The notes under the pieces: generated by a model
Database searches by the model: none
The model's input: the letters and a program-made list of their open reading frames with translations, nothing else
What the model was told of the DNA's origin: nothing
Shown here: piece after piece, positions 1 through 64,000 of the stretch
How positions within the stretch are numbered: the stretch's first letter is position 1
Layout of the letters: every line of letters begins with the position of its first letter
Translations under genes and position numbers: made by a program
Assembly (NCBI RefSeq): GCF_036324365.1
Contig: NZ_CP137080.1
Location: 1-64,000, forward strand
Reading direction: 5' to 3'
DNA: 64,000 bases
Origin: Microbacterium limosum
GTDB lineage: Bacteria > Actinomycetota > Actinomycetes > Actinomycetales > Microbacteriaceae

Positions 1-72
1 GGATCCACAGGATCGTGGAAGTGACACGCCTCGCCGTCCTATGGTGGATTTTGCGCCGCGGGGGCGCGTGGC

Positions 73-99
73 TAGCGTGACCCGCGGCAGTTATCCACA
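73..99 (+). promoter_or_regulatory. dnaA promoter region with a DnaA box
   Basis: A TAGCGT hexamer at 73-78 fits an actinobacterial -10 box. A perfect DnaA box, TTATCCACA, lies at 91-99, just downstream of the expected transcription start and upstream of dnaA at 158. This arrangement suggests autoregulation of dnaA by its product. The box is certain; the promoter assignment is an inference. Confidence 0.5.
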
Positions 100-157
100 G
101 GTTCCGACGGTGTGCACGTCCCTGTGAGCCGATTCGCGATCCGACCCCGGGGGGCCC

Positions 158-1600
158 ATGTCTCAGCACGATGTTCCAGATGTCTCCGTCTGGTCGGCTG
201 TGCTGGATGTGCTGGCCTCGGACGAGCGCATCACCCCGCAGCTGCAAGGATTCCTCAATCTGGCCGTGCCGCAGGGAGTCATGGGCGGAACCCTCTATCT
301 CGACGTCCCGAACGACCTGACGGCGGCGCAGTTCAACAAGCGAATGCGCACCTCCATCATGGAGGCCCTCGCGCACGTGGATCACAACACGGGCGCCGCG
401 AGCTTCCGCGTCGTCGTCAACCCGGAGCTCGCGGACATCCACGTCTCGACGCGCGACAGCGACCCGGATCCGGAGCCCGCACCGGCGCCGGCCGCGGCAC
501 CCCCCGCGGTCGGCGGTCTGCGCGCCTACGTCGACGCTCCGAGCGAACCCGCCTCGACATCGCGCAACGACACCCGCCTCAATCCGAAGTACACCTTCGA
601 CAACTTCGTCATCGGCCAGTCCAACCGATTCGCCCACGCCGCGGCCGTCGCGGTCGCCGAGGCACCGGCGAAGGCGTACAACCCGCTGTTCATCTACGGC
701 GACTCGGGCCTCGGCAAGACCCACCTGCTGCACGCGATCGGCGACTACGCCATCAACCTCTACACCGGCATCAAGGTGCGGTACGTCTCGAGCGAAGAGT
801 TCACCAACGACTTCATCAACTCCATCGCCAACAACCGAGGGTCCGCCTTCCAGGCGCGCTACCGCGATGTCGACATCCTGCTCATCGACGACATCCAGTT
901 CCTGCAGGGTCGCGCCGAGACCCAGGAGGCGTTCTTCCACACCTTCAACACGCTCCACGACCATGACAAGCAGGTCGTGATCACGAGCGACGTGCCCCCC
1001 AAGCACCTCACCGGCTTCGAGGACCGCATGCGGAGCCGGTTCGAATGGGGGCTCATCACAGACGTGCAGGCGCCCGACCTCGAGACCCGCGAGGCCATCC
1101 TCCGCAAGAAGGCGCAGAGCGAGCGGCTCCACGTCCCCGACGACGTGCTCGAATACATCGCCACGAAGGTCTCGAGCAACATCCGGGAGCTGGAGGGCGC
1201 ACTCATCCGCGTCTCCGCCTTCGCCAACCTCAACCGCTCGCCCCTCGACGTGCAGCTCGCGCAGACCGTGCTCCGGGACATCGTCGACCAGGATGACGCG
1301 AACGTCGTCTCCCCGACCGACATCATCACCGCGACCGCGCAGTACTTCCAGCTGACCGTCGACGACCTGTACGGATCGAGCCGTTCGCAGGCGGTCGCCA
1401 CCGCACGCCAGATCGCCATGTACCTGTGCCGCGAGCGCACGAACCTCTCGCTCCCCAAGATCGGGCAGCTCTTCGGCAACCGCGATCACACGACGGTCAT
1501 GTACGCGTACAAGAAGATCAGCGACCTGATGAAGGAGCGACGCTCCCTCTACAACCAGGTCACCGAGATCACGACGCAGCTCGGCCGCAACGCCCGCTGA
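158..1600 (+). CDS. dnaA: Chromosomal replication initiator DnaA
   Basis: DnaA is the AAA+ initiator that binds DnaA boxes and opens oriC. The 480-residue product has a short N-terminal domain I, a Pro/Ala-rich linker at about residues 105-125, and an AAA+ core. Walker A (GDSGLGKTH) is near residues 180-188 and Walker B (LLIDDIQF) near 242-249. The C-terminal DNA-binding domain carries the signature around [13 protein letters not shown] and the [10 protein letters not shown] helix (about residues 424-450). Length is normal for actinobacteria, where domain II is variable. dnaA is followed by the origin and dnaN. The ATG at 158 is the only start that retains domain I. Confidence 0.98.
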
Positions 1601-2043
1601 GAGCCATCGCCCTCGCGGCATCCGGAAGCCTCGCGCTTCGTCCCCCGTGGTGCGTCCCCACCCTCCCGGGCCACTATGATCGCGCGACTCAATGGTGTGG
1701 ATAACTTGTGGATAGATTCCCGGAACGCCGGAATCAGTGTGCACATCGGGGTGTGTCCTGTGGATAAACCGGCACGGCGACCGATCGTCCACAGGTCGTC
1801 CCACCACAGATATGCGAACCCGTTCCACATGTCACACGCGTGTAGTTCCCTACTCGCTCCGGCACTCGCGACGGTTGTCCACAGTTTCCACAGCTGTTAA
1901 CACCGTTAACGAGAGAAGTCTTTAGGTAAGGGATTCCCATGACCTCCAGTCGGGGGGCTCGAGCCTCGCGCCCCGCGTAACAGCACTCGCAACACGGCAC
2001 TAGCATGGGTAAGCCCACCCCCAGGACGACAAGGGAGCGCCCC
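1601..2043. other. Chromosomal replication origin (oriC) between dnaA and dnaN
   Basis: This 443-bp gap holds a cluster of DnaA boxes. On the minus strand (read as TGTGGATAA) there are perfect boxes at 1696-1704 and 1759-1767 and a one-mismatch box at 1707-1715. On the plus strand a one-mismatch box (TTGTCCACA) lies at 1875-1883, with weaker boxes at 1785-1793 and 1884-1892. Two GTTAAC hexamers (1896-1901, 1905-1910) sit in the least GC-rich stretch, a candidate unwinding element. ACACGCGTGTAGTTCC at 1834-1849 is repeated exactly near crgA (14282-14297). Position between dnaA and dnaN is the canonical actinobacterial origin site. Confidence 0.92.
2001..2006 (+). promoter_or_regulatory. Putative -10 box of dnaN
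   Basis: TAGCAT lies 37 nt before the dnaN GTG. It overlaps the upstream in-frame ATG at 2005, which argues that translation starts at 2044 instead. Confidence 0.4.
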
Positions 2044-3192
2044 GTGAAGTTCCACGTCAACCGCGATGTCTTCAGCGAAGCGGTCTCCTTCGTCGTGAAG
2101 CTGCTTCCCCAGCGCAACCCCCAGCCGATCCTGGCCGGTGTGCTGATCGAGGCATCCAGCGACGGGCTCTCGCTCGCCGCGTTCGACTACGAGGCATCCG
2201 CTCGCACCGTCATCGAGGCGACGGTCGATGAGCCGGGCACGATCCTCGTGCACGGGCGCCTGCTCTCCGAGATCGCCAATCGCCTTCCCAACGCGCCGAT
2301 CCAGGTCTCTCTCGACGACGAGGGCGGAATCCTCGTCACGTGCGGTTCCGCACGGTTCACCCTCCCCGCGATGCCGGTGCAGGAATACCCCGCCATCCCC
2401 GAGGTCTCGGCCGAGCCCGGGCTCGTGCCGTCGGAGGACTTCGCGACCGCGATCGCCCAGGTGGCCTTCGCGGCGTCGCGCGACGACGTGACCCCGGTCC
2501 TGACGGGTGTGCAGCTCGAGGTCACCGGAACGACCCTCAGCCTCGTCGCGACCGACCGCTACCGCGTCGCGCTGCGCGAGATCCCCTGGGACGGCGGCTC
2601 GGCGGTCGCCGAGGACGCCGCAGCCCTGGTGCCCGCACGTACCCTGCAGGAGGTCGGCAAGACCTTCGCCCACGGCAGCGACATCCGCATCGCCTTCTCC
2701 GGCTCGGGCGACCGGGAGATCATCGCCTTCTCCTCGGGGGAGCGCACGGTGACCTCGCTGCTCATCAAGGGCAACTTCCCGCCCGTGCGCCGGCTCTTCC
2801 CCGAGCAGAACGACCACTACGCCGTCGTGAACACGGCCGAGCTGGCCGAAGCCGTGCGCCGCATGCAGATCGTGCTCGACCGCTCCGCCCCGCTGCGCTT
2901 CACCTTCGGGCCCGACGGCGTGACGATGGATGCGTCGGGCGGCGACCAGGCACGGGCCTCCGAATCGGTGGACTCGCACCTGCAGGGCGAGGAGGTCGTG
3001 CTCGGCCTGAACCCGCAGTACCTGCTCGAAGCCCTCGCCGCCGTGCGCAGCGAGTTCGTGCGGATCACGTTCACGGCATCCGAGAACGCGAACAAGCTCT
3101 CGCCCGTGCTCATCACGAGCCAGACGTCGGTCGACCAGGCCGGCGGCGACACCTTCAAGTACCTGCTCCAGCCGAACCTGTTGCTGCGCTGA
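2044..3192 (+). CDS. dnaN: DNA polymerase III beta subunit (sliding clamp)
   Basis: DnaN forms the dimeric ring clamp that tethers polymerase III and many repair factors to DNA. The 382-residue product begins VKFHVNRDVFSEAV, the standard actinobacterial N terminus, and shows the three-domain clamp pattern, ending in the conserved LLQPNLLLR tail that carries the C-terminal clamp residues. I chose the GTG at 2044: it has AAGGGAG at 2031-2037, and an in-frame ATG at 2005 adds 13 basic residues with no homologue. The clamp is the probable partner of NucS encoded at 29863-30558. It is followed by recF after 50 bp. Confidence 0.97.
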   Translation: MKFHVNRDVFSEAVSFVVKLLPQRNPQPILAGVLIEASSDGLSLAAFDYEASARTVIEATVDEPGTILVHGRLLSEIANRLPNAPIQVSLDDEGGILVTCGSARFTLPAMPVQEYPAIPEVSAEPGLVPSEDFATAIAQVAFAASRDDVTPVLTGVQLEVTGTTLSLVATDRYRVALREIPWDGGSAVAEDAAALVPARTLQEVGKTFAHGSDIRIAFSGSGDREIIAFSSGERTVTSLLIKGNFPPVRRLFPEQNDHYAVVNTAELAEAVRRMQIVLDRSAPLRFTFGPDGVTMDASGGDQARASESVDSHLQGEEVVLGLNPQYLLEALAAVRSEFVRITFTASENANKLSPVLITSQTSVDQAGGDTFKYLLQPNLLLR

Positions 3193-3230
3193 CCGCGGGC
3201 GCAGGCCGGTGCGGCGTCGTCGCACGTCGT

Positions 3231-3236
3231 TAGGGT
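3231..3236 (+). promoter_or_regulatory. -10 box for a leaderless recF transcript
   Basis: TAGGGT ends 6 nt before the recF GTG, so transcription would start at or next to the start codon. No ribosome binding site is visible. Confidence 0.4.
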
Positions 3237-3242
3237 TGATCC

Positions 3243-4412
3243 GTGATCGTGGAGCATGTCAGCCTCGTCGACTTCCGCAACTATGCGGTCGCCGACGTCG
3301 CACTCTCCCCGGGCGCGAACCTCTTCGTCGGAAGCAACGGCCAGGGCAAGACGAACCTCGCCGAGGCGATCGCGTTCGTCGCCACCCTCGGCTCGCACCG
3401 CGTGTCGAGCGACCAGCCGCTCGTGCGCGCCGGCTCGGACGCCGCGATCCTTCGTGTGAGGGTGGCCCACGCGGGCAGGAGTGTCCAGCTCGAGGCGCAG
3501 ATCAACAGGCAGGGAGCCAATCGGGCCCGCATCAACGGATCCGATGTGAAGCCGTCCGAGCTGCCGAGGTATGCGCAGGTCGTGGTGTTCGCGCCCGAAG
3601 ACCTCGGCATCGTCCGGGGCGACCCCTCGGCGCGCCGCCGCTTCGCCGATCAGCTGCTCATCCAGCGCGCCCCGCGGATGTCGGCGGTCATCGCCGACTA
3701 CGAGCGCGTGCTCCGGCAGCGGGGTGCGCTGCTCAAGTCCGCGCGTGCGCGGGGCATCCGGGGCGACGCGCTGTCGACGCTCGACGTCTGGGACGACAAG
3801 CTCGTCGCCCTCGGCTCCCAGCTGATCGACGCCCGGATCTCGCTCGCCGCCGACCTCGCGGGCCCGCTCGCCGCGGCCTACCGGCAGATCGCCGGCGAAG
3901 ACCACGGTGCGGCAGCGGCGTGGGCGCTCTCCATCCGGGGGGGTGACCCGGAGGAGGGGGACGATGCGTCGGCCGATTCCGGCGAGGGCGCCACCCCCGA
4001 CCTGTTCCGCCGAGCCCTCGCCGCCAAGCGCTCCTCGGAGCTCGAGCGCGGCGTGAATCTCGTGGGACCCCACCGCGACGACCTCCTCCTGCAGATCCGG
4101 GGTCTTCCGGTCAAGGGCTACGCCTCCCACGGCGAATCCTGGTCGGTCGCCCTCGCCCTCCGGCTGGCGTCAGCCCAGCTGCTGCGTGCCGAGTCGCGGG
4201 CCGGCGATCCCGTGCTGATCCTCGACGACGTCTTCGCCGAGCTGGATGCCGGGCGCCGGGCGCGGCTCTCGGAGGTGACCGCCGACTACGAGCAGGTGAT
4301 CGTCACGGCCGCCGTGCTGGATGACGTGCCTGCCGATCTCCGGCGGCGTACCGTTCGCATCGAGGCCGGGACGATCCACGAAGACGCGGGATCCGGTGCC
4401 CCCGATGCCTGA
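3243..4412 (+). CDS. recF: DNA replication/repair protein RecF
   Basis: RecF is an SMC-like ABC ATPase that helps load RecA at single-strand gaps. The 389-residue product has Walker A (GSNGQGKTN) at about residues 30-38 and the Walker B/D-loop region ending ILDDVFAELD at about residues 325-335, with the expected coiled middle. The GTG start gives MIVEHVSLVDFRNY, the typical RecF N terminus. Its stop codon overlaps the DUF721 gene by 8 bp, so the two are co-translated. There is also an acidic low-complexity insert near residues 235-255, not alarming for the family. Confidence 0.96.
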   Translation: MIVEHVSLVDFRNYAVADVALSPGANLFVGSNGQGKTNLAEAIAFVATLGSHRVSSDQPLVRAGSDAAILRVRVAHAGRSVQLEAQINRQGANRARINGSDVKPSELPRYAQVVVFAPEDLGIVRGDPSARRRFADQLLIQRAPRMSAVIADYERVLRQRGALLKSARARGIRGDALSTLDVWDDKLVALGSQLIDARISLAADLAGPLAAAYRQIAGEDHGAAAAWALSIRGGDPEEGDDASADSGEGATPDLFRRALAAKRSSELERGVNLVGPHRDDLLLQIRGLPVKGYASHGESWSVALALRLASAQLLRAESRAGDPVLILDDVFAELDAGRRARLSEVTADYEQVIVTAAVLDDVPADLRRRTVRIEAGTIHEDAGSGAPDA

Positions 4413-4890
4413 GCTCGACGACGAGGCCCCCCTCACGATCGCGACGTATCTCAGGCTGCGGGGGATCGCGGTGCCCAAGCGGCGCCGTCGTCGCCGGTTC
4501 GATCCAGACGACGAGAACGCACCCTTCACACCGGGCCGCGATCCACGAGGGCTCGCCGACGTCGTCGCCGAACTCACGCGCGACGCGGGATGGAACACCC
4601 AGCTGGCCCGCGAGGACCTCGTGCTCCGGTGGGAGGAGGTCGCCGGCGCGCAGACGGCGGCGCACGCACACCCCGTGGCCCTCGTCGACGGCGTGCTGAC
4701 GGTGCAGTGCGACTCCACGGCATGGGCCAGGCAGCTCTCCCTGCTGCGCGCGGAGATCGTCACCCGGCTCGTGCGCGCCCACCCCGAGGCGGGCATCGAA
4801 GCGGTGCGCTTCATAGGCCCGGACGTCCCCTCCTGGAAATGGGGTCCCAGGACCATTCCTGGGCGCGGCCCGCGCGATACCTACGGTTGA
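4405..4890 (+). CDS. DUF721 family protein (DciA-like)
   Basis: This 161-residue protein is encoded between recF and gyrB, the usual actinobacterial place for a DUF721 (Rv0004-like) protein. The first half is charged with a KRRRRRR run near residue 20; the C-terminal half (DAGWNTQLAREDLVLRWEEV to the end) is the DUF721 domain with WEEVAG, a VQCDSTAWARQL strand-helix and LSLLRAEI. DUF721 proteins are related to DciA, a helicase-operator that helps load DnaB in bacteria lacking DnaC, so a role in replication is likely. Start ATG overlaps the end of recF. Confidence 0.85.
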   Translation: MPELDDEAPLTIATYLRLRGIAVPKRRRRRRFDPDDENAPFTPGRDPRGLADVVAELTRDAGWNTQLAREDLVLRWEEVAGAQTAAHAHPVALVDGVLTVQCDSTAWARQLSLLRAEIVTRLVRAHPEAGIEAVRFIGPDVPSWKWGPRTIPGRGPRDTYG

Positions 4891-4967
4891 GTGGGCATTT
4901 GGGGTGCCTCGTGCGATTCCATCGCGTCAGAGGGGCGATTCGGCGGCGTGAGCGGACTCCGCTCCGA

Positions 4968-4973
4968 TAGGAT
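4968..4973 (+). promoter_or_regulatory. Putative -10 box of gyrB
   Basis: TAGGAT lies 39 nt upstream of the gyrB ATG in the 122-bp gap after the DUF721 gene. No clear -35 was seen. Confidence 0.35.
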
Positions 4974-5012
4974 GGGAAGGTCGCCTTCCCCCTACCTGGA
5001 GCGCCATCACCT

Positions 5013-7046
5013 ATGACTTCCGATTCGCCCGACAGCGCCCCTGACAGCGGCCCCGCAGACGGCGCATCGGTGCCGAACGAGTACGGTGCGGATGCCATCC
5101 AGGTTCTGGAAGGGCTCGAGGCCGTCCGTAAGCGCCCCGGCATGTACATCGGCTCGACCGGGCCGCGGGGGCTCCACCACCTCGTGTACGAGATCGTCGA
5201 CAACTCCGTCGACGAGGCGCTTGCAGGCTACTGCGACACGATCGATGTGACGATCCTCCCCGACGGCGCCGTCCGCGTGATCGACAACGGCCGCGGCATC
5301 CCCGTCGACATGCACCGCACCGAGGGCAAGTCCACGGTGGAGGTGGTGTTGACGGTCCTGCACGCCGGCGGGAAGTTCGGCGGCGGCGGATACGCGGTCT
5401 CGGGCGGCCTCCACGGCGTGGGCTCCTCGGTCGTGAACGCCCTCTCCACCCGCCTCGACGTGGAGGTGCGCCGGCAGGGCTATGTCTGGCGGCAGTCGTT
5501 CCGCGACGGCGGGGTCCCGCAGGCTCCGCTCGAGCGCGGCGAGGAGTCCGAGGAGACCGGCACGTCGATCACGTTCTGGCCCGATCCCGAGATCTTCGAG
5601 ACCGTCGACTTCGACTACGACACGCTCCGCACGCGGTTCCAGCAGATGGCGTTCCTGAACAAGGGGCTTCGCATCGCGCTGCGCGACGAGCGCGAGGGCA
5701 GCGCCTTCGAGGACGACGTCGAGGGTCAGCTCGTCTCGCACCAGCCCTCCGACGAGTTCCTGTACGAGCGCGGCCTCGTCGACTACGTCGAGTACCTCAA
5801 CCGGGTGCGCAAGGCGGAGCCGGTCAACGAGGAGATCGTGTCGTTCGAGTCCGAGGCGTCCGATAACAGGATCGCGATGGAGATCGCGATGCAGTGGACG
5901 ACGAGCTACACCGAGAACGTCTTCACGTACGCGAACACGATCAACACGCATGAGGGCGGCACGCACGAGGAGGGCTTCCGCGCGGCGCTCACGACCCTCG
6001 TCAACAAGTACGCGCGCGCGAACAACCTCCTGAAGGAGAAGGACGACAACCTCTCGGGCGACGACGTGCGCGAAGGCCTCACCGCCGTCATCTCCGTCAA
6101 GCTCTCCGAGCCGCAGTTCGAGGGCCAGACGAAGACCAAGCTCGGCAACACCGAGGCGAAGGCGTTCGTGCAGAAGGTCGTTGGCGATCAGCTCGGCGAC
6201 TGGTTCGACCGACACCCCGCACAGGCGAAGAACATCATCCGCAAGTCGATCGATGCCGCCACGGCGCGCCTTGCCGCGCGGAAGGCGCGCGAGACGGCGC
6301 GCCGCAAGAGCGTCTTCGAGTCGGCGTCGATGCCCGACAAGCTCAAGGACTGCACGAGCAAGGACCCCTCGATCAGCGAGATCTTCATCGTTGAGGGCGA
6401 CTCGGCCGGGGGATCGGCCGTGCAGGGCCGCGACCCGCACACTCAGGCGATCCTCGCCCTGCGCGGCAAGATCCTGAACGTCGAGCGCGCCCGGCTCGAC
6501 CGCGCCCTCGGCAACAACGAGATCCAGGCGATGATCCAGGCCTTCGGCACGGGCATCGGCGAGGAATTCGACATCGCCAAGGCGCGGTATCACAAGATCG
6601 TCCTCATGGCGGATGCCGATGTCGACGGTCAGCACATCACGACGCTGCTGCTGACCCTGCTGTTCCGGTACATGCGCGGACTCATCGAGGCCGGCTTCGT
6701 CTACCTGGCCCAGCCGCCGCTCTACCGTCTGAAGTGGTCGAACGCGCCGCACGAGTACGTCTACTCGGACCGTGAGCGCGACGCGCTGCTCGAGGCGGGC
6801 ATCGCGGAGGGCAAGCGCATCCCGAAGGACAACGCCATCCAGCGGTACAAGGGCCTCGGCGAGATGAACGACAAGGAGCTGTGGGAGACCACGATGAACC
6901 CCGAGTCGCGCACCCTCCTCCAGGTGACCATCGACGACGCCGCGGCGGCCGACGAGATCTTCTCGACGCTCATGGGAGAGGATGTCGAATCCCGCCGTCA
7001 CTTCATCCAGCGCAACGCCAAAGACGTCCGCTTCCTCGATATCTGA
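5013..7046 (+). CDS. gyrB: DNA gyrase subunit B
   Basis: GyrB supplies the ATPase and part of the TOPRIM centre of gyrase, which introduces negative supercoils. The 677-residue product shows the GHKL ATPase ([28 protein letters not shown]), the transducer domain, and TOPRIM motifs EGDSAGGSA and DADVDGQHI, ending in the YKGLGEMN tail region. Length is typical. A GGAG at 4998-5001 precedes the ATG by 11 nt. gyrA follows after 134 bp. Confidence 0.98.
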
Positions 7047-7180
7047 TCGCCGCCATGCGTCCCGGCCATCGCTTCGCCCCCGGTCCCACGGGCGCGCCCC
7101 GCGGTCCGATTCGCGCCGAGCAATGACCGAGCGACACGAGACGACACGACACCGCCTCCCGGCTCCACGAAAGTGACACG

Positions 7181-9754
7181 ATGACTGACGAAGAACGCCC
7201 CGACGTGACGCCGGAGCACGACCACGGCAGGATCGACCAGGTCGATCTGCAGTCCGAGATGCAGCGCAGCTATCTCGACTACGCGATGAGCGTCATCGTC
7301 GGGCGCGCCCTCCCCGATGTGCGCGACGGGCTCAAGCCCGTGCACCGGCGCGTGCTGTACGGCATGTACGACGGCGGGTTCCGCCCCGACAAGTCGTTCA
7401 GCAAGTGCGCCCGTGTCGTCGGCGAAGTGATGGGTCAGTACCACCCTCACGGCGACTCGGCGATCTACGACGCACTCGTGCGGCTCGTGCAGCCGTGGTC
7501 GATGAGATACCCGCTCGCGCTCGGCCAGGGCAACTTCGGCTCGCCCGGCAACCAGGGCGCCGCCGCCCAGCGGTACACGGAGACGAAGATGTCGCCGCTC
7601 GCTCTGGAGATGGTGCGCGACATCGAAGAGGAGACCGTCGACTTCCAGGACAACTACGACGGCCAGACGCAGGAGCCCGTCGTCCTGCCCTCGCGGTTCC
7701 CCAACCTGCTCGTCAACGGCTCGGTCGGCATCGCGGTGGGAATGGCGACCAACATCCCTCCTCACAACCTCCGCGAAGTGGCCGACGGCGCGCTGTGGGC
7801 GCTCGATCACCCCGAGGCGGAGCACGAGGAGCTGCTCGAGGCGCTCATGCAGCGCATCAAGGGACCAGACTTCCCCACGTCGGCGCAGATCCTCGGAACC
7901 CGCGGCATCCACGACGCCTACCGCACGGGTCGCGGATCGATCACGATGCGCGCGGTGGTGAACGTCGAGGAGATCCAGGGCCGCACGTGCCTGGTCATCA
8001 CCGAGCTGCCGTATCAGGTCAACCCCGACAACGTCGCCATCAAGATCCGCGATCTCGCCCGCGACGGCAAGATCACGGGCATCGCCGACATCCGCGACGA
8101 GACCTCGGGCCGCACGGGTCAGCGCCTCGTCATCGTGCTTAAGCGCGACGCCGTCGCGAAGGTCGTGCTGAACAACCTCTACAAGCACACCCAGCTGCAG
8201 GAGAACTTCGGCGCCAACATGCTGGCGATCGTCGACGGCGTGCCCCGCACCCTCGCGCTTGACGGCTTCATCACGCTGTGGATCGCCCACCAGATCGAAG
8301 TGATCGTGCGTCGCACGACCTTCCGGCTGCGGCGTGCCGAGAGCCGGATGCACATCCTGCGCGGCTACCTCAAGGCGCTCGACGCGCTCGACGAGGTCAT
8401 CGCGCTGATCCGCGCCTCGGCCTCGGCCGACGACGCCCGAGAGGGGCTCAAGGGCCTGCTCGACATCGACGACCTCCAGGCGCGGGCGATCCTCGAGCTC
8501 CAGCTGCGGCGCCTGGCGGCTCTCGAGCGCCAGGCGATCATCGACGAGGCCACCGCGCTCGAGGCGCAGATCGAGGACTTCCGCGACATCCTGGCCCGCC
8601 CCGAGCGCCAGCGAGCGATCGTGCGCGACGAGCTGAGCGAGATCGTCGCCAAGTACGGCGACGAGCGTCGCACCGAGATCCTGCTCGGCTTCGACGGCGA
8701 CATGTCGATGGAGGACCTCATCCCCGAGGAGGAGATGGTCATCTCCGTCACGCGGGACGGGTACATCAAGCGCACGCGCAGCGACAATTACCGTTCGCAG
8801 CACCGCGGCGGCAAGGGGGTCAAGGGCGCCCAGCTGCGGGCGGATGACGTGGTCGAGCACTTCTTCGTCACGACGACGCACCACTGGCTGCTGTTCTTCA
8901 CGACCAAGGGCCGTGTCTACCGCGCGAAGGCCTACGAGGTGCCGGAGGCCGGGCGCGACGCCAAGGGCCAGCACGTCGCGAACCTGCTCGCGCTGCAGCC
9001 GGGCGAGGAGATCGCGCAGGTGCTCGACATCCGCGACTACGGCGTCGCGACCTACCTCGTGCTGGCCACCCGCGGCGGCCTGGTGAAGAAGACGCGTCTC
9101 ACCGAGTACGACACCAACCGCCAGGGCGGCATCATCGCGATCAGCCTTCGCGAGGGCGACGAGCTCGTCTCGGCCCTCCTCGTCGAGGCCGACGACGACA
9201 TCCTCCTCGTCTCGCGGCACGGGATGTCGCTGAGGTTCACCGCCGACGACGACGCCCTGCGACCGATGGGGCGTTCGACCGCCGGCGTGAAGGGCATGTC
9301 GTTCCGCGGATCCGACAGCCTGCTGGCGGCGCGCGTCGCGCGCGAGAGCGTGGACGGCGGTCGCGGCTACGTCTTCGTCGTGACGGAGGGCGGCTACGCC
9401 AAGCGCACGTCCGTCGACGAGTACCGGGGACAGTCGCGCGGCGGGCTCGGCATCAAGGTCGCCAAGCTGAGCGAGGATCGGGGCGACCTCGCCGGTGCGC
9501 TCATCGTCGGCGACGACGACGAGGTCCTTGTGGTTCTTGCCAGCGGCAAGGTGGTACGCTCCTCCGTGGCCGAGGTGCCCGCGAAGGGTCGCAACACGAT
9601 GGGTGTCGTCTTCGCCAGGCTCGGCGACGAGGATCGCATCATCGCGATCGCTCGCAATGGCGAACGGGGCATCGACGCGCAAGAGGCCGTCGCGCCCGTT
9701 GCGGAAGTGATTCCCGCAGACCTCGCCCCCGAGACGTCCCCCGAGGAGAGCTGA
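7181..9754 (+). CDS. gyrA: DNA gyrase subunit A
   Basis: GyrA carries the DNA-cleaving winged helix and the DNA-wrapping beta-pinwheel. The 857-residue product has the catalytic tyrosine at residue 132 in AAQRYTE. In the quinolone-resistance region ([13 protein letters not shown]) Ser93 and Asp97 occupy the positions of E. coli Ser83 and Asp87, so no classical resistance substitution is seen there. The C-terminal pinwheel carries repeated GxxxR-type blades and a GyrA-box-like GGKG segment near residue 545. No strong ribosome site precedes the ATG. Confidence 0.98.
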
Positions 9755-9757
9755 CGT

Positions 9758-10162
9758 ATGAGTAGTGTCGCCGACAAGCTGGCCAAGAAGTCCAGCCGGC
9801 AGACCAGTGCCAAGCAGGTGCGCCTGCGGCTGGTCTACATCGACTTCTGGTCGGCCGTGAAGCTGTCGTTCCTCGCGTCGGTCGCGCTGGCGATCGTGAC
9901 CGTCGTGTCGTTCTTCCTGATCTACATGGTCGTGCAGACGACCGGACTGATCGCGCGGGTCGACGAGTTCTTCCGCAGCTTCTCGGAGAACGGCGTCTCG
10001 ATCACCGAGTTCGTGGGCCTGCCCCAGGTGATGGCCTTCGCCGCGGTCGTCGCGATCCTCAACCTCATCGTCGTGACGGTGCTCGGTGCCGTCGTCGCGG
10101 GCATCTACAACCTCGCCGTCAAGGTGACGGGTGGACTGCTCGTCGGCTTCACGTCCAACTGA
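9758..10162 (+). CDS. DUF3566 membrane protein
   Basis: This 134-residue protein starts 3 nt after the gyrA stop, so the two are translationally coupled. It has a basic N terminus and two hydrophobic segments, about residues 30-60 (SFLASVALAIVTVVSFFLIY) and 90-120 (FAAVVAILNLIVVTVLGAVV), characteristic of the actinobacterial DUF3566 family that is regularly found directly after gyrA. The family function is unknown to me. The protein is shorter than mycobacterial homologues, which have a long N-terminal extension. Confidence 0.88.
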   Translation: MSSVADKLAKKSSRQTSAKQVRLRLVYIDFWSAVKLSFLASVALAIVTVVSFFLIYMVVQTTGLIARVDEFFRSFSENGVSITEFVGLPQVMAFAAVVAILNLIVVTVLGAVVAGIYNLAVKVTGGLLVGFTSN

Positions 10163-10178
10163 TCACACGCCCGACTGG

Positions 10179-10901
10179 TCACACCATCACGGTCGTTCCC
10201 AGCAGGGAGCCGATCAGGAAGGTCGTGGCGAGGGCCAGCGCCCCGCCGATCACCAGCCGGATCGACGCCCGCAGCGGCCCCGTGCCCCCGAGTCGTGCCG
10301 ACACGACGCCCGTCAGGGCGAGCGCGATGAGCACCGCGGCGAACGTCACGGGTGCCCGCCAGTCCGGCGGGGGCACCAGGATCGCGAGCAGCGGCAGAAG
10401 AGCGCCGACGGTGAACGCGATCGCGGACGAGAAGGCCGCCTGCCACGGGCTGACCAGATCGCCCTGGTCGATTCCGAGCTCCACTTCCAGGTGGGCCGAC
10501 AGCGCGTCGTGGGCGGTCAGCTCCCGTGCCACCCGCTCGGCGGTGTCGTCGGAGAGGCCTCGCGCGCGATAGAGGCCGGCGAGCTCCTCGAGCTCCTCCT
10601 CCGGCATGTCCCGCAGCTCCCGGCTCTCCTTGGCGATGAGCGCGCGCTCGCTGTCGCGCTGACTGCTCACCGACACGTACTCGCCGAGAGCCATCGAGAT
10701 CGCCCCGCCGACCAGGCCGGCCGCACCCGCCGTCAGCAGCGCCGCGCTGTCGGTCGTTGCGCCCGCCACGCCGACGACGAGAGCGGCAACCGAGACGATG
10801 CCGTCGTTGGCGCCGAGCACGCCGGCTCGCAGCCAGTTGAGCCGGCGCCCGATCGCGCCGCCGTGCGCTTCGCCGGGATGCGCGCGTGAGGGGCCTGTCA
10901 T
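10179..10901 (-). CDS. VIT1/CCC1 family metal transporter
   Basis: This is a membrane protein of the VIT1/CCC1 family, known for iron or manganese transport. The 240-residue product has the family signature RLNWLRAGVLGANDGIVSVAALVVG at its first membrane helix, a second helix with GAISMALGEYVSVSSQRDSE, a cytosolic three-helix metal-binding segment rich in Glu (about residues 90-160), and three C-terminal helices. An in-frame GTG five codons upstream (10916) is an alternative start. It converges on the DUF3566 gene with a 16-bp gap. Substrate cannot be told from sequence. Confidence 0.88.
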   Translation of the reverse strand: MTGPSRAHPGEAHGGAIGRRLNWLRAGVLGANDGIVSVAALVVGVAGATTDSAALLTAGAAGLVGGAISMALGEYVSVSSQRDSERALIAKESRELRDMPEEELEELAGLYRARGLSDDTAERVARELTAHDALSAHLEVELGIDQGDLVSPWQAAFSSAIAFTVGALLPLLAILVPPPDWRAPVTFAAVLIALALTGVVSARLGGTGPLRASIRLVIGGALALATTFLIGSLLGTTVMV

Positions 10902-10969
10902 GGGGCCAGTCAACACCCACGCGGGGGCGGTTGTCCGCCGGCGGACCGGGAGAATCCGTGGCCACTCGA

Positions 10970-10999
10970 TTCGAGAAATCGGCGGGGGTCCGGTAAAGT
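10970..10999 (+). promoter_or_regulatory. Putative promoter of the tRNA-Ile/tRNA-Ala pair
   Basis: TAAAGT at 10994-10999 is a plausible -10, with a weak -35 (TTCGAG, 10970-10975) 18 bp upstream. tRNA-Ile starts 12 nt downstream. The tRNA-Ala gene follows within 15 nt and is likely on the same transcript. Confidence 0.4.
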
Positions 11000-11011
11000 C
11001 TTGGAGGTTGC

Positions 11012-11085
11012 GGGGCTATAGCTCAGGCGGTTAGAGCGCTTCACTGATAATGAAGAGGTCCCAGGTTCAAGTCCTGGTAGCCCCA
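11012..11085 (+). tRNA. tRNA-Ile (GAT)
   Basis: The 74-nt cloverleaf has acceptor arms GGGGCTA/TAGCCCC, D-arm GCTCAGGCGGTTAGAGC, anticodon loop CTGATAA (anticodon GAT) and T-arm with GGTTCAAGTC. The discriminator base is A and CCA is not encoded. It is not flanked by rRNA genes here. Confidence 0.97.
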
Positions 11086-11099
11086 CTCCTCACCCGCAC

Positions 11100-11175
11100 G
11101 GGGCCTTAGCTCAGTTGGTAGAGCGCCTGCTTTGCAAGCAGGATGTCAGGAGTTCGAATCTCCTAGGCTCCACCA
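11100..11175 (+). tRNA. tRNA-Ala (TGC)
   Basis: Acceptor arms GGGGCCT/AGGCTCC (one G-U pair) close a 73-nt cloverleaf with anticodon loop TTTGCAA (anticodon TGC) and T-arm with AGTTCGAATC. The discriminator A is followed by an encoded CCA (11173-11175), unlike the tRNA-Ile 14 nt upstream. Confidence 0.97.
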
Positions 11176-11233
11176 CTGCCTGGTCGGCCCCGGCGAGGCC
11201 ATCCGCTCGGTCCCTCGGCAGGCCCCGGCTCGG

Positions 11234-11239
11234 TAGGGT
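11234..11239 (+). promoter_or_regulatory. -10 box for a leaderless NUDIX transcript
   Basis: TAGGGT ends 6 nt before the ATG at 11246, so the start codon would be at the mRNA 5' end. This favours the first of two nearby ATGs. Confidence 0.4.
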
Positions 11240-11245
11240 GGGCGG

Positions 11246-11668
11246 ATGGACATGCGGGTCGCGGCATACGCCGTCATCGTCGAGGACGACCGCATCCTGC
11301 TCGCGCGGTGGACGGAAGGACTCCGTCCCGCGTGGACCCTGCCGGGCGGCGGCCTCGATCCGGGTGAGGATCCCGCTGCCGCCGCGCGACGCGAGGTTCG
11401 GGAGGAGACCGGCCTCGACGCCGTCATCGGCGAGCTGCTCGGCATCCACTCCCGCGTCATCCCCGCCGCCAAGCGGGTGACGGCCGGGGCGGCGGCCCCG
11501 CTCCACACGCTGCGCATCGTCTACCGCGCGAGCGTGCGGGGCGGAACCTTGCGCAACGAGGTCGGCGGTTCGACCGATCGCGCGGAGTGGGTGCGCCTCG
11601 ACGAGCTGGACCGACGCCAGCGCGTGAGCCTCGTCGGCATCGGCCTGAAGATGGCCGGCCTGCGCTGA
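11246..11668 (+). CDS. NUDIX hydrolase
   Basis: A 140-residue NUDIX hydrolase, which cleaves nucleoside diphosphates linked to another moiety. The NUDIX box spans about residues 37-59: GGGLDPGEDPAAAARREVRE followed by ETGL, with every catalytic Glu present. The fold is the plain single-domain form with no substrate-specifying extension, so the substrate is unknown. A second ATG two codons in is an alternative. The stop codon lies one base from the end of the convergent YbaK-family gene. Confidence 0.9.
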   Translation: MDMRVAAYAVIVEDDRILLARWTEGLRPAWTLPGGGLDPGEDPAAAARREVREETGLDAVIGELLGIHSRVIPAAKRVTAGAAAPLHTLRIVYRASVRGGTLRNEVGGSTDRAEWVRLDELDRRQRVSLVGIGLKMAGLR

Positions 11669-11669
11669 C

Positions 11670-12158
11670 TCAGTTCGAGATGTCGGCGATCGTCGCGCCG
11701 AGGGCGCTCAGCAGCTCGGCGGAGTCGACGAAGAGGCTGAACCCGTGCGCGCCCGCGCCCATCGCGATGCGGCCGGAGATGCGCTCGTCGGCGAAGACGG
11801 GCCACGCGGTCGTGCTGCCAAGCGGCACGATCGTGCCCCGCTCGTAGCCGGTCGCCGCGAGGGCGACCTCGGGTTCCGGCAGCCTCAGCTTGTTGACGCC
11901 CACGACGCCCCGCAGCTTGGGCCACGCGATCTGGCGATCACCGGGCACCAGTGCGAAGAGGAACGTGTCGTCGCTGCGTTTCACGACGAGCGTCTTGACG
12001 ATGCGCGCGGGTTCTATCCCGAGTCCGGCCGCGGCCTCCTCGAGGGAGTGGGCGGCCGGTCGCGGTACGACGCTGACCGCAAGCCCCAATGCGGATGCCG
12101 CGTCCCGCACTCGTGCGGTCGCGGCATCCGTCGTCGTGTCGGTGTCCGGATCAGGCAT
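11670..12158 (-). CDS. YbaK/ProX-type aminoacyl-tRNA deacylase
   Basis: The 162-residue product matches the YbaK/EbsC family, which hydrolyses mischarged aminoacyl-tRNAs such as Cys-tRNA(Pro). Visible features are the conserved core from IVKTLVVKRSDDTFLFALVPGD through GVNKLRLPEPEVALAATGYERG and IVPLG, with the family Lys at about residue 56 and the GxxxP elements. It overlaps the stop of the upstream membrane-protein gene by 8 bp, so both lie on one leftward transcript. I have not assigned the amino acid specificity. Confidence 0.87.
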   Translation of the reverse strand: MPDPDTDTTTDAATARVRDAASALGLAVSVVPRPAAHSLEEAAAGLGIEPARIVKTLVVKRSDDTFLFALVPGDRQIAWPKLRGVVGVNKLRLPEPEVALAATGYERGTIVPLGSTTAWPVFADERISGRIAMGAGAHGFSLFVDSAELLSALGATIADISN

Positions 12159-12741
12159 CCGGAGCGGCGAGCGGGTCGTCGGCAACCCAGAGCTCGTCGT
12201 CGGCGCGCAGCGTCTGCCACGCGGCGTACAGGACTCCGGCCGCGGCGAGCACGCCGAAGACGATGGCGATGACACCGCCGACGCCGGGTCCCGACTTCTT
12301 GGGGGCCGGCTCGAGCGCGGCGAGGCGCTTCGCGATTGCCTTCGTCGCCTGCTTGCGGTACTTGTCGGCGTTCTTGCCGACCTTCCTCGTGTCGGGGAAC
12401 TCGAAGCCCTTGCCGGAGGCGATCCGGGCGCGCGTGTCGTTGGCGGCGTCCCACACCGAGAGGGCCGAGCCCACGACGGTGCCGACGGCGGGAACGACCT
12501 TGTGGTCGAGCGCGTGACGACCGGCGCGCACTCCCCTGTCGACGACGGGGAGGACTCGGTCGGTGTAGGTGTGCTGCACGGTCGGAACGATCTGCTCACG
12601 CGAGTAGTTGCCGAGCTGGCGGCCGGCCTCGCGGGCCATCCCGGCGGCCTCTCCGACCAGCACCTGCTGTGACTCCCACAGTTTGGTGGCGGAATCCTGC
12701 AGCTTGCGGAGTTCCTTCTTGCGCTTACGGCTCAGGCTCAC
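12151..12741 (-). CDS. Uncharacterised single-pass membrane protein
   Basis: I do not recognise this 196-residue protein beyond a general resemblance to hypothetical proteins of Microbacteriaceae. It begins with a basic helix (SRKRKKELRKLQDSA), continues with a helical, apolipoprotein-like region (about residues 15-130), then a short Lys-rich segment, and ends with one transmembrane helix (about residues 152-173, VGGVIAIVFGVLAAAGVLYAAW) and an acidic tail. I chose the GTG at 12741 because GAGGAGG lies 5-12 nt before it. It is co-transcribed with the YbaK-family gene. The topology suggests a membrane-anchored cytosolic protein. Confidence 0.72.
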   Translation of the reverse strand: MSLSRKRKKELRKLQDSATKLWESQQVLVGEAAGMAREAGRQLGNYSREQIVPTVQHTYTDRVLPVVDRGVRAGRHALDHKVVPAVGTVVGSALSVWDAANDTRARIASGKGFEFPDTRKVGKNADKYRKQATKAIAKRLAALEPAPKKSGPGVGGVIAIVFGVLAAAGVLYAAWQTLRADDELWVADDPLAAPDA

Positions 12742-12846
12742 GGGGCCTCCTCGATCGCTGGTGGACGACAGGCGTCGTGCCCCCATCTTGCCACGTGCAT
12801 GCCCCGGGGCCGGGCTTCCTCCCGATTCCTATGGGAGAATGGCGGG

Positions 12847-13404
12847 ATGCCGCACCACTCCGCTGTCGCAACCCTGCACACCAATCACGGCGACATCGTC
12901 GTCAATCTCTACGGCGACCACGCCCCCCGCACGGTCAAGAACTTCATCGGGCTGGCCGACGGCACGGGTGAGTGGACCGATCCCGCGACGGGCAAGCCCG
13001 GCGAGGGTCCCCTCTACAAGGACGTCATCTTCCACCGCATCATCCCCGGCTTCATGATCCAGGGCGGCGACCCGCTCGGTCAGGGCACCGGCGGACCCGG
13101 ATACAACTTCGACGACGAGATCCACCCCGAGCTCACCTTCGGCTCGCCGTACGTCCTCGCCATGGCCAACGCGGGACTGCGACGCAACGCGATCACCGGC
13201 AAGGCCGAGGGCACGAACGGATCGCAGTTCTTCATCACGACCGATCCGACGCCGTGGCTGCAGGGCAAGCACACGATCTTCGGCGAGGTCGCGGACGACG
13301 CGTCCCGTTCGGTCGTCGATGCGATCGCACAGGTGCCGACGGCCTCCGGGGACCGCCCCATCGAGCCCGTGGTCATCCAGTCGATCGACGTCGTCTCGCT
13401 CTGA
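12847..13404 (+). CDS. Cyclophilin-type peptidyl-prolyl isomerase
   Basis: Cyclophilins catalyse cis/trans isomerisation of prolyl bonds. The 185-residue protein has the fold from ATLHTNHGDIVVNLYGDHAP, the active-site block FHRIIPGFMIQGGDP (catalytic Arg in HRIIPGFMIQGG), NGSQFFITT, and W-LQGKHTIFGEV. There is no signal peptide, so it acts in the cytoplasm, as for the equivalent PpiA protein encoded near dnaA in other actinobacteria. The ATG at 12847 gives a normal N terminus. A rhomboid gene starts 6 nt downstream and is probably co-transcribed. Confidence 0.94.
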   Translation: MPHHSAVATLHTNHGDIVVNLYGDHAPRTVKNFIGLADGTGEWTDPATGKPGEGPLYKDVIFHRIIPGFMIQGGDPLGQGTGGPGYNFDDEIHPELTFGSPYVLAMANAGLRRNAITGKAEGTNGSQFFITTDPTPWLQGKHTIFGEVADDASRSVVDAIAQVPTASGDRPIEPVVIQSIDVVSL

Positions 13405-13410
13405 CGACGC

Positions 13411-14238
13411 GTGTCCGCCGGCCAGCCGCGCAACGCAGAGGACTTCTGCTACCGGCATCCTGATCGGCGCAGCTATGTGCTGTGTCAGCGCTGCCTGCGC
13501 ACGATCTGTCCGGAGTGCCAGACCCAGGCGGCGGTCGGCGTCATCTGCCCCGAGTGCTTGGCGCAGCAGCGCCAGCAGACGCCGCCGCGCGTCAAGCGGG
13601 CGGCACGCAGGCTCGATTCGCGCCCGCTGGTCAGCTACTGGATCGTCGGGATCACCGCGGCCCTCTTCGTCGTCGCCCTCTTCGTTCCGCTGACCGGGTT
13701 CCTCGCCTTCAACAGCCTGTATCTCATGCCCGAGCTGGGCGCCTTCCAGCCGTGGCGGCTCTTCACGGCCCTGCTGGCGCACGGCAGCTTCTGGCACCTG
13801 GCGCTGAATATGCTCGCCGTCTGGCTCATCGGGCGCAGTCTCGAGCCCCTCCTCGGGCACATGAGATTCCTGGCGCTCTATCTCATCGCCGGGCTCGGCG
13901 GCTCCGTCGCCGTGGCGCTGCTCGCTCCGGGCACGTTCGTCATCGGAGCATCCGGCGCGGTCTTCGGGCTTCTCGGCGCGCTGCTCATCATCGGACGCCA
14001 CATCGGGGCGAACATCACCGGCATCCTCGTGATCCTCGGCATCAACCTGGTGCTGAGCTTCCTGCCCGGATCATCGATCTCGTGGCAGGCGCACGTGGGC
14101 GGCCTGGCGGTGGGCGCGCTTCTCGGTCTGATCTACGCGCGCACCCGCGCCGCGAGCCAGGCGACGATGCAGAACCTGCTGGTGGGCGCTGTCGCCGCGG
14201 GTCTCGTCGTGCTCTGCGCAGTGCCGGCGCTCACCTGA
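13411..14238 (+). CDS. Rhomboid intramembrane serine protease with N-terminal zinc finger
   Basis: Rhomboids cleave substrates within the membrane. The 275-residue protein has an N-terminal B-box-like zinc finger (about residues 13-51: CYRHP, CQRC, CPEC, CPEC), then six to seven membrane helices. The Ser-His dyad is visible: Ser181 in GASGAVFG and His228 in WQAHVGGLAVG. The GRSLEPLLGHMRF loop and SFWHLALNMLAVW match the family L1 and helix 2 motifs. The GTG start is 6 nt after the cyclophilin stop. Location between the cyclophilin gene and crgA is usual in actinobacteria, and its substrate is unknown. Confidence 0.93.
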   Translation: MSAGQPRNAEDFCYRHPDRRSYVLCQRCLRTICPECQTQAAVGVICPECLAQQRQQTPPRVKRAARRLDSRPLVSYWIVGITAALFVVALFVPLTGFLAFNSLYLMPELGAFQPWRLFTALLAHGSFWHLALNMLAVWLIGRSLEPLLGHMRFLALYLIAGLGGSVAVALLAPGTFVIGASGAVFGLLGALLIIGRHIGANITGILVILGINLVLSFLPGSSISWQAHVGGLAVGALLGLIYARTRAASQATMQNLLVGAVAAGLVVLCAVPALT

Positions 14239-14245
14239 AGCGTCG

Positions 14246-14297
14246 ACTTCTCCACACCTTTATCCACAGTGTGGAGAAGTTACACGCGTGTAGTTCC
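14246..14297. promoter_or_regulatory. Perfect inverted repeat enclosing a DnaA box, plus a palindrome shared with oriC
   Basis: Between the convergent ends of the rhomboid gene and crgA, a perfect 12-bp inverted repeat (arms 14246-14257 and 14269-14280, ACTTCTCCACAC and its complement) encloses an 11-nt loop containing a perfect DnaA box, TTATCCACA (14260-14268). Immediately after lies the palindrome TACACGCGTGTA (14281-14292); ACACGCGTGTAGTTCC (14282-14297) recurs exactly in oriC at 1834-1849. It could act as a bidirectional terminator, a DnaA site, or both; there is no T-tract. Confidence 0.7.
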
Positions 14298-14305
14298 TCG
14301 CCGCG

Positions 14306-14539
14306 TCAGCGCCAGCGGGTGGTCATCAGGAACCCGATGAGCGCGATCCCGAAGCCGATCGCGAGGTTCCACGCGGCGATCCCGGGGATCGGCAGGTTGC
14401 CGCCGCTGATGTAGAAGACGAGCACCCACACCAGTCCGAGCAGCATGAAGCCGACCATGAGCGGCTTGAACCACACGGGGTTGGGGGCGTCGGCGTCGCG
14501 TCGGGGCGCCTCGGGATCGACCTCGTCGGAACGTGCCAT
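14306..14539 (-). CDS. crgA: Cell division protein CrgA
   Basis: CrgA is a small two-helix membrane protein of the actinobacterial divisome that interacts with FtsZ, FtsI/PbpA and other division factors. The 77-residue product has a charged N terminus (MARSDEVDPEAPRRDADAPN), the conserved PVWFKPLMVGFMLLGLVWVL first helix, the IPGI/AWNLAIGFG turn and a second helix ending MTTRWR. It is divergent from the class E sortase gene, and its place near the pknB cluster is conserved in actinobacteria. A TAGACT box 7 nt upstream implies a leaderless mRNA. Confidence 0.95.
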   Translation of the reverse strand: MARSDEVDPEAPRRDADAPNPVWFKPLMVGFMLLGLVWVLVFYISGGNLPIPGIAAWNLAIGFGIALIGFLMTTRWR

Positions 14540-14546
14540 GCCTCCC

Positions 14547-14587
14547 AGTCTACCGGGCACCCGGCGTCCAGCCGGGTGCCTTAGGAT
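14547..14587. promoter_or_regulatory. Divergent promoters of crgA and the sortase gene around a 10-bp inverted repeat
   Basis: On the minus strand TAGACT (14547-14552) lies 7 nt before the crgA ATG. On the plus strand TAGGAT (14582-14587) lies 6 nt before the sortase GTG. Between them is a perfect 10-bp inverted repeat with a 5-nt loop (14556-14565 and 14571-14580, GGCACCCGGC and complement). It covers both -35 zones, so it may be an operator coordinating both genes. Confidence 0.45.
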
Positions 14588-14593
14588 CGCCGC

Positions 14594-15433
14594 GTGGACT
14601 CTGACGACACGGGGAGGCGCTCGGAGCACCCCGAAGGCGCGCCGATCACGCGCGGTGAGCGATCGCGCCGCCGTGCGGGTGCCGCCCCGCGGCGGCGCGC
14701 GAGCGTCACCGGGGTGATCGGCGAGGTCCTGTTGACGGCCGGCGTTCTCGTGTTCCTCTTCATCGCCTGGCAGATGTGGATCGGCGATCTCATCGGCGCG
14801 GCGCGCAACACCGCCGAGGCGCAATCGCTCGCGCAGGAGTGGGAGCAGCAGGCGCAGTCGCAGACCCCGTCCGCGCAGCCCACGCCGGATGCCACGGCCG
14901 CCGAGGCCCCGGTCGCTCCCGTCGAGCCGGTCATCGCGCCAGAACCCGCCGATGGGCAGGAGTTCGGGATCATGTACATCCCCCGCTTCGGCCCCGACTA
15001 CCAGGTGCGCATCGGCGGCGGCGTCTCTCGCTCCCGCACCCTCGACACCATCGGCATCGGCCATTACCCCGACACCCAGATGCCCGGCGAGGTCGGCAAC
15101 TTCGCGGTCGCGGCCCACCGCACGGGCTACGGCGGCGCCCCCTTCTACCGGATCGCGGAGCTGCACGCGGGCGACCCCATCATCGTCGAGACCCAGGACG
15201 GCTGGTACACTTACCGCTTCCGCAACCTGGAGTATGTGCGCCCGAGCGCCGTCGAGGTGCTGAACGCCGTGCCCCAGGACACGGTCGAGGGCACGGGCGA
15301 GCGTTACCTCACGATGACCAGCTGCTCCCCCAAGTACACGATCATGGAGCGCATCATCGGCTACAGCGTCTTCGAGTCCTTCACGCCCCGTTCCGCGGGC
15401 GCGCCCGCCGAGCTCGCGGGACGGGGGGCCTGA
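14594..15433 (+). CDS. Class E sortase
   Basis: Sortases cut a sorting signal and link surface proteins to the cell wall. The 279-residue protein has a basic, Arg-rich cytosolic N terminus, one membrane helix (about residues 39-60, VIGEVLLTAGVLVFLFIAW), a Pro/Ala/Gln linker, and the sortase beta-barrel. Catalytic His175 (AAHRTGYGGAPF), Cys244 (TMTSCSPKYT) and Arg253 (MERIIGY) are all present; TMTSC fits class E. GTG start without a ribosome site but with a TAGGAT box 6 nt upstream (leaderless). It overlaps the next small gene (TGATG). Confidence 0.93.
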   Translation: MDSDDTGRRSEHPEGAPITRGERSRRRAGAAPRRRASVTGVIGEVLLTAGVLVFLFIAWQMWIGDLIGAARNTAEAQSLAQEWEQQAQSQTPSAQPTPDATAAEAPVAPVEPVIAPEPADGQEFGIMYIPRFGPDYQVRIGGGVSRSRTLDTIGIGHYPDTQMPGEVGNFAVAAHRTGYGGAPFYRIAELHAGDPIIVETQDGWYTYRFRNLEYVRPSAVEVLNAVPQDTVEGTGERYLTMTSCSPKYTIMERIIGYSVFESFTPRSAGAPAELAGRGA

Positions 15434-15588
15434 TGTACGCGGCGCTGTGGCGCGTGCTTCCGGGACCCTGGTGGGTGCGGCTGCTCATCCTCCTCGTTCT
15501 CGCCGCCGCGATCGTGTATGTCCTGTTCTTCTACGTCTTCCCCGTCGTGGGTCTATGGCTGACCCCGGAGGAGGTGACGGTCGAGTGA
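15433..15588 (+). CDS. Small membrane protein between sortase and amidotransferase genes
   Basis: The 51-residue product has a single strong transmembrane helix (about residues 16-40, VRLLILLVLAAAIVYVLFFYVFP) followed by a short acidic tail (LTPEEVTVE). Its ATG shares the A of the sortase stop (TGATG), and its own stop overlaps the next gene by 4 bp (GTGA), so all three genes are translationally coupled. That coupling and the conserved coding capacity make it a real gene. The function is unknown; it may accompany the sortase in the membrane. Confidence 0.8.
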   Translation: MYAALWRVLPGPWWVRLLILLVLAAAIVYVLFFYVFPVVGLWLTPEEVTVE

Positions 15589-16232
15589 GCTTCCGCGTGC
15601 TCGTGGTCGACAACGACGACAGCTTCGTACACACCCTCTGCGACTACCTCGAGCAGCTGGGTGCGCAGGTGCACGTGCGGCGCAGCCGTGAGATCGCGGC
15701 GGATGCCGCGGCATCCGCCCTCGCCGTCGCCGACGCCGACGCCGTGCTCGTCTCCCCGGGCCCCGGACGCCCCTCAGACGCGGGGGCCTCGATCTCGGTG
15801 ATTCACGCGGCGGCCGAGTCCGGCGTGCCCGTGCTGGGTGTCTGCCTCGGCCATCAGGCGCTCGCGGAGGCGTTCGGGGGACGCGTCTCCGTCGCCCCCG
15901 AGCTCATGCACGGCAAGATCTCACGCGTGACGCACGCGGGCGAGGATCTGTTCGCCGGGCTCCCCGAGCCGGTGACGGTCGGCCGGTATCACTCGCTCGC
16001 CGTCGAACCCGACTCGGTCCCCCCGGTGCTCCAGGTCACGGCAACGACGGAGAGCGGGACCATCATGGCCCTCGCGCATCGCACGCTCCCGCTGTGGGGA
16101 GTGCAGTTCCATCCGGAGAGCGTGCTCACCGAGGGTGGACATCGCCTGCTGGCGAACTGGCTCGCGGTGGCCGGGATGCCGGGTGCCGTCGCGGCCTCCC
16201 TCGGGTTGCACCCGCTGGTGGTCGCCTCCTGA
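15585..16232 (+). CDS. Class I glutamine amidotransferase (PabA/TrpG type)
   Basis: This is the glutaminase subunit that feeds ammonia to anthranilate or aminodeoxychorismate synthase. The 215-residue protein shows VVDNDDSFVHTL at the N terminus, the nucleophile Cys in VLGVCLGHQAL, and the His/Glu pair in QFHPESVLTEGGH. Genes of this kind beside pknB are annotated trpG or pabA in other actinobacteria; with no chorismate-binding partner in the window I cannot decide between the two. The GTG at 15585 is preceded by GGAGGAGG and overlaps the upstream stop. Confidence 0.9.
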   Translation: MSFRVLVVDNDDSFVHTLCDYLEQLGAQVHVRRSREIAADAAASALAVADADAVLVSPGPGRPSDAGASISVIHAAAESGVPVLGVCLGHQALAEAFGGRVSVAPELMHGKISRVTHAGEDLFAGLPEPVTVGRYHSLAVEPDSVPPVLQVTATTESGTIMALAHRTLPLWGVQFHPESVLTEGGHRLLANWLAVAGMPGAVAASLGLHPLVVAS

Positions 16233-16249
16233 GGGACGCCCGGTCGTGA

Positions 16250-17959
16250 TCAGCCTGAGGCGGGGCCGGTGCAGTACGTCAGCGAGATCGTCGACCCCAC
16301 CGGCGCCTCTCCCGGGGGGAGGGACTGCTGCGAGACCGTCGGCGGCTCGGTCGCCGGGCAGTTCGGGTCTTCGATCTGTTCGACGGTGAGGGCGACGTCG
16401 GGCCCCTCGATCTCGGCCGTCGCCGATTCGAGCGTGAAGCCGACGTAGTTCTTCAGCGCCACGCGGCCCGTCGCGGTGACGAGGTTGACCACCGAGCCGA
16501 CGATCACCTCGTCGCCCGCGACCGGGGAGGATGAGATGACCTGGCCCTCCGCCAGGCCGGGCACGCTGCGCGCGGAGATCTGCCCGATCTGCAGGCCGGC
16601 CGATTCGAGGGCCGCGCGCGCGTCGTCGGTCGAGAGGCCTTCCACGGGGGGCACCGAGACGGTCTCGGCCCCCGTCGAGACGTAGACGGTGATGTCCTGC
16701 CCGACGTTCACACTCGTGCCGGCGCCCGGTGTGGTGCGGATGACCGAGCCGTCGGGCACGATATCACTCGCCTCGCTGCGGCGCACAACACCGAGGTCCT
16801 CCTCCGCGAGGGCGCGTTCGGCCGACTCGAAGGTGGAGCCGACGACGTCGGGCACGATGCGCGACGTGGACGGGACGTCCGATCCCGGCTGGATGGTGAC
16901 GATCCAGAAGAAGAGGGAGATGATGACCACCGCGAGCACGGCGAGCCCCGTCCAGATCCACGCGGCGGGAGGACCGCTCTGCGTGCGCGCCATCGTCGTG
17001 TCGGTGCTCAGCTGACGGAGCGAACGAGCCGTCTCGGCCGCCTGCCGCGGGTTCGCGCCGTAGAGCTCGCTGGAGAGGGCCGTCACCTGGCGCTTGCTGG
17101 GCGCGGCGCCGGCCTGGGTCTCGGCGAGGGCCTCGCGGAACTGGGCGGCTGTCTGGAAGCGCTGGTAGGGGTCCTTCGCGAGAGCCCGGAGCACGATCGC
17201 GTCGAGGGCGCGCGAGACCTCCGGTGCGATCTCTGACGGAGCCACCGGCGCTTCGCTCACGTGCTGGTAGGCCACGGCGACCGGCGAGTCACCCCGGAAC
17301 GGCGCTCGGCCGGTGAGCAGCTCGAAGAGGACGACGCCCGCCGAGTACAGGTCGGTGCGCGCGTCGACCGTCTCGCCCTTGGCCTGCTCGGGCGAGAAGT
17401 AGGCCGCGGTGCCGAGGATCGTCGTCGTCTCGGCGACCGTCGACGAGGAGTCGGAGACGGCGCGCGCGATGCCGAAGTCCATCACCTTCACCTGCCCGGA
17501 GGGGGTCACCATGACGTTCCCGGGCTTGATGTCCCGGTGGACGACGCCCGCCCGGTGGGAGTACTCGAGCGCCTCGAGGATGCCGTCGACGTAGCGCACC
17601 GCGTCGGCTTCCGGAACCGGGCCCTCCGCGACGATGTCCTTCAGCAGGCGCCCCTGGACGAGCTCCATCACGATGTACGGCACGGTGTGGACGGCGCCCG
17701 AGGCATCCGTCTCGTCGTCTTCCCCCGCGTCGTAGACGCGCACGATCGTCGGGTTCGCCATGCGCGAGGCCGCCTGGGCCTCGAGGCGGAAGCGGGTGCG
17801 GAATCCCGTGTCGTCGGCGAGCTCGCGCTTGAGGATCTTGATCGCCACGGTTCGGCCGAGGGTGAGGTCGAAGCCCCGGTAGACGCTGGCCATGCCGCCA
17901 CGGCCGATGAGGTCGTCGACCCGATAGCGGCCGGACAGCACACGTGGCTCGGTCGTCAC
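16250..17959 (-). CDS. pknB: Ser/Thr protein kinase PknB with PASTA domains
   Basis: PknB phosphorylates division and cell-wall proteins in response to peptidoglycan fragments sensed outside the cell. The 569-residue product has a kinase domain with GRGGMASVY, catalytic Lys41 (VAIKIL), [11 protein letters not shown] in VMDFGIAR, and a Thr-rich activation loop. A membrane helix (about residues 335-358) is followed by three PASTA repeats (about 365-430, 431-500, 500-569), compared with four in M. tuberculosis PknB. Start is GTG with GAGGAG upstream. It lies 68 bp downstream of pknA on the same strand. Confidence 0.96.
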   Translation of the reverse strand: MTTEPRVLSGRYRVDDLIGRGGMASVYRGFDLTLGRTVAIKILKRELADDTGFRTRFRLEAQAASRMANPTIVRVYDAGEDDETDASGAVHTVPYIVMELVQGRLLKDIVAEGPVPEADAVRYVDGILEALEYSHRAGVVHRDIKPGNVMVTPSGQVKVMDFGIARAVSDSSSTVAETTTILGTAAYFSPEQAKGETVDARTDLYSAGVVLFELLTGRAPFRGDSPVAVAYQHVSEAPVAPSEIAPEVSRALDAIVLRALAKDPYQRFQTAAQFREALAETQAGAAPSKRQVTALSSELYGANPRQAAETARSLRQLSTDTTMARTQSGPPAAWIWTGLAVLAVVIISLFFWIVTIQPGSDVPSTSRIVPDVVGSTFESAERALAEEDLGVVRRSEASDIVPDGSVIRTTPGAGTSVNVGQDITVYVSTGAETVSVPPVEGLSTDDARAALESAGLQIGQISARSVPGLAEGQVISSSPVAGDEVIVGSVVNLVTATGRVALKNYVGFTLESATAEIEGPDVALTVEQIEDPNCPATEPPTVSQQSLPPGEAPVGSTISLTYCTGPASG

Positions 17960-18027
17960 GAAGTACTCCTCGGCGGGTGAAACGGGTGTCTGCCTAGCCT
18001 ACGTGGCCGCGGGCGATCGGGTGAGCG

Positions 18028-19821
18028 CTACTCGTCGTTCTGGCCGTTCCCTGAGCTGCTTCCGTTGCCGTTTCCGTTCCCGTTGCTGGCGCCGGACGCT
18101 TCCGCGATGGTCGCCTGCGCCTCGGGCGAGGTCGGCGAGATGCGCTCCCCGCCGCTGCCCCCGGCACACGTGACCGTGTAGGAGACGATGAGCGACTGCC
18201 CCTCCGCATCGGCGACGGTCACGTCGATCGGCCGCTCCGACGGTCCTGCGGAATACGTGGACTGTCCGTTGGAGAAGAGACCGTTGACCGCCGTGACGGT
18301 GTACGAGACGACCGATCCGCTTCCGGACGGGCAGCTGTAGCCGGTCCAGTTGACGGGCACCGACGATCCCGCCTCGACGGAGGAGGCGCCGCCGTCGATC
18401 GTCGGCGCGCTCGGGTCGGGCATCGGCGTGAGCGCGGCGTAGCGGGTGAGCGTGAGCGTCGTGCCCTCGGGGACGCGCGGCCCCGACGGGTCGACCTCGT
18501 AGACGATGCCCACCTCGCCGTCGTTGGATGCCGCGTTCCCGTTGACGCACGAGGCGTTCAGGCCCGCGTCGGAGGCGATCTGGCGCGCCTGCTCGCACTC
18601 CATGCCCTCGAGCCCCAGCGCGTCGACGTCCACGGTCGTGGGCGTCGGCGTCTCGTCGGGAGTCGACTGCGACGGGCTCGGCGCCGAACTCGTGGGCGAG
18701 CCGCTCGGGCCGCCTCCGCCTCCGCGGTCGGAGAGCAGCGCCCACAGCGAGAAGCCCAGCACGAGAAGAAGCAGCGCGATGAGCGCCACGAGCGGCCACG
18801 TCCAGGGGCTGCGCTTGCGCTTCCCGGTCTCGGGGGGAAGCGCGCCGCCGGCGCCCGCACCGAGGCCGGCCGCCGCGGCCGCCGTCGGCGTGAGCACGCG
18901 CGTGGCGTCGTCGCCCGCGGAGGGGGTGAGCAGCTGGGTGGCGTCGTCGCCCGCGAACCCCGCCCCCGCGATGGCGGGCACCGCCGCGATCGCCGCGGTG
19001 AGGTCGCCCCGACGCAGCGCGGAAGCGGCGCGAGCCACGGCGGCGGCGGACGCGGGGCGGTCCTCGGGCTTCTTGGCGATCATCGCCATCACGAGGTTGC
19101 GCACGGGCTCGGCGACCGTGGGGGGCAGCGGCGGAGGCTGCTCGTTGATCTGCGCCATGGCGATCGCGACCTGCGACTCGCCCGTGAAGGGGCGCTTACC
19201 GGCCAGGCACTCGTAGGCCACGATGCCGAGCGAGTAGATGTCGGTCGCCGGGGATGCCGGGTGGCCCGACGCCTGCTCGGGCGACAGGTACTGCACCGTT
19301 CCCATCACCTGGCCGGTGGCCGTCAGGGGCACCTGGTCGGCGATGCGGGCGATGCCGAAGTCGGTGATCTTCACCCGTCCGTCGGGGGTGATCAGCAGAT
19401 TGCCCGGCTTGATGTCGCGGTGCACGAGCCCCGCGGCGTGCGCGGCCTGCAGAGCGGCGGACGTCTGGGCGGTGATGTCGAGCGTCTTGTCGCTCGACAG
19501 GGCCCCCTCGCGCTCGAGGATCGTCGAGAGCGCCTCGCCCGGAACCAGCTCCATGACGAGGAAGGCGCTGCCGTTCTCCTCGCCGTAGTCGAAGACGCTC
19601 GCGATGCCCTCGTGGTTGACGAGCGCGGCGTGACGGGCCTCGGCGCGGAAGCGCTCGAGGAACCCGGGGTCGCCCATGTACTCGTCTTTGAGGATCTTGA
19701 TGGCGACCGTGCGTCCGATGACGTGGTCGGTGGCTTCCCAGACCTCGCCCATGCCGCCGATGGCGATGCGCGAGATCAGCTCGTAGCGTCCCCCGAAGGA
19801 CACACCCTGTGTCGGTCTCAT
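18028..19821 (-). CDS. pknA: Ser/Thr protein kinase PknA-like, with extended ectodomain
   Basis: The kinase domain has IGGMGEVW, Lys42 (VAIKIL), [16 protein letters not shown] and the APE-like SPEQ element. It is followed by an Ala-rich juxtamembrane segment with two similar motifs, DDATQLLTP and DDATRVLTP, which look like FHA-binding phosphothreonine sites. After the membrane helix (about residues 345-370) comes an unusually long extracellular part: a Ser/Pro/Thr linker, one PASTA-like domain ([20 protein letters not shown]), an Ig-like domain with Cys pairs, and a Gly/Asn/Ser tail. M. tuberculosis PknA is only 431 residues with almost no ectodomain. Start overlaps the pbpA stop by 4 bp. Confidence 0.92.
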
Positions 19822-21275
19822 CCGTTCAGCACCGCCTCCATGACCGCCTTGCCGATCGGGGCGGCGATCCTGTTGGAAAGCCCCGACTGACCCAATCCTC
19901 CGCCGTCCTCGATCACAACGGCGACCGCGACCTGCGGGTCTTCGGCGGGTGCGAAGCCTGTGAACCAGAGCGTGTACGGGTCATCCGGTCCGTTCTCCGC
20001 CGTCCCGGTCTTCCCGGCCACCTCGACGCCCTCTATTCTTGCACCCGACGCGATGCCGTCCCGGACATTGGCCACCATCATCTGCGTCATCGTCGCGGCA
20101 TCCTCCTCGCTCAGGGCACGCTGGAACTCGCTGTCCTCGAAGACCTGCTGCGTGGACAGATCCGGACCGATCACGCGGTCGACCATCCGCGGGTTCATCA
20201 CGACGCCCTCGTTCGCGACGCCCGCCGAGACCATCGCCATCTGCAGGGGCGTCGCGCGGACGTCGCCCTGTCCGAAGCCGCTGAGAGCGGTCTGCGCGTC
20301 GTCGAGGGCACGCGGGTACGTCGAGGCGGTGGAGACCAGGGGAAGCTCGAATGAGCTGTTGAAGCCGTACTTCTCGGCCTCCTCGCGGATGGCGTTGTCG
20401 CCGAGCTGCACCGCGAGCTGCGCCATCGGGATGTTGCACGACAGGGCCAGCGCGGTGGCGAGGGTCACCGTCTCGCCGGGACCGCAGGTGCCACCGCCGG
20501 AGTTGCTGATCGAGTCGGAGGACCCGGGCAGCTGCCACCGGGCGGGGTTGTCGAAGGTCGACTCCGGCGTGTACTCGCCCGAGGCGAGCGCAGCCGAGGC
20601 GAGGACGAGCTTGAAGGTCGATCCGGGCGGGTTCAGGGCGCCCGCGATCGCGCGGTTCCCGAGCGGGTCGAGGGGGTCGGTCTCCAGGGCGGCGTACGTC
20701 TCGGTCACCGCCGCGTCGTCGTGCACCGCGAGGAGGTTCGTGTCGAAGCTCGGCGAGCTCACCATTGCCAGCACGCGGCCGGTGTCGGGCTCGATCGCGA
20801 GGACGGCGCCCTGAAGGTCGCCGAGAGCGTCGTATGCCGCGCGCTGCACCTGGGGATCGAGGCTGATCGACACGTTGGACCCCCGGGGGGTCTGACCGGT
20901 GAAGATCTGCTCGACACGCTGGAAGAACGCGGAGCCGCTGGACCCCGAGAGCTCCTGATTCATGGCCGCCTCGAGCCCCGTAGCCGATCCGAGCATCGGG
21001 TTGATGTAGCCCGTGACGGGGGCCCACATCTCGGCATCGGTGTAGACGCGCTGGAACGAGTAGATGTCGTTCGACGGCACCGAGTAGGCGATCGCCGCAC
21101 CCTCGGCGAGGATCGCGCCGCGCTGCACCTGGTAGCTGTCGTAGAGCGCACGGGTGTTGCGGGGGTTCTCCGACAGGGCCTCGGCCTGAACGACCTGGAT
21201 CCAGCTGGTCGCGCCGAACAGCGCGAGGAACATCGCGAGGATGACGATGGAGAGGCGCCTCAGCTCCTTGTTCAT
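19818..21275 (-). CDS. pbpA: Class B penicillin-binding protein PbpA
   Basis: PbpA is a peptidoglycan transpeptidase for septal synthesis and works with the RodA/FtsW-type glycosyltransferase encoded next to it. The 485-residue product has one N-terminal membrane anchor (about residues 9-28), a dimerisation domain and the transpeptidase. The active-site motifs are SxxK in PPGSTFKL, SxN in LSCN, and KTGT. The ATG at 21275 gives [17 protein letters not shown], the expected N terminus. It overlaps rodA and pknA by 4 bp at either side. Confidence 0.96.
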
Positions 21276-22675
21276 CCGATCACCACCCGGGGCTTGGAAC
21301 GCACGGCATCCGACAGGCGCAGCAGCAGGGCGACGATGATCCAGTTCGCGATCAGCGACGACCCTCCGGCGGCCAGGAACGGCGTGGTGAGCCCCGTGAG
21401 CGGGATGACGCGGGTGACGCCGCCCACCATGATGAACACCTGCAGGGCGATCGTGAACGACAGGCCCGTCGCGAGCAGCTTGCCGAAGTCGTCCTGGCCC
21501 GCCATGCCGATCCGGATTCCGCGGCTGACGAAGATCATGTAGAGGCAGAGGATCGCGAACACCCCGATGAGGCCGAGCTCCTCGCCGAGGCTCGGAAGGA
21601 TGTAGTCGCTCTGCGACAGCGGGGTGAGGTACGGCCGTCCCTCGCCGAGGCCGGTGCCGAGCAGCCCGCCCTGCGCGAGCCCGAAGATGCCCTGCACGAG
21701 CTGGTAGCTGCCGCGCGGCGCGTCGATCATGGCGGGGTCGAAGGCATTCAGCCAGGCCGAGAACCGCGACCCCACGTACGACATCACCTGCGAGGCCAGG
21801 AGCACCCCGGCGATGGCGAGGCCGAGGCCGATGAGCACCCAGCTCGTGCGGCTCGTGGCCGTGTAGAGCATCGCGATGAACATGCCGAAGATGAGCACGC
21901 TCGTGCCGATGTCGCGCTGGAGCACGATGATGCCGAGCGAGATGAGCCAGAGGACGAGGAGGGGACCGAACTCCCGCGCCCGCGGCCACGTGAGTCCGAG
22001 GAACCGGTGACCGGTGGAGGCGAGGCTCTCGCGGGTGCGTACGAGGTAGCCGGCGAAGAAGATCGCGAGCGAGATCTTCGCCAGCTCGGCGGGCTGGAAC
22101 GTGAAGAATCCGCCGATCGACACCCAGACCGCGGCGCCCGCGCCCTCCGCGGCGAGGCCCGGGATGACGGGGAGCAGCAGCAGCGCGAGGCCCACGAACC
22201 CGGCGATGTAGGTATAGCGGAAGAGCACGCGGTAGTTGTGCAGGAAGAACACGACGGCCACGGCACCGGCGATAGCGATCGCCGTCCACGCCATCTGCCG
22301 GGTGGAGTAGGCGTTCCACCCCTCCACGTCGGTGGCGAGGTCGATGCGGTAGATCATCGCGATGCCCAGACCCGTCAGGGTCGTGGCGATCGGGACGACG
22401 AGCGGGTCGGCGTTCGGCGCGCGAAGACGCAGCACGACGTGCAGCACCAGCACCAGCGCCGCGAGCACGCCCGCGTAGATGAGGATCGACCAGTCCACCG
22501 CGCCGAGCGCACCCAGCTGCACGAGCGCGATGGCGCCGCCGGAGACGGCGAAGGCGAGCACGAGCAGACCGAGCTCGCGATTGCGGTGGGTCTGCGGCAT
22601 CCGCAGCTTCTTGAGGGCGCGGATGACGGTGGTGTCCGCCGCTACGGGCGCGGTGTCGTTCGTCGACGCGGTCAT
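21272..22675 (-). CDS. rodA: RodA/FtsW-family peptidoglycan glycosyltransferase
   Basis: SEDS proteins polymerise lipid II into glycan strands. The 467-residue membrane protein has about ten helices and the family signatures: a W-S-GGFFTFQPAELAKI loop, RDIGTSVLIFG, and the C-terminal GLTTPFLAAGGSSLIAN region. In M. tuberculosis this gene between pbpA and pstP is called rodA, though it groups near FtsW; its pairing with pbpA suggests a joint synthase complex. It overlaps the neighbouring genes by 4 bp at each end. Confidence 0.95.
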   Translation of the reverse strand: MTASTNDTAPVAADTTVIRALKKLRMPQTHRNRELGLLVLAFAVSGGAIALVQLGALGAVDWSILIYAGVLAALVLVLHVVLRLRAPNADPLVVPIATTLTGLGIAMIYRIDLATDVEGWNAYSTRQMAWTAIAIAGAVAVVFFLHNYRVLFRYTYIAGFVGLALLLLPVIPGLAAEGAGAAVWVSIGGFFTFQPAELAKISLAIFFAGYLVRTRESLASTGHRFLGLTWPRAREFGPLLVLWLISLGIIVLQRDIGTSVLIFGMFIAMLYTATSRTSWVLIGLGLAIAGVLLASQVMSYVGSRFSAWLNAFDPAMIDAPRGSYQLVQGIFGLAQGGLLGTGLGEGRPYLTPLSQSDYILPSLGEELGLIGVFAILCLYMIFVSRGIRIGMAGQDDFGKLLATGLSFTIALQVFIMVGGVTRVIPLTGLTTPFLAAGGSSLIANWIIVALLLRLSDAVRSKPRVVIG

Positions 22676-23964
22676 CCTGCCGCCTCCGCCTGTCGCCGGA
22701 GCCGGTCGACGATCTCGCGGGCCTCGGTCAGGGAGCCCGCCGAGATCGTCGTCTCGACGGTCTGACGGGTGAACTCGGGCAGGTCGGCGAGGTCGATGCC
22801 GGTCTGCTCGTACTCGCTCGACAGCGCGATGGGCCCGATGTCCTGCTGCACCCCGCGGTAGATCACGACGGAGGTCTCATCGGCGCCCACGAAGAAGCGC
22901 GTCTGCGTCCAGTTGTATGCGAGAACGAGCCCGCCCATCATGAGCGCGATCACGACGACCGCCCCCACGATCCAGCCGATCCGCCGGCGCCTGGCGCGTC
23001 GCCGGTCCTCCTCGATCAGCTCCTCGAGGAACTCCGCGTCGGGTTCGAAGTGCGTCGGCTCGTTCGCGGCCTGACGATTCGGGTGCAGCCAGCCGGTCCA
23101 TCCCGGGCGGGCGGAGCTCGGCACGTCGATATCGAGCGGGGTCGATGCCGAACCGACGATCGTGGGCGTGCCCGTGACGACCGGGTGCGGGCCGCCGACG
23201 TCGACGATGACGATCGTGACGTTGTCGGGGGCCCCGCCATCCAGCGTCTGCTTGAGAAGCAGGTCGCACGTGCGGGCCGGGGTGAAGCCCTGCGAGAGGA
23301 TCTTGGTGGTGTGGGCGTCGTCGACGACGCCCGAGAGGCCGTCGGAGCACAGCAGCCAGCGGTCGCCCGGCTGGGTCGCCATGATGAACGTGTCGACCTC
23401 GGGGTCGGGGTCCATGTCGCCGAGCACGCGCATGAGCACCGAGCGACGCGGGTGGTACCGCGCCTCTTCGACCGTGATGCGGCCCGAGTCCACGAGGCGC
23501 TGAACGAACGTGTGGTCGGCCGTGATCTGGGTGAGCTGTCCCTCGCGGAAGAGGTAGACCCGCGAGTCGCCGATGTGGGCGATGACGGCGTGCTGGTCGA
23601 CCATCATGAGAGCGCTGACGGTGGTGCCCATCCCCGAGAGCTCGGGGCGGCGGCCCACCATGGCGATGATGTCGCCGGCCGTCCCCGTGATGGCCTCGCG
23701 CAGGCTGCGCTCCGCGTCGCCGCTCGAGGCGAACGGGCGATCGAGATCCTCGAGTCGGCGGATCGCCAGCGACGACGCGACGTCGCCGCCCGCGTGGCCG
23801 CCCATGCCGTCGGCGACGACGAAGAGATTGGACCCGGCATAGCCGGAATCCTGGTTGTTCGAGCGCACCTTTCCCGTATGGGAGAGCGCCGCGGAGGAGC
23901 CCTGGAAGATGATCGGCCTACTTCCGCAGCTCGAACGTCGTGGCGCCCACCTTGATGGGCGCAC
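22672..23964 (-). CDS. pstP: PP2C-family protein phosphatase PstP
   Basis: PstP removes phosphate from PknA/PknB and their substrates. The catalytic domain shows HTGKVRSNNQDS, VVADGMGGHAGG, HIGDSRVYL, CSDGLSGVV and PDNVTIVIVDV, so all metal-binding Asp residues are present. A membrane helix (about residues 325-348 of 430) leads to a short extracellular tail. The start is unusual: the only canonical in-frame start is the GTG at 23964, 47 bp inside fhaB and without a ribosome site, while the homologous region begins near an ATC pair at 23908-23913 just after the fhaB stop. Confidence 0.9.
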   Translation of the reverse strand: MRPSRWAPRRSSCGSRPIIFQGSSAALSHTGKVRSNNQDSGYAGSNLFVVADGMGGHAGGDVASSLAIRRLEDLDRPFASSGDAERSLREAITGTAGDIIAMVGRRPELSGMGTTVSALMMVDQHAVIAHIGDSRVYLFREGQLTQITADHTFVQRLVDSGRITVEEARYHPRRSVLMRVLGDMDPDPEVDTFIMATQPGDRWLLCSDGLSGVVDDAHTTKILSQGFTPARTCDLLLKQTLDGGAPDNVTIVIVDVGGPHPVVTGTPTIVGSASTPLDIDVPSSARPGWTGWLHPNRQAANEPTHFEPDAEFLEELIEEDRRRARRRRIGWIVGAVVVIALMMGGLVLAYNWTQTRFFVGADETSVVIYRGVQQDIGPIALSSEYEQTGIDLADLPEFTRQTVETTISAGSLTEAREIVDRLRRQAEAAG

Positions 23965-24448
23965 CGATCTGCACGGGCGTGGGCGTGTGCACGCGCGCGC
24001 CGTCGTGCCACGTTCCGTTGGTGGAATCGAGGTCCTGGATCATCCACTGATCTCCCCACAGCACGAGCCGCGCATGGTGGCTCGAGGTGTAGTCGTCGCG
24101 GATGACGAGGCCCGACTCGCTCGAGCGGCCGATCGTGAGGGGCTCGGTGCCGAGCGGAAGCTCGAGACCCGTCTTCGGGCCCGACGTGATGACGATGCGC
24201 TGCACCGTCTCGATGGTCGCCGCGCCGCCCTTGCCCGGCGAGGGGGCGCGGCGGGGGGCCGCGGCGGGTTCGGCTCGGGGTGCCGGTGTGGCCGGTGCGG
24301 GCGGCGCCGCGGCCTCGGCGGGAACCGGCATCTGCCGCACCTTCATCCCGAAGAGATCAGCGCGCATCGAATACACGACGACGAACACGAAGCCCCACAG
24401 CAGCACGAGGAAGCCGATGCGCAGGAGTAAGAGGGTGAGCTCGCTCAT
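23918..24448 (-). CDS. fhaB: FHA-domain protein FhaB (FipA-like)
   Basis: FhaB binds phosphothreonine proteins and links PknA/PknB signalling to division. The 176-residue protein has an N-terminal membrane helix (about residues 5-25, LLLLRIGFLVLLWGFVFVVVY), a Pro/Ala linker, and an FHA domain with GRSSESGLV, SHHARL and STNGTW (the phosphopeptide Arg/Ser/His/Asn residues). A Thr-containing segment ATIETVQ lies just before the FHA domain, matching the ETTR-type motif phosphorylated by PknB in homologues. ATG overlaps the fhaA stop by 4 bp. Confidence 0.95.
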   Translation of the reverse strand: MSELTLLLLRIGFLVLLWGFVFVVVYSMRADLFGMKVRQMPVPAEAAAPPAPATPAPRAEPAAAPRRAPSPGKGGAATIETVQRIVITSGPKTGLELPLGTEPLTIGRSSESGLVIRDDYTSSHHARLVLWGDQWMIQDLDSTNGTWHDGARVHTPTPVQIGAPIKVGATTFELRK

Positions 24449-25191
24449 CCGCGCCCTCCTCTGTCCCGCGCGTCGAACACCTGGGTCGCGTCCGAGGGCC
24501 GCGGGGGTCGGGGCGGGGCGCTCGGACGCGCCTGCGCCACGACGCGGAACACGATCTGGGTGCGACCGATCCGGATGGTGGAGTCGGGGGTGAGCGGAGC
24601 CTCGCTGATCTTTCGACCGTCGAGCGTCGTGCCGTTCGTCGATCCCAGGTCGCGGACCATCGCGCGCTCGCCGTCCCACAGGATCTCGACGTGCTTGCGG
24701 CTGGTCCCGGAGTCGGCGAGTGTGATGTCGGCGTCGCTGCCGCGCCCGATGACGGTGCGACTGGCCGAGAGGGGATGCCGCGTGCCGTCGATATCGAGCA
24801 CCGCGCGCCACGACACCTGACCCTCCTGGGTCGCGGAGGCGACGCGCAGGGTCCCGGGCGAGAGCTGCGGGTCCGCCGTGAGGGAGACGGAGACGGGGCC
24901 GGCGAACGAGTAGCCCTGCGCCTTGGCGTGGGACTCGACGAGCGTGTGGAGCTCGGTCAGCAGCGCGGTTCCGAGCCCCGCCATGCGCGCGTGGTCGTCG
25001 GGCGAGAGGGAGACCTCGAGCGTGTTGGGCGCGAGGATGCGGTCGCGGCTGACGACGGCGGCCTTCGTGTCGATCTCGCGGCGCAGGGCCGAGGCGATCT
25101 CGACAGGCTGGATGCCGCTGCGGAAGGTCTTCGCGAAGGCGCCGTTCACGGCGCGCTCGAGACCCTTCTCGAAGCTGTCAAGTAGTCCCAC
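24445..25191 (-). CDS. fhaA: FHA-domain protein FhaA
   Basis: FhaA carries an N-terminal DUF3662 domain (about residues 1-120; GLLDSFEKGLERAVNGAFAK) and a C-terminal FHA domain with GRGSDADIT, SRKHVEI and STNGTTLDG. In mycobacteria FhaA interacts with the FHA-binding pseudokinase domain of MviN and with PbpA. At 248 residues it lacks the very long Gln/Pro/Tyr-rich linker of the mycobacterial protein. The GTG at 25191 has AGGAG 3-9 nt upstream. It is the first gene of the seven-gene leftward cell-wall operon. Confidence 0.94.
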   Translation of the reverse strand: MGLLDSFEKGLERAVNGAFAKTFRSGIQPVEIASALRREIDTKAAVVSRDRILAPNTLEVSLSPDDHARMAGLGTALLTELHTLVESHAKAQGYSFAGPVSVSLTADPQLSPGTLRVASATQEGQVSWRAVLDIDGTRHPLSASRTVIGRGSDADITLADSGTSRKHVEILWDGERAMVRDLGSTNGTTLDGRKISEAPLTPDSTIRIGRTQIVFRVVAQARPSAPPRPPRPSDATQVFDARDRGGRG

Positions 25192-25340
25192 GGGGCTCCT
25201 CAGGCCGGGCGGATGGTAGGCCCATCGTAGCCAGCCACCCTGGCAGGGCCCGCAAAAGGGGTGCGGATGGCGGCGAAATGCGGGTTCGGCGCCGTGATAT
25301 CCTCGGAAAGTTGAGGTGCGGGCGAAGGCCTTCTCTCGAT

Positions 25341-25424
25341 GCGCGAGTGGCGGAATAGGTAGACGCGCTGGCTTCAGGTGCCAGTGCCCGCAAGGGCGTG
25401 GGGGTTCAAGTCCCCCCTCGCGCA
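25341..25424 (+). tRNA. tRNA-Leu (CAG)
   Basis: The 84-nt class II tRNA has acceptor arms GCGCGAG/CTCGCGC, anticodon loop TTCAGGT (anticodon CAG), a variable arm TGCCCGCAAGGGCG, and T-arm with GGTTCAAGTC. CCA is not encoded. A degenerate, structured spacer follows directly. Confidence 0.96.
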
Positions 25425-25793
25425 CAGTGTGTCCTGGGTCGCGACATCGTTTACGAACGTGTCGTGGCTCAGGGCTTTTTTGTGGGTTCAGCGGGTTGAC
25501 GGTGACGGGCTGTCGGTGAGTCGGGTCATCGTGGACGGGGCGGTTCATGGCTGGCGGGGTTGGTAGTCGCGTGCCGGCTCCGGCGACCGCGAGCTGGCGT
25601 TGGTGGAGTCGCAGGAGTCGTACGCGAGCCCCCCGATGCAGTTCGCCGTCACGCGGGTGCGCTGACCCCGCCCCGAGGCAGGCGAACGCCCGAGGACAGG
25701 AGGATCCTGGGCGAATTCTCCTGTTCCGGGGCGAACGCCTGCGCCCGCCCTGCCACCGTGATCATGCCAGCGGGCGGGAATCTACAATGCCGC
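25425..25793. other. Gene-free, degenerate spacer after tRNA-Leu
   Basis: This 369-bp stretch has no convincing gene. The start (from 25430, TGTCCTGGGTCGCGACATCG) resembles the terminal sequence I associate with IS481-type elements in related actinobacteria, but I see neither a transposase nor a matching second end. A short open frame at 25567-25662 (RELALVESQESYASPP within it) with a stop at 25663-25665 looks like a gene-end relic. A strong hairpin lies at 25679-25741. Confidence 0.4.
25679..25741. repeat. 24-bp imperfect inverted repeat (stem-loop)
   Basis: Arms 25679-25702 and 25718-25741 match at 19 of 24 positions, with a 15-nt loop. The outer and inner parts of the stem (CAGGCG, CGCCC, ACAGGAG) are perfect. 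GGCGAACGCC also occurs as a direct copy in both arms (25681-25690 and 25730-25739). It lies 52 bp beyond the stop of the leftward GNAT gene, so it may be its terminator, or a small mobile relic. Confidence 0.55.
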
Positions 25794-26285
25794 CTACCGG
25801 CCGTCGAGGGTGGGCAGGAGCGTGTAGACGAGTTCGTCCACGTCGTCCCCGACGCCCGGGGCGAAGACCGTCGAGCGGGAGACCTCGGTGAAGCCGCCGT
25901 GCTCGAGCACGGCGACCGCCGCACCATTGTGGGCGGCGACGCGCGCGTAGAGCGGCCGGTCGGGCTCACGGTCCACAAGGAGCCTCAGCGCCTCCGAGGC
26001 GACGCCGCGATGCCATGCGTGTGCGGCGATCCAGAGCGTCACCTCGCGGTCGTCGTCGACCGTGAACAGCGCCGCCGTGCCGGCGAACCCGCCGTCTTCG
26101 GTGACCACGAACATGTCGACGCCCGGCGCATCGCGATGACGCACGATCCACTCGTCGAACTCGGCGCGGTCGTCGGGGTGCTCGGCGGTGAAGGCAGCCA
26201 TCCGCCGCGCGTCTGGTTCGCGCATCATCTCGAAGATCGCGTCGAGGTCGTCGTCCTCGACACCGCGCAGGGACACGTGGGCCAT
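25794..26285 (-). CDS. GNAT family N-acetyltransferase
   Basis: A 163-residue protein with the GNAT acetyltransferase fold (RimJ/RimL-like): N-terminal VSLRGVEDDDLDAIFEMM, beta strands around VDMFVVTEDGGFAGTAALFT, the acetyl-CoA loop region in AWHRGVASEALRLLV and the C-terminal LEHGGFTEV motif. The Q/RxxGxG/A loop is present in degenerate form. The substrate is unknown. I chose the ATG at 26285 over the GTG at 26294 because a TAGGGT box ends 7 nt upstream of it. Confidence 0.82.
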   Translation of the reverse strand: MAHVSLRGVEDDDLDAIFEMMREPDARRMAAFTAEHPDDRAEFDEWIVRHRDAPGVDMFVVTEDGGFAGTAALFTVDDDREVTLWIAAHAWHRGVASEALRLLVDREPDRPLYARVAAHNGAAVAVLEHGGFTEVSRSTVFAPGVGDDVDELVYTLLPTLDGR

Positions 26286-26292
26286 GACGGAC

Positions 26293-26298
26293 ACCCTA
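26293..26298 (-). promoter_or_regulatory. -10 box for a leaderless GNAT transcript
   Basis: On the minus strand TAGGGT lies 7 nt before the ATG at 26285. It overlaps the codon of the alternative upstream GTG, which argues against that start. Confidence 0.38.
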
Positions 26299-26316
26299 CG
26301 CGCGGCCGCGCCTCTG

Positions 26317-26961
26317 TCAGGCCAGACCGTGCTGGTCGCGCACGATCCGCTCTGCCTCGTCGGCGTCGCGGGTCTGGACGGCCCGATGCAGCGACCGGAA
26401 CGATTCGGCGGCGCGCTCGCTGTCTCCGTCGTAGGGGAGCCAAGCGCCTACGACGCGGATGACGGGGACGTGGGTCTCGCGGATGACCGACGTCAGCATC
26501 CGGTTGCCGCTCGCGATGGTCGAGATGCGGTGGAAGGCGACCATGCGCTCCATGAACCGGGCGGGATCGGCCGCCTCGGCGGCATCCACGATCTCATCGA
26601 TCAGACCGCAGAGCTCCGCGATCTTGGCGTCGTCCGCACGCCGGACGGCCTGCCGGAGCGCGGCGGCCGAGACGTAGCCGATGTACTCGGTCGCCTCCGC
26701 GGCGGCGGCGTCGTCGGGGGTCGTGACCCGCGTGTAGCGGTGGGCCGCGATCTCGACCAGCCCCTGTCGTTCGAGGCGCTGGATCGCCTCCCGCACGGGC
26801 GTGCGGGAGATGCCGTACAGCTGGGCGATCTCGACGTCGCGGATGTGCTCGCCACCGGCGAGGCGTCCGTTGACGATGGCGCTGGCGAGGAGGTCGTAGA
26901 CCTCGTCGGCAAGGGCGGAGCCGTGGGCTTCCAGACGACGTTCGGGCGCGTCAAGGGGCAT
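26317..26961 (-). CDS. GntR (FadR-type) transcriptional regulator
   Basis: The 214-residue protein has an N-terminal winged helix (about residues 18-75; GEHIRDVEIAQLYGISRTPV with REAIQRLERQGLV) and an all-helical FCD ligand domain, in which RFMERMVAFHR supplies His/Asp-type metal ligands. FadR-type regulators respond to small organic acids or sugars acids. The ATG at 26961 gives a short N terminus in line with the family. It sits between the GNAT gene and the lipid-modifying enzyme gene; its targets are unknown. Confidence 0.88.
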   Translation of the reverse strand: MPLDAPERRLEAHGSALADEVYDLLASAIVNGRLAGGEHIRDVEIAQLYGISRTPVREAIQRLERQGLVEIAAHRYTRVTTPDDAAAAEATEYIGYVSAAALRQAVRRADDAKIAELCGLIDEIVDAAEAADPARFMERMVAFHRISTIASGNRMLTSVIRETHVPVIRVVGAWLPYDGDSERAAESFRSLHRAVQTRDADEAERIVRDQHGLA

Positions 26962-27072
26962 GGTGGAGCAGCCTTCGTTAGAGGCATGGCGGGAGAACCG
27001 CCGTTCGGGTGGTGGCGTCATCATACGACGGCGATCGCGCCGTCGCACATACGCGGCCCGTTCGGCGGCGGG

Positions 27073-29142
27073 TCACCCGTGGCGCACCATGTCGATCCCG
27101 GCCGCGGCGAACTGGCGGAGCGTGGCGTCGGGGAGGAAGGCCCGGGTGAGCCCGGCGGCGATCACCGGCAGGTCGCCCTCGTCGCGGTACAGGAGGTAGA
27201 TCGGCTCGTAGCGAGGGTTGAACTTGGTCTTGAACCGATGCAGGGAGCGGAACCCGTAGACGGGCTCGAGCGCCTCGGACAACGACGACAGCAACCCGGC
27301 GATCGCGCCCTCGTCGCGTGTGGCCTCGTGGGCCAGGGGGGCGCCCGACAGCGACAGGACGCTCGCCCCCTCCGCCGCGAAGTCGCGCGCGGATGCCCCG
27401 ATCAGATACTCCATCACCGGCCCGAAACCGCCCTCGCGCCGACGCATGAGATCGAGGGTCCAGCCGCGGATCGTCCCCTCCGGCCCGAAGACCGGCAGCC
27501 ACGAGAGGAACCCGTCGACGTCGCCGTTGGGCGCGATCGCGAGCGCCAGGCGCACCTCGGGGTCCTCCGCCTCCTGCAGGGTGCCCAGCGTGAAGCGCAT
27601 CTCGGGCAGGCCCTTGTCGCCGACCCAGGACTCCGAGATGGCGCGGATCTGCTGGCGCACACCCCACGGCTCGTCGCCGAGGCGGGTCAGGCGGAACGAC
27701 ATCCCGTCGCGCTCGCCGCGGTTGAGGGCCTGGCGCACCGACGACCACGCCTTGCCGGTGAAGGCGAGGCCCTCGAGGTCGACGATCGTGTCGTCGGCGA
27801 TGATCAGCGATCGCCATCCGGCGGGCGCCGCGTCGTGTGTCGCCGCGCCGCAGCTGAAGAAGCAGGGCGCCAGACCGGCGTTCTCGCTCTCTCGCACGAA
27901 ATCGCGCACGGAACCGGGGATCGTCTCCGGAGCCCCGAGGGGATCGGCGAGGGCGATCGCCGCCCCCAGGCGCTCCTGGAAGGGGACGAGACCCCCCTCG
28001 GTGCGCAGGTAGCGCAGTCCGTCCCACGTGGCCATCCACGAAAGGGTCCCGCCGCCGTCGGCGCGGATCAGGTCGCGGACGTCGTCGGCGGTGACCGGCG
28101 CCTGGCCCGCGAAGCGCTTGCGACGGCGTACCCGGAACGCGCGGCGAGTCGCGATGAGGTAGACGCAGAAGCCCGCCCACAGGATCGTCGTGGCGAGGGT
28201 GGCGTCGGGATCGCCGTAGCCGTCGTGCATCTCCCGCGGTGCGGCGATGAACAGGGCGATGATCACCGCCGCCACCGCCAGGTTGACCCCCGACCAGATG
28301 ACGGAGAGCACCCACGCCCAGCGGCGGCCGCCTCGCAGGCCGCCGCCGACGAGCAGTATGACGACCGTGTCGATCGCGACGTCCAGCCAGGGCCCCGCGA
28401 GGGGCTCGGTGGGGCCGAACGGGCCGTCGGTGGGGAGCACGAGGGTGAGGATCTGGATGACGCCGAGCGAGACGATGATGGCGAACGCGAGCAGACGCTG
28501 CTCGCGCACCGTCGTGCGCTGGATGCGGAACGAGCGGTCGACGAAGAGCACCAGCAGGATCGCGAAGGCGTGCTCGACGTCTGCGAGGTCGCCGAGCAGG
28601 AACATGCTGATCGCGGCATACGCGAAGACGATCACCCAGCCGCGCTGCCGCCAGGGCGCCGCGAGGAGGCCGATCGCGGCCGCGATGCAGGCCATCGAGC
28701 CGCCCGACGGTCCGACATCCAGCTGCAGCGCCAGGGCGTCCGCCCAGGGCCACGGCAGCAGGCTCCCCAGCATGAGGAATGCGGACGCGGCGAAGATCGC
28801 GAACAGTTGACCGAAGGCGAAGTAGAGCAGGGCGACGCGGGAGCCCCGGCGCCACTCGAGGTACGCCATCCCGGCGAAGCTGAGGAGCGTGGGGATGTAC
28901 ACCAGAGGGTGCGCGACGAAGAAGGTGCCGGTGAGGGGCGTCCACCAGCGACCCTGCTCGAGGGCGGGCAGGCCGTAGGCGATCGCGTCGAACCAGGGCT
29001 GCTCGCGAGTCGGCACCCAAAGTCCCTGACCTATCGCGCCGACCGCGATCAGGAGGAGGACGAGCGCGAGCGTGGCGGGGATGCGGTGCAGCACTCGCGC
29101 CGCGCGCGAGGGAGGGGATGCCGTGGCGGGGGACGCGGTCAC
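27073..29142 (-). CDS. Membrane protein with rhomboid-like domain and DUF2156 (aminoacyl-phosphatidylglycerol synthase-type) domain
   Basis: This 689-residue protein combines two parts. The N-terminal half (about residues 20-370) has many membrane helices; its first six contain RWWTPLTGTFF, then YIPTLLSFAGMAYLEWRRGS and VGPSGGSMA, which mirror the rhomboid pattern (GxSG-like). The C-terminal half (about 385-689) is a DUF2156 domain, related to the MprF/LysX-type transferase that moves an amino acid from tRNA to phosphatidylglycerol, with GFLSWLPVFGPEGTIRGW and FRSLHRFKTKFNPRYEPIYL. It is expected to alter membrane charge and resistance to cationic peptides. GTG start, TAGCCT box 7 nt upstream. 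Confidence 0.82.
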   Translation of the reverse strand: MTASPATASPPSRAARVLHRIPATLALVLLLIAVGAIGQGLWVPTREQPWFDAIAYGLPALEQGRWWTPLTGTFFVAHPLVYIPTLLSFAGMAYLEWRRGSRVALLYFAFGQLFAIFAASAFLMLGSLLPWPWADALALQLDVGPSGGSMACIAAAIGLLAAPWRQRGWVIVFAYAAISMFLLGDLADVEHAFAILLVLFVDRSFRIQRTTVREQRLLAFAIIVSLGVIQILTLVLPTDGPFGPTEPLAGPWLDVAIDTVVILLVGGGLRGGRRWAWVLSVIWSGVNLAVAAVIIALFIAAPREMHDGYGDPDATLATTILWAGFCVYLIATRRAFRVRRRKRFAGQAPVTADDVRDLIRADGGGTLSWMATWDGLRYLRTEGGLVPFQERLGAAIALADPLGAPETIPGSVRDFVRESENAGLAPCFFSCGAATHDAAPAGWRSLIIADDTIVDLEGLAFTGKAWSSVRQALNRGERDGMSFRLTRLGDEPWGVRQQIRAISESWVGDKGLPEMRFTLGTLQEAEDPEVRLALAIAPNGDVDGFLSWLPVFGPEGTIRGWTLDLMRRREGGFGPVMEYLIGASARDFAAEGASVLSLSGAPLAHEATRDEGAIAGLLSSLSEALEPVYGFRSLHRFKTKFNPRYEPIYLLYRDEGDLPVIAAGLTRAFLPDATLRQFAAAGIDMVRHG

Positions 29143-29149
29143 GCGCCCC

Positions 29150-29155
29150 AGGCTA
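29150..29155 (-). promoter_or_regulatory. -10 box for a leaderless DUF2156-protein transcript
   Basis: Minus-strand TAGCCT ends 7 nt before the GTG at 29142 and overlaps the stop codon of the upstream HAD gene. Confidence 0.38.
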
Positions 29156-29830
29156 GCGAGCCGGGGGTAGCAGGAGGGAGCGAAGCGCCGAGACGTCGTC
29201 GGCGACCGCAGCCGCGCCCTCGGACTCGTGCGGCCAGCTGAAGCCCCACCGCACGAAGATGACGGGCAGGCCGTGCTCGGCGCCGCCCTCGACGTCGTGG
29301 TGCCGGTCGCCGACGAGCACGGGTCGCGAGGTGTCGATGCCCGCGGCATCCAGGCGTCGCAGCGCCTCGGCGACGATGTCGGCCTTGCGGCTCAGCGTGC
29401 GCTCGTCGGGCGTCGCGCCCACGAGGGTCGCGAAGCAGGGCTCGAGGGCGAAATGCTCCATGAGTATGCGCACCTGGCGTTCCGGCTTGCTGCTCGCGGT
29501 CGCCTGCGGCACACCGGCATCCGAAAGCTCGTGGATGAGGTCGGCCATGCCGTCGAAAACCTTGGCTCCCGCGGTGAAGCCCTCCGCTGCGCCGAGCTCG
29601 CGGTACCAGCTGACGGCGGTGGCGGCCAGCTCGGGGTCCATGCCTGCCTGCGCCTGGAAGGACTCGAACATCGGGGGGCCGATCCAGTGAACCAGCTCGG
29701 CGCGGGTCGGCGCGGGTCGGCCGAAGTGCTCGAGGGTGGTCGTCAGCCGGCGCAGGATCCCCTCCGACGCATCGATGATCGTGCCGTCGACGTCCCAGAG
29801 GACGCAGGACCAGGGGGATTTCTCGGGCAT
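29153..29830 (-). CDS. HAD-superfamily hydrolase (phosphoglycolate phosphatase-like)
   Basis: A 225-residue HAD phosphatase of subfamily I: motif I DVDGTI (nucleophile and acid Asp), an alpha-helical cap, motif II in TASSKPE, the motif III Lys in the RKAD segment, and motif IV LVGDRHHDVEG. The length and the cap are like phosphoglycolate phosphatase (Gph) and its relatives, but substrate cannot be assigned. The ATG follows a TAGGCT box by 7 nt. Confidence 0.87.
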   Translation of the reverse strand: MPEKSPWSCVLWDVDGTIIDASEGILRRLTTTLEHFGRPAPTRAELVHWIGPPMFESFQAQAGMDPELAATAVSWYRELGAAEGFTAGAKVFDGMADLIHELSDAGVPQATASSKPERQVRILMEHFALEPCFATLVGATPDERTLSRKADIVAEALRRLDAAGIDTSRPVLVGDRHHDVEGGAEHGLPVIFVRWGFSWPHESEGAAAVADDVSALRSLLLPPAR

Positions 29831-29837
29831 GTCACCC

Positions 29838-29843
29838 AGCCTA
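29838..29843 (-). promoter_or_regulatory. -10 box for a leaderless HAD transcript
   Basis: Minus-strand TAGGCT lies 7 nt before the ATG at 29830. Confidence 0.38.
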
Positions 29844-29862
29844 TGGGGGCGGGCGGACGTGC

Positions 29863-30558
29863 TCAGAACAGCCGGGGCGCCCCGGAGTCGATCCCCTTCA
29901 TCTCGTCGTAGTCGAGAGTGAGGCAGCGGATGCCGCGGTCGGTGGCCAGCACGCGGGCCTGCGGCTTGATCTCCTGGGCCGCGAACACGCCGCGCACGGG
30001 AGCGAGATGGGGGTCGCGCCCCAGCAGCTCGAGGTAGCGGGTGAGCTGCTCGACGCCGTCGATGTCGCCGCGCCGTTTCACCTCCACCGCAATCGTGCCG
30101 CCGGCCGGGTCGCGCACGAGGAGGTCGACGGGTCCGATCGCGGTGGGGAACTCCCGCCGGACGAGGGCCACCCCTTCGCCGATCAGCCCCACCTGCTCGG
30201 CGAGCAGCCGCTGCAGGTCGGCCTCGACGCCGTCCTTCTGCAGCCCCGGGTCCATTCCCAGCTCATGGGCGGAGTCGTGCAGCACCTCGTAGATGCTGAC
30301 GAGGAGCGCGTCGCCGCTCTTGCCGTGGGTGACCCGCCACCGTTCGATGACGCCGACGGACGTAGCCTCCTCGTCGGGCTCCTCCCGCACGAGAGTGCAC
30401 GGCGGGCTCATCCAGTTGAGGGGCTTGTAGCTGCCGCCGTCGGAGTGCACGAGCAGGCTGCCGTCGCTCTTGTGCATCAGCAGACGCGTGGCGAGCGGGA
30501 GGTGGGCACTCAGACGACCGGAGTAATCGACGGAGCAGCGGGCGATGACGAGGCGCAC
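29863..30558 (-). CDS. nucS: Mismatch-repair endonuclease NucS/EndoMS
   Basis: NucS is the actinobacterial mismatch endonuclease that replaces MutS-MutL. The 231-residue protein has an N-terminal DNA-binding/dimerisation domain ([29 protein letters not shown]) and a RecB-like nuclease domain with active-site Asp in PVDLLVRD, the EVKRRG motif and QLTRYLELL. It ends GAPRLF, which fits the C-terminal beta-clamp-binding peptide needed for activity. The GTG start follows a TAGGCT box by 6 nt. The window contains the matching clamp gene dnaN. Confidence 0.95.
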
Positions 30559-30564
30559 CGCACG

Positions 30565-30570
30565 AGCCTA
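30565..30570 (-). promoter_or_regulatory. -10 box for a leaderless nucS transcript
   Basis: Minus-strand TAGGCT lies 6 nt before the nucS GTG and overlaps the stop codon of the MFS gene, so nucS probably has its own promoter. Confidence 0.4.
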
Positions 30571-31827
30571 ACGGCGCCGTCGGCGACGGGGGGACGTGTC
30601 GGCGGCGCTGCCCGCGAGGGGACGCGCGGCCCCCGAGGCGAAGCCCGACACCACGATGAGCGCGACGACCACGTACAGGGTGTTGAGCAGCCCGACGTGC
30701 TCGCTGATGAGGCCGAGGATCGGAGGGCCGCACAGGAACGCGACATAGCCGATCGTGGCCGCGGCGCTCACCCGCGCCGCCGCGCGCGCCGGGTCGTCCG
30801 CGGCTGCGGACATGCCGAGGGGGAATCCCAGCGACGTGCCCGCCCCCCACAGCGCCGCGCCGACGAACACCAGCGGCACCGTCGGCGCGAGGATGAAGAG
30901 GAGGAGCCCGAGGGCCGAGGTGAGAGCGAGCACGCGCAGCACGGCGACACGGCCGAAGCGGTCGACCAGCGGGCCGCCGAACAACCGCACGACGGTCATG
31001 CTCACGGAGAAGACGGCGAGCCCGACGGCTCCCAGGGCCTCCTCGCCGCCGTGTCCTTCCACGACGCCGAGCGCGAGCCAGTCGTTGGCCCCGCCCTCGG
31101 CGAACGACATGCCCAGCATGACCAGCCCGAGCGCATAGGTGCGCGGCTCGCGCCACGCGGAGAGCGCGACATCAAGCCGTGCGCGCCACCCCTGCGGCGC
31201 GGCCGGGTCGTCGGGGGCGTCGGGATCCATCGTGGCTGCGCGCGGGGGGACCTGCGCGATGCTGACGAGGGCGATCGCGCCGATCACCGCCGCGATCGCG
31301 AGCGTGTGTGCGAGGACGCCGGTGCCCGTGGCGGCTGCGAGGGCCCCGATGCCGGCCCCGATCACGGTCCCGAAGCTGAAGAAGGCGTGGAAGAGCGGCA
31401 GAATCGTCTTCTGCACCTGCTTCTCGATGGCCGCGCCCTCGACGTTCATCATCACGTCCACTGCCCCGTTGCCGAGGCCGAAGAGGACCAGCCCGAGCAC
31501 GACGACGGCGTAGGACGGCACGAGGTCGGTGCCGATGCCGATGGTGGCGACGCCCGCGCCGAAGGTGAGCATCGCGCCGAGCATCCCGCGCCGGGCACCG
31601 AAGCGGGCGAGGATGACGGAGCTGAGCGAGAGTCCCGCGATCGAGGCGATGCCCGCCATCAGGAGCATGAGACCGACCTGGATGTTGTCGATGCCGAGGG
31701 CGTCCTTGATCGCGGGCACCCGCGACGCCCAGGTGGCGATCGAGAGGCCGCTGGCCGTGAAGATCGCGAAGATCGCCAGGCGCCACCGGCGCAGGGTCGT
31801 CTCAGCGAGGGGGGAAGCGGTGCTCAC
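30568..31827 (-). CDS. MFS transporter
   Basis: A 419-residue major facilitator with 12 predicted helices in two halves, the loop 2-3 motif as ARFGARRGML and the equivalent DRFGRVAVLR in the second half, separated by a hydrophilic linker near residues 200-220. It resembles FucP/YcaD-type sugar or drug exporters, but the substrate is not evident. The GTG start is followed back by a TATACT -10 that overlaps a palindromic operator, so it is probably repressed by the divergent LacI-type regulator. Confidence 0.88.
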   Translation of the reverse strand: MSTASPLAETTLRRWRLAIFAIFTASGLSIATWASRVPAIKDALGIDNIQVGLMLLMAGIASIAGLSLSSVILARFGARRGMLGAMLTFGAGVATIGIGTDLVPSYAVVVLGLVLFGLGNGAVDVMMNVEGAAIEKQVQKTILPLFHAFFSFGTVIGAGIGALAAATGTGVLAHTLAIAAVIGAIALVSIAQVPPRAATMDPDAPDDPAAPQGWRARLDVALSAWREPRTYALGLVMLGMSFAEGGANDWLALGVVEGHGGEEALGAVGLAVFSVSMTVVRLFGGPLVDRFGRVAVLRVLALTSALGLLLFILAPTVPLVFVGAALWGAGTSLGFPLGMSAAADDPARAAARVSAAATIGYVAFLCGPPILGLISEHVGLLNTLYVVVALIVVSGFASGAARPLAGSAADTSPRRRRRR

Positions 31828-31833
31828 CGCGCC

Positions 31834-31855
31834 AGTATATCGAATCGATTCGATA
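31834..31855 (-). promoter_or_regulatory. Leaderless MFS promoter overlapping a perfect LacI-type operator
   Basis: Minus-strand TATACT (31834-31839) ends 6 nt before the MFS GTG. It overlaps the 18-bp perfect palindrome TATCGAATCGATTCGATA (31838-31855), which has the central CG of LacI-family operators. The divergent lacI-type gene starts at 31927, so this is very likely its binding site, with repression by occlusion of the -10. Confidence 0.75.
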
Positions 31856-31926
31856 CCTGCGCCGAAGGGGGCTACCATCGAGGAACCGCACCCCGATCCC
31901 GGCGCGATCCGCTCGACGGAGGAATC

Positions 31927-32994
31927 ATGGCGTCAAGACGCCCGACGATCGCCGACGTGGCACAGGCCGCAGGCGTGTCCCCGTCGACCGCGTCCCTGGT
32001 CTTCAGTGGCCGCGGCAGGGTGAGCGACGCGACCCGTGATCGAGTGCTCGCCGCGGCGAGCGAACTCGACTACACGGGTCCGGACCCCCGCGCGGCGTCG
32101 CTGCGGCGCGGTCGCAGCGGCGTCGTCGGCGTCGTCTTCGAGGGGCGCCTCGGCAGCGCCTTCCTCGATCCGGTCAACACCGTGATGATGGACGGCCTGG
32201 CCGAGGGGGTCGCGCCCCTGGGTGCCGGACTGCTGCTGCTGCGGGACGATGCCCCGGCGGAGACGATCGACGGCCCACCGCCCGCGTCGCTCGAGACGGC
32301 CCCCGTCGACGCCGTCGTGCTGGTCGGATGCAGCGGACGCCTCACGCAGTCGCTCGACACGGTGCGCCGTCGCGGCATCCCCGTCGTGGTGATCGAGGGG
32401 GATGCGGGAGACGGGATCCCGCGCATCGAGCTCGACAACACGGAGGCGCAGCGGCAGGCCGCCAGTCACCTGCGCACGCTCGGGCACGAGCGCGTGACGA
32501 TCCTCACCCTGCCCTGGACGGCCGAACGGGTGGCGGGGTGGCACGACGCCTCGCGGGAGCGACCCGTCGTCGACGTGACGCGCGACAGGCTCGCGGGTGC
32601 GCGCGACGTGTATCCGGATGCCGCGGTGTTCGCGGCGCGGGAAAGCACGATCGATGCGGGTGTGGAGGCCGCCCGCGTCATCCTCGGCACCGAACCGGGC
32701 GATGCGCCCACCGCGGTCATCGCGCAGAGCGATCTGCTCGCGGCGGGAGTCATCCGCGCCGCCGTCCAGCGCGGGCTGCGGATTCCGGAGGACCTGAGCG
32801 TCACGGGCTTCGATGGCGTGCGGCTCGACGGCTTCGCGCCCTATGTGCTGACCACGCTGGAGCAGCCCGCCGCCGCGAAGGGCCGCGCCGCCGGTAAGGC
32901 GGTGGCGCGGATGCTGGCGGGCGACGTGGCGCCCTCGATCCGGTTCACCTGCGCGTTCCGCGCGGGCAATACGACCGCTCCTCCGCGCGGCTGA
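31927..32994 (+). CDS. LacI-family transcriptional repressor
   Basis: The 355-residue protein has the LacI helix-turn-helix and hinge (about residues 5-60; TIADVAQAAGVSPSTASLVF) and a periplasmic-binding-like effector domain ending VTGFDGVRLDGFAPYVLTTLEQP. Effector is unknown. GGAGGAA at 31918-31924 precedes the ATG. It is divergent from the MFS gene with a perfect palindrome between them, so it most likely represses that gene. The N-terminal PSTAS variant (usually PATVS) is a small oddity in the recognition helix. Confidence 0.93.
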   Translation: MASRRPTIADVAQAAGVSPSTASLVFSGRGRVSDATRDRVLAAASELDYTGPDPRAASLRRGRSGVVGVVFEGRLGSAFLDPVNTVMMDGLAEGVAPLGAGLLLLRDDAPAETIDGPPPASLETAPVDAVVLVGCSGRLTQSLDTVRRRGIPVVVIEGDAGDGIPRIELDNTEAQRQAASHLRTLGHERVTILTLPWTAERVAGWHDASRERPVVDVTRDRLAGARDVYPDAAVFAARESTIDAGVEAARVILGTEPGDAPTAVIAQSDLLAAGVIRAAVQRGLRIPEDLSVTGFDGVRLDGFAPYVLTTLEQPAAAKGRAAGKAVARMLAGDVAPSIRFTCAFRAGNTTAPPRG

Positions 32995-33000
32995 GTCCCG

Positions 33001-33026
33001 GCCCCGCCTCGACCCGAGGGCGGGGC
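33001..33026 (+). terminator. GC-rich hairpin after the lacI-type gene
   Basis: GCCCCGCC (33001-33008) pairs with GGCGGGGC (33019-33026) seven bases after the stop codon. There is no T-tract, so it would be an atypical actinobacterial terminator. Confidence 0.35.
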
Positions 33027-33043
33027 GCCTGCGGGCGGTCCCG

Positions 33044-33049
33044 TAGGAT
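33044..33049 (+). promoter_or_regulatory. Putative -10 box of the mrp operon
   Basis: TAGGAT lies 57 nt upstream of the mrpA ATG. GAGGAG at 33094-33099 is the ribosome binding site. Confidence 0.35.
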
Positions 33050-33106
33050 GGGAGGACGACGCCCGCCCCGAGCCACCGCCGGGCCGACGAGACCGAGGAG
33101 ACGCCC

Positions 33107-36031
33107 ATGCTGCTGATCCTCGCGCTGTTCTGCCTGACGCCGCTGCTGATGCCGGTGCTCGTCCGCTGGATGGGGGCGCGAGCGTTCTACGTGTCGGCGC
33201 TCATCACGGCCGGCGCGTTCGCCCACGCCGTGGTGCTGGGTCCGGAGGTGATTGCGGGCGGTATTCCGTTCGAGACATATCACTGGATCCCCACGCTCGA
33301 TATCCAGATCTCGATGCGGATGGACGTGCTCGGCTGGATCATGACGCTCGTCGTCACCGGCGTGGGGGCGCTGGTCATGCTCTACTGCCGCTGGTACTTC
33401 CGAGGGAAGACGGAGGGGCTCGGGCAGTTCTCCGCCGTCCTGCTGGCCTTCGCGGGCGCGATGTACGGGCTGGTGCTGACCGACGACATCGTCGTGCTCG
33501 TGATGTTCTGGGAGATCACGAGCGTTCTCTCGTACCTTCTCATCGGCTACTACCACCGGCGCGCTGGCAGCCGCCGCTCGGCCCTCCAGGCGCTCCTGGT
33601 GACGACCCTGGGCGGACTGGTCATGCTGATCGGGGTCGTGCTGATCGTCGTCGACACGGGCACGTCGAGCCTCTCCACGATCCTGTCCCTGGCGCCCGCC
33701 GGACCGGTGATCGACGCCGCCCTCGTGCTGCTGCTCGTCGGCGCCCTCAGCAAGTCCGCCATCTTCCCGTTCCACTTCTGGCTGCCGGGCGCGATGGCCG
33801 CACCCACCCCCGTCAGCGCTTACCTGCACGCCGCGGCGATGGTGAAGGCGGGCATCTATCTCATCGCCCGGCTGGCTCCCGTCTTCGCGGACGCACCGGT
33901 CTGGCGGCCGCTCGTCATCGGCCTCGGCGTCTTCACGATGCTGCTCGGGGGCTTCCAGGCGCTCCGCGAGCGCGACCTGAAGCGCATCCTCGCGTTCGGG
34001 ACGGTCAGCCAGCTGGGCTTCCTCACGGTCGTCCTGGGCTTGGGCACGAGGGACGCCGCGCTCGCCGGGCTCGCGCTGCTGCTCGCCCACGCCCTCTTCA
34101 AGTCCTGCCTCTTCCTCGTCGTGGGAGTCATCGACCGCCAGCTGTCCACGCGCGATGTCGACGAGCTGTCGGGCCTGTGGCGGCAGGCGCCCACCCTCGC
34201 CATCACGTCTGCCGTCGCCATCGCCTCGATGGCCGGGGTGATACCCACGCTCGGCTTCGTCGCGAAGGAGGGCGCGCTCACGGCCCTGCTGGATGCCGCG
34301 ACGGCGGGGGACGCGTGGGGACTGGTCGCCCTCATCGGCGTGGTCCTCGGATCGGCGCTGACGGCGGCCTATGGACTCCGCTTCCTCTGGGGCGCCTTCG
34401 CGACCAAGCGCGGGGTCGCCCCGACGGCGTGGCCGGACCCGCCCCTCGGCTTCCTCTCCGCGCCCGTCGCGCTCGCGGCCCTTACGCTCGCCGGCGGATT
34501 CGCCGCCCCCTGGCTGGACGTCGCCCTCACGCCCTACGCCGACACCGCGCCCGCCGCGCCGGCCGGCGTCGCCGCGCCCGAGTACGCCTACCATCTCGCG
34601 CTCTGGCACGGTCTAGAGCCGGCGCTCTTCCTCTCCCTCGGCACGCTGATCGTGGGGGCCGTGGTCTTCTGGCTCGCCCTGCGAGTCGGCTTCGACCGAC
34701 GCACGCGGGCGTTGCCCGTCACGGCCGCCGACATCTACAACATGGCGCTGCGAACGGTCGACCGGCTCTCCGTCATCACCACGACCTTCACGCAGCGCGG
34801 CTCGCTCCCGATCTACGTCGGCACGATCTTCGTCGTCCTGGTGGCCGCCGAAGGCACCGTCATCCTCGCCTCTCCGACGTGGCGCGCCCAGCTGGAGGCC
34901 TGGCAGTCGCCGTGGCAGCTGCTCGTCGCCCCCGTCATGATCGCCGCCGGCATCTTCGCGGTGCGGGCGCGCAAGCGCTTCTCGGGCGTCGTGCTCGTCT
35001 CGGGCACGGGGCTCGGGATGGTCGTCCTCTTCGCCACGAGCGGGGCGCCCGACCTCGCGCTCACGCAGGTGCTGATCGAGACCGTGACACTCGTGGCCTT
35101 CGCCCTCGTGCTGCGCCGGCTCCCGGCCCGCATGGGCGATCACAACGCCTCCGTCGCGCCCATCTTCCGCGGCGTGCTCGCTCTCGCCGTCGGCGCGACG
35201 ATGGCGATGATCGCGATCATCGCGACCGGCGCCCGGATCCACGTTCCGATCTCGGAGCCGTGGCCCGAGCTGGCCTACGAGATCGGTTACGGCCAGAACG
35301 TCGTCAACGTCGCGCTGGTCGACATCCGCGGGTGGGACACGATGGGCGAGCTGTCGGTGCTCATCCTCGCGGCGACGGGTGTGGCATCCCTCGTCTTCGT
35401 CACCAACCGCTCGGACAACCTGCAGTCCCTCACCTCGGGTCTTCCCGTCGCGCCTCGCCGCCGTTCCCGGCGTCCGCTCGTCGAGACGGTCGACGGGCCG
35501 CGCCCCCAGACCGGAGCGACCCCGACGCAGCCGCGCACGTGGCTGCTCGGCGGGCAGCGACTGCGGCCGGAGAGCCGGTCGCTCATCCTCGAGGTCGTCG
35601 TGCGGGTGCTCTTCCACTCGATCATCGTCGTCTCGATCGATCTTCTGTTCGCCGGCCACAACCTCCCCGGTGGAGGCTTCGCGGGCGGGCTGGTCGCGGG
35701 CATGGCGCTCGTCATGCGCTACGTCGCGGGAGGCCGGTACGAACTCGGGGTGGCGGCGCCCACCGACGCCGGAATGCTCCTCGGCGTCGGCATGACGATC
35801 GCCGTCAGCTGCGCCATCGTCCCCCTCTTCTTCGGTGCGGCCCCCCTCACGAGCACGTACTGGGAGGGCGAGCTGCCGCTGCTCGGCCACGTGGAGTTCG
35901 TCACGACGACGATCTTCGACGTCGGGGTCTACCTGGTCGTCATCGGCCTCGTGCTCGACGTGCTGCGCAGCCTCGGTGCCGAGGTCGACCGGCAGGCGCA
36001 GTCGGCCCGCCGGCAGGAGGTGAGCGTCTGA
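33107..36031 (+). CDS. mrpA: Mrp Na+/H+ antiporter subunit A fused to subunit B
   Basis: MrpA is the large NuoL-like subunit of the multi-subunit cation/proton antiporter. The 974-residue product has the NuoL core (VMFWEITSVLSYLLIG; KSAIFPFHFWLPGAMAAPTP with the channel Lys; ERDLKRILAFGTVSQLGF), a DUF4040 segment, and, from about residue 810, a complete MnhB domain (FHSIIVVSIDLLFAGHNLPG). No free mrpB gene is present, so the fusion supplies it. The gene heads a six-gene operon for Na+ and pH homeostasis. Confidence 0.95.
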   Translation: MLLILALFCLTPLLMPVLVRWMGARAFYVSALITAGAFAHAVVLGPEVIAGGIPFETYHWIPTLDIQISMRMDVLGWIMTLVVTGVGALVMLYCRWYFRGKTEGLGQFSAVLLAFAGAMYGLVLTDDIVVLVMFWEITSVLSYLLIGYYHRRAGSRRSALQALLVTTLGGLVMLIGVVLIVVDTGTSSLSTILSLAPAGPVIDAALVLLLVGALSKSAIFPFHFWLPGAMAAPTPVSAYLHAAAMVKAGIYLIARLAPVFADAPVWRPLVIGLGVFTMLLGGFQALRERDLKRILAFGTVSQLGFLTVVLGLGTRDAALAGLALLLAHALFKSCLFLVVGVIDRQLSTRDVDELSGLWRQAPTLAITSAVAIASMAGVIPTLGFVAKEGALTALLDAATAGDAWGLVALIGVVLGSALTAAYGLRFLWGAFATKRGVAPTAWPDPPLGFLSAPVALAALTLAGGFAAPWLDVALTPYADTAPAAPAGVAAPEYAYHLALWHGLEPALFLSLGTLIVGAVVFWLALRVGFDRRTRALPVTAADIYNMALRTVDRLSVITTTFTQRGSLPIYVGTIFVVLVAAEGTVILASPTWRAQLEAWQSPWQLLVAPVMIAAGIFAVRARKRFSGVVLVSGTGLGMVVLFATSGAPDLALTQVLIETVTLVAFALVLRRLPARMGDHNASVAPIFRGVLALAVGATMAMIAIIATGARIHVPISEPWPELAYEIGYGQNVVNVALVDIRGWDTMGELSVLILAATGVASLVFVTNRSDNLQSLTSGLPVAPRRRSRRPLVETVDGPRPQTGATPTQPRTWLLGGQRLRPESRSLILEVVVRVLFHSIIVVSIDLLFAGHNLPGGGFAGGLVAGMALVMRYVAGGRYELGVAAPTDAGMLLGVGMTIAVSCAIVPLFFGAAPLTSTYWEGELPLLGHVEFVTTTIFDVGVYLVVIGLVLDVLRSLGAEVDRQAQSARRQEVSV

Positions 36032-36552
36032 TGGATGTCTCGCTCGTCCTCATCGTGATCATGGGTGCGCTCTTCGCGTGCGGCGTCTACGCGATGCTGG
36101 AGCGCAGCCTCACGCGCGTCCTGATCGGCTTCCTGCTGCTGGGCAACGCCGCGAACCTGCTGCTGCTGATCGTGCTCGGCGCGCCGGGTGCCGCGCCGTT
36201 CTACGGCACCGAGGGCGTCTCCGATCCGTTGCCGCAGGCGCTCACGCTCACGGCGATCGTCATCACCTTCGCCGTGTCGGCCTTCCTGCTCGCGCTGATC
36301 TACCGCTCGTGGCAGTTGGGCACGGCCGATACGGTCGTCGACGACGAGACCGACATCGCCCTGCGCGAGCGGACGCCCGACACCGACGAGGGCATGGACG
36401 AGGGCGCGGATGCCGAGGCATCCACCGACTTCGTCGGCGTCGACACGGCGCCCATCACGGTGCTGCACAGCCGTGACTTCTCCGCGCTGCACGACGACGC
36501 CCCGACGGACCGGCCCTACGTCGGTCGCGACGAAGAGGGGGAGCGGTCATGA
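36031..36552 (+). CDS. mrpC: Mrp antiporter subunit C
   Basis: The NuoK-like subunit. The first 100 residues form three helices (GALFACGVYAMLERSLTRVL; GFLLLGNAANLLLL; PLPQALTLTAIVITFAVSAF), as in MrpC and NuoK. Unlike typical MrpC of about 115 residues, it has an extra acidic cytosolic tail (about residues 105-173, with DDETDIALRERTPDTDEG). The ATG overlaps the mrpA stop by one base, and its 3' end overlaps mrpD by 4. Confidence 0.94.
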   Translation: MDVSLVLIVIMGALFACGVYAMLERSLTRVLIGFLLLGNAANLLLLIVLGAPGAAPFYGTEGVSDPLPQALTLTAIVITFAVSAFLLALIYRSWQLGTADTVVDDETDIALRERTPDTDEGMDEGADAEASTDFVGVDTAPITVLHSRDFSALHDDAPTDRPYVGRDEEGERS

Positions 36553-38102
36553 GCGCCCTCATCCCGCTGCTCGTCACGCTGCCGTTCCTCGGAGCGGCGG
36601 TCACGCTGATCTTCGGACGCCGCCCGCGCCTGCAGGTGGCCGTGTCGGTGGTAACGCTCTCGCTCGTCGTCGTGATCGCGAGCGTGCTGCTGGCGACGGT
36701 GGACCAGGGGGCCCCGATCGCGGTATCGGTCGGGGGGTGGCCGATTCCCATCGGCATCGTGCTCTACGTCGACCGCCTGGCGGCGCTTCTGGTGCTGGTC
36801 TCGAGCATCGTGCTGATCGCCGTCCTGCTGTTCTCCGTCGGTCAGGGTGCCGCCGACGGCGACCAGGAGACGCCGGTGTCGATCTTCTATCCCTCGTACC
36901 TGATCCTCTCGGCCGGGATCTTCACGGCGTTCGTCGCGGGCGACCTCTTCAACCTCTACGTGGGCTTCGAGATCCTGCTCGTGGCGTCGTACGTGCTGAT
37001 AACCCTGGGCAGCACGGAGTCCCGCATCCGCGCGGGCGTCGTCTACATCGTCGTCTCGCTCGTGTCGTCGATCCTCTTCCTGTCGGCGATCGCCGTGATC
37101 TACGGCGCGCTCGGCACGGTCAACATGGCGCAGATCGCCGATCGCATGGCCGAGCTCCCCGGCGAGGTGCAGATGGTCCTGCACCTGCTGCTGCTCGTCG
37201 CGTTCGCGATCAAGGCGGCCGTCTTCCCGCTGTCCTTCTGGCTGCCCGACTCCTATCCCACGGCGCCGGCGCCGGTGACGGCGGTGTTCGCCGGCCTGCT
37301 CACCAAGGTGGGCGTCTACGCCATCATCCGCACCGAGACCCAGCTCTTCCCCGGTTCCGACGTCAACATGCTGCTCATGGTCATCGCGCTGGCGACGATG
37401 ATCGTCGGCGTGCTCGGCGCGGTCGCCCAGGCGGAGCTCAAGCGGATCCTGTCGTTCACGCTCGTGAGCCACGTCGGCTACATGATCTTCGGGCTCGCCA
37501 TCGCGACTCCCGAGGCCTACGGCGCGACGATCTACTACATGGTCCACCACATCATCGTGCAGACGACCCTGTTCCTCGCCGTGGGGCTCGTCGAACGTCG
37601 CGCCGGCAGCACGTCGATCCTTCGCGTGAAGGGGCTCATGCGTGCCGCCCCCGTCATCGCGGTTCTCTTCTTCATCCCCGCGGTCAACCTCGGCGGCCTG
37701 CCGCCGTTCTCGGGCTTCATCGGCAAGTTCGCCCTCTTCGAAGCCGCCGCGGAGGTGGGCACGCCGGTCATGATGGTGCTGATCGTGGGCGGCATCGTGA
37801 CCTCGCTGCTGACCCTGTACGCCCTGATGCGGGCGTGGAACCTCGCCTTCTGGCGCGAGGAGGACGACTCCGCCGAGACCGAGGCGCGCATCGCCTACCT
37901 GGGCGATGCGCCGGCCGCCGGCGTCGAGACGGGCCGTCGGGTCACGCCGCGGATCATGACGGGGGCGACCGCCCTGATGGTGTCAGCGACCGTGGCGCTG
38001 ACCGTCTTCGCCGGTCCGCTGCTCGAGATCTGCATGCGAGCCGGTGAAGGCCTGGCGCAGCCCGTGGTCATCACACAGCTGAATGAGGAGGCCGAGCAAT
38101 GA
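36549..38102 (+). CDS. mrpD: Mrp antiporter subunit D
   Basis: The NuoM/N-like subunit (517 residues) with about 14 helices. Family motifs include YVGFEILLVASYVLITLG (conserved Glu in helix 5), FAIKAAVFPLSFWLPDSYP (Lys), and QAELKRILSFTLVSHVGYM. MrpA and MrpD together form the proton- and cation-conducting units. The N-terminal half is coupled to mrpC by a 4-bp overlap, and mrpE overlaps its end. Confidence 0.95.
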   Translation: MSALIPLLVTLPFLGAAVTLIFGRRPRLQVAVSVVTLSLVVVIASVLLATVDQGAPIAVSVGGWPIPIGIVLYVDRLAALLVLVSSIVLIAVLLFSVGQGAADGDQETPVSIFYPSYLILSAGIFTAFVAGDLFNLYVGFEILLVASYVLITLGSTESRIRAGVVYIVVSLVSSILFLSAIAVIYGALGTVNMAQIADRMAELPGEVQMVLHLLLLVAFAIKAAVFPLSFWLPDSYPTAPAPVTAVFAGLLTKVGVYAIIRTETQLFPGSDVNMLLMVIALATMIVGVLGAVAQAELKRILSFTLVSHVGYMIFGLAIATPEAYGATIYYMVHHIIVQTTLFLAVGLVERRAGSTSILRVKGLMRAAPVIAVLFFIPAVNLGGLPPFSGFIGKFALFEAAAEVGTPVMMVLIVGGIVTSLLTLYALMRAWNLAFWREEDDSAETEARIAYLGDAPAAGVETGRRVTPRIMTGATALMVSATVALTVFAGPLLEICMRAGEGLAQPVVITQLNEEAEQ

Positions 38103-38683
38103 GCGGCTCTCCGCGCACGCACCGCAGCACCCTCTGGGTCCAGCTGCCCTTCTTCCTGTGGCTGATCGCCCTGTGGATGCTGCTGTGGGGGCAGTTCACC
38201 GTGCTCGCCTTCATCACGGGGCTCGCCGTGGCCGTCGTCGTCACCCGCGTGTTCCGGCTGCCTCCCGTCGAGCTGTCGGGGCGGGTCAACGTCTGGTACG
38301 GGCTCGTCTTCGTCGTCACGTTCCTCGCGGCGCTCGTGCGCGGCTCGCTGCTGGTGGCGTGGCAGGTCCTCGATCCGCGAAAGCTGCCGGGCACGGCGAT
38401 CATCGCCGTGCCCCTGCGGGTGGACGACGACCTCATCATGACCCACACGGGCGTGACCGCGTCGCTCATCCCGGGATCGCTCATCGTCGAGGCGGACCGC
38501 GAACGCCGCGTGCTCTACCTGCATGTCATCGGGGTGGACTCCGACGCGGACGTCGAGAAGCAGCGTCGTGCCGTCCTCGGGTGGGAGGCGCGCATCGTCC
38601 GCGCCGTCGGCTCCCGGGGGCAGCTCGAGCTCATCCGTCGCAGCGGCATCGACACACCGCGGAAGGGAGGGGCTCCCACGTGA
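38099..38683 (+). CDS. mrpE: Mrp antiporter subunit E
   Basis: MrpE (194 residues): two or three helices (LPFFLWLIALWMLLWGQFTV; NVWYGLVFVVTFLAALVRGS), followed by a cytosolic domain with PGTAIIAVPLRVDDDLIMTH and ASLIPGSLIVEADRERRVLY, which is the family signature. It starts with an ATG that overlaps the mrpD stop by 4 bp and overlaps the mrpF start at its end. Confidence 0.94.
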   Translation: MSGSPRTHRSTLWVQLPFFLWLIALWMLLWGQFTVLAFITGLAVAVVVTRVFRLPPVELSGRVNVWYGLVFVVTFLAALVRGSLLVAWQVLDPRKLPGTAIIAVPLRVDDDLIMTHTGVTASLIPGSLIVEADRERRVLYLHVIGVDSDADVEKQRRAVLGWEARIVRAVGSRGQLELIRRSGIDTPRKGGAPT

Positions 38684-38946
38684 GCGTCGTGATCATCGTC
38701 ATCCTCGTGCTGTTCGTCGCGGCGGCCCTGCTCGCGCTCGTCCGCATCGTGCGCGGCCCGTCCATCCTCGACCGCGTCGTGGCCGCCGATGTCCTCCTCA
38801 CCGAGGTGATGTGCATCATCGGGGCCGAGATGGTCATCAACCACCACACCCGCAGCCTTACGCTGCTGCTTATCATCGCCGCCGCCGGGGTGTTCGGATC
38901 CATCTCGGTCGCCCGCTTCGTCGCCAGAAGGGACAACCCGCGATGA
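38680..38946 (+). CDS. mrpF: Mrp antiporter subunit F
   Basis: MrpF (88 residues): three helices and the conserved GPSILDRVVAADVL motif, whose Asp is important for antiport. The GTG start overlaps the mrpE stop by 4 bp and the mrpG ATG overlaps its own stop by 4, so it is translationally coupled on both sides. Confidence 0.94.
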   Translation: MSVVIIVILVLFVAAALLALVRIVRGPSILDRVVAADVLLTEVMCIIGAEMVINHHTRSLTLLLIIAAAGVFGSISVARFVARRDNPR

Positions 38947-39323
38947 CGGATGACGTGGTCTTCGACCTGCCGGCGGTGCTCGACGGCGCCGCGATCGTGC
39001 TGGTGTTCATCGGTGCGGTGCTGTGCCTCACGGCCTCGATCGGCCTGCTGCGCTTCCGTGACGTACCCAGCCGTCTCCACGCCGCGACGAAGCCGCAGGT
39101 GCTCGGCCTCATCCTCATCTGCATCGCCGTCGCGCTGTCGCTGCGCTCGTGGGCGGCGCTCGCATTCCTCGTGCCGGTCGTGGTGTTCCAGCTCGCTACT
39201 GCCCCCCTGTCGGCGCACATGGTCGCCCGCGCCGCGTATCGCAACGGCACCTTCGACGAGCGCGGGCTGCATGTCGACGAGCTGCGGGAGTCGAAGGAGA
39301 CGCCGCCCGCCGCCGGCGGCTGA
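38943..39323 (+). CDS. mrpG: Mrp antiporter subunit G
   Basis: MrpG (126 residues), last gene of the operon: three helices with IGLLRFRDVPSRLHAATKPQ, the family signature between helix 1 and helix 2. A hydrophilic C-terminal tail (GTFDERGLHVDELRESKE) extends about 20 residues. It is convergent with ald, with a large inverted repeat between them. Confidence 0.94.
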   Translation: MTDDVVFDLPAVLDGAAIVLVFIGAVLCLTASIGLLRFRDVPSRLHAATKPQVLGLILICIAVALSLRSWAALAFLVPVVVFQLATAPLSAHMVARAAYRNGTFDERGLHVDELRESKETPPAAGG

Positions 39324-39367
39324 GCCCGTCCGTCCGGACCTGGGCGGGCGCCCGCGTGACCGCAGCG

Positions 39368-39463
39368 GACAACACTCCGGAGAAGTATGCTCTGCGCGGG
39401 ACGCGGACCCCGTCGTTCCGGGGAGGCCGACGGCGCGGACGCGGTTGTCTCCGGAGTGTTGTC
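39368..39463. repeat. Perfect 16-bp inverted repeat with 64-nt spacer
   Basis: GACAACACTCCGGAGA (39368-39383) and its exact complement (39448-39463) lie between the convergent mrpG and ald genes; pairing can be extended outward through CCGCAGC with a bulge. Each arm also contains the self-complementary CTCCGGAG. It could be a bidirectional terminator with a long loop, or a small MITE-like element. Confidence 0.6.
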
Positions 39464-39497
39464 GGGCTGCGGCGCGCGGCCGAGATGATCCCGCGCG

Positions 39498-40595
39498 TCA
39501 GCCGTCGGCGGGAAGGCCGAACGCCGCCGCGACCGCGGCGTTCACGATGGCGCCCGCGCGGGTGTTCAGGCCGGCTGCGAGAGCAGGATCGGCGTGCAGG
39601 GCGCGGTCGACGCCGCGGTCGGCCAGGGCCAGCAGGTACGGCAGGGTGGCACCCGTGAGGGAACGGGTGGACGTCACCGGGACGGCGCCCGGCATGTTCG
39701 CGACGCAGTAGTAGAGGGAGTCGTGCACGGCGAAGGTCGGGGCGTCGTGGGTCGTGGGGCGGGAACCCTCGAAGCATCCGCCCTGGTCGATCGCGATGTC
39801 CACCAGCACGGACCCCGGCTTCATCGCCGCCACCGTGTCGTCGGCCACCAGGCGCGGCGCGGCCGCCCCCGGAACCAGGACGGCGCCGACGACGAGATCG
39901 GCGCGCCGCACCTGCTCGGCGATCTCGTAGCGGCTCGAGACGCGGGTCTGCAGCGCCGTGCCGTAGCGCTTCTCGAGCTCGCGCAACCGGGGCAGGGACA
40001 CGTCGATGACGGTCACGCCCGCGCCGAGTCCCAGGGCGTTCACGATGGCGCTCTCGCCGGCGACCCCGCCGCCGATCACGACGACCTCGGCGCGGGGCAC
40101 GCCCGCCACGCCGCCGACGAGCGTCCCCCGTCCGCCCGCGGGGCGCATGAGCGTCTGCGCGCCGACGATGACGGAGAGCCGACCGGCGATCTCGCTCATG
40201 GGCGTCAGCAGGGGCAGGCTCCGATCACCCGCCTGCACCGTCTCGTACGCGATCGCCGTCGTTCCCGCGGCGCAGAGGGCTTCGGTGAGGGGTCGGTCGG
40301 CGGCGAGGTGCAGGTACGCGAAGAGGGCGAGGTCCTCGCGCAGGTAGCCGTACTCGGCGGCGACCGGCTCCTTCACCTTCGTCACGAGTTCCGCGTCGTG
40401 CCACACATCGGCGGCATCCGGCACGATGATCGCGCCCGCGGCGGCGAAGTCCTCGTCGCGGACGCCCGCACCCAGGCCCGCCCCCGCCTGAACCAGGACG
40501 GTGTGCCCGTGCGCCGCGAGCGCATCCACGCCCGCGGGCATGATGGCGACCCGGTACTCGCCGTTCTTGATCTCGGTGGGGATGCCGATCCTCAT
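39498..40595 (-). CDS. ald: Alanine dehydrogenase
   Basis: Ald interconverts L-alanine and pyruvate with NAD. The 365-residue enzyme shows the N-terminal MRIGIPTEIKNGEYRVAIMP, catalytic Lys in ELVTKVKEP, the catalytic His in LFAYLHLAAD, and the NAD motif VIGGGVAGE. The ATG at 40595 has GAGGGAGC upstream and gives the standard N terminus. An Lrp/AldR-type regulator is divergent (40711), and by analogy with mycobacterial AldR it probably controls ald in response to alanine. Confidence 0.95.
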   Translation of the reverse strand: MRIGIPTEIKNGEYRVAIMPAGVDALAAHGHTVLVQAGAGLGAGVRDEDFAAAGAIIVPDAADVWHDAELVTKVKEPVAAEYGYLREDLALFAYLHLAADRPLTEALCAAGTTAIAYETVQAGDRSLPLLTPMSEIAGRLSVIVGAQTLMRPAGGRGTLVGGVAGVPRAEVVVIGGGVAGESAIVNALGLGAGVTVIDVSLPRLRELEKRYGTALQTRVSSRYEIAEQVRRADLVVGAVLVPGAAAPRLVADDTVAAMKPGSVLVDIAIDQGGCFEGSRPTTHDAPTFAVHDSLYYCVANMPGAVPVTSTRSLTGATLPYLLALADRGVDRALHADPALAAGLNTRAGAIVNAAVAAAFGLPADG

Positions 40596-40697
40596 GCTGC
40601 TCCCTCGCTGGGTGACCCGATGCGAGCTCCAGGTTCGCAGGCGCGCCCCCGTTCGGCCACTGCGCGCGAAAGACATTCGGCCGGGCGGCCTTCCCCG

Positions 40698-40703
40698 TAG
40701 GCT
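40698..40703 (+). promoter_or_regulatory. -10 box for a leaderless lrp-type regulator transcript
   Basis: TAGGCT ends 7 nt before the ATG at 40711. It lies in the 115-bp divergent gap to ald, where AldR-type binding sites are expected; I see no clear palindrome. Confidence 0.4.
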
Positions 40704-40710
40704 TCGGTGC

Positions 40711-41220
40711 ATGGATGACGGAGCACACGCCGGGTTGCCGAATTATCTACGGTCATTCACGGTGGATGCCGTGGATGTCGAGATCATCCGCATCCTCGCC
40801 GCCGACGGCCGCATCACCAACGTCGATCTCGCCGCAGCCCTCGGCCTCGCCCCCTCGACCGTGCACGCGCGCGTGCGCTCCCTGGTCGAGCGGGGGGTGA
40901 TCACGGGCTTCCATGCGGCCGTCGATCAGCGGGCGCTCGGCAAGGGGCTGCAAGCGATCATCGGGGTGACGCTGCGACCCGGGGCGCGGGCCGGCAGCAT
41001 CCGCGCGTTCGCGGACGACGTGCGACGTCTGCCGCAGGTGCTGCAGGTGTGGTTCGTCGGCGGGACCGACGACTTCCTCGTGCACATCGCGGTCGAGGGA
41101 ACGTCTCAGATGAGGGAGTTCGTGGTCGAGCATCTGTCGGCGCAGCAGAGCGTCGCCTCGACGCGAACGAGCATCGTGTTCGAATATCACCGCAATACGG
41201 TGACGGCGCCCTTCCGCTGA
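40711..41220 (+). CDS. Lrp/AsnC-family regulator (AldR-like)
   Basis: A 169-residue Lrp-type regulator: winged helix (VDVEIIRILAADGRITNVDL; LGLAPSTVHARVRSLVERGV) and a RAM effector domain (ITGFHAAVDQRALGKGLQAI through DDFLVHIAVEGTSQM). The N-terminal ~18 residues before VDAVDVEI are longer than usual. Its divergent position to ald fits AldR, which senses alanine and regulates alanine dehydrogenase. Confidence 0.92.
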   Translation: MDDGAHAGLPNYLRSFTVDAVDVEIIRILAADGRITNVDLAAALGLAPSTVHARVRSLVERGVITGFHAAVDQRALGKGLQAIIGVTLRPGARAGSIRAFADDVRRLPQVLQVWFVGGTDDFLVHIAVEGTSQMREFVVEHLSAQQSVASTRTSIVFEYHRNTVTAPFR

Positions 41221-41244
41221 GTCCTTCCCCTCCCGCGGGCCGGG

Positions 41245-43441
<2,197 letters not shown>

Positions 43442-43484
43442 GACCCTCCTGCTCGTCGACGACGGGCCAAGAATACTGGCCCGG

Positions 43485-43490
43485 TAGGAT
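43485..43490 (+). promoter_or_regulatory. Putative -10 box of purA
   Basis: TAGGAT lies 48 nt before the purA ATG in the 97-bp divergent gap to the Pr6Pr gene. Confidence 0.35.
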
Positions 43491-43538
43491 CGACAAGCGC
43501 GTTCTGCGCCCGTCCCCCACCCATGAGGAGCCCTCCAC

Positions 43539-44825
43539 ATGCCAGGAATCGTCATCGTCGGCGTCCAGTGGGGCGACGAGGGCAAGGGCAAGGCCACCGA
43601 TCTGCTCGGCGAGCGCACCGACTGGGTGGTCAAGTTCAACGGCGGCAACAACGCCGGTCACACCGTCGTGATCGGCGACGAGAAGTACGCGTTGCACCTG
43701 CTGCCCTCCGGCATCCTCTCGCCCGGCGTCAACGCCGTCATCGGCAACGGCGTCGTCGTCGATCTCGAGGTGCTCTTCTACGAGCTCGAGGCGCTCCACG
43801 CCCGCGGCGTGGACACTTCGCGCCTGAGGATCAGCGCGAACGCGCACATCATCACGCAGTACCACCGCACGCTCGACAAGGTCACCGAGCGCTTCCTCGG
43901 CAAGCGTCAGATCGGCACGACGGGCCGGGGCATCGGTCCCGCGTACGCCGACAAGATCAACCGCGTCGGCATCCGCGTGCAGGATCTCTTCGACGAGAAC
44001 ATCCTCCGGCAGAAGGTCGAGGGCGCCCTCGACCAGAAGAACCACCTCCTCGTCAAGGTTTTCAACCGCCGCGCGATCACCGTCGACGAGATCGTGGAGG
44101 ATCTGCTCTCCTACGCCGAGCGCGTGCGCCCGATCGTCGCCGACACCGGTCTCCTGCTCAGCGAGGCGCTGGACGCCGGCGAGGTCGTCGTCTTCGAGGG
44201 CGGACAGGCGACGATGCTCGACGTCGATCACGGCACCTACCCGTTCGTGACCTCGTCCTCGGCCACGGCCGGTGGCGCGGCGACCGGTTCGGGCATCGGC
44301 CCCAATCGCATCGACCGCATCGTGGGAATCGTCAAGGCCTACACGACCCGCGTCGGGTCGGGCCCGTTCCCCACCGAGCTGTTCGACGAGAGCGGCGACT
44401 GGCTCCGCTCGCGCGGGTTCGAGTTCGGCACCACCACCGGTCGTCCGCGGCGCGTGGGCTGGTACGACGCACCCATCACGCGCTACGCGACCCGCATCAA
44501 CGGGATCACCGATCTCGTGCTCACGAAGCTCGACATCCTCACGGGGCTCGATCAGATTCCGGTGTGCGTCGCCTACGACGTCGACGGGGAGCGGTTCGAC
44601 GAGGTGCCCGTCAACCAGACCGACTTCCACCACGCCAAGCCGATCCTCGAGTACTTCCCCGGGTGGAAGGAAGACATCACCGGCGCCCGGGCGTTCGGGG
44701 ACCTGCCGGTCGCCGCTCAGGACTACGTGCTCGCCCTCGAGAAGATGAGCGGCACGCGCATCTCGGTGATCGGCGTCGGGGCGGCCCGCGACGCCGTCGT
44801 CGTGCGCCACGATCTGCTGGACTGA
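43539..44825 (+). CDS. purA: Adenylosuccinate synthetase
   Basis: PurA makes adenylosuccinate from IMP, GTP and aspartate, the first committed step to AMP. The 428-residue protein has the P-loop-like [14 protein letters not shown] at the N terminus (residues 10-23), [25 protein letters not shown] and VAYDVDG. Length and all motifs are standard. A lactonase-like gene follows after 2 nt. Confidence 0.97.
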
Positions 44826-44827
44826 CC

Positions 44828-46018
44828 GTGCTGCTCTGGCTCGGCGGCTGGGGCGCGGCGATGGACTCCGCCGCCGAGGGCATCGGGGTGCTCGCGGCCG
44901 GTGAGGCGGATGCCGGGACGGCGGGCGGCCCGCTCGGTTTCGTCGGCACGGCGGCGCGCGCCGAGTCCCCGTCGTGGCTGGCCGCGCACCCCGTGCGCGA
45001 CGTCGTCTACGCGGCCCTCGAGAGCGAGGGCCGCGTGCAGGCCTTCCGCCGCACGGACGAGGCGAGCCTCGCGCCGCTCGGCCGCCCGGTCGAGGTGGGC
45101 GAGGCCGTCTGTCACGTCGCCGTGTCGCCGGATGCCGGGTTCCTCGTCGCGACGTGCTGGGGCGACGGCCGCGTCGTGCGCGTGGCCCTCTCCCCCGAGG
45201 GAGCGCCCGGCGATATCGCGGCGGCCGCCGCCGCGACGGATCCGCATGCGCCGGAACGCGCCGATCGGGCGGATGCCGCGGCATCCACCGGCCCCGCCGA
45301 CATCGACCTGCGCGCCGCCGTCCGCGCCCTGCGCGAGGCCGCAGGGGAGGAGTACGCGCACCTCGTCCCCGCGATCGACGAGCCCGCGGATCATCCCGGC
45401 TCCCCGCAGACGCAGGAGCGCGTCTCGCGGGCCCACGCCAGCTTGTTCCTCCCTGACGGGCGCATCGCGACGACCGACCTCGGCTTCGACCTCGTGCGCA
45501 TCTGGCGCCGCGGCACCGACGGGCTGCGCGCCGACCACGAGGTCGTCCTGCCCGCGGGCTCGGGACCGCGGCACCTCGTGTGGCACCCGAGCGGCCATGT
45601 CTACGTCGTGACGGAGTTCTCACGCGAGGTGTTCGTGCTCGCGGCCGACGAGACGGGACGGTGGCGGCTCGTCGCGGGAGCCGCGGCATCCGCGGCATCC
45701 CTCCCCGACGACACCGGCGCCGAGATCACGCTCTCCCGCGACGGGGAGTACGTCTATGCGGGCCTGAGGGGCAGCAACACGATCGCCGTGCTGCGCGTGC
45801 GGGGCGGTGGCGAGTCGCTCGCCCCGGTGGCCCTCGTCGATGCCGGGGTCGACTGGCCGCGCCATCACCTCGTGGTGCGCGACACGCTGCTCGTGGCCGG
45901 TCAGCGCTCCAACGACGTGGTGTCGATGAGCCTCGACATCCGCACCGGCGTGCCCGGGCGCGTGCGCCATCGCACCGCGGCGCCGTCGCCGACGCGGCTG
46001 CTGCCCGCACGCCCCTGA
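44828..46018 (+). CDS. Lactonase-family beta-propeller protein
   Basis: The 396-residue product resembles the lactonase (PF10282, YbhE/Pgl) family, seven-bladed propellers that include 6-phosphogluconolactonase. Recognisable blades include ESPSWLAAHPVRDVVYAALE, RAHASLFLPDGRIATTDLGF, GSGPRHLVWHPSGHVYVVTE and GAEITLSRDGEYVYAGLRGS. An Ala/Asp-rich insert (about residues 135-185) is unusual. GTG start 2 nt after purA stop suggests co-transcription; a functional link to purA is not obvious. Confidence 0.82.
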   Translation: MLLWLGGWGAAMDSAAEGIGVLAAGEADAGTAGGPLGFVGTAARAESPSWLAAHPVRDVVYAALESEGRVQAFRRTDEASLAPLGRPVEVGEAVCHVAVSPDAGFLVATCWGDGRVVRVALSPEGAPGDIAAAAAATDPHAPERADRADAAASTGPADIDLRAAVRALREAAGEEYAHLVPAIDEPADHPGSPQTQERVSRAHASLFLPDGRIATTDLGFDLVRIWRRGTDGLRADHEVVLPAGSGPRHLVWHPSGHVYVVTEFSREVFVLAADETGRWRLVAGAAASAASLPDDTGAEITLSRDGEYVYAGLRGSNTIAVLRVRGGGESLAPVALVDAGVDWPRHHLVVRDTLLVAGQRSNDVVSMSLDIRTGVPGRVRHRTAAPSPTRLLPARP

Positions 46019-46036
46019 GCCCTCCGACGATGCCCG

Positions 46037-47140
46037 TCAGACTTTGGCGTCCTGCCGCGGTACCCAGACCTGCTTGATGATCAGCAGGATGGATGCCGAG
46101 ACCGGGATCGCGACGAGGGCGCCGATCAGCCCGAGCAGCGTGCCGCCGACGAGCGCGCCGATCACCACGAGCGCGCCCGGGATCTCGATCGTGCGGTTCA
46201 TGACCCGCGGCGTCAGCACGTATGCCTCGACCTGTATGTACGCCAGGTACAGGCCCGCGAAGATGAGGGCCGTGACGGGGTCGGAGAAGAGCGCGATCAC
46301 GCTCGCGATGATCCAGTAGAGCACCGGTCCGATGAGCGGGATCAGCGTGATGAGGAAGGCCACGACGGCCATGAGCGCCGGGAACGGCAGCCCGAGGATG
46401 AGGTGCAGGATGAACGCGAAGATCGCGTTCGCCATCGCGAGCACGACCATGCCGATGAGGTATCCGCCGATCGAGCCGGTGATCTGCTCGGTCATCGTCT
46501 CCAGGCCCGGGCGGTTGCGCGCGGGCGCGAGGCGGTAGAAGGCCTGCTTGATCGCCGGCATCGAAGCGATGAAATAGAGCGTCAGGACGAGGGTGATGAA
46601 CGCGCCCGAGATGCCCGACACGATCGAGATGCCCACCTGCACCGCGCCGCCGCCGATCGCGGCGATGTTACCGGGGTCGGTGAGGAACGACTCGATGTTG
46701 TTGACGATGTCGGGCACGGCGGCGCCGAACTGCGCCTGCAGGAAGGCGAACCACTCCGACTGCTCGGCGGCGGTGACGAGCCCCGGGATGTCGCGGATGA
46801 ACTGAGAGATCTGCTCCACGACCGTGGGGATCACGAGCCACAGGATGCCGACGAGGACGACGGCGACGCCGAGGAAGACGATTGCGATGGCCCATCCGCG
46901 CTTGACGCCGCGGTTCATAAGCCAGTCGACGACGGGCTCGAGACCCAGCGCGGCGAAGAGTGCCAGCACGATGTAGATGATCACGGTGGCGAGGTTGCTG
47001 GCCGCGAGCCCCAGGAGAAGTGCCGCGAGACCGCCGAGGGTGAGGGTGAAGCCCACGGTGAAGGGGCGGTCGATCTTCGCCCAGAACGAGCGGATCCCCG
47101 ACGACGAGGAGGGGTGCGCGGGGGGCGCGGGGTCGGTCAT
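46037..47140 (-). CDS. AI-2E family transporter (YdiK/PerM type)
   Basis: A 367-residue membrane protein of the AI-2E transporter family, with about eight helices. Visible are the N-terminal pair TLGGLAALLLGLAASNLATV and IVLALFAALGLEPVVDWLMN with RGVKRGWAIAIVFLG, the soluble middle segment, and C-terminal FLITLIPLIGPVLYWI and GLIGALVAIPVSASI. Members export autoinducer-2 or act as Na+/H+ antiporters; the role here is unknown. The ATG at 47140 was chosen over a GTG at 47146 because a TAGAGT box ends 6 nt before it. Confidence 0.87.
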   Translation of the reverse strand: MTDPAPPAHPSSSSGIRSFWAKIDRPFTVGFTLTLGGLAALLLGLAASNLATVIIYIVLALFAALGLEPVVDWLMNRGVKRGWAIAIVFLGVAVVLVGILWLVIPTVVEQISQFIRDIPGLVTAAEQSEWFAFLQAQFGAAVPDIVNNIESFLTDPGNIAAIGGGAVQVGISIVSGISGAFITLVLTLYFIASMPAIKQAFYRLAPARNRPGLETMTEQITGSIGGYLIGMVVLAMANAIFAFILHLILGLPFPALMAVVAFLITLIPLIGPVLYWIIASVIALFSDPVTALIFAGLYLAYIQVEAYVLTPRVMNRTIEIPGALVVIGALVGGTLLGLIGALVAIPVSASILLIIKQVWVPRQDAKV

Positions 47141-47146
47141 GGTCAC

Positions 47147-47152
47147 ACTCTA
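47147..47152 (-). promoter_or_regulatory. -10 box for a leaderless AI-2E transporter transcript
   Basis: Minus-strand TAGAGT lies 6 nt before the ATG at 47140. Confidence 0.4.
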
Positions 47153-47168
47153 GGGCGGTCGGGCCCGG

Positions 47169-47174
47169 TACCCT
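47169..47174 (+). promoter_or_regulatory. -10 box for a leaderless chorismate mutase transcript
   Basis: TACCCT ends 7 nt before the chorismate mutase GTG at 47182. It is divergent to the AI-2E promoter 17 bp away. Confidence 0.38.
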
Positions 47175-47181
47175 CGACACC

Positions 47182-47493
47182 GTGAGCGAATCGGTGACCG
47201 GGAACGAGGAGGCGCGCGCCGAGCTGCTCCGGCTGCGCGCGAGCATCGACAACATCGACGCGGCGCTGGTGTACATGCTGGCCGAGCGGTTCCGGTGCAC
47301 GAAGCAGGTCGGCGTGCTCAAGGCCACCCACGAGATGCCCCCCTCCGATCCCGCCCGCGAGGAGCACCAGGTCGCCCGGCTCCGCCGGCTGGCCCTGGAC
47401 GCCGACCTCGATCCCGCCTTCGCCGAGAAGTGGTTCAACTTCGTCGTCGCCGAGGTCATCCACCACCACGAGCAGGCGGCCAACGGGCGCTGA
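47182..47493 (+). CDS. Chorismate mutase (AroQ class)
   Basis: Chorismate mutase converts chorismate to prephenate for Phe/Tyr synthesis. The 103-residue, all-helical protein fits the short AroQ type: ELLRLRASIDNIDAALVYML, ERFRCTKQVGVLKATHEMPP, and the C-terminal HH-rich helix. Catalytic Arg residues in LLRLRASID and AERFRCTKQVG are present. It is monofunctional, with no periplasmic signal. The catabolic cluster starts after a 279-bp gap with no clear gene in it. Confidence 0.88.
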   Translation: MSESVTGNEEARAELLRLRASIDNIDAALVYMLAERFRCTKQVGVLKATHEMPPSDPAREEHQVARLRRLALDADLDPAFAEKWFNFVVAEVIHHHEQAANGR

Positions 47494-47772
47494 GGCTCCG
47501 CACCCGCTCTGCATATCGGCGCCCGCCCACTCGGGCGACCGCAGTGAGCCACTGTCCGCCGGTCCGATCGCCAGACGCCGGATGTTCCGATGAGCGAGAC
47601 GCTTGCCGTCCGTATCGATCAGCGAGACGGGCCCGTGACGACGGAACGCGCCTCCAGTAACGTCCCGAGCCAGTTGGGCGCCCGCGGACCATCCCGGACG
47701 CCGTTGTCGAGCGATGAGGCTCCGGTGACCGAACCCTCCCGCTCGTCCCGAAACGAGGAAACGAGGAAACGG

Positions 47773-49152
47773 ATGGGATCGCTGACCGAGGCCGTGAAGA
47801 AGGCCGGAAGCCCAGTGGAGCTGCTCCGCAATTCGACGGCGAGCCCGCAGGTCGTGCCGATCGAGGTGCCCCGCGAGTACACCAACTGGGAATCGGAGCA
47901 GCTCGCGTGGCACACCACGTGCGGACTTCTCGACCAGAGTCACCACATGGTGACCATCACGCTCGAAGGGCCGGACCTCGTGCCGTTCCTGGCGCGCATC
48001 GGCATCAACACATTCGCCAACTTCGGCGTCAACCGCGCGAAGCAGCTCGTCGCGTGCTCCCCCGATGGCTTCCTCATCGGCCAGGGGATCCTGTTCCGCA
48101 TCTCCGAGGAGAAGGCGATCCTCGTCGGCCCGTGGGGCGTCATGGACTGGGTCGAGTATCAGTACGCGATCACCCCGAACAGGCTCCGCTTCCGCCGCGA
48201 GGGCACCTCGTTCTCGCGTGCAGGGGACCCCGAGTACTTCCGCTACGAGGTGCAGGGACCCACCGCGCCCGACGTCGTCCGCGACTTGCTCGGGGGCGAG
48301 CTCCCCGAGCTCGGCTTCTTCCACATGTCTCAGGCGAGCGTCTACGGCCGGGAGATCACCTTCCTCCGGCACGGCATGGTCGGCCAGCCCGGCTACGAGA
48401 TCTTCGGCAAGTGGGAGGACAAGGACGTCGTCACGCGTGCCCTCCTCGCCGCCGGCGAGAAGCACGGGATGACTCGCACGGGCGCCTACGCCTACTTCAC
48501 CACCGCTGTCTACTCGGGATACCTGCCGGGCGTCCTGCCCGCGATCTACACGAGCCCCGAGCTCGCCGACTACCGTGACTGGCTGAGCGATCGGTCGTTC
48601 GAGGCGACGGCGCCGCTCGGCGGCAGCTTCTTCTCCGACAACGTCGAGGACTACTACCTCACCCCGTTCGCGCTCGGCTACGACCGAGCGCTGAAGTTCG
48701 ACCACGACTTCATCGGCCGCGAGGCGCTGCAGAGGATGGTCGACGACGGCGTCCCGGCCCGGAAGAAGAAGGTCACGCTGATCTGGAACCCCGACGACGT
48801 CGCATCGATCTATCGCTCGTGGTTCAACGAGGGCGAGAACGCGAAGATGCTGCAGCTGCCCGGCGGACCCGGCTACACGACCTTCCGATACGACTCGGTG
48901 CGCGCCGACGGGGTTCACGTCGGGACCTCGGGATACCCGGGCGCGGCGTCGATCTACCGGAAGGTGCTCTCGGTCGCGATCCTCGACAGCGAGTACGCCG
49001 TCGAGGGGCGAGAGCTGACTCTGCTGTGGGGCGAGGAGCCGAACTCGGGCAAGGCCCGCGTGGAGAGCCACCGCCAGAAGGAGATCCGCGTCACCGTCGC
49101 GCCCGCGCCTTACAGCGACTACGCGCGGACCGACTACCGCACGAAAGCGTGA
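47773..49152 (+). CDS. Tetrahydrofolate-dependent aryl ether O-demethylase (LigM/DesA-like, GcvT fold)
   Basis: The 459-residue product is close to LigM (vanillate/3-O-methylgallate demethylase) across its length, for example GGSFFSDNVEDYYLTPFALGY and KFDHDFIGREAL against [21 protein letters not shown] and KFDHDFIGRDAL in LigM. Such enzymes move an O-methyl to tetrahydrofolate; SesA, from the same fold, opens methylenedioxyphenyl rings. Aligned by eye: Gln55 and His58 match LigM Gln57/His60, and Tyr241 matches Tyr247, but Val28 replaces Tyr31 and Pro120 replaces Arg122, which binds the vanillate carboxylate. A non-carboxylated aromatic is therefore likely. AGGA lies 7-10 nt before the ATG; an upstream ATG at 47590 adds 61 non-conserved residues. 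Confidence 0.87.
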   Translation: MGSLTEAVKKAGSPVELLRNSTASPQVVPIEVPREYTNWESEQLAWHTTCGLLDQSHHMVTITLEGPDLVPFLARIGINTFANFGVNRAKQLVACSPDGFLIGQGILFRISEEKAILVGPWGVMDWVEYQYAITPNRLRFRREGTSFSRAGDPEYFRYEVQGPTAPDVVRDLLGGELPELGFFHMSQASVYGREITFLRHGMVGQPGYEIFGKWEDKDVVTRALLAAGEKHGMTRTGAYAYFTTAVYSGYLPGVLPAIYTSPELADYRDWLSDRSFEATAPLGGSFFSDNVEDYYLTPFALGYDRALKFDHDFIGREALQRMVDDGVPARKKKVTLIWNPDDVASIYRSWFNEGENAKMLQLPGGPGYTTFRYDSVRADGVHVGTSGYPGAASIYRKVLSVAILDSEYAVEGRELTLLWGEEPNSGKARVESHRQKEIRVTVAPAPYSDYARTDYRTKA

Positions 49153-49156
49153 CGAG

Positions 49157-49184
49157 ACCGGCGCCGCCTTCGGGCGGCGCCGGT
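49157..49184 (+). terminator. Rho-independent-type terminator with UUCG tetraloop
   Basis: A perfect 12-bp GC-rich stem (49157-49168, ACCGGCGCCGCC, with 49173-49184) closes a C(TTCG)G tetraloop and is followed by TTCCCTTTCC. It starts 4 nt after the demethylase stop and ends 44 nt before the next ATG. It should end or attenuate transcription between the demethylase and the phosphotransferase genes. Confidence 0.8.
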
Positions 49185-49296
49185 TTCCCTTTCCACCCCA
49201 TCCAGAGATGACAAAGGAGTTATCAGACATGACCATCGAGAGTTTCGAGATCCCGTCCTCGGTGACGACGCCGAGGGCGCGGAGGGCTGGGAGCGG

Positions 49297-51051
49297 ATGT
49301 ACCCCGCGTACATGCGCTTCTCGCCCGAGAACCGTGATGACGAAGACGCCACCCTGTGGTTCTGGGATTCCATGCATCACATGGAGGCGCTTCCGCCGTT
49401 CGACATGATCAGCCACGAGGCATGGGGGGTGGGCCTCGGCGAGTTCAACTCGCGCATCTTCCCGGTGCCGCCCGCATACGGGATCGACCAGCGCATCCTC
49501 AACGGCTACCTGTACATCCGTCCCGTCGCGGTGAGCGACGTCGAATGGATCGGTGAGCGGGCGCGGCTGTTCGCAGAGCGAGCCACCTACTACTACGAGA
49601 ACTGGGACGACCTGTTCGAGAAGTGGAAGGAGAAGATGGAGGCGGTCATCCGCGAGGTCGAGGCGCTCGAGATCCCCGATCTCCCGCGGCTCGAAGACGA
49701 GAAGATCGTTACCGGCGCCACGGGAGTCAGCAGCGGGCATCTCCTCATCGGCGCGTACGACAAGCTGATCGAGAGCATCTTCCTCGCCTACCAGTACCAC
49801 TTCGAGATGCTGAACCTCGCGTACGCCGCGTATCTCAACCTCCTCACCTTCTGCAAGGAGTCCTTCCCGGGCATCAAGGACGAGACGATCGTCCAGATGG
49901 TCGCGGGCAACGAGATCCTGTTCTTCCGTCCGGACGACGAGATCAAGGCCCTCGCCCGTCTCGCGATCGAGCTCGGCATCCACGAGGAGCTCACCGACGG
50001 CGCCGACGACCCGCAGGCCACGATCGCGCGGCTCGCGGGGACGCCCGAGGGCGACCAGTGGATCGCGCGGCTCGAAGCGGCCAAGGAGCCGTGGTTCAAC
50101 TTCTCCGGCGGCACGGGTCTCTACCACCACGAGCGTTCGTGGGTCGACGACCTCACGGTCCCGTGGGTCGCGCTCACCGGGTACATCGGGAAGCTCCTCG
50201 CAGGCGAGAGCATCGACCGCCCCACCCAGGAGATCCTCGCCCGCCGCGAGCGGGTCACGAGCGAGTACCGCAATCTGCTGCCCAACGACGAGGAACGCGT
50301 CATCTTCGACCAGAACGTCGACCTCGCGAGGCTCGTCGATCCGTATGTCGAGGACCACAACTTCTACATCGAGAACTGGTTCCACACGATCTTCTGGAAC
50401 AAGATGCGCGACGTCGGCGACCGACTGGTGACCGGCGGGTTCATCGAGGACCGCGAGGACGTGTTCATGCTGAACCGATGGGAGGTCGGCCAGGCGCTCT
50501 TCGAGATGGTGTTCGGCTGGGCGACCGGCGCGCGCAAGCGTCACACCCCGTGGAAGGCCGAGATCTCGGACCGCAAGCGGATCCTCGCCGCCCTGCGAGG
50601 CTGGACTCCGCCGCCCGCGCTCGGCCCGATCCCGGATGAGATCTCGGAGCCGTTCACGGTGCTGCTGTGGGGCATCACGACCGACCGGATCAAGGTCTGG
50701 CTGGGCGACGGCGACGACGATCCCGATGCGCTGCGGGGCGTTCCGGCGTCGCCGGGCGTGCGAGAGGGCACCGCACGCGTGATCCGCGACGCGAGCCAGC
50801 TGAGCGAGGTCGTTCAGGACGAGATCCTGGTCTGCCCGATCACCGCGCCCGCGTGGGGCGCGATCTTCAACAAGATCCAGGCCGCCGTCTCCGACATCGG
50901 CGGCATCATGAGCCACGCGGCGATCGTGAGCCGCGAGTACGGCCTGCCCGCGGTCGTCGGGACGGGCAACGGCACCACGAAGATCAAGACGGGAGACCGG
51001 ATACGGGTCGATGGGGACACGGGACTGGTGACCATCCTGGAGCGCGCGTAG
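49297..51051 (+). CDS. Phenylphosphate synthase alpha-like subunit (swivelling-His phosphotransferase)
   Basis: The 584-residue open frame resembles the alpha subunit of phenylphosphate synthase over its length (MYPAYMRF; EFNSRIFPVPPAYGIDQRIL; NGYLYI; RSWVDDLTVPW) and ends with the PEP-utilising mobile domain. The phospho-His lies in GGIMSHAAIVSREYG (residue 540 of this frame). It has no PEP-binding barrel, so phosphate from the beta partner would go to another acceptor. The real start is probably the ATG at 49229 (AAAGGAG 9 nt upstream): it encodes MTIESFEIPSSV, and reading on in the -1 frame gives DDAEGAEGWER-MYPAYMRF, so one base seems missing near 49262-49264. Alternatively translation starts at 49297 (GGAGG at 49281-49285). 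Confidence 0.85.
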   Translation: MYPAYMRFSPENRDDEDATLWFWDSMHHMEALPPFDMISHEAWGVGLGEFNSRIFPVPPAYGIDQRILNGYLYIRPVAVSDVEWIGERARLFAERATYYYENWDDLFEKWKEKMEAVIREVEALEIPDLPRLEDEKIVTGATGVSSGHLLIGAYDKLIESIFLAYQYHFEMLNLAYAAYLNLLTFCKESFPGIKDETIVQMVAGNEILFFRPDDEIKALARLAIELGIHEELTDGADDPQATIARLAGTPEGDQWIARLEAAKEPWFNFSGGTGLYHHERSWVDDLTVPWVALTGYIGKLLAGESIDRPTQEILARRERVTSEYRNLLPNDEERVIFDQNVDLARLVDPYVEDHNFYIENWFHTIFWNKMRDVGDRLVTGGFIEDREDVFMLNRWEVGQALFEMVFGWATGARKRHTPWKAEISDRKRILAALRGWTPPPALGPIPDEISEPFTVLLWGITTDRIKVWLGDGDDDPDALRGVPASPGVREGTARVIRDASQLSEVVQDEILVCPITAPAWGAIFNKIQAAVSDIGGIMSHAAIVSREYGLPAVVGTGNGTTKIKTGDRIRVDGDTGLVTILERA

Positions 51052-51079
51052 CGCCCGGGCCGGTCTGAGAGGAGAAGAC

Positions 51080-52129
51080 ATGAGCGAGCAGATCATCTGG
51101 TTGACCCCCTCCACCCCGCCCGACCCGGCAGTGCTGGGCGGCAAGGGCGTCGGCCTCGTCCGGCTGATCGGATTGGAGGCGCCCGTGCCCTCGGCCTTCG
51201 TGGTGACGACGGGCGCGTACCTCGACCACATCCGCCGGACGGGGCTGGACGAGCGGATCGTGGCGATCTCGAGCGGGGCGGAGTCGGTCGAGGAACAGGC
51301 GCGGGCCTCGCAGGAGATCGAAGAGCTCTTCCTCTCGACCCCTCTCTCCCCCGAGCTCGCGGACGGCCTCCGCGAGGCATACGGGCGGTACGACGACGCA
51401 CCGGTCGCCGTGCGCTCGAGCGCGACGGCGGAGGACACCGCGGAGGCGTCGTTCGCGGGCCAGCAGGAGAGCTACCTGTGGGTCCGCGGCGGCGACTCCG
51501 TGGTCGAGCACGTCGCGAAGGTGTGGGCGAGCCTCTTCACGCCGCAGGCCATCGCCTACCGCGTGAAGAACGGCGTCGACGTGCGCGAGGTCTCGATGGC
51601 GGTCGTCGTCCAGGAGATGGTCGAGTCGAGCGTCGCGGGCGTCATGCTCACGCTGAACCCGACGACGGGCGACGCGTCGGAGATCTACGTCGAGGCGACC
51701 TACGGGCTCGGGCTCGGCCTGGTCTCGGGCGAAGTCACGCCGGACAGCTTCGGCGTCGACCGGGTGACCCTCGGCTTCCGGTCGAGGGCCGTGGGATCGA
51801 AGGAGAAGGCGTACCGACTCGATCCGGAGGCCGACGAGGTCGTCCTCCGGATCGTCTCGGACGAGGATCGAGCGGTCGCGTGCGTGACCGACGACGAGGC
51901 GCTCGCGATCGCCCGGATGGGCAAGTCGGTCGACGAGCGGCTCGGGTCTCGGCAGGACATCGAGTGGGCTCTCGGTCCCGGCGAACCCGGCGTGCGGGAG
52001 CTGTTCCTGCTGCAGACGCGTCCCGAGACGGTGTGGAGCAACCGTGTCGCCACCAAGCGCGCGCGCGGAGCAACGCCCGTCGACCGCATCCTGGCGATGA
52101 TGCAGACGCCGATGCGCCTGCACGACTGA
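51080..52129 (+). CDS. Phenylphosphate synthase beta-like subunit (ATP-grasp, PPDK/PEP-synthase N-terminal domain)
   Basis: The 349-residue product is the free-standing ATP-binding domain of PEP synthase/PPDK enzymes: LGGKGVGLVRLIGL, AVRSSATAEDTAEASFAGQQ, MVVQEMVES-type segment, LTLNPTTGDASEIYVEATYG and the closing LLQTRPETVW. It would use ATP to phosphorylate the catalytic His of the alpha subunit encoded 28 bp upstream. Length matches the roughly 40 kDa beta subunit of Thauera phenylphosphate synthase. The third, CBS-domain subunit of that enzyme is absent. AGAGGAGA precedes the ATG. Rifampicin phosphotransferases share the domains but as one chain. Confidence 0.87.
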   Translation: MSEQIIWLTPSTPPDPAVLGGKGVGLVRLIGLEAPVPSAFVVTTGAYLDHIRRTGLDERIVAISSGAESVEEQARASQEIEELFLSTPLSPELADGLREAYGRYDDAPVAVRSSATAEDTAEASFAGQQESYLWVRGGDSVVEHVAKVWASLFTPQAIAYRVKNGVDVREVSMAVVVQEMVESSVAGVMLTLNPTTGDASEIYVEATYGLGLGLVSGEVTPDSFGVDRVTLGFRSRAVGSKEKAYRLDPEADEVVLRIVSDEDRAVACVTDDEALAIARMGKSVDERLGSRQDIEWALGPGEPGVRELFLLQTRPETVWSNRVATKRARGATPVDRILAMMQTPMRLHD

Positions 52130-52140
52130 TCCTGCTCGCG

Positions 52141-52172
52141 CCGGCCGGGCTCACTCCGCCGAGCCCGGCCGG
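52141..52172. terminator. Bidirectional terminator hairpin between phosphotransferase beta and iclR genes
   Basis: A perfect 12-bp stem (52141-52152 and 52161-52172, CCGGCCGGGCTC and its complement) with an 8-nt loop lies between two convergent genes and overlaps the last codons of the iclR-type gene. No T-tract. Confidence 0.6.
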
Positions 52173-52960
52173 CCCGGTGCGCCCAGCTGCCGTGACAGCG
52201 CGCGGGCCGCCACGGCGACGGCGGGTCCCATCTTGGTGAGGTCCGTGGAGGACAGATGCACCGATACCGACAGGGCTGCGACGGCGCGGCCGTTCGCGTC
52301 GAGCACCGGAGAGGCGGCGCACCCGACATCCGCGACCGACTCCTCCCGCTCGTATGACAGTCGGTTCATTCGGATCGTGTGGAGCTCGCTGCGCAGGACT
52401 TCCGGGTCGGTGATGGTGCGCGGCCCGAGCGCCGCGAGAGGGGGATCGCCCAGGCGATCGAGTTCCTCCAGCGGCCTGAACGCGAGCAGCACCTTCCCGA
52501 CACCGGTCGCGTGCGCCGGAAGTCGACCGCCGATGCGGGAGGGCAGCGGCGGTGTGAGCTTGCTGCGGAGCCGGTGAACGTAGACGACCTCGGTGCCCTC
52601 CAAGACCGCGAGGTGCACGGTCTGCTTCGTGGCCGACATGAGTTCGTACATGTAGGGCGCTGCAACGCGCCTGAGATCCGTCGTCCGGCTCGCCTGCTGG
52701 CCGAGCTCGAACAGCCGGATCCCGAGGCGGAAGTGGTCCCCGTCGCGCTCGAGGATGCTCTCGTCGACCAGGTCGCGTGCGATCCGCGAGACCGACGCCT
52801 TCGGGATGCCGGTGCGGCGGCTGAGCTCCGACACCGTGAATTCGCTCTCCTCGCGCAGGTAGAGCCGCAGGATCGTGGACACGCGGCTGATCATCGACGG
52901 CATCGTCGTGTCTCGCTCAATGGAACGCATGCGCAGAGTGTCGAGGCCCTGTCGATTCAT
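52151..52960 (-). CDS. IclR-family transcriptional regulator
   Basis: The 269-residue protein has the IclR winged helix (about residues 25-85; FTVSELSRRTGIPKASVSRI) and the effector domain (LPAHATGVGKVLLAF; VADVGCAASPVLDANGRAVA with the conserved loop). IclR regulators often control aromatic catabolism genes. It is divergent from the HAD gene (41-bp gap, containing the palindrome TTCGCGAA at 52980-52987) and convergent with the phosphotransferase genes, so it likely regulates this block. The ATG at 52960 is preferred to a TTG at 52966. Confidence 0.93.
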   Translation of the reverse strand: MNRQGLDTLRMRSIERDTTMPSMISRVSTILRLYLREESEFTVSELSRRTGIPKASVSRIARDLVDESILERDGDHFRLGIRLFELGQQASRTTDLRRVAAPYMYELMSATKQTVHLAVLEGTEVVYVHRLRSKLTPPLPSRIGGRLPAHATGVGKVLLAFRPLEELDRLGDPPLAALGPRTITDPEVLRSELHTIRMNRLSYEREESVADVGCAASPVLDANGRAVAALSVSVHLSSTDLTKMGPAVAVAARALSRQLGAPGRPGSAE

Positions 52961-53001
52961 CGTCAACCCCCCTATCCGATTCGCGAACCCGAGGAGACGT
53001 C

Positions 53002-53844
53002 ATGACCCCCAGCACCCCCGGCCGCCGTGGCTGGATCATCGATGTGGACGGCTGCCTCGTGCGTGCGGCCCGCTACGGCGGCGACGGTGGACAGCCGATC
53101 GAGGGCTCCGCCGAGTTCATCGCGCTCCTCGATCGCGTCGGCGAGCCCTATGTCGTCTGCACGAACGCGTCCGGCAACCCGCCGGACACGTACGCTGCAG
53201 GTCTGCGAGCCGAGGGCATCCCGGTCGACGACGCGCACTTCGAGACGGCGGGCAGCATGACCGCCGATCTCATCGCCCGACGGCATCCCGGGGAGACCGT
53301 CGCCGTCGTCGGCAGCCCCGCGTTCGCCGACACCGTCCGGTCATACGGCGTCGATGTCGCCGTGGGCGAGCGTGCGAGGTCCGCGAGTGTCGTCGCCGTA
53401 GGCGACGGCGTCGAGTTCCGAACGGCCGACCTCGACGCGGCGGCGCTCGCGGTCGACGCCGGGGCAGCCTTCTACAGCACGGTCGGCCAGCGCTGGTTCC
53501 ATGGCGGGATGCAGAAGGGCATCACGAGCTCGGCATTGATCGCGGCCGGCATCGCCTGGACGACGGGGGTGCAGCCGGAGGTCACCGGAAAACCCTCCCG
53601 CGAACTCGGGCTCGCGCTCGCCGCGCGGATGGGAGTGGCTCCAGAGGACGTCGTCGTCGTCGGCGACGCGCTCGCCGAGGTCGAGCTCGCGCGCGTGATC
53701 GGCGGGACGTCGTACCTCGTGCTGACGGGCGGCGTCGACCGCGCGACCGCCGACGCCCTGCCGGCGGCGCGCCGCCCGGACGCCGTCTTCGAGGACATCG
53801 GTGGGGTTCTCGCGCACACCCGGGCGGAACTCGGCGACGTGTAG
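53002..53844 (+). CDS. HAD-IIA family phosphatase (NagD/4-nitrophenylphosphatase-like)
   Basis: The 280-residue protein is a HAD subclass IIA phosphatase: motif I IDVDGCLV (nucleophile Asp), motif II VCTNASG, an alpha/beta cap between, motif III Lys in TGKPS, and motif IV VVGDALAEVE, where the second acidic residue is Glu. Relatives include p-nitrophenyl-phosphatases and sugar/pyridoxal phosphate phosphatases. Next to an aryl-phosphorylating enzyme pair, an aryl phosphate is a reasonable substrate, but this is inference. GAGGAGAC precedes the ATG. Possibly co-regulated by the divergent IclR protein. Confidence 0.88.
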   Translation: MTPSTPGRRGWIIDVDGCLVRAARYGGDGGQPIEGSAEFIALLDRVGEPYVVCTNASGNPPDTYAAGLRAEGIPVDDAHFETAGSMTADLIARRHPGETVAVVGSPAFADTVRSYGVDVAVGERARSASVVAVGDGVEFRTADLDAAALAVDAGAAFYSTVGQRWFHGGMQKGITSSALIAAGIAWTTGVQPEVTGKPSRELGLALAARMGVAPEDVVVVGDALAEVELARVIGGTSYLVLTGGVDRATADALPAARRPDAVFEDIGGVLAHTRAELGDV

Positions 53845-53865
53845 CCGGCCCGTAACGTAACCGCT

Positions 53866-53882
53866 GGCGCATCCCATGCGCC
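53866..53882. promoter_or_regulatory. 7-bp inverted repeat upstream of the araC-type gene
   Basis: GGCGCAT, three bases, then ATGCGCC form a perfect repeat 40 nt before the araC-type start. GTAACGTAAC (53852-53861) just upstream could include its -10 (TAACGT). The repeat may be an operator; this is uncertain. Confidence 0.35.
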
Positions 53883-53922
53883 GGAGGAGATACTGAACGG
53901 TGGGATCGTCGAAGGAGACGAC

Positions 53923-54873
53923 GTGGGACCCGACCCGCTGCAATATCACGTCCTCGCCAGCGCCGACGAAGACGAGCTTCGTGATGCCGGGAGCCGGATG
54001 TTCTCCCCGCACCGGCTGAGGCTCGGGGCGGGGGAGGCGCGCCTCGGGGCCGTCGATCTCGACGAGCTCCTCATCGGTCGCCTCCGCTACGGCTCCGACG
54101 CCGTGGTCGCGACGGATCCCATCCACTACTACTCCGTGCAGCTTCCGATCACGGGGCGCGGCGGCGCGCGCGTCCTCGACGAGGCGGTCACGATGCGCCG
54201 CGGGCAGGGACTCGTGCTCAATCCCGGGGATGCCGTGGCCTTCGAGCTCGACCGCGACCTGGATCGCATCGCGCTGAAGATCCCGGAGGCGGTGATCACG
54301 CGGCACCTTGCGATCCTGCTCGGGTATCCGGTCGGCGGTCCCCCGCGGTTCCGGCGGTCGTCGGAGTCCCCCCGTTCCCCCTGGGTGTCCGCGCTCTGCC
54401 TCCTCGCGCGCGAGGTCGATCCGTTCGGCACGCACCCGGTGCCTCGACCGCTCGCCGGCCGGGTCGTGGATGCCTTCCTCACGAGCCTGCTTCTCAGCCA
54501 GACGCACGACTGGTCTGCGCGGCTGCACGACGCACCGCCCTCGGAGCGCAGCGCGGTGACATCCGTGGTCGACCGAATCGAGGCGGACCCGCAACTGCCC
54601 TGGTCGCTCGCCACCCTGGCCGCGGAGGCGGGCGTCGGCGGGCGGTCGCTCCAGATCGCCTTCCGGCGCGAGCTCGGGGTATCCCCGATGCGGTACCTCC
54701 GCAACGTGCGTCTGCGCAGGTGCTATGCGGCGCTGCGCGACCCCGCGTTCGCGGGCATCTCGGTCTCCGACGTGGCGGCGGCGAACGGGTTCACCCATCT
54801 CGGCCGTTTCGCGCAGGTCTTTCGCGACACGTACGGGCTGCTGCCGTCGGAGGTGCGCCGCTCCGTGCGGTAG
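53923..54873 (+). CDS. AraC-family transcriptional regulator
   Basis: The 316-residue protein has an N-terminal AraC_binding_2-type effector domain (about residues 20-190; VQLPITGRGGARVLDEAVTM) and the two-helix-turn-helix C-terminal domain: WSLATLAAEAGVGGRSLQIA and VSDVAAANGFTHLGRFAQVF. The related domain is found in activators of benzoate, phenol and xylene catabolism (XylS/FeaR type), so it is the likely activator of the meta-cleavage operon that begins 107 bp downstream. GTG start with GAAGGAGA 5-12 nt upstream. Confidence 0.92.
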   Translation: MGPDPLQYHVLASADEDELRDAGSRMFSPHRLRLGAGEARLGAVDLDELLIGRLRYGSDAVVATDPIHYYSVQLPITGRGGARVLDEAVTMRRGQGLVLNPGDAVAFELDRDLDRIALKIPEAVITRHLAILLGYPVGGPPRFRRSSESPRSPWVSALCLLAREVDPFGTHPVPRPLAGRVVDAFLTSLLLSQTHDWSARLHDAPPSERSAVTSVVDRIEADPQLPWSLATLAAEAGVGGRSLQIAFRRELGVSPMRYLRNVRLRRCYAALRDPAFAGISVSDVAAANGFTHLGRFAQVFRDTYGLLPSEVRRSVR

Positions 54874-54980
54874 CCGGAGGCGACGGTCGAGACCGGGGGC
54901 TGTCTCGGTGAGCGGATCGCCTCCTTGGCGGATTCGGCGGCGGACGCGACAGTGGCATCACCCGACAGCGAGGTCGCACT

Positions 54981-55754
54981 ATGACAGCCCCACTCCTCTC
55001 CGATACCGCCGAACGTCTCCTGGCCGCGCGACGTGATCGTCGACCGATCGCCCCGCTGGGTCTGGACAGCATCGACGCGGCGTACGGGGTCCAGCTGGAG
55101 CAGGTCGAGGTGTGGCGGGCGGCGGGCGGCCGCATCGCCGGGTACAAGGTGGGGCTCACGTCCGCGGCGATCCAGCGCCAGCTCGGCGTCGATAGCCCCG
55201 ACTTCGGTCATCTCCTCGAGGACGACTTCGTGCTCAGTGGCGCGCCGATCTCGGCGGACCGCTTCATCCAGCCGCGCGTCGAACCCGAGATCGCCTTCAT
55301 CCTGGGGCGCGATCTCGCCGGACCCGGGGTGACCGCCGCGGACGCCGTGCGCGCGATCGACGCCGCCGTCGCCTCCCTCGAGATCATCGACTCCCGCATC
55401 GCCGACTGGAAGATCTCCCTCACCGACACGATCGCCGACAACGCCTCCGCCGGGGGCGTCGTGCTCGGCAGCACGCCCCGTTCGCTGGACGGCGTCGATC
55501 TCCGCCTGACCGGCGCCGTCCTGCGGCGGAACGGCCGGATCGCGCACACGGGAGCGGGGGCCGCCGTGCTCGGATCGCCGATCTCGGCACTGGTCTGGCT
55601 CGTCAACACGCTCGGCGCCCTCGGCACCACCATTCCGGCCGGATCGGTCGTGCTTCCCGGCGCGGTAACCGCCGCCGTCTCCGCGGCTCCCGGCGACATC
55701 ATCACCGCTGAATTCGCCGGGCTCGGCTCCGTCACGGCGCGGTTCGCCGGCTGA
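54981..55754 (+). CDS. 2-keto-4-pentenoate hydratase family protein
   Basis: The 257-residue product belongs to the 2-oxopent-4-enoate hydratase/oxalocrotonate decarboxylase family. Conserved elements are GYKVGLTSAAIQRQLGV, PRVEPEIAFILGRDL (metal-binding Glu pair), AVASLEIIDSRIADW and ADNASAGGVVLG. In the meta pathway this enzyme adds water to 2-oxopent-4-enoate to give 4-hydroxy-2-oxovalerate, the substrate of the aldolase encoded downstream. Divergence from the second family member at 57766-58551 suggests the two have separate steps. It is the first gene of the operon, 107 bp after araC. Confidence 0.9.
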   Translation: MTAPLLSDTAERLLAARRDRRPIAPLGLDSIDAAYGVQLEQVEVWRAAGGRIAGYKVGLTSAAIQRQLGVDSPDFGHLLEDDFVLSGAPISADRFIQPRVEPEIAFILGRDLAGPGVTAADAVRAIDAAVASLEIIDSRIADWKISLTDTIADNASAGGVVLGSTPRSLDGVDLRLTGAVLRRNGRIAHTGAGAAVLGSPISALVWLVNTLGALGTTIPAGSVVLPGAVTAAVSAAPGDIITAEFAGLGSVTARFAG

Positions 55755-55769
55755 ACCGAAAGGACACAT

Positions 55770-56711
55770 GTGGATACGGGGACGCGGCGACCGCGGGTCG
55801 CCATCGTCGGTCCGGGCAACATCGGGACCGACCTGCTCATCAAACTCATCCGCCGCGACGTCTTCGACGTGCGCTACATGGTCGGTGTCGACCCCGAATC
55901 CGACGGTTTGGCGCGCGCGCGACGACTCGGTCTCGAAGCGTCGGCGGGCGGTGTCGACTGGCTTCTCGCGCGGCCTGAGCTGCCGGACATCGTCTTCGAG
56001 GCGACCGCCGCCGGGCCGCATCTTGCCAACGCGCCGCGCTACGCCGAGGCGGGAATCACCGCGATCGACCTGACGCCCGCCGCGGTCGGGCCGTTCGTGT
56101 GCCCGGCGGTGAATCTCGACGTACACCGCGACGCCGACAACATCAACATGATCACGTGCGGCGGCCAGGCGACCATTCCGATCGTGCACGCGATCAGCCG
56201 GGTCACGCCCGTTTCCTACGCCGAGATCGTCGCGTCGATCTCGTCGCGCTCCGCCGGTCCCGGCACGCGCGCCAACATCGACGAGTTCACCGCCACGACC
56301 GCGCGGGCGATCGAGCAGATCGGCGGCGCACAGCGCGGAAAGGCCATCATCATCCTCAACCCCGTCGATCCGCCGCTGGTCATGCGCGACACGGTTTTCG
56401 CCGCGATCGGCGGGGATGCCGACCGCGATGCGATAACCGCCTCGATCCACGACGCCGTGGCCGCCGTACAGGAGTACGTGCCCGGCTACCGGCTGAAGGC
56501 CGACCCGCAGTTCGACGACCCGCATGAGCGCTGGCACGGCTATGGCCGCGTCGCCGTGTTCCTCGAGGTGGCCGGCAACGGCGACTACCTGCCGCCGTGG
56601 GCGGGCAACCTCGACATCATGACCGCCGCCGCGAACCGCGCGGCCGAGCTCCTGATCGGGGAGCCCGAGACCGGTGCGGCGCACCCGCGCGGGATGGAGG
56701 CCCCGGCGTGA
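55770..56711 (+). CDS. Acetaldehyde dehydrogenase (acylating)
   Basis: DmpF-type enzyme: converts the acetaldehyde channelled from the aldolase to acetyl-CoA with NAD and CoA. The 313-residue protein has the NAD motif [11 protein letters not shown] at the N terminus, catalytic Cys130 in [11 protein letters not shown], and the conserved [13 protein letters not shown] helix ([20 protein letters not shown]). I chose the GTG at 55770, with AAAGGA 6-11 nt before it; an ATG at 55768 is in another frame. Its stop overlaps the aldolase start by 4 bp, matching their tight complex. Confidence 0.95.
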
Positions 56712-57769
56712 ACGAATCGCCTCGCGTCCGGATCACGGACACCACGCTCCGCGACGGTTCGCACGCCGTCGCCCACCGGTTCACCGTCGAGCAGGTCACG
56801 GCGGTGGCTGCCGCGCTCGACGCCGCCGGCGTCGATGTCATCGAGGTGACGCACGGCGACGGACTCTCCGGCTCCTCGTTCAACTACGGCTTCAGTGCCG
56901 TGCCGGAGCTCGAGCTCATCGCCGCCGCCGCCGGCTCGGTGAAGCGGGCGCGGATCGCCGCGCTGCTCCTGCCCGGGGTCGCGACGGTGAAGGACCTGCG
57001 GGAGGCGGTCGCGGCGGGCGCCACGTACGTACGGATCGCGACCCACTCGACCGAGGCCGACGTCAGCATCCAGCACTTCGGGGCGGCGCGCGAGCTCGGT
57101 CTGCAGACGGCCGGGTTCCTCATGCTCTCGCATCGGACGCCACCCGGCGAGCTCGCGCGGCAGGCGCGCATCATGGCGGATGCCGGATGCCAGTGCGTCT
57201 ACGTCGTCGATTCCGCCGGCGCGCTGCTGCCCGACGGCGTGCGCGACCGGGTCACCGCGCTCGTCGACGAGCTCGGCACGGACGTCGAAGTGGGCTTCCA
57301 CGGACACATGAACCTGGGCCTCGGCGTCGCCAACTCGCTCGCGGCCTACGAGGCGGGAGCGCGCCGCATCGACGGTACGCTGCGGGCGCTCGGTGCCGGT
57401 GCCGGCAACACCCCGACGGAGGTCCTGGTAGCCGCCTTCGACGCTGCGGGCGTGCCCACCGGCGTCGACCTCCCCTCGATCCTCGTGGCCGCGGAGGACG
57501 TCGCCGCACCGCTCATCCCGACCGTGCCGAGGATCGACCGCGACGCGATCGTTCAGGGCCGGTACGGCGTCTACAACTCGTTCCTCCTGCATGCGCAAGT
57601 CGCGGCGCAGCGCTACGGCGTGCCGTCCCACGAGATCCTCCGCCGTGTCGGGGAGGCCGGTTACGTGGGCGGTCAGGAGGACATGATCATCGACGTCGCG
57701 ATCGAGCTCGCGGCCGAGACCGGCCCTCCCGATGCGAACAATCCCGACGCGATCGGAGTGACACGATGA
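56708..57769 (+). CDS. 4-hydroxy-2-oxovalerate aldolase
   Basis: DmpG-type aldolase: splits 4-hydroxy-2-oxovalerate to pyruvate and acetaldehyde. The 353-residue TIM-barrel begins [17 protein letters not shown], with the catalytic His/Arg and metal Asp in TTLRDGSHA, a second metal pair in [13 protein letters not shown], and the C-terminal communication domain that contacts the dehydrogenase. GTG start, overlapped by 4 bp on both sides with acetaldehyde dehydrogenase and the decarboxylase genes. Confidence 0.95.
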
Positions 57770-58551
57770 GCATCCAGGACATCTCCTCCGCGGTCGCGGC
57801 ACTCCGCCGCGCGGAGGCGACGCGGACGCCCCGGGGCCGTCTCACCCGAGAGTGGGAGGGTCTCGACCTCGACACGGCCTACAGGGTGCAGAACGCCCTC
57901 GTGGAGGAGCGTGTCGCCGCCGGCGAAACCGTCGTCGGCATCAAGCTCGGTCTGACCAGCCGCGCCAAGCAGGAGCGGATGGGGATCTCCTCCCCGCTGA
58001 CCGCAGTGCTCACCGACGCATACATCCTCCCGGCCGATGTCCCGGTGCCGCTCGACCGGCTCATCCAGCCGCGGGCCGAACCCGAGCTCGTCTTCGTCAT
58101 GGGACAGCCGCTCCGCGGTCCCGGGGTGACGGCCGCCACGGCGCTCGCCGCCGTGGACCGGGTCTACGGCGGGTTCGAGATCATCGACAGCCGGTACGTC
58201 GATTACGACTTCGGGCTCCCGGACGTCGTCGCCGACAACGCGTCATCCGCCTTCTTCGTGGTCGGCGGCGTCGGCCGGCGACCCGACGAGCTCGATCTCG
58301 CGCTCGAAGCCGTCGTCCTCTCGGTGGGCGGCGACGTCGTCGACACCGCCACGGGCGCGGCCGTGCAGGGGCACCCGGCCGAGGCGCTCGCGCTCGCAGC
58401 GAACGCGCTGGGCGCGCGCGGGCAGGAGATCCCGGCGGGCGCGATCGTGCTCACGGGGGGTCTCACCGACGCCATCGCGCTCACGCCCGGCGCATCTCTC
58501 GCGGCGGAGTTCACTCACCTCGGCACCGTCCATCTGAGCGTCGGGCGGTAG
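57766..58551 (+). CDS. 2-oxo-3-hexenedioate (4-oxalocrotonate) decarboxylase-like protein
   Basis: The 261-residue protein is a second member of the hydratase/decarboxylase family ([52 protein letters not shown]). The motif around RAKQERMG resembles DmpH/XylI decarboxylases more than DmpE hydratases, hence the call; specificity is not certain. It would convert 2-oxohex-3-enedioate to 2-oxopent-4-enoate. The ATG overlaps the aldolase stop by 4 bp. Confidence 0.82.
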
Positions 58552-58602
58552 CACCGCCGCGCCGTATTCACCCGCCACACCGCATTCGAAGGAGAACGCA
58601 CG

Positions 58603-59655
58603 ATGAGCGCTTCAGCGCACGACTTCCCGGAGCCGATCTTCGACGTCGCCGACCTGTCGACGTTCGAGCTCTTCTCTCCGGTCGTCGACGAGACCGTCTG
58701 GTTCTTCACGAACCTGCTCGGCATGATTGAGACCGCCCGTTCGGGCGACTCCGTCTTCCTGCGCGGCTACGAGGATCCGTACGCGCACTCCCTGAAGATC
58801 ACCCATCGCGAGAAGCCGGGGATGGGATACGCGGGCTGGCGGGCGACGTCGCCGCAGGCCCTCGAACGCCGCGTGGAGGCCATCGACCGGTGCGGGCTCG
58901 GGCGGGGCTGGGTGGAGGGCGAGGTCGGAGTCGGCCCCGCGTACGAGTTCACGACGCCCGATGGATCGGTGCAGCGCATCAACTGGGAGGTGGAGTACTA
59001 CCGTCCCGAGAAGGATCAGCGCAGCGTCGTGCTGAACCGCGTGCAGCGCCGCCCGCTCTCCGGGGTCCCGGTGCGGGCGCTCGACCACGTCAATCTGCTG
59101 TCGCTGGATGTGACCGCGAACAAGCGTTTCTTCGCCGAGCAGCTCGGGTTCAAACTGAGCGAGCACATCGTTCTCGGCGACGACGTGGAGGCCGGTGCGT
59201 GGCTGCGCAGCATGACGCGATCCCACGACGTGGCGCTCGTGAAGGATGCCGGAGGGGGCGGCCGCCTGCACCACGTCGCCTTCCTCTACGGCAACACGCA
59301 GCACCTCATCGATGCGTGCGACGTGCTCACCGACCACGGCATCGAGTTCGAGGCCGGTCCCGCCGCGCACGCGATCAGCCAGGCGCAGTTCATCTATGTG
59401 TTCGAACCCGGCGGCAACCGCATCGAGCTCGTCGGCACGCCGGGGTATCAAGTCACCGACCCGTCGTGGGAGCCGGTGCGCTGGGCTCAGGACACGATCG
59501 ACGACGCGATCATCTGGTACGGCTCTCCGCTGCCCGCCGAGTTCGACACCTACGGCACGCCCCACTCCGGGCCCACCGCCTACCGCACCCCGAATCGCTA
59601 TGTCACCGCGGAGGCCGGCATGATTCTCCGCGCCGACCCGCCCGCGCGGTTCTGA
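58603..59655 (+). CDS. Extradiol ring-cleavage dioxygenase (catechol 2,3-dioxygenase type, VOC fold)
   Basis: The 350-residue type I extradiol dioxygenase has two VOC modules. The iron ligands in the C-terminal module are His162 (ALDHVNLLS), His224 (RLHHVAFLYG) and Glu275 (GGNRIELVGT); the tyrosine in IYVFEP is also conserved. The length and the C-terminal extension (to about residue 350) are closer to the homoprotocatechuate-type subgroup than to XylE (307 residues). It would open a catechol next to its hydroxyls to a muconic semialdehyde. GAAGGAGA precedes the ATG. The catechol is presumably supplied by the demethylase system upstream. Confidence 0.92.
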   Translation: MSASAHDFPEPIFDVADLSTFELFSPVVDETVWFFTNLLGMIETARSGDSVFLRGYEDPYAHSLKITHREKPGMGYAGWRATSPQALERRVEAIDRCGLGRGWVEGEVGVGPAYEFTTPDGSVQRINWEVEYYRPEKDQRSVVLNRVQRRPLSGVPVRALDHVNLLSLDVTANKRFFAEQLGFKLSEHIVLGDDVEAGAWLRSMTRSHDVALVKDAGGGGRLHHVAFLYGNTQHLIDACDVLTDHGIEFEAGPAAHAISQAQFIYVFEPGGNRIELVGTPGYQVTDPSWEPVRWAQDTIDDAIIWYGSPLPAEFDTYGTPHSGPTAYRTPNRYVTAEAGMILRADPPARF

Positions 59656-59669
59656 GGATCGAGGCCGCC

Positions 59670-59885
59670 ATGCCGTTCGTCCAGATATCCATCGCCGAAG
59701 GGCGAGATCCCGAGCAGATCCGTGCGCTCATCGGCGGCGTCACCGACGCCGTCGCCGAGTCCCTCGCGGCGCCCGTCGAGAGCATCCGCGTGATCGTCAC
59801 GGAGGTGCCGTTGACGCACTGGGGCTCCGGGTCCGTCACCCTCGCCGAGAAGCGGGGCGCGCCGCCGCCGCCGGTGACCGGCTGA
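59670..59885 (+). CDS. 4-oxalocrotonate tautomerase-like protein
   Basis: The 71-residue protein begins MPFVQISIAEGRDPEQIRAL, with the catalytic Pro1 exposed after removal of Met and Arg11 in the usual place. It is a little longer than DmpI/XylH (62 residues) because of a C-terminal EKRGAPPPPVTG tail. In the oxalocrotonate branch it isomerises 2-hydroxymuconate. It starts 14 nt after the dioxygenase stop and ends the operon. Confidence 0.88.
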   Translation: MPFVQISIAEGRDPEQIRALIGGVTDAVAESLAAPVESIRVIVTEVPLTHWGSGSVTLAEKRGAPPPPVTG

Positions 59886-59910
59886 CGGCGCCCGCGTCAG
59901 GATCCGGCCG
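59859..59910. other. Convergent gap between tautomerase and purU
   Basis: Tautomerase and purU converge with only about 25 bp between their stops. I see no strong terminator here. Confidence 0.3.
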
Positions 59911-60804
59911 TCACGAGAAGACGATGGTCTCCCGGCCGTTGCGGATGACGCGGTCTTCGCAGTGCGCGAGCACGGCGCGCGAGAGCACCTCGCGCTCGAC
60001 GTACGCGCCCTTGCGCTGGAGGCCGGCTGCAGAGTCCGCGTGCGTGACGCGGACGACGTCCTGCTCGATGATGGGACCCTCGTCGAGTTCTTCCGTCACG
60101 TAATGGGCCGTGGCGCCGATGAGCTTCACTCCGCGCTCCTTCGCCTTCCGGTAGGGGCCGGCGCCGATGAAGGCGGGCAGGAAAGAGTGATGGATGTTGA
60201 TCACAGGCACCGCGACGTCGCCCAGGAAGGCGGGGCTGAGGATCTGCATGTAGCGCGCGAGCACGACGGCGTCGACGTTTCCGCTGAGCAGCTTCACGAT
60301 CTCCGACTCGGCGTCCGACTTGTCGGGGCCCTGGCTCGGCACGTGGATGAAGGGGATGCCGAAGCTGCGCACATCCTCCGCGACGTTGGTGTGGTTGGAG
60401 ATCACCATCGGCACCGTCATCGGGATCTCGCCGCGGCGGTGTCGCCACAGGAGGTCGAGGAGACAGTGGTCAGACGTCGACGTGAGGATCGCGACGCGCT
60501 TCGGCTGCGAGCGGTCGACGAGACGCCACTGGAGGCCGAGGGTGGTCAGCTCAGCCTCCAGCGACGCCTCCAGCGACGGGCGCATCGCGAAGAACTCGTT
60601 CATGTGGAAGACCGTGCGCTGGAAGAACGCGCCGCCCCCGGGGTCATCGGTGTACTGGTCGAGCGAGACGATGTTCGCTCCGTGTGCCGCGAGGACGCGG
60701 GTGACGGCGGCCACGATGCCAGCGCGGTCGGCTCCGTGGACGATCAGGACGCCGGTATTCGTGCTCGCGGCAGCTTCCCCTCGAGCCTGCGTCGGATCTT
60801 CCAC
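59911..60804 (-). CDS. purU: Formyltetrahydrofolate deformylase
   Basis: PurU hydrolyses 10-formyl-THF to formate and THF, so it resets the folate pool. The 297-residue protein has an N-terminal ACT domain (about residues 18-95; GVLIVHGADRAGIVAAVTRV) and a formyltransferase-like hydrolase domain with NIHHSFLPAF, catalytic His/Asp in ATAHYVTEELDEGPII. In C1-generating catabolism it disposes of surplus C1 units, so it may serve the THF-dependent demethylase, or the glycine betaine system suggested by the downstream ABC gene. Start is GTG. Confidence 0.93.
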   Translation of the reverse strand: MEDPTQARGEAAASTNTGVLIVHGADRAGIVAAVTRVLAAHGANIVSLDQYTDDPGGGAFFQRTVFHMNEFFAMRPSLEASLEAELTTLGLQWRLVDRSQPKRVAILTSTSDHCLLDLLWRHRRGEIPMTVPMVISNHTNVAEDVRSFGIPFIHVPSQGPDKSDAESEIVKLLSGNVDAVVLARYMQILSPAFLGDVAVPVINIHHSFLPAFIGAGPYRKAKERGVKLIGATAHYVTEELDEGPIIEQDVVRVTHADSAAGLQRKGAYVEREVLSRAVLAHCEDRVIRNGRETIVFS

Positions 60805-60858
60805 TGCACCTTGCCTCCCGTCCTCGCCGGCACTGCGCGGTCAGCGTCGACGCGGGCG

Positions 60859-60864
60859 AGTATA
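60859..60864 (-). promoter_or_regulatory. Putative -10 box of purU
   Basis: Minus-strand TATACT lies 54 nt before the purU GTG. The 177-bp gap to the ABC permease gene also contains GC-rich palindromes (near 60945-60975) that may terminate the ABC operon. Confidence 0.35.
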
Positions 60865-60981
60865 TGGAAGCCGTACGGTCGCGATCGCGGCTCGTATCGG
60901 TGAGCGGAACGGCCACCGGCGACGGTCGGATTCGTCACGGGCGGGCGCGCCCGGGGCGCGCCGCGGCATCCGCGCCCCGGT

Positions 60982-61668
60982 TCAGGGAACGGCGCGGCGC
61001 AGGGTCGCGAACGCCGATGCGGCGAGAACCGCGACGAGCAACACTCCCCAGAGCGCCAGCCCGGTGGAGCCTTGCGCCGCGAACCACCCGAAGACGCCGG
61101 CCCAGGCGTTCAAACGCCCGGTGAGCCACATGAGCCCGACGAGGACGAGCCCCACCCCGACGAGGGTGATCGTGAGCCACGTCGCACCGAAACGCTTGTA
61201 GATGGTGGCGGCCCAGAATCCCACCACGAAGAACAGCATCGCCACGACGAAGTAGAACAGCGCAGCCCCCAGCGGTCCGGCCTGCCAGATCCAGTCGAGG
61301 AAGAAGAAGTAGCCGTTCAGCCCCCACCCGACGGTCGCCTGCTCGATGAGCCCGCCGACGACGAAGATCGCGGAGAGGATGCCGGCGGTCAGCCCCGCGG
61401 TGAGGAAGGTGCCGAGCGCGAACTCCCGGCGGGTGACGCTCATGGCCTGGGAGAACGGGAACGTGAGCGTCAGCGCCTGCACGCCGACCACGCCGAAGTA
61501 CCACAGGGGCGCCTGCGCGCCGCCGCTGTACTTCTCCGAACCGGGCGGAAGCATCGCCCAGATCAGCATCGTGATCACGAGGGAGCCGCCGAGCACGATC
61601 AGCGGCACCCAGAGGTAGGTCTGCCGGTTGATCAGCTGCATGCGGACGACGTTCAGGGTGCGGCTCAT
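60982..61668 (-). CDS. ABC transporter permease
   Basis: The 228-residue membrane protein has six predicted helices and no transporter-specific motif I can name; it starts MSRTLNVVRMQLINRQTYLW, typical of ABC-2-like permeases in YtrA-type operons. It overlaps the ATPase gene by 4 bp and so is its membrane partner. Substrate is unknown; such systems often relate to peptide antibiotic or envelope stress. Confidence 0.87.
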   Translation of the reverse strand: MSRTLNVVRMQLINRQTYLWVPLIVLGGSLVITMLIWAMLPPGSEKYSGGAQAPLWYFGVVGVQALTLTFPFSQAMSVTRREFALGTFLTAGLTAGILSAIFVVGGLIEQATVGWGLNGYFFFLDWIWQAGPLGAALFYFVVAMLFFVVGFWAATIYKRFGATWLTITLVGVGLVLVGLMWLTGRLNAWAGVFGWFAAQGSTGLALWGVLLVAVLAASAFATLRRAVP

Positions 61669-62624
61669 CGGAGTGCTCCATCGTCGAGATCGGAGGCGAT
61701 TCGGGGGGTGCCGGACGGGACGGCGCCGCCGAGGGATGCCGCGGCGCGGTCGTCGGCGGCCTTCTGCGTCACACGGACGATCAGCTGCTGCAGGGACACG
61801 GGAGCGACATCGAGCCCGGCGGCGTCGAGGCGTGCCCGATCCTCGACACTCAGCGCGCCGAGGACCGTGACCGACGCGACGCGCCCGAGGCTCTCGCGGT
61901 GCAGCACTTCGCGTCCCGCGGTGAAGGCGTCGACCGCGACCGCATCGCCGACGATCGTGGCCGCCCGGTCGCGGACGGCGTCGGTGTCCTCGTCCATGAG
62001 GATGCGGCCCTGGTCGATGACGATGATCTTCTCGATGAGGTTGGAGACCTCGTCGATGAGGTGGCTCGAGAGGATCACGGTGCGCGGATGCTCGGTGTAG
62101 TCCTCGAGCAGGCGGTCGTAGAAGATCTGGCGGGCCACGGCGTCGAGGCCCAGATAGGGCTCGTCGAAGAACGTGATCTCCGCGCGGGATGCAAGGCCGA
62201 TGATGACGCCGACGGCCGAGAGCTGACCCCGCGAGAGCTTCTTGATGCGGCGCTTGAGGGGCAGCTGGAAGTCTGCGACGAGCCGGTCGGCGAGGCCCTG
62301 GTCCCAGTTCGGGAAGAACAGCCGCGCGGTGCGGAAGGCGTGCAGCGGCAGCGCGTCGTCGGGGTACTTCTGGCCTTCCCGCACGAAGCACATGCGCCGC
62401 AGCACGCGGCTGTTCTCGTACGGGTGCTCGCCGAAGATGTGCACATCGCCCGAGGTCGCGAAGTTCTGCGCCGTGAGGATCGACATGACGGTGGTCTTGC
62501 CGGCCCCGTTGCGGCCGAGCAGGCCGTAGATGCAGTCCTTCTCGATGCGGAAGCTCACGTCGTCGACGGCGAGGGTGTCGCGGTACCTCTTCGTGAGGTT
62601 CTGCACCTCGATCACGGAGGTCAT
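61665..62624 (-). CDS. ABC transporter ATP-binding protein
   Basis: The 319-residue ATPase has Walker A GRNGAGKTT (about residues 37-45), a Q-loop, the signature as LSRGQLSAVG (instead of LSGGQ), Walker B ITFFDEP with YLGLD, and the switch His in SSHLIDE. A C-terminal extension (about residues 215-319) is longer than in average ABC-2 ATPases. It overlaps the permease and gntR genes by 4 bp each. Confidence 0.92.
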   Translation of the reverse strand: MTSVIEVQNLTKRYRDTLAVDDVSFRIEKDCIYGLLGRNGAGKTTVMSILTAQNFATSGDVHIFGEHPYENSRVLRRMCFVREGQKYPDDALPLHAFRTARLFFPNWDQGLADRLVADFQLPLKRRIKKLSRGQLSAVGVIIGLASRAEITFFDEPYLGLDAVARQIFYDRLLEDYTEHPRTVILSSHLIDEVSNLIEKIIVIDQGRILMDEDTDAVRDRAATIVGDAVAVDAFTAGREVLHRESLGRVASVTVLGALSVEDRARLDAAGLDVAPVSLQQLIVRVTQKAADDRAAASLGGAVPSGTPRIASDLDDGALR

Positions 62625-63025
62625 GCGTCGGTCCTTTCGGGGTGGTCGGGGGAGGGGGCGGGCAAGGCGGATCCTGCACGCTCTCGGATCAGCGCGGAGA
62701 GGTCCGAGGGGCTGATCCCGAGCCGCCGTGCCTCCGCGAGGAGAGGCTCAAGGTAACGATCTGCAAACGCTTCACGCCGAGCCGAGAGCACCCGATCGCG
62801 CGCTCCGGCGGTGACGAACATGCCGACGCCGCGTCGCTTGTACAGAACTCCCGAGTCGACGAGCACGTTCACTCCCTTCGCGGCGGTCGCGGGGTTGATG
62901 CGGTAGAAGGCGGCAAGCTCGTTTGTGGACGGGGCCTGGGATTCTTCGCCCAGACTCCCGTCGACGATCTGGTCCTCGATCGCCTCGGCGATCTGCAGGA
63001 AGAGCGCTCTGCCGTCTTCGATCAC
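62621..63025 (-). CDS. GntR-family regulator (YtrA type)
   Basis: A 134-residue YtrA-subfamily regulator: a winged helix (LFLQIAEAIEDQIVDGSLGE; NELAAFYRINPATAAKGVNV) plus a short helical dimerisation tail with no ligand domain. Such regulators control the ABC genes of their own operon. The GTG at 63025 has GAGGAGAG upstream. A palindrome at 63053-63068 is the likely autoregulatory operator. Confidence 0.92.
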   Translation of the reverse strand: MIEDGRALFLQIAEAIEDQIVDGSLGEESQAPSTNELAAFYRINPATAAKGVNVLVDSGVLYKRRGVGMFVTAGARDRVLSARREAFADRYLEPLLAEARRLGISPSDLSALIRERAGSALPAPSPDHPERTDA

Positions 63026-63052
63026 GTACTCTCCTCGTGCCCAGCTCCCTGG

Positions 63053-63068
63053 TTAGTTACCTAACTAA
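63053..63068. promoter_or_regulatory. Operator of the YtrA-type operon
   Basis: TTAGTTACCTAACTAA is a perfect 7-bp inverted repeat with a 2-bp centre, 28 bp upstream of the gntR start, in an otherwise GC-rich region. Position and symmetry fit a GntR/YtrA binding site overlapping the promoter. Confidence 0.68.
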
Positions 63069-63381
63069 TGAACCATGCAGGAGGGCTGCGTGTCAACCCC
63101 GTCTGCGGAGGGTCCCCGAACTTGACCGAGGCATCCATCTCTGATTCCCTCGAAGTCGGGCCTTCACGGCCCACAAGACCAGTCCGCGCCCCCGCCGCCC
63201 CCGAGAACTTCGGGTGAGGAGACGGGGACGTACGGTCGATGATCTGGGCGGAGAACCCGATGTACTCCGCCGGTAGCGATGCCGCCGGGGCCACCCGAAG
63301 GCCCCTGCATCGCCGGTGATCATCACCCGGGCGTAACCGATGCGGCCCCACGAAGCGCAGCGGGCCGTCGAGGTGTCAGCA
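63069..63381. other. Intergenic region between the YtrA operon and proV-like gene
   Basis: About 310 bp with no gene I can support. It must hold the promoter of the proV-like gene and of the gntR operon. Apart from the operator at 63053-63068 I see no clear promoter or structured element. Confidence 0.4.
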
Positions 63382-64000
63382 GTGACCGTCGCGCACGCAA
63401 TCGAGGTAGAGAACCTCTACAAGGTCTTCGGGAAGAACCCGAAGCAGGCCGTCAAGCGGCTGAGCGCCGGAGAGAGCCGCACACAGGTCGCGGATGCCGG
63501 GACCGCCGCCGTCATCGACGCCAGCTTCACCGTCTCCCCCGGCGAGATCTTCGTCATCATGGGCTTGTCCGGATCCGGCAAGTCGACCATCATCCGGATG
63601 CTCAACGGCCTCCACGACGCCACCGCCGGCACCATCACGGTGCAGGGCGAGACCATCACCGACATCCCGCCGAACAAGCTGCGCGAGATCCGTCGTGACC
63701 GCGTCTCGATGGTCTTCCAGCACTTCGCCCTGCTGCCCCACCGCACGGTGGCCGACAACGTCGCCTACCCGCTCGAGTTGCGCGGGGTCGGCAAGTCCGA
63801 GCGGCTCGCGAAGGCCGAGGAGATCCTCGGCATGGTGGGGCTCGAAGGGTGGGGCGACAAGCTCCCCTCCGCGCTCTCGGGCGGAATGCAGCAGCGCGTG
63901 GGCATCGCCCGCGCCCTCGCCGCCGACACCGACATCCTGCTCATGGACGAGGCGTTCAGTGCGCTGGACCCCCTGATCCGTCGCGAGATGCAGGAGCAGC
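63382..64000 (+). CDS. Glycine betaine/proline ABC transporter ATP-binding protein (ProV/OpuAA-like), partial
   Basis: The gene runs off the window end after about 206 codons. The sequence AIEVENLYKVFGKNPKQAVK at the start, Walker A GLSGSGKST, Q-loop FQHFALLPHRTV, signature LSGGMQQRVG and Walker B LLMDEAFSALDPLIR are typical of ProV/OpuAA, which energise uptake of osmoprotectants. The GTG at 63382 is chosen because GAGG lies 9-12 nt upstream; in-frame ATG 63340 and GTG 63373 are alternatives. The CBS tail expected in ProV lies beyond the window. Confidence 0.92.
   Translation, partial: MTVAHAIEVENLYKVFGKNPKQAVKRLSAGESRTQVADAGTAAVIDASFTVSPGEIFVIMGLSGSGKSTIIRMLNGLHDATAGTITVQGETITDIPPNKLREIRRDRVSMVFQHFALLPHRTVADNVAYPLELRGVGKSERLAKAEEILGMVGLEGWGDKLPSALSGGMQQRVGIARALAADTDILLMDEAFSALDPLIRREMQEQ

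Follow-up and report, generated by a model that had tools for sequence, protein, structure and literature searches.

A block of 12 adjoining genes on the Microbacterium limosum contig NZ_CP137080.1, comprising a LigM-like gene, a two-subunit dikinase, an IclR-type regulator, a HAD-IIA phosphatase, an AraC-type regulator and a catechol meta-cleavage operon, is mobile and has passed from species to species in one piece (Table 1). At slightly below even confidence, we read the block as a portable route for ortho-methoxyphenols, in which phosphorylation would be followed by tetrahydrofolate (THF)-dependent O-demethylation of the aryl phosphate, dephosphorylation and meta-cleavage. The window, that is, the whole stretch of DNA analysed, is 64,000 nucleotides long, and profile searches found in the expected place all of the gene types that an original prediction had named from the sequence.

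Table 1. Coordinates (window positions) of the features of the block and of its neighbour purU
Feature	Position	Strand	Evidence
Transferred unit, ligM-like to tautomerase, 12 genes	47506..59929	.	blastn vs M. kunmingense G051 C1 region
LigM/DesA-like THF-dependent aryl O-demethylase, divergent, predicted	47773..49152	+	GCV_T; DesA and LigM models
Strong hairpin with T-rich tail in the ligM–dikinase gap, probable attenuator or terminator	49154..49187	+	fold
Phenolic dikinase subunit A (PpsA/CreH/HpeH-like), substrate-binding and swivel domains	49297..51051	+	PEP-utilizers domain; NF006153
Phenolic dikinase subunit B (PpsB/CreI/HpeI-like), ATP-grasp	51080..52129	+	PPDK_N 303.9 bits
IclR-type regulator, start codon uncertain	52151..52966	-	IclR_C, HTH_IclR (Pfam)
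HAD-IIA (NagD/HpeD-like) phosphatase, predicted	53002..53844	+	Hydrolase_6, Hydrolase_like (Pfam)
AraC-type regulator	53923..54873	+	AraC_binding_2, HTH_18 (Pfam)
2-oxopent-4-enoate hydratase-like	54981..55754	+	TIGR03220 251 bits, below cut-off 408.8
Acylating acetaldehyde dehydrogenase	55770..56711	+	AcetDehyd-dimer 207 bits
4-hydroxy-2-oxovalerate aldolase	56708..57769	+	TIGR03217 473 bits, above cut-off 286
4-oxalocrotonate decarboxylase-like	57766..58551	+	TIGR03218 237.5 bits, below cut-off 350.6
Catechol 2,3-dioxygenase-like extradiol dioxygenase	58603..59655	+	TIGR03211 291.7, just below 320.2; Glyoxalase
4-oxalocrotonate tautomerase-like	59664..59885	+	Tautomerase 57 bits
Formyl-THF deformylase PurU, neighbour outside transferred unit	59911..60804	-	TIGR00655 338.7 bits

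By blastn, 12,426 bp of the C1 region of M. kunmingense G051 were 97.7% identical to the block, and a MAG (L029) was 98% identical across 5.1 kb, up to the end of its contig. The sampled chromosomal flank (19.9 kb) matched M. kunmingense in 15 pieces at 66–93% identity, the longest being 10.1 kb at 75%, with the long pieces on other contigs. Based on this difference in identity, the block moved between species as a unit, and the recurrence of the 12.4-kb unit in M. kunmingense means that the grouping of its genes is more than chance proximity. The predicted unit had extended to position 60804; it holds through the tautomerase gene, whereas purU lies beyond it, since similarity to M. kunmingense stops at 59929 and covers only about the last 20 bases of purU. 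PurU was therefore ruled out as a member of the pathway. The dN/dS values were 0.02–0.31 in 11 of the 12 block genes (the IclR gene was left out), with aligned parts free of stops and gaps. A PHROGs search with one short frame returned nothing useful.

By sequence, subunits A and B belong to the two-component phenolic dikinases (HpeHI/CreHI/PpsAB). Subunit A scored 78.7 bits with PEP-utilizers and 783.6 bits with NF006153 (cut-off 578), and along residues 1–582 it was 45–51% identical to relatives linked to a P450, a biotin carboxylase or a UbiD-type enzyme, with subunit B adjacent. Subunit B was the sole PPDK_N match in the genome (E up to 0.001), and its best PDB match was 9goj. The segment SDIGGIMSH of subunit A, with the catalytic His540 and a Met two residues before it, conforms to the T/SxxGGxxxH phosphohistidine motif defined for phenolic dikinases in the accessible part of PMC12167813. 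Swivel and ATP-grasp domains are common to rifampin phosphotransferase and PEP synthase as well, and the phosphotransferase might conceivably act on an antibiotic or a pyruvate analogue. We consider this scarcely credible in view of the two-subunit split and the identity along the whole of subunit A to phenolic-dikinase-type relatives; the matches of rifampin phosphotransferase and PEP synthase models to subunit A all fell within or close to its C-terminal part, and both functions were rejected. Compared with the two other copies of the block (L028 and L029), in which the 5' end of the gene is intact, the window's subunit-A gene is shifted out of frame by one base within the first ~25 codons, such that the called start at 49297 is an internal ATG. 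The dikinase family had been taken in the original prediction to be known only from anaerobic phenol carboxylation. This was mistaken, as CreHI and HpeHI act in aerobic pathways; two ortho-methoxyphenols, acetovanillone and vanillin, are phosphorylated by HpeHI (PMC9618137 and PMC12167813, each available in part).

The LigM-like protein (GCV_T, 119 bits by Pfam) resembles SYK-6 LigM (PDB 5x1i) over its whole length, at 343.9 bits across residues 5–456 and 41.0% identity in 446 columns. LigM was its closest solved enzyme, and DesA and LigM were its closest families; it missed the NCBIfam equivalog cut-offs of both (421.5 of 580 bits for LigM, 475.4 of 800 for DesA) and sits on its own long branch. 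It retains, as H58 and Y241, the equivalents of His60 and Tyr247, which Harada reportedly found in 2017 to be catalytic in LigM and which were His and Tyr in 45 of 45 comparison rows. D106 and W256 were present in all 45 other rows (one gene counted twice), and the window clade has Gln104 and Tyr250 in their place; the equivalents of R/K245 and E253, conserved across most or all relatives, are also replaced. LigM Asp106 aligns with the second Asp of the T-protein IIDD motif, and based on its replacement by Gln the chemistry of the enzyme may differ from that of its relatives or be impaired. Position 122 is a Pro, as in 2 of the 45 others, in place of an Arg whose role in LigM we take to be linked to the para-carboxylate of the substrate. 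Dicamba, whose methoxy group neighbours a carboxylate and which lacks a phenol hydroxyl, is demethylated by a THF-dependent relative. Another such relative, SesA of Sinomonas, yields a catechol, and the changes at D106 and W256 suggest altered chemistry; the enzyme could thus cleave a methylenedioxy ring or some other ether, phosphorylated or free. We regard this as quite improbable, given that LigM and DesA were the closest matches, in a comparison drawn from sequences other than SesA.

All six members of a dmp-type catechol meta-cleavage set (catechol 2,3-dioxygenase (C23O), hydratase, aldolase, acetaldehyde dehydrogenase, decarboxylase and tautomerase) are encoded in the block, and the ring-cleaving extradiol family needs O2. 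The 12 genes include no 2-hydroxymuconate semialdehyde dehydrogenase; genome-wide, there were 14 matches, the best reaching 454 bits of the 693-bit cut-off. As predicted, Pfam detected no UbiD-type carboxylase among the 12 genes, nor a biotin carboxylase, and no CoA ligase, cytochrome P450 or HD phosphohydrolase was found among them. The HAD-IIA protein had p-nitrophenyl phosphatase matches and a DVD motif at residues 14–16. Its similarity group had members at 11 other loci, every one beside biotin-carboxylase parts, and that of the IclR-type regulator at 16 other dikinase loci among the loci grouped.

The block was carried by 3 of 366 Microbacterium genomes. LigM adjoined the dikinase at two of the best 80 of 367 loci related by subunit A, both near-identical copies of the block, and wide LigM–dikinase co-occurrence was rejected; occurring in three near-identical copies only, the association rests on one lineage. 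The original prediction, which would fall if these genes kept no company elsewhere, came close to failing at this point. Among 148 relatives, LigM was present in 24, subunit A in six and both in three (G000, G051 and G128), the two genes being 2.7 Mb apart in G128. In a sample of 396 Actinomycetota genomes (E up to 1e-40 for LigM and up to 1e-60 for subunit A), LigM was present in 15, subunit A in 23 and both in eight (G000, G157, G172, G187, G220, G253, G263 and G478). Dikinase loci were inspected from 13 of the 22 other genomes with subunit A, and linkage within about 11 kb was seen in three genomes besides the window. These belong to another family and have LigM beside an Hpe-type cluster (L164–L166), which accounts for the closeness of the two genes there. 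LigM and subunit A were about 12 kb apart on a Thermomicrobium roseum plasmid, where they do not share an operon. For the other Microbacterium dikinases, 9 of 13 further subunit-A matches (including L025) were inspected, and all nine had P450 and HD neighbours.

The LigMs of L164–L166 could act on vanillate, and by analogy phosphorylation and dephosphorylation in the block would yield a vanillate-type acid for LigM to demethylate afterwards. Such a route is very improbable, as the carboxylase and CoA ligase are absent from the block, the LigMs of L164–L166 keep D106, R122 and W256 whereas the window's does not, and the C23O-like dioxygenase does not suit protocatechuate. It is also distinctly unlikely that the block joins independent modules, assembled by chance or by selection for several substrates, with the phenol of the dikinase unrelated to the LigM-like enzyme. 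The many different partners of the dikinases and the three near-identical copies that make up the LigM link agree with this explanation; however, the edges of the unit coincide with pathway genes, reading frames are kept at the dN/dS values of the 11 genes given above, and kinase, middle enzyme, phosphatase and ring cleavage are supplied together.

The clades of subunit A track the partner enzyme (16 label changes versus 40.8 in shuffles), with partner types set by bit-score thresholds chosen for this analysis and labels that are approximate in places in both trees built (L102, labelled 'none', and L131, labelled 'unk', are of Hpe type, and L073, labelled 'MO', has a P450). The first tree was built without six short subunit-A calls and four loci lacking a called subunit A, with CRE rows thinned; in the second, row L043_5 was also dropped and the CRE rows were thinned to eight. 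The window clade stands separate. The nearest relative found, copies aside, was the partial subunit A of L169 (63% identity, 386 columns), which joined the window clade, together with L030, at SH-aLRT 99. The L169 sequence comes from one genome as a fragment of 4.6 kb, on which a partial C23O-like gene is followed by a histidine phosphatase gene, a Rieske gene and then subunit A. Its Rieske protein scored 48 bits with LigXa_C (cut-off 27) and 22.7 with VanA_C, just below the cut-off of 23.5; these families are named after O-demethylases, a link to O-demethylation by family name only, and the best solved relatives of the protein were phthalate-dioxygenase-like or unnamed. The 17 genomes of the family of G271 and 27 of its class held no further useful L169-like loci. 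Among the best 80 of 367 loci, C23O and aldolase markers were found at 8 of the 14 Rieske loci, one of the two LigM loci (the other is incomplete) and none of the remaining 64. In the same 80, a P450 and an HD-type gene occurred together at 47 loci, labelled cre-type, and a UbiD-type carboxylase at three; the latter was also found in Azoarcus KH32C.

The gene families, the clades, the residue changes and the transfer of the block as a unit are read directly from sequence; from this evidence we infer a substrate, an order of steps and a dependence on phosphate. Guaiacol, or a simple guaiacyl compound, is the most probable substrate. Subunits A and B would pass a phosphate of ATP via His540 to the phenol, giving 2-methoxyphenyl phosphate, and the divergent LigM-like enzyme would demethylate this aryl phosphate, with tetrahydrofolate as the methyl acceptor and the phosphate standing in for the carboxylate and phenol of ordinary LigM substrates. 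The HAD-IIA phosphatase would then release catechol, which C23O and the downstream enzymes would convert to pyruvate and acetyl-CoA, with the host supplying the recycling of C1-THF and, probably, the ring-fission aldehyde dehydrogenase. This order of steps, as originally predicted, is the most coherent reading, based on co-mobility, the Rieske and C23O neighbours of L169 and the altered LigM pocket; membership in the dikinase family, clades that follow the partner, the marker distribution and the HpeCBA and dicamba precedents also favour it. It is weakened by the loss of Asp106, the frameshift in ppsA, the hairpin between ligM and the dikinase genes and the lack of a ring-fission aldehyde dehydrogenase in the block, as well as by a LigM–dikinase link seen in three near-identical copies only and by L169 being a single fragment with the Rieske relatives described above. 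No phosphate-binding residue could be assigned in the block, which also counts against it.

A consensus promoter scan gave nothing useful and did not detect the hairpin (-37 kcal/mol, z -6.0). The hairpin is a probable terminator or attenuator, and based on its strength ligM and the dikinase genes may be transcribed apart. Separate transcripts would suit demethylation independent of phosphate, with the LigM-like enzyme acting on free methoxyphenol and the dikinase and phosphatase trapping, scavenging or handling a second substrate; the lost Arg122 equivalent would fit any substrate without a para-carboxylate. Trapping is a suggestion made for the existence of phenolic kinases in the accessible text of PMC12167813. 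Nevertheless, we consider this explanation unlikely, as such a trap would be reversed immediately by the phosphatase unless an intervening step required the phosphate, the middle enzyme of the Hpe pathway works on a phosphorylated compound only (PMC9618137, seen in part), and the nearest dikinase relative, L169, is also flanked by a Rieske enzyme and a phosphatase.

Returning to the phosphate-dependent route, we speculate, more tentatively and as a rather doubtful generalization, that methoxyphenols are phosphorylated so that a demethylase can act. Two unrelated demethylases would fill this role, in the block the THF-dependent relative of LigM and in other Actinomycetota a Rieske oxygenase of LigXa-like type, both within one design of kinase, demethylase, phosphatase and catechol 2,3-dioxygenase. 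A 2025 study of HpeHI called it unclear why phenol breakdown starts with phosphorylation (PMC12167813), and the known microbial route for guaiacol-type demethylation to catechol uses P450s (PMC6411806), as far as the available portions of these sources go. If our reading is correct, the need of a methyl transferase for phosphate would be a chemical reason for the initial phosphorylation, and guaiacol-type lignin products would be demethylated without oxygen or reductant at that step. With the Rieske loci for comparison, the idea can be tested in two enzyme families that are unrelated to each other. We found no literature report of a pathway with this order of steps, or of a LigM-type enzyme together with the dikinase.

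Several known systems resemble parts of the block. The anaerobic phenylphosphate synthase/carboxylase of Thauera and Azoarcus has a homologous two-subunit phosphotransferase in the gene order A–B; however, UbiD-type carboxylase genes follow its dikinase, whereas the block lacks them and encodes a ring-cleaving enzyme of an O2-dependent family. The LigM, DesA and dicamba demethylases share with the block enzyme the GCV_T family and the His60 and Tyr247 equivalents, but the latter differs in the replaced D106, R/K245, E253 and W256, its long branch and its scores below the equivalog cut-offs. The Cre pathway of Corynebacterium glutamicum also has the P450 CreJEF and CreD. It starts with phosphorylation of 4-cresol by the homologous two-component dikinase CreHI, according to the available part of PMC9618137. 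The P450 and HD gene of cre-type loci are absent from the block, the C. glutamicum cluster itself being compared by description.

The Hpe pathway of Rhodococcus rhodochrous GD02 (HpeHI, HpeCBA and the HAD phosphatase HpeD) is likewise aerobic, with a two-component dikinase and a NagD-like phosphatase; its substrate acetovanillone is an ortho-methoxyphenol, and its middle enzyme, the carboxylase HpeCBA, accepts only the phosphorylated substrate (PMC9618137, in the part available). It differs in its carboxylating middle step, which leads to vanillate, where the block has a LigM-like demethylase and catechol meta-cleavage and no carboxylase. For the Actinomycetota loci that combine a dikinase with a Rieske protein (14 of the best 80 of 367, plus L169, L174 and L176), we found no publication. 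Like the block, they have a dikinase, and most have a phosphatase gene; C23O-like genes occur at 8 of the 14, and the Rieske protein scanned, that of L169, carries a LigXa-like domain. In these loci a Rieske oxygenase replaces the THF enzyme, the phosphatases are a histidine phosphatase and another HAD type, and the dikinases, L169 excepted, form a clade other than that of the window.

The window is the beginning of one single 2.79-Mb contig, and all the gene types that the original prediction had placed together were confirmed in it (see the table below). That prediction read the block as a route in which a phenol would be phosphorylated, have its ether cleaved with methyl or methylene transfer to THF, be dephosphorylated to a catechol and then be degraded by ring cleavage, and it had stated that the block contains no UbiD-type carboxylase. 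There was also no gene for 2-hydroxymuconate semialdehyde dehydrogenase in the block, and the 14 matches to this enzyme in the genome were all under the cut-off (best 454 of 693 bits).

Features of the block and its downstream neighbour (C23O, catechol 2,3-dioxygenase).
Feature	Coordinates	Strand	Remark
LigM/DesA-like protein	47773-49152		
Phosphotransferase, first of two genes (subunit A, ppsA)	49297-51051		
Phosphotransferase, second of two genes (subunit B)	51080-52129		
IclR	52151-52966	-	
HAD-IIA phosphatase	53002-53844		
AraC	53923-54873		
Hydratase, acetaldehyde dehydrogenase, aldolase, decarboxylase, C23O-like dioxygenase, tautomerase (in that order)	54981-59885		
PurU	59911-60804	-	After the block

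The phosphotransferase was compared with its relatives by searching five subunit-A sequences against genome contigs, which gave 367 relatives, the best 80 of which were analysed. Leaving aside the copies of the block, the 78 other loci among these best 80 shared 45-56% identity with subunit A from end to end, and those linked to a P450, a biotin carboxylase or UbiD shared 45-51%. Subunit A has the motif SDIGGIMSH, which fits the phenolic-dikinase definition published in PMC12167813. The original prediction was too narrow in linking this family to the anaerobic carboxylation of phenol, since HpeHI is an ATP-dependent phenolic dikinase that acts on acetovanillone, vanillin and cresol (PMC12167813), the carboxylase HpeCBA accepts the phosphorylated compound only, and the phosphatase HpeD is NagD-like (PMC9618137).

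Partner types were scored by tblastn with thresholds of our own choosing and, because contig ends interrupt many of the 80 loci, the counts are lower bounds. Among these best 80 of 367, a P450 and an HD-type gene were found at 47 loci (8 also with a biotin carboxylase and 1 also with a molybdenum hydroxylase), a Rieske oxygenase at 14, a molybdenum hydroxylase at 5 more, a biotin carboxylase alone at 3, UbiD at 3, HD alone at 1 and none of the scored partners at 5. Little of the co-occurrence elsewhere that the prediction called for was found for LigM, which lay by the dikinase at 2 of the best 80 loci, both of them other copies of this block. The confinement of the LigM linkage to three near-identical copies counts against the proposed route. 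Of the 14 Rieske loci, 8 had the markers for C23O and aldolase, as did one of the two LigM loci (the other being incomplete) and none of the 64 remaining loci of the 80. The clades of the subunit-A tree tracked the partner enzyme, with 15 changes versus 35.6 when shuffled (56 rows) and, in a second tree, 16 versus 40.8 (62 rows). For both trees the set of rows had been reduced by thinning and omission and part of the labelling is approximate, and closely similar copies add to the partner clustering.

A recurrent cluster in Actinomycetota (L041, L043, L049, L051, L053, L060, L065, L074, L077, L093, L095, L096, L099, L107, L169, L174 and L176) combines the dikinase with a Rieske oxygenase; most of the loci also have genes for HAD or histidine phosphatases, and many have extradiol dioxygenases with meta-cleavage genes. 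The first extradiol enzyme of L077 scored above the catechol 2,3-dioxygenase cut-off (361.8 vs 320.2 bits). We encountered no report of this Rieske-type cluster in the literature searched.

Molybdenum hydroxylase subunits adjoin the dikinase genes at eight loci (L031, L033, L034, L036, L038, L045, L172 and L173), five of which have, by eye, dihydroxypyridine dioxygenase- and maleate isomerase-like genes; the first 110 residues of one gene of each kind gave no Pfam match. These loci possibly serve the breakdown of phosphorylated hydroxypyridines. On two haloarchaeal plasmids (L122 and L123) a divergent dikinase lies near genes whose annotations name parts of a ring-hydroxylating dioxygenase, an aldehyde dehydrogenase and a metallophosphoesterase, so archaea may have their own variant of this scheme.

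The three block copies form one subunit-A clade (100), and group together with two other sequences, from contigs L030 and L169 (SH-aLRT 99). The first (L030:9143-11035) is a lone subunit A with 56% identity to that of the window; arabinose-type sugar genes adjoin it (by eye) and no subunit B was found in the 16.5-kb contig. The second, 63% identical over 386 columns, runs into the contig end and follows, in order, a C23O-like fragment, a histidine phosphatase (PF00300) and a Rieske oxygenase. This Rieske protein, the only one of the recurrent cluster that was scanned, scored 48 bits for LigXa_C (cut-off 27) and 22.7 bits for VanA_C, just under the cut-off of 23.5. Both families take their names from O-demethylases, which says nothing on the reaction of this protein. 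The solved structures closest to it were Rieske proteins without a name and one putative phthalate dioxygenase, and thus it may instead catalyse a hydroxylation. We read a putative Rieske O-demethylase and the LigM-type demethylase as candidates for one and the same slot in a kinase, demethylase, phosphatase and C23O design. For the nearest relative this reading draws on a single short locus, and for the design on the wider Rieske group.

The LigM-like enzyme shared 41.0% identity with LigM (446 columns) and sat on a long branch of its own in a tree of 45 sequences. It deviated at 7 of the 91 columns for which conservation in 42 relatives was 95% or higher. In the residue comparison (45 rows, one gene entered twice; SYK-6 LigM numbering) it retained Gln57 (44/45 rows), as well as His60 and Tyr247 (both 45/45), which we take to act on the methoxy oxygen. 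Asp106 (45/45) was replaced by Gln, Pro219 (43/45) by Lys, Arg/Lys245 (35/45) by Tyr, Glu253 (41/45) by Tyr and Trp256 (45/45) by Tyr. Residue 122 was Pro, as in 2 of the 45 rows; it is Arg in 22, and Arg122 presumably lies near the vanillate carboxylate. Asp106 aligned with the second Asp of the T-protein IIDD motif, and its loss could have removed a charge that repels phosphate, or else could reflect a chemistry that is changed or gone. Dicamba, in which the methoxy group has a carboxylate next to it and there is no phenol OH, is demethylated by a THF-dependent relative (PMC9404685).

Four other LigM-like genes were found elsewhere in the host genome. By eye, one group of host LigM-like genes lies by an extradiol dioxygenase-like gene and one by metF- and purU-like genes (L108:3300-13900 and L109:7400-10600). 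Annotated linkage of LigM-like genes to metF and purU, or to metF alone, also occurs in other bacteria and an archaeon.

Comparison of its copies indicates that the block moves between genomes as a single unit. A DNA search with the block found it in 3 of 366 Microbacterium genomes. The copy in M. kunmingense aligned with window positions 47506-59929 over 12,426 bp at 97.7% identity, and the rest of the chromosome was far less similar: positions 25000-44900 gave 15 separate matches with 66-93% identity, of which the longest covered 10.1 kb (75%), and the long flank pieces were all on contigs other than the block-bearing one. One end of the M. kunmingense block keeps a piece of the gene upstream in the window (47261-47442, 94%), by eye chorismate-mutase-like and broken, and the other end retains approximately the last 20 bases of purU. 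Given these window-type remnants at both ends, the unit probably originated in a chromosome organised like that of the window, and purU, originally included in the block (47773..60804), is a neighbour rather than a member. The third copy, on a metagenome-assembled contig, was 98% identical over 5.1 kb up to the contig end; upstream of it lies a gene that by eye resembles an IS30 transposase. Between the window and M. kunmingense, dN/dS was 0.02 to 0.31 for the 11 genes computed (IclR left out; ppsA compared from its called start, 49297), with no stops or gaps in their aligned parts.

Two features of the window were counted against the proposed route. Relative to both other copies, which are uninterrupted from a start with a ribosome-binding-site-like sequence before it (by eye), the window ppsA has a one-base frameshift (49229-49300) within approximately its first 25 codons, which is either a sequencing error or decay. 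In addition, a hairpin with a T-rich tail lies between ligM and ppsA (49154-49187; -37 kcal/mol, z -6.0), which a consensus terminator scan did not pick up.

As a control, three genomes from a single other family of Actinomycetota had LigM 7-11 kb from a dikinase. All three had an Hpe-type set of dikinase A and B, three carboxylase parts, an HpeD-like phosphatase and a CoA ligase, and one of the three fetched stretches had an HpeF-like gene. With this set present, vanillate could be available to LigM as a substrate in these genomes. These three LigMs retain D106, R122 and W256, whereas the block enzyme has none of these. Relatives of the window C23O (43-44%) were also seen approximately 5 kb from a LigM-like gene in two genomes of another Actinomycetota family (L127:2070-3038 and L128:14499-15470).

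The literature searched, which did not extend to preprints and most subscription papers, contained no account of an aryl phosphate being demethylated with THF, in line with the prediction that such a route is undescribed, and none of a dikinase accompanied by C23O and either LigM or a LigXa-like Rieske enzyme. Hpe-type clusters contain carboxylase parts, whereas the block has no carboxylase. The logic of phosphorylating, transforming and then dephosphorylating the substrate is already known from the Hpe pathway, and the Cre pathway follows the same logic.
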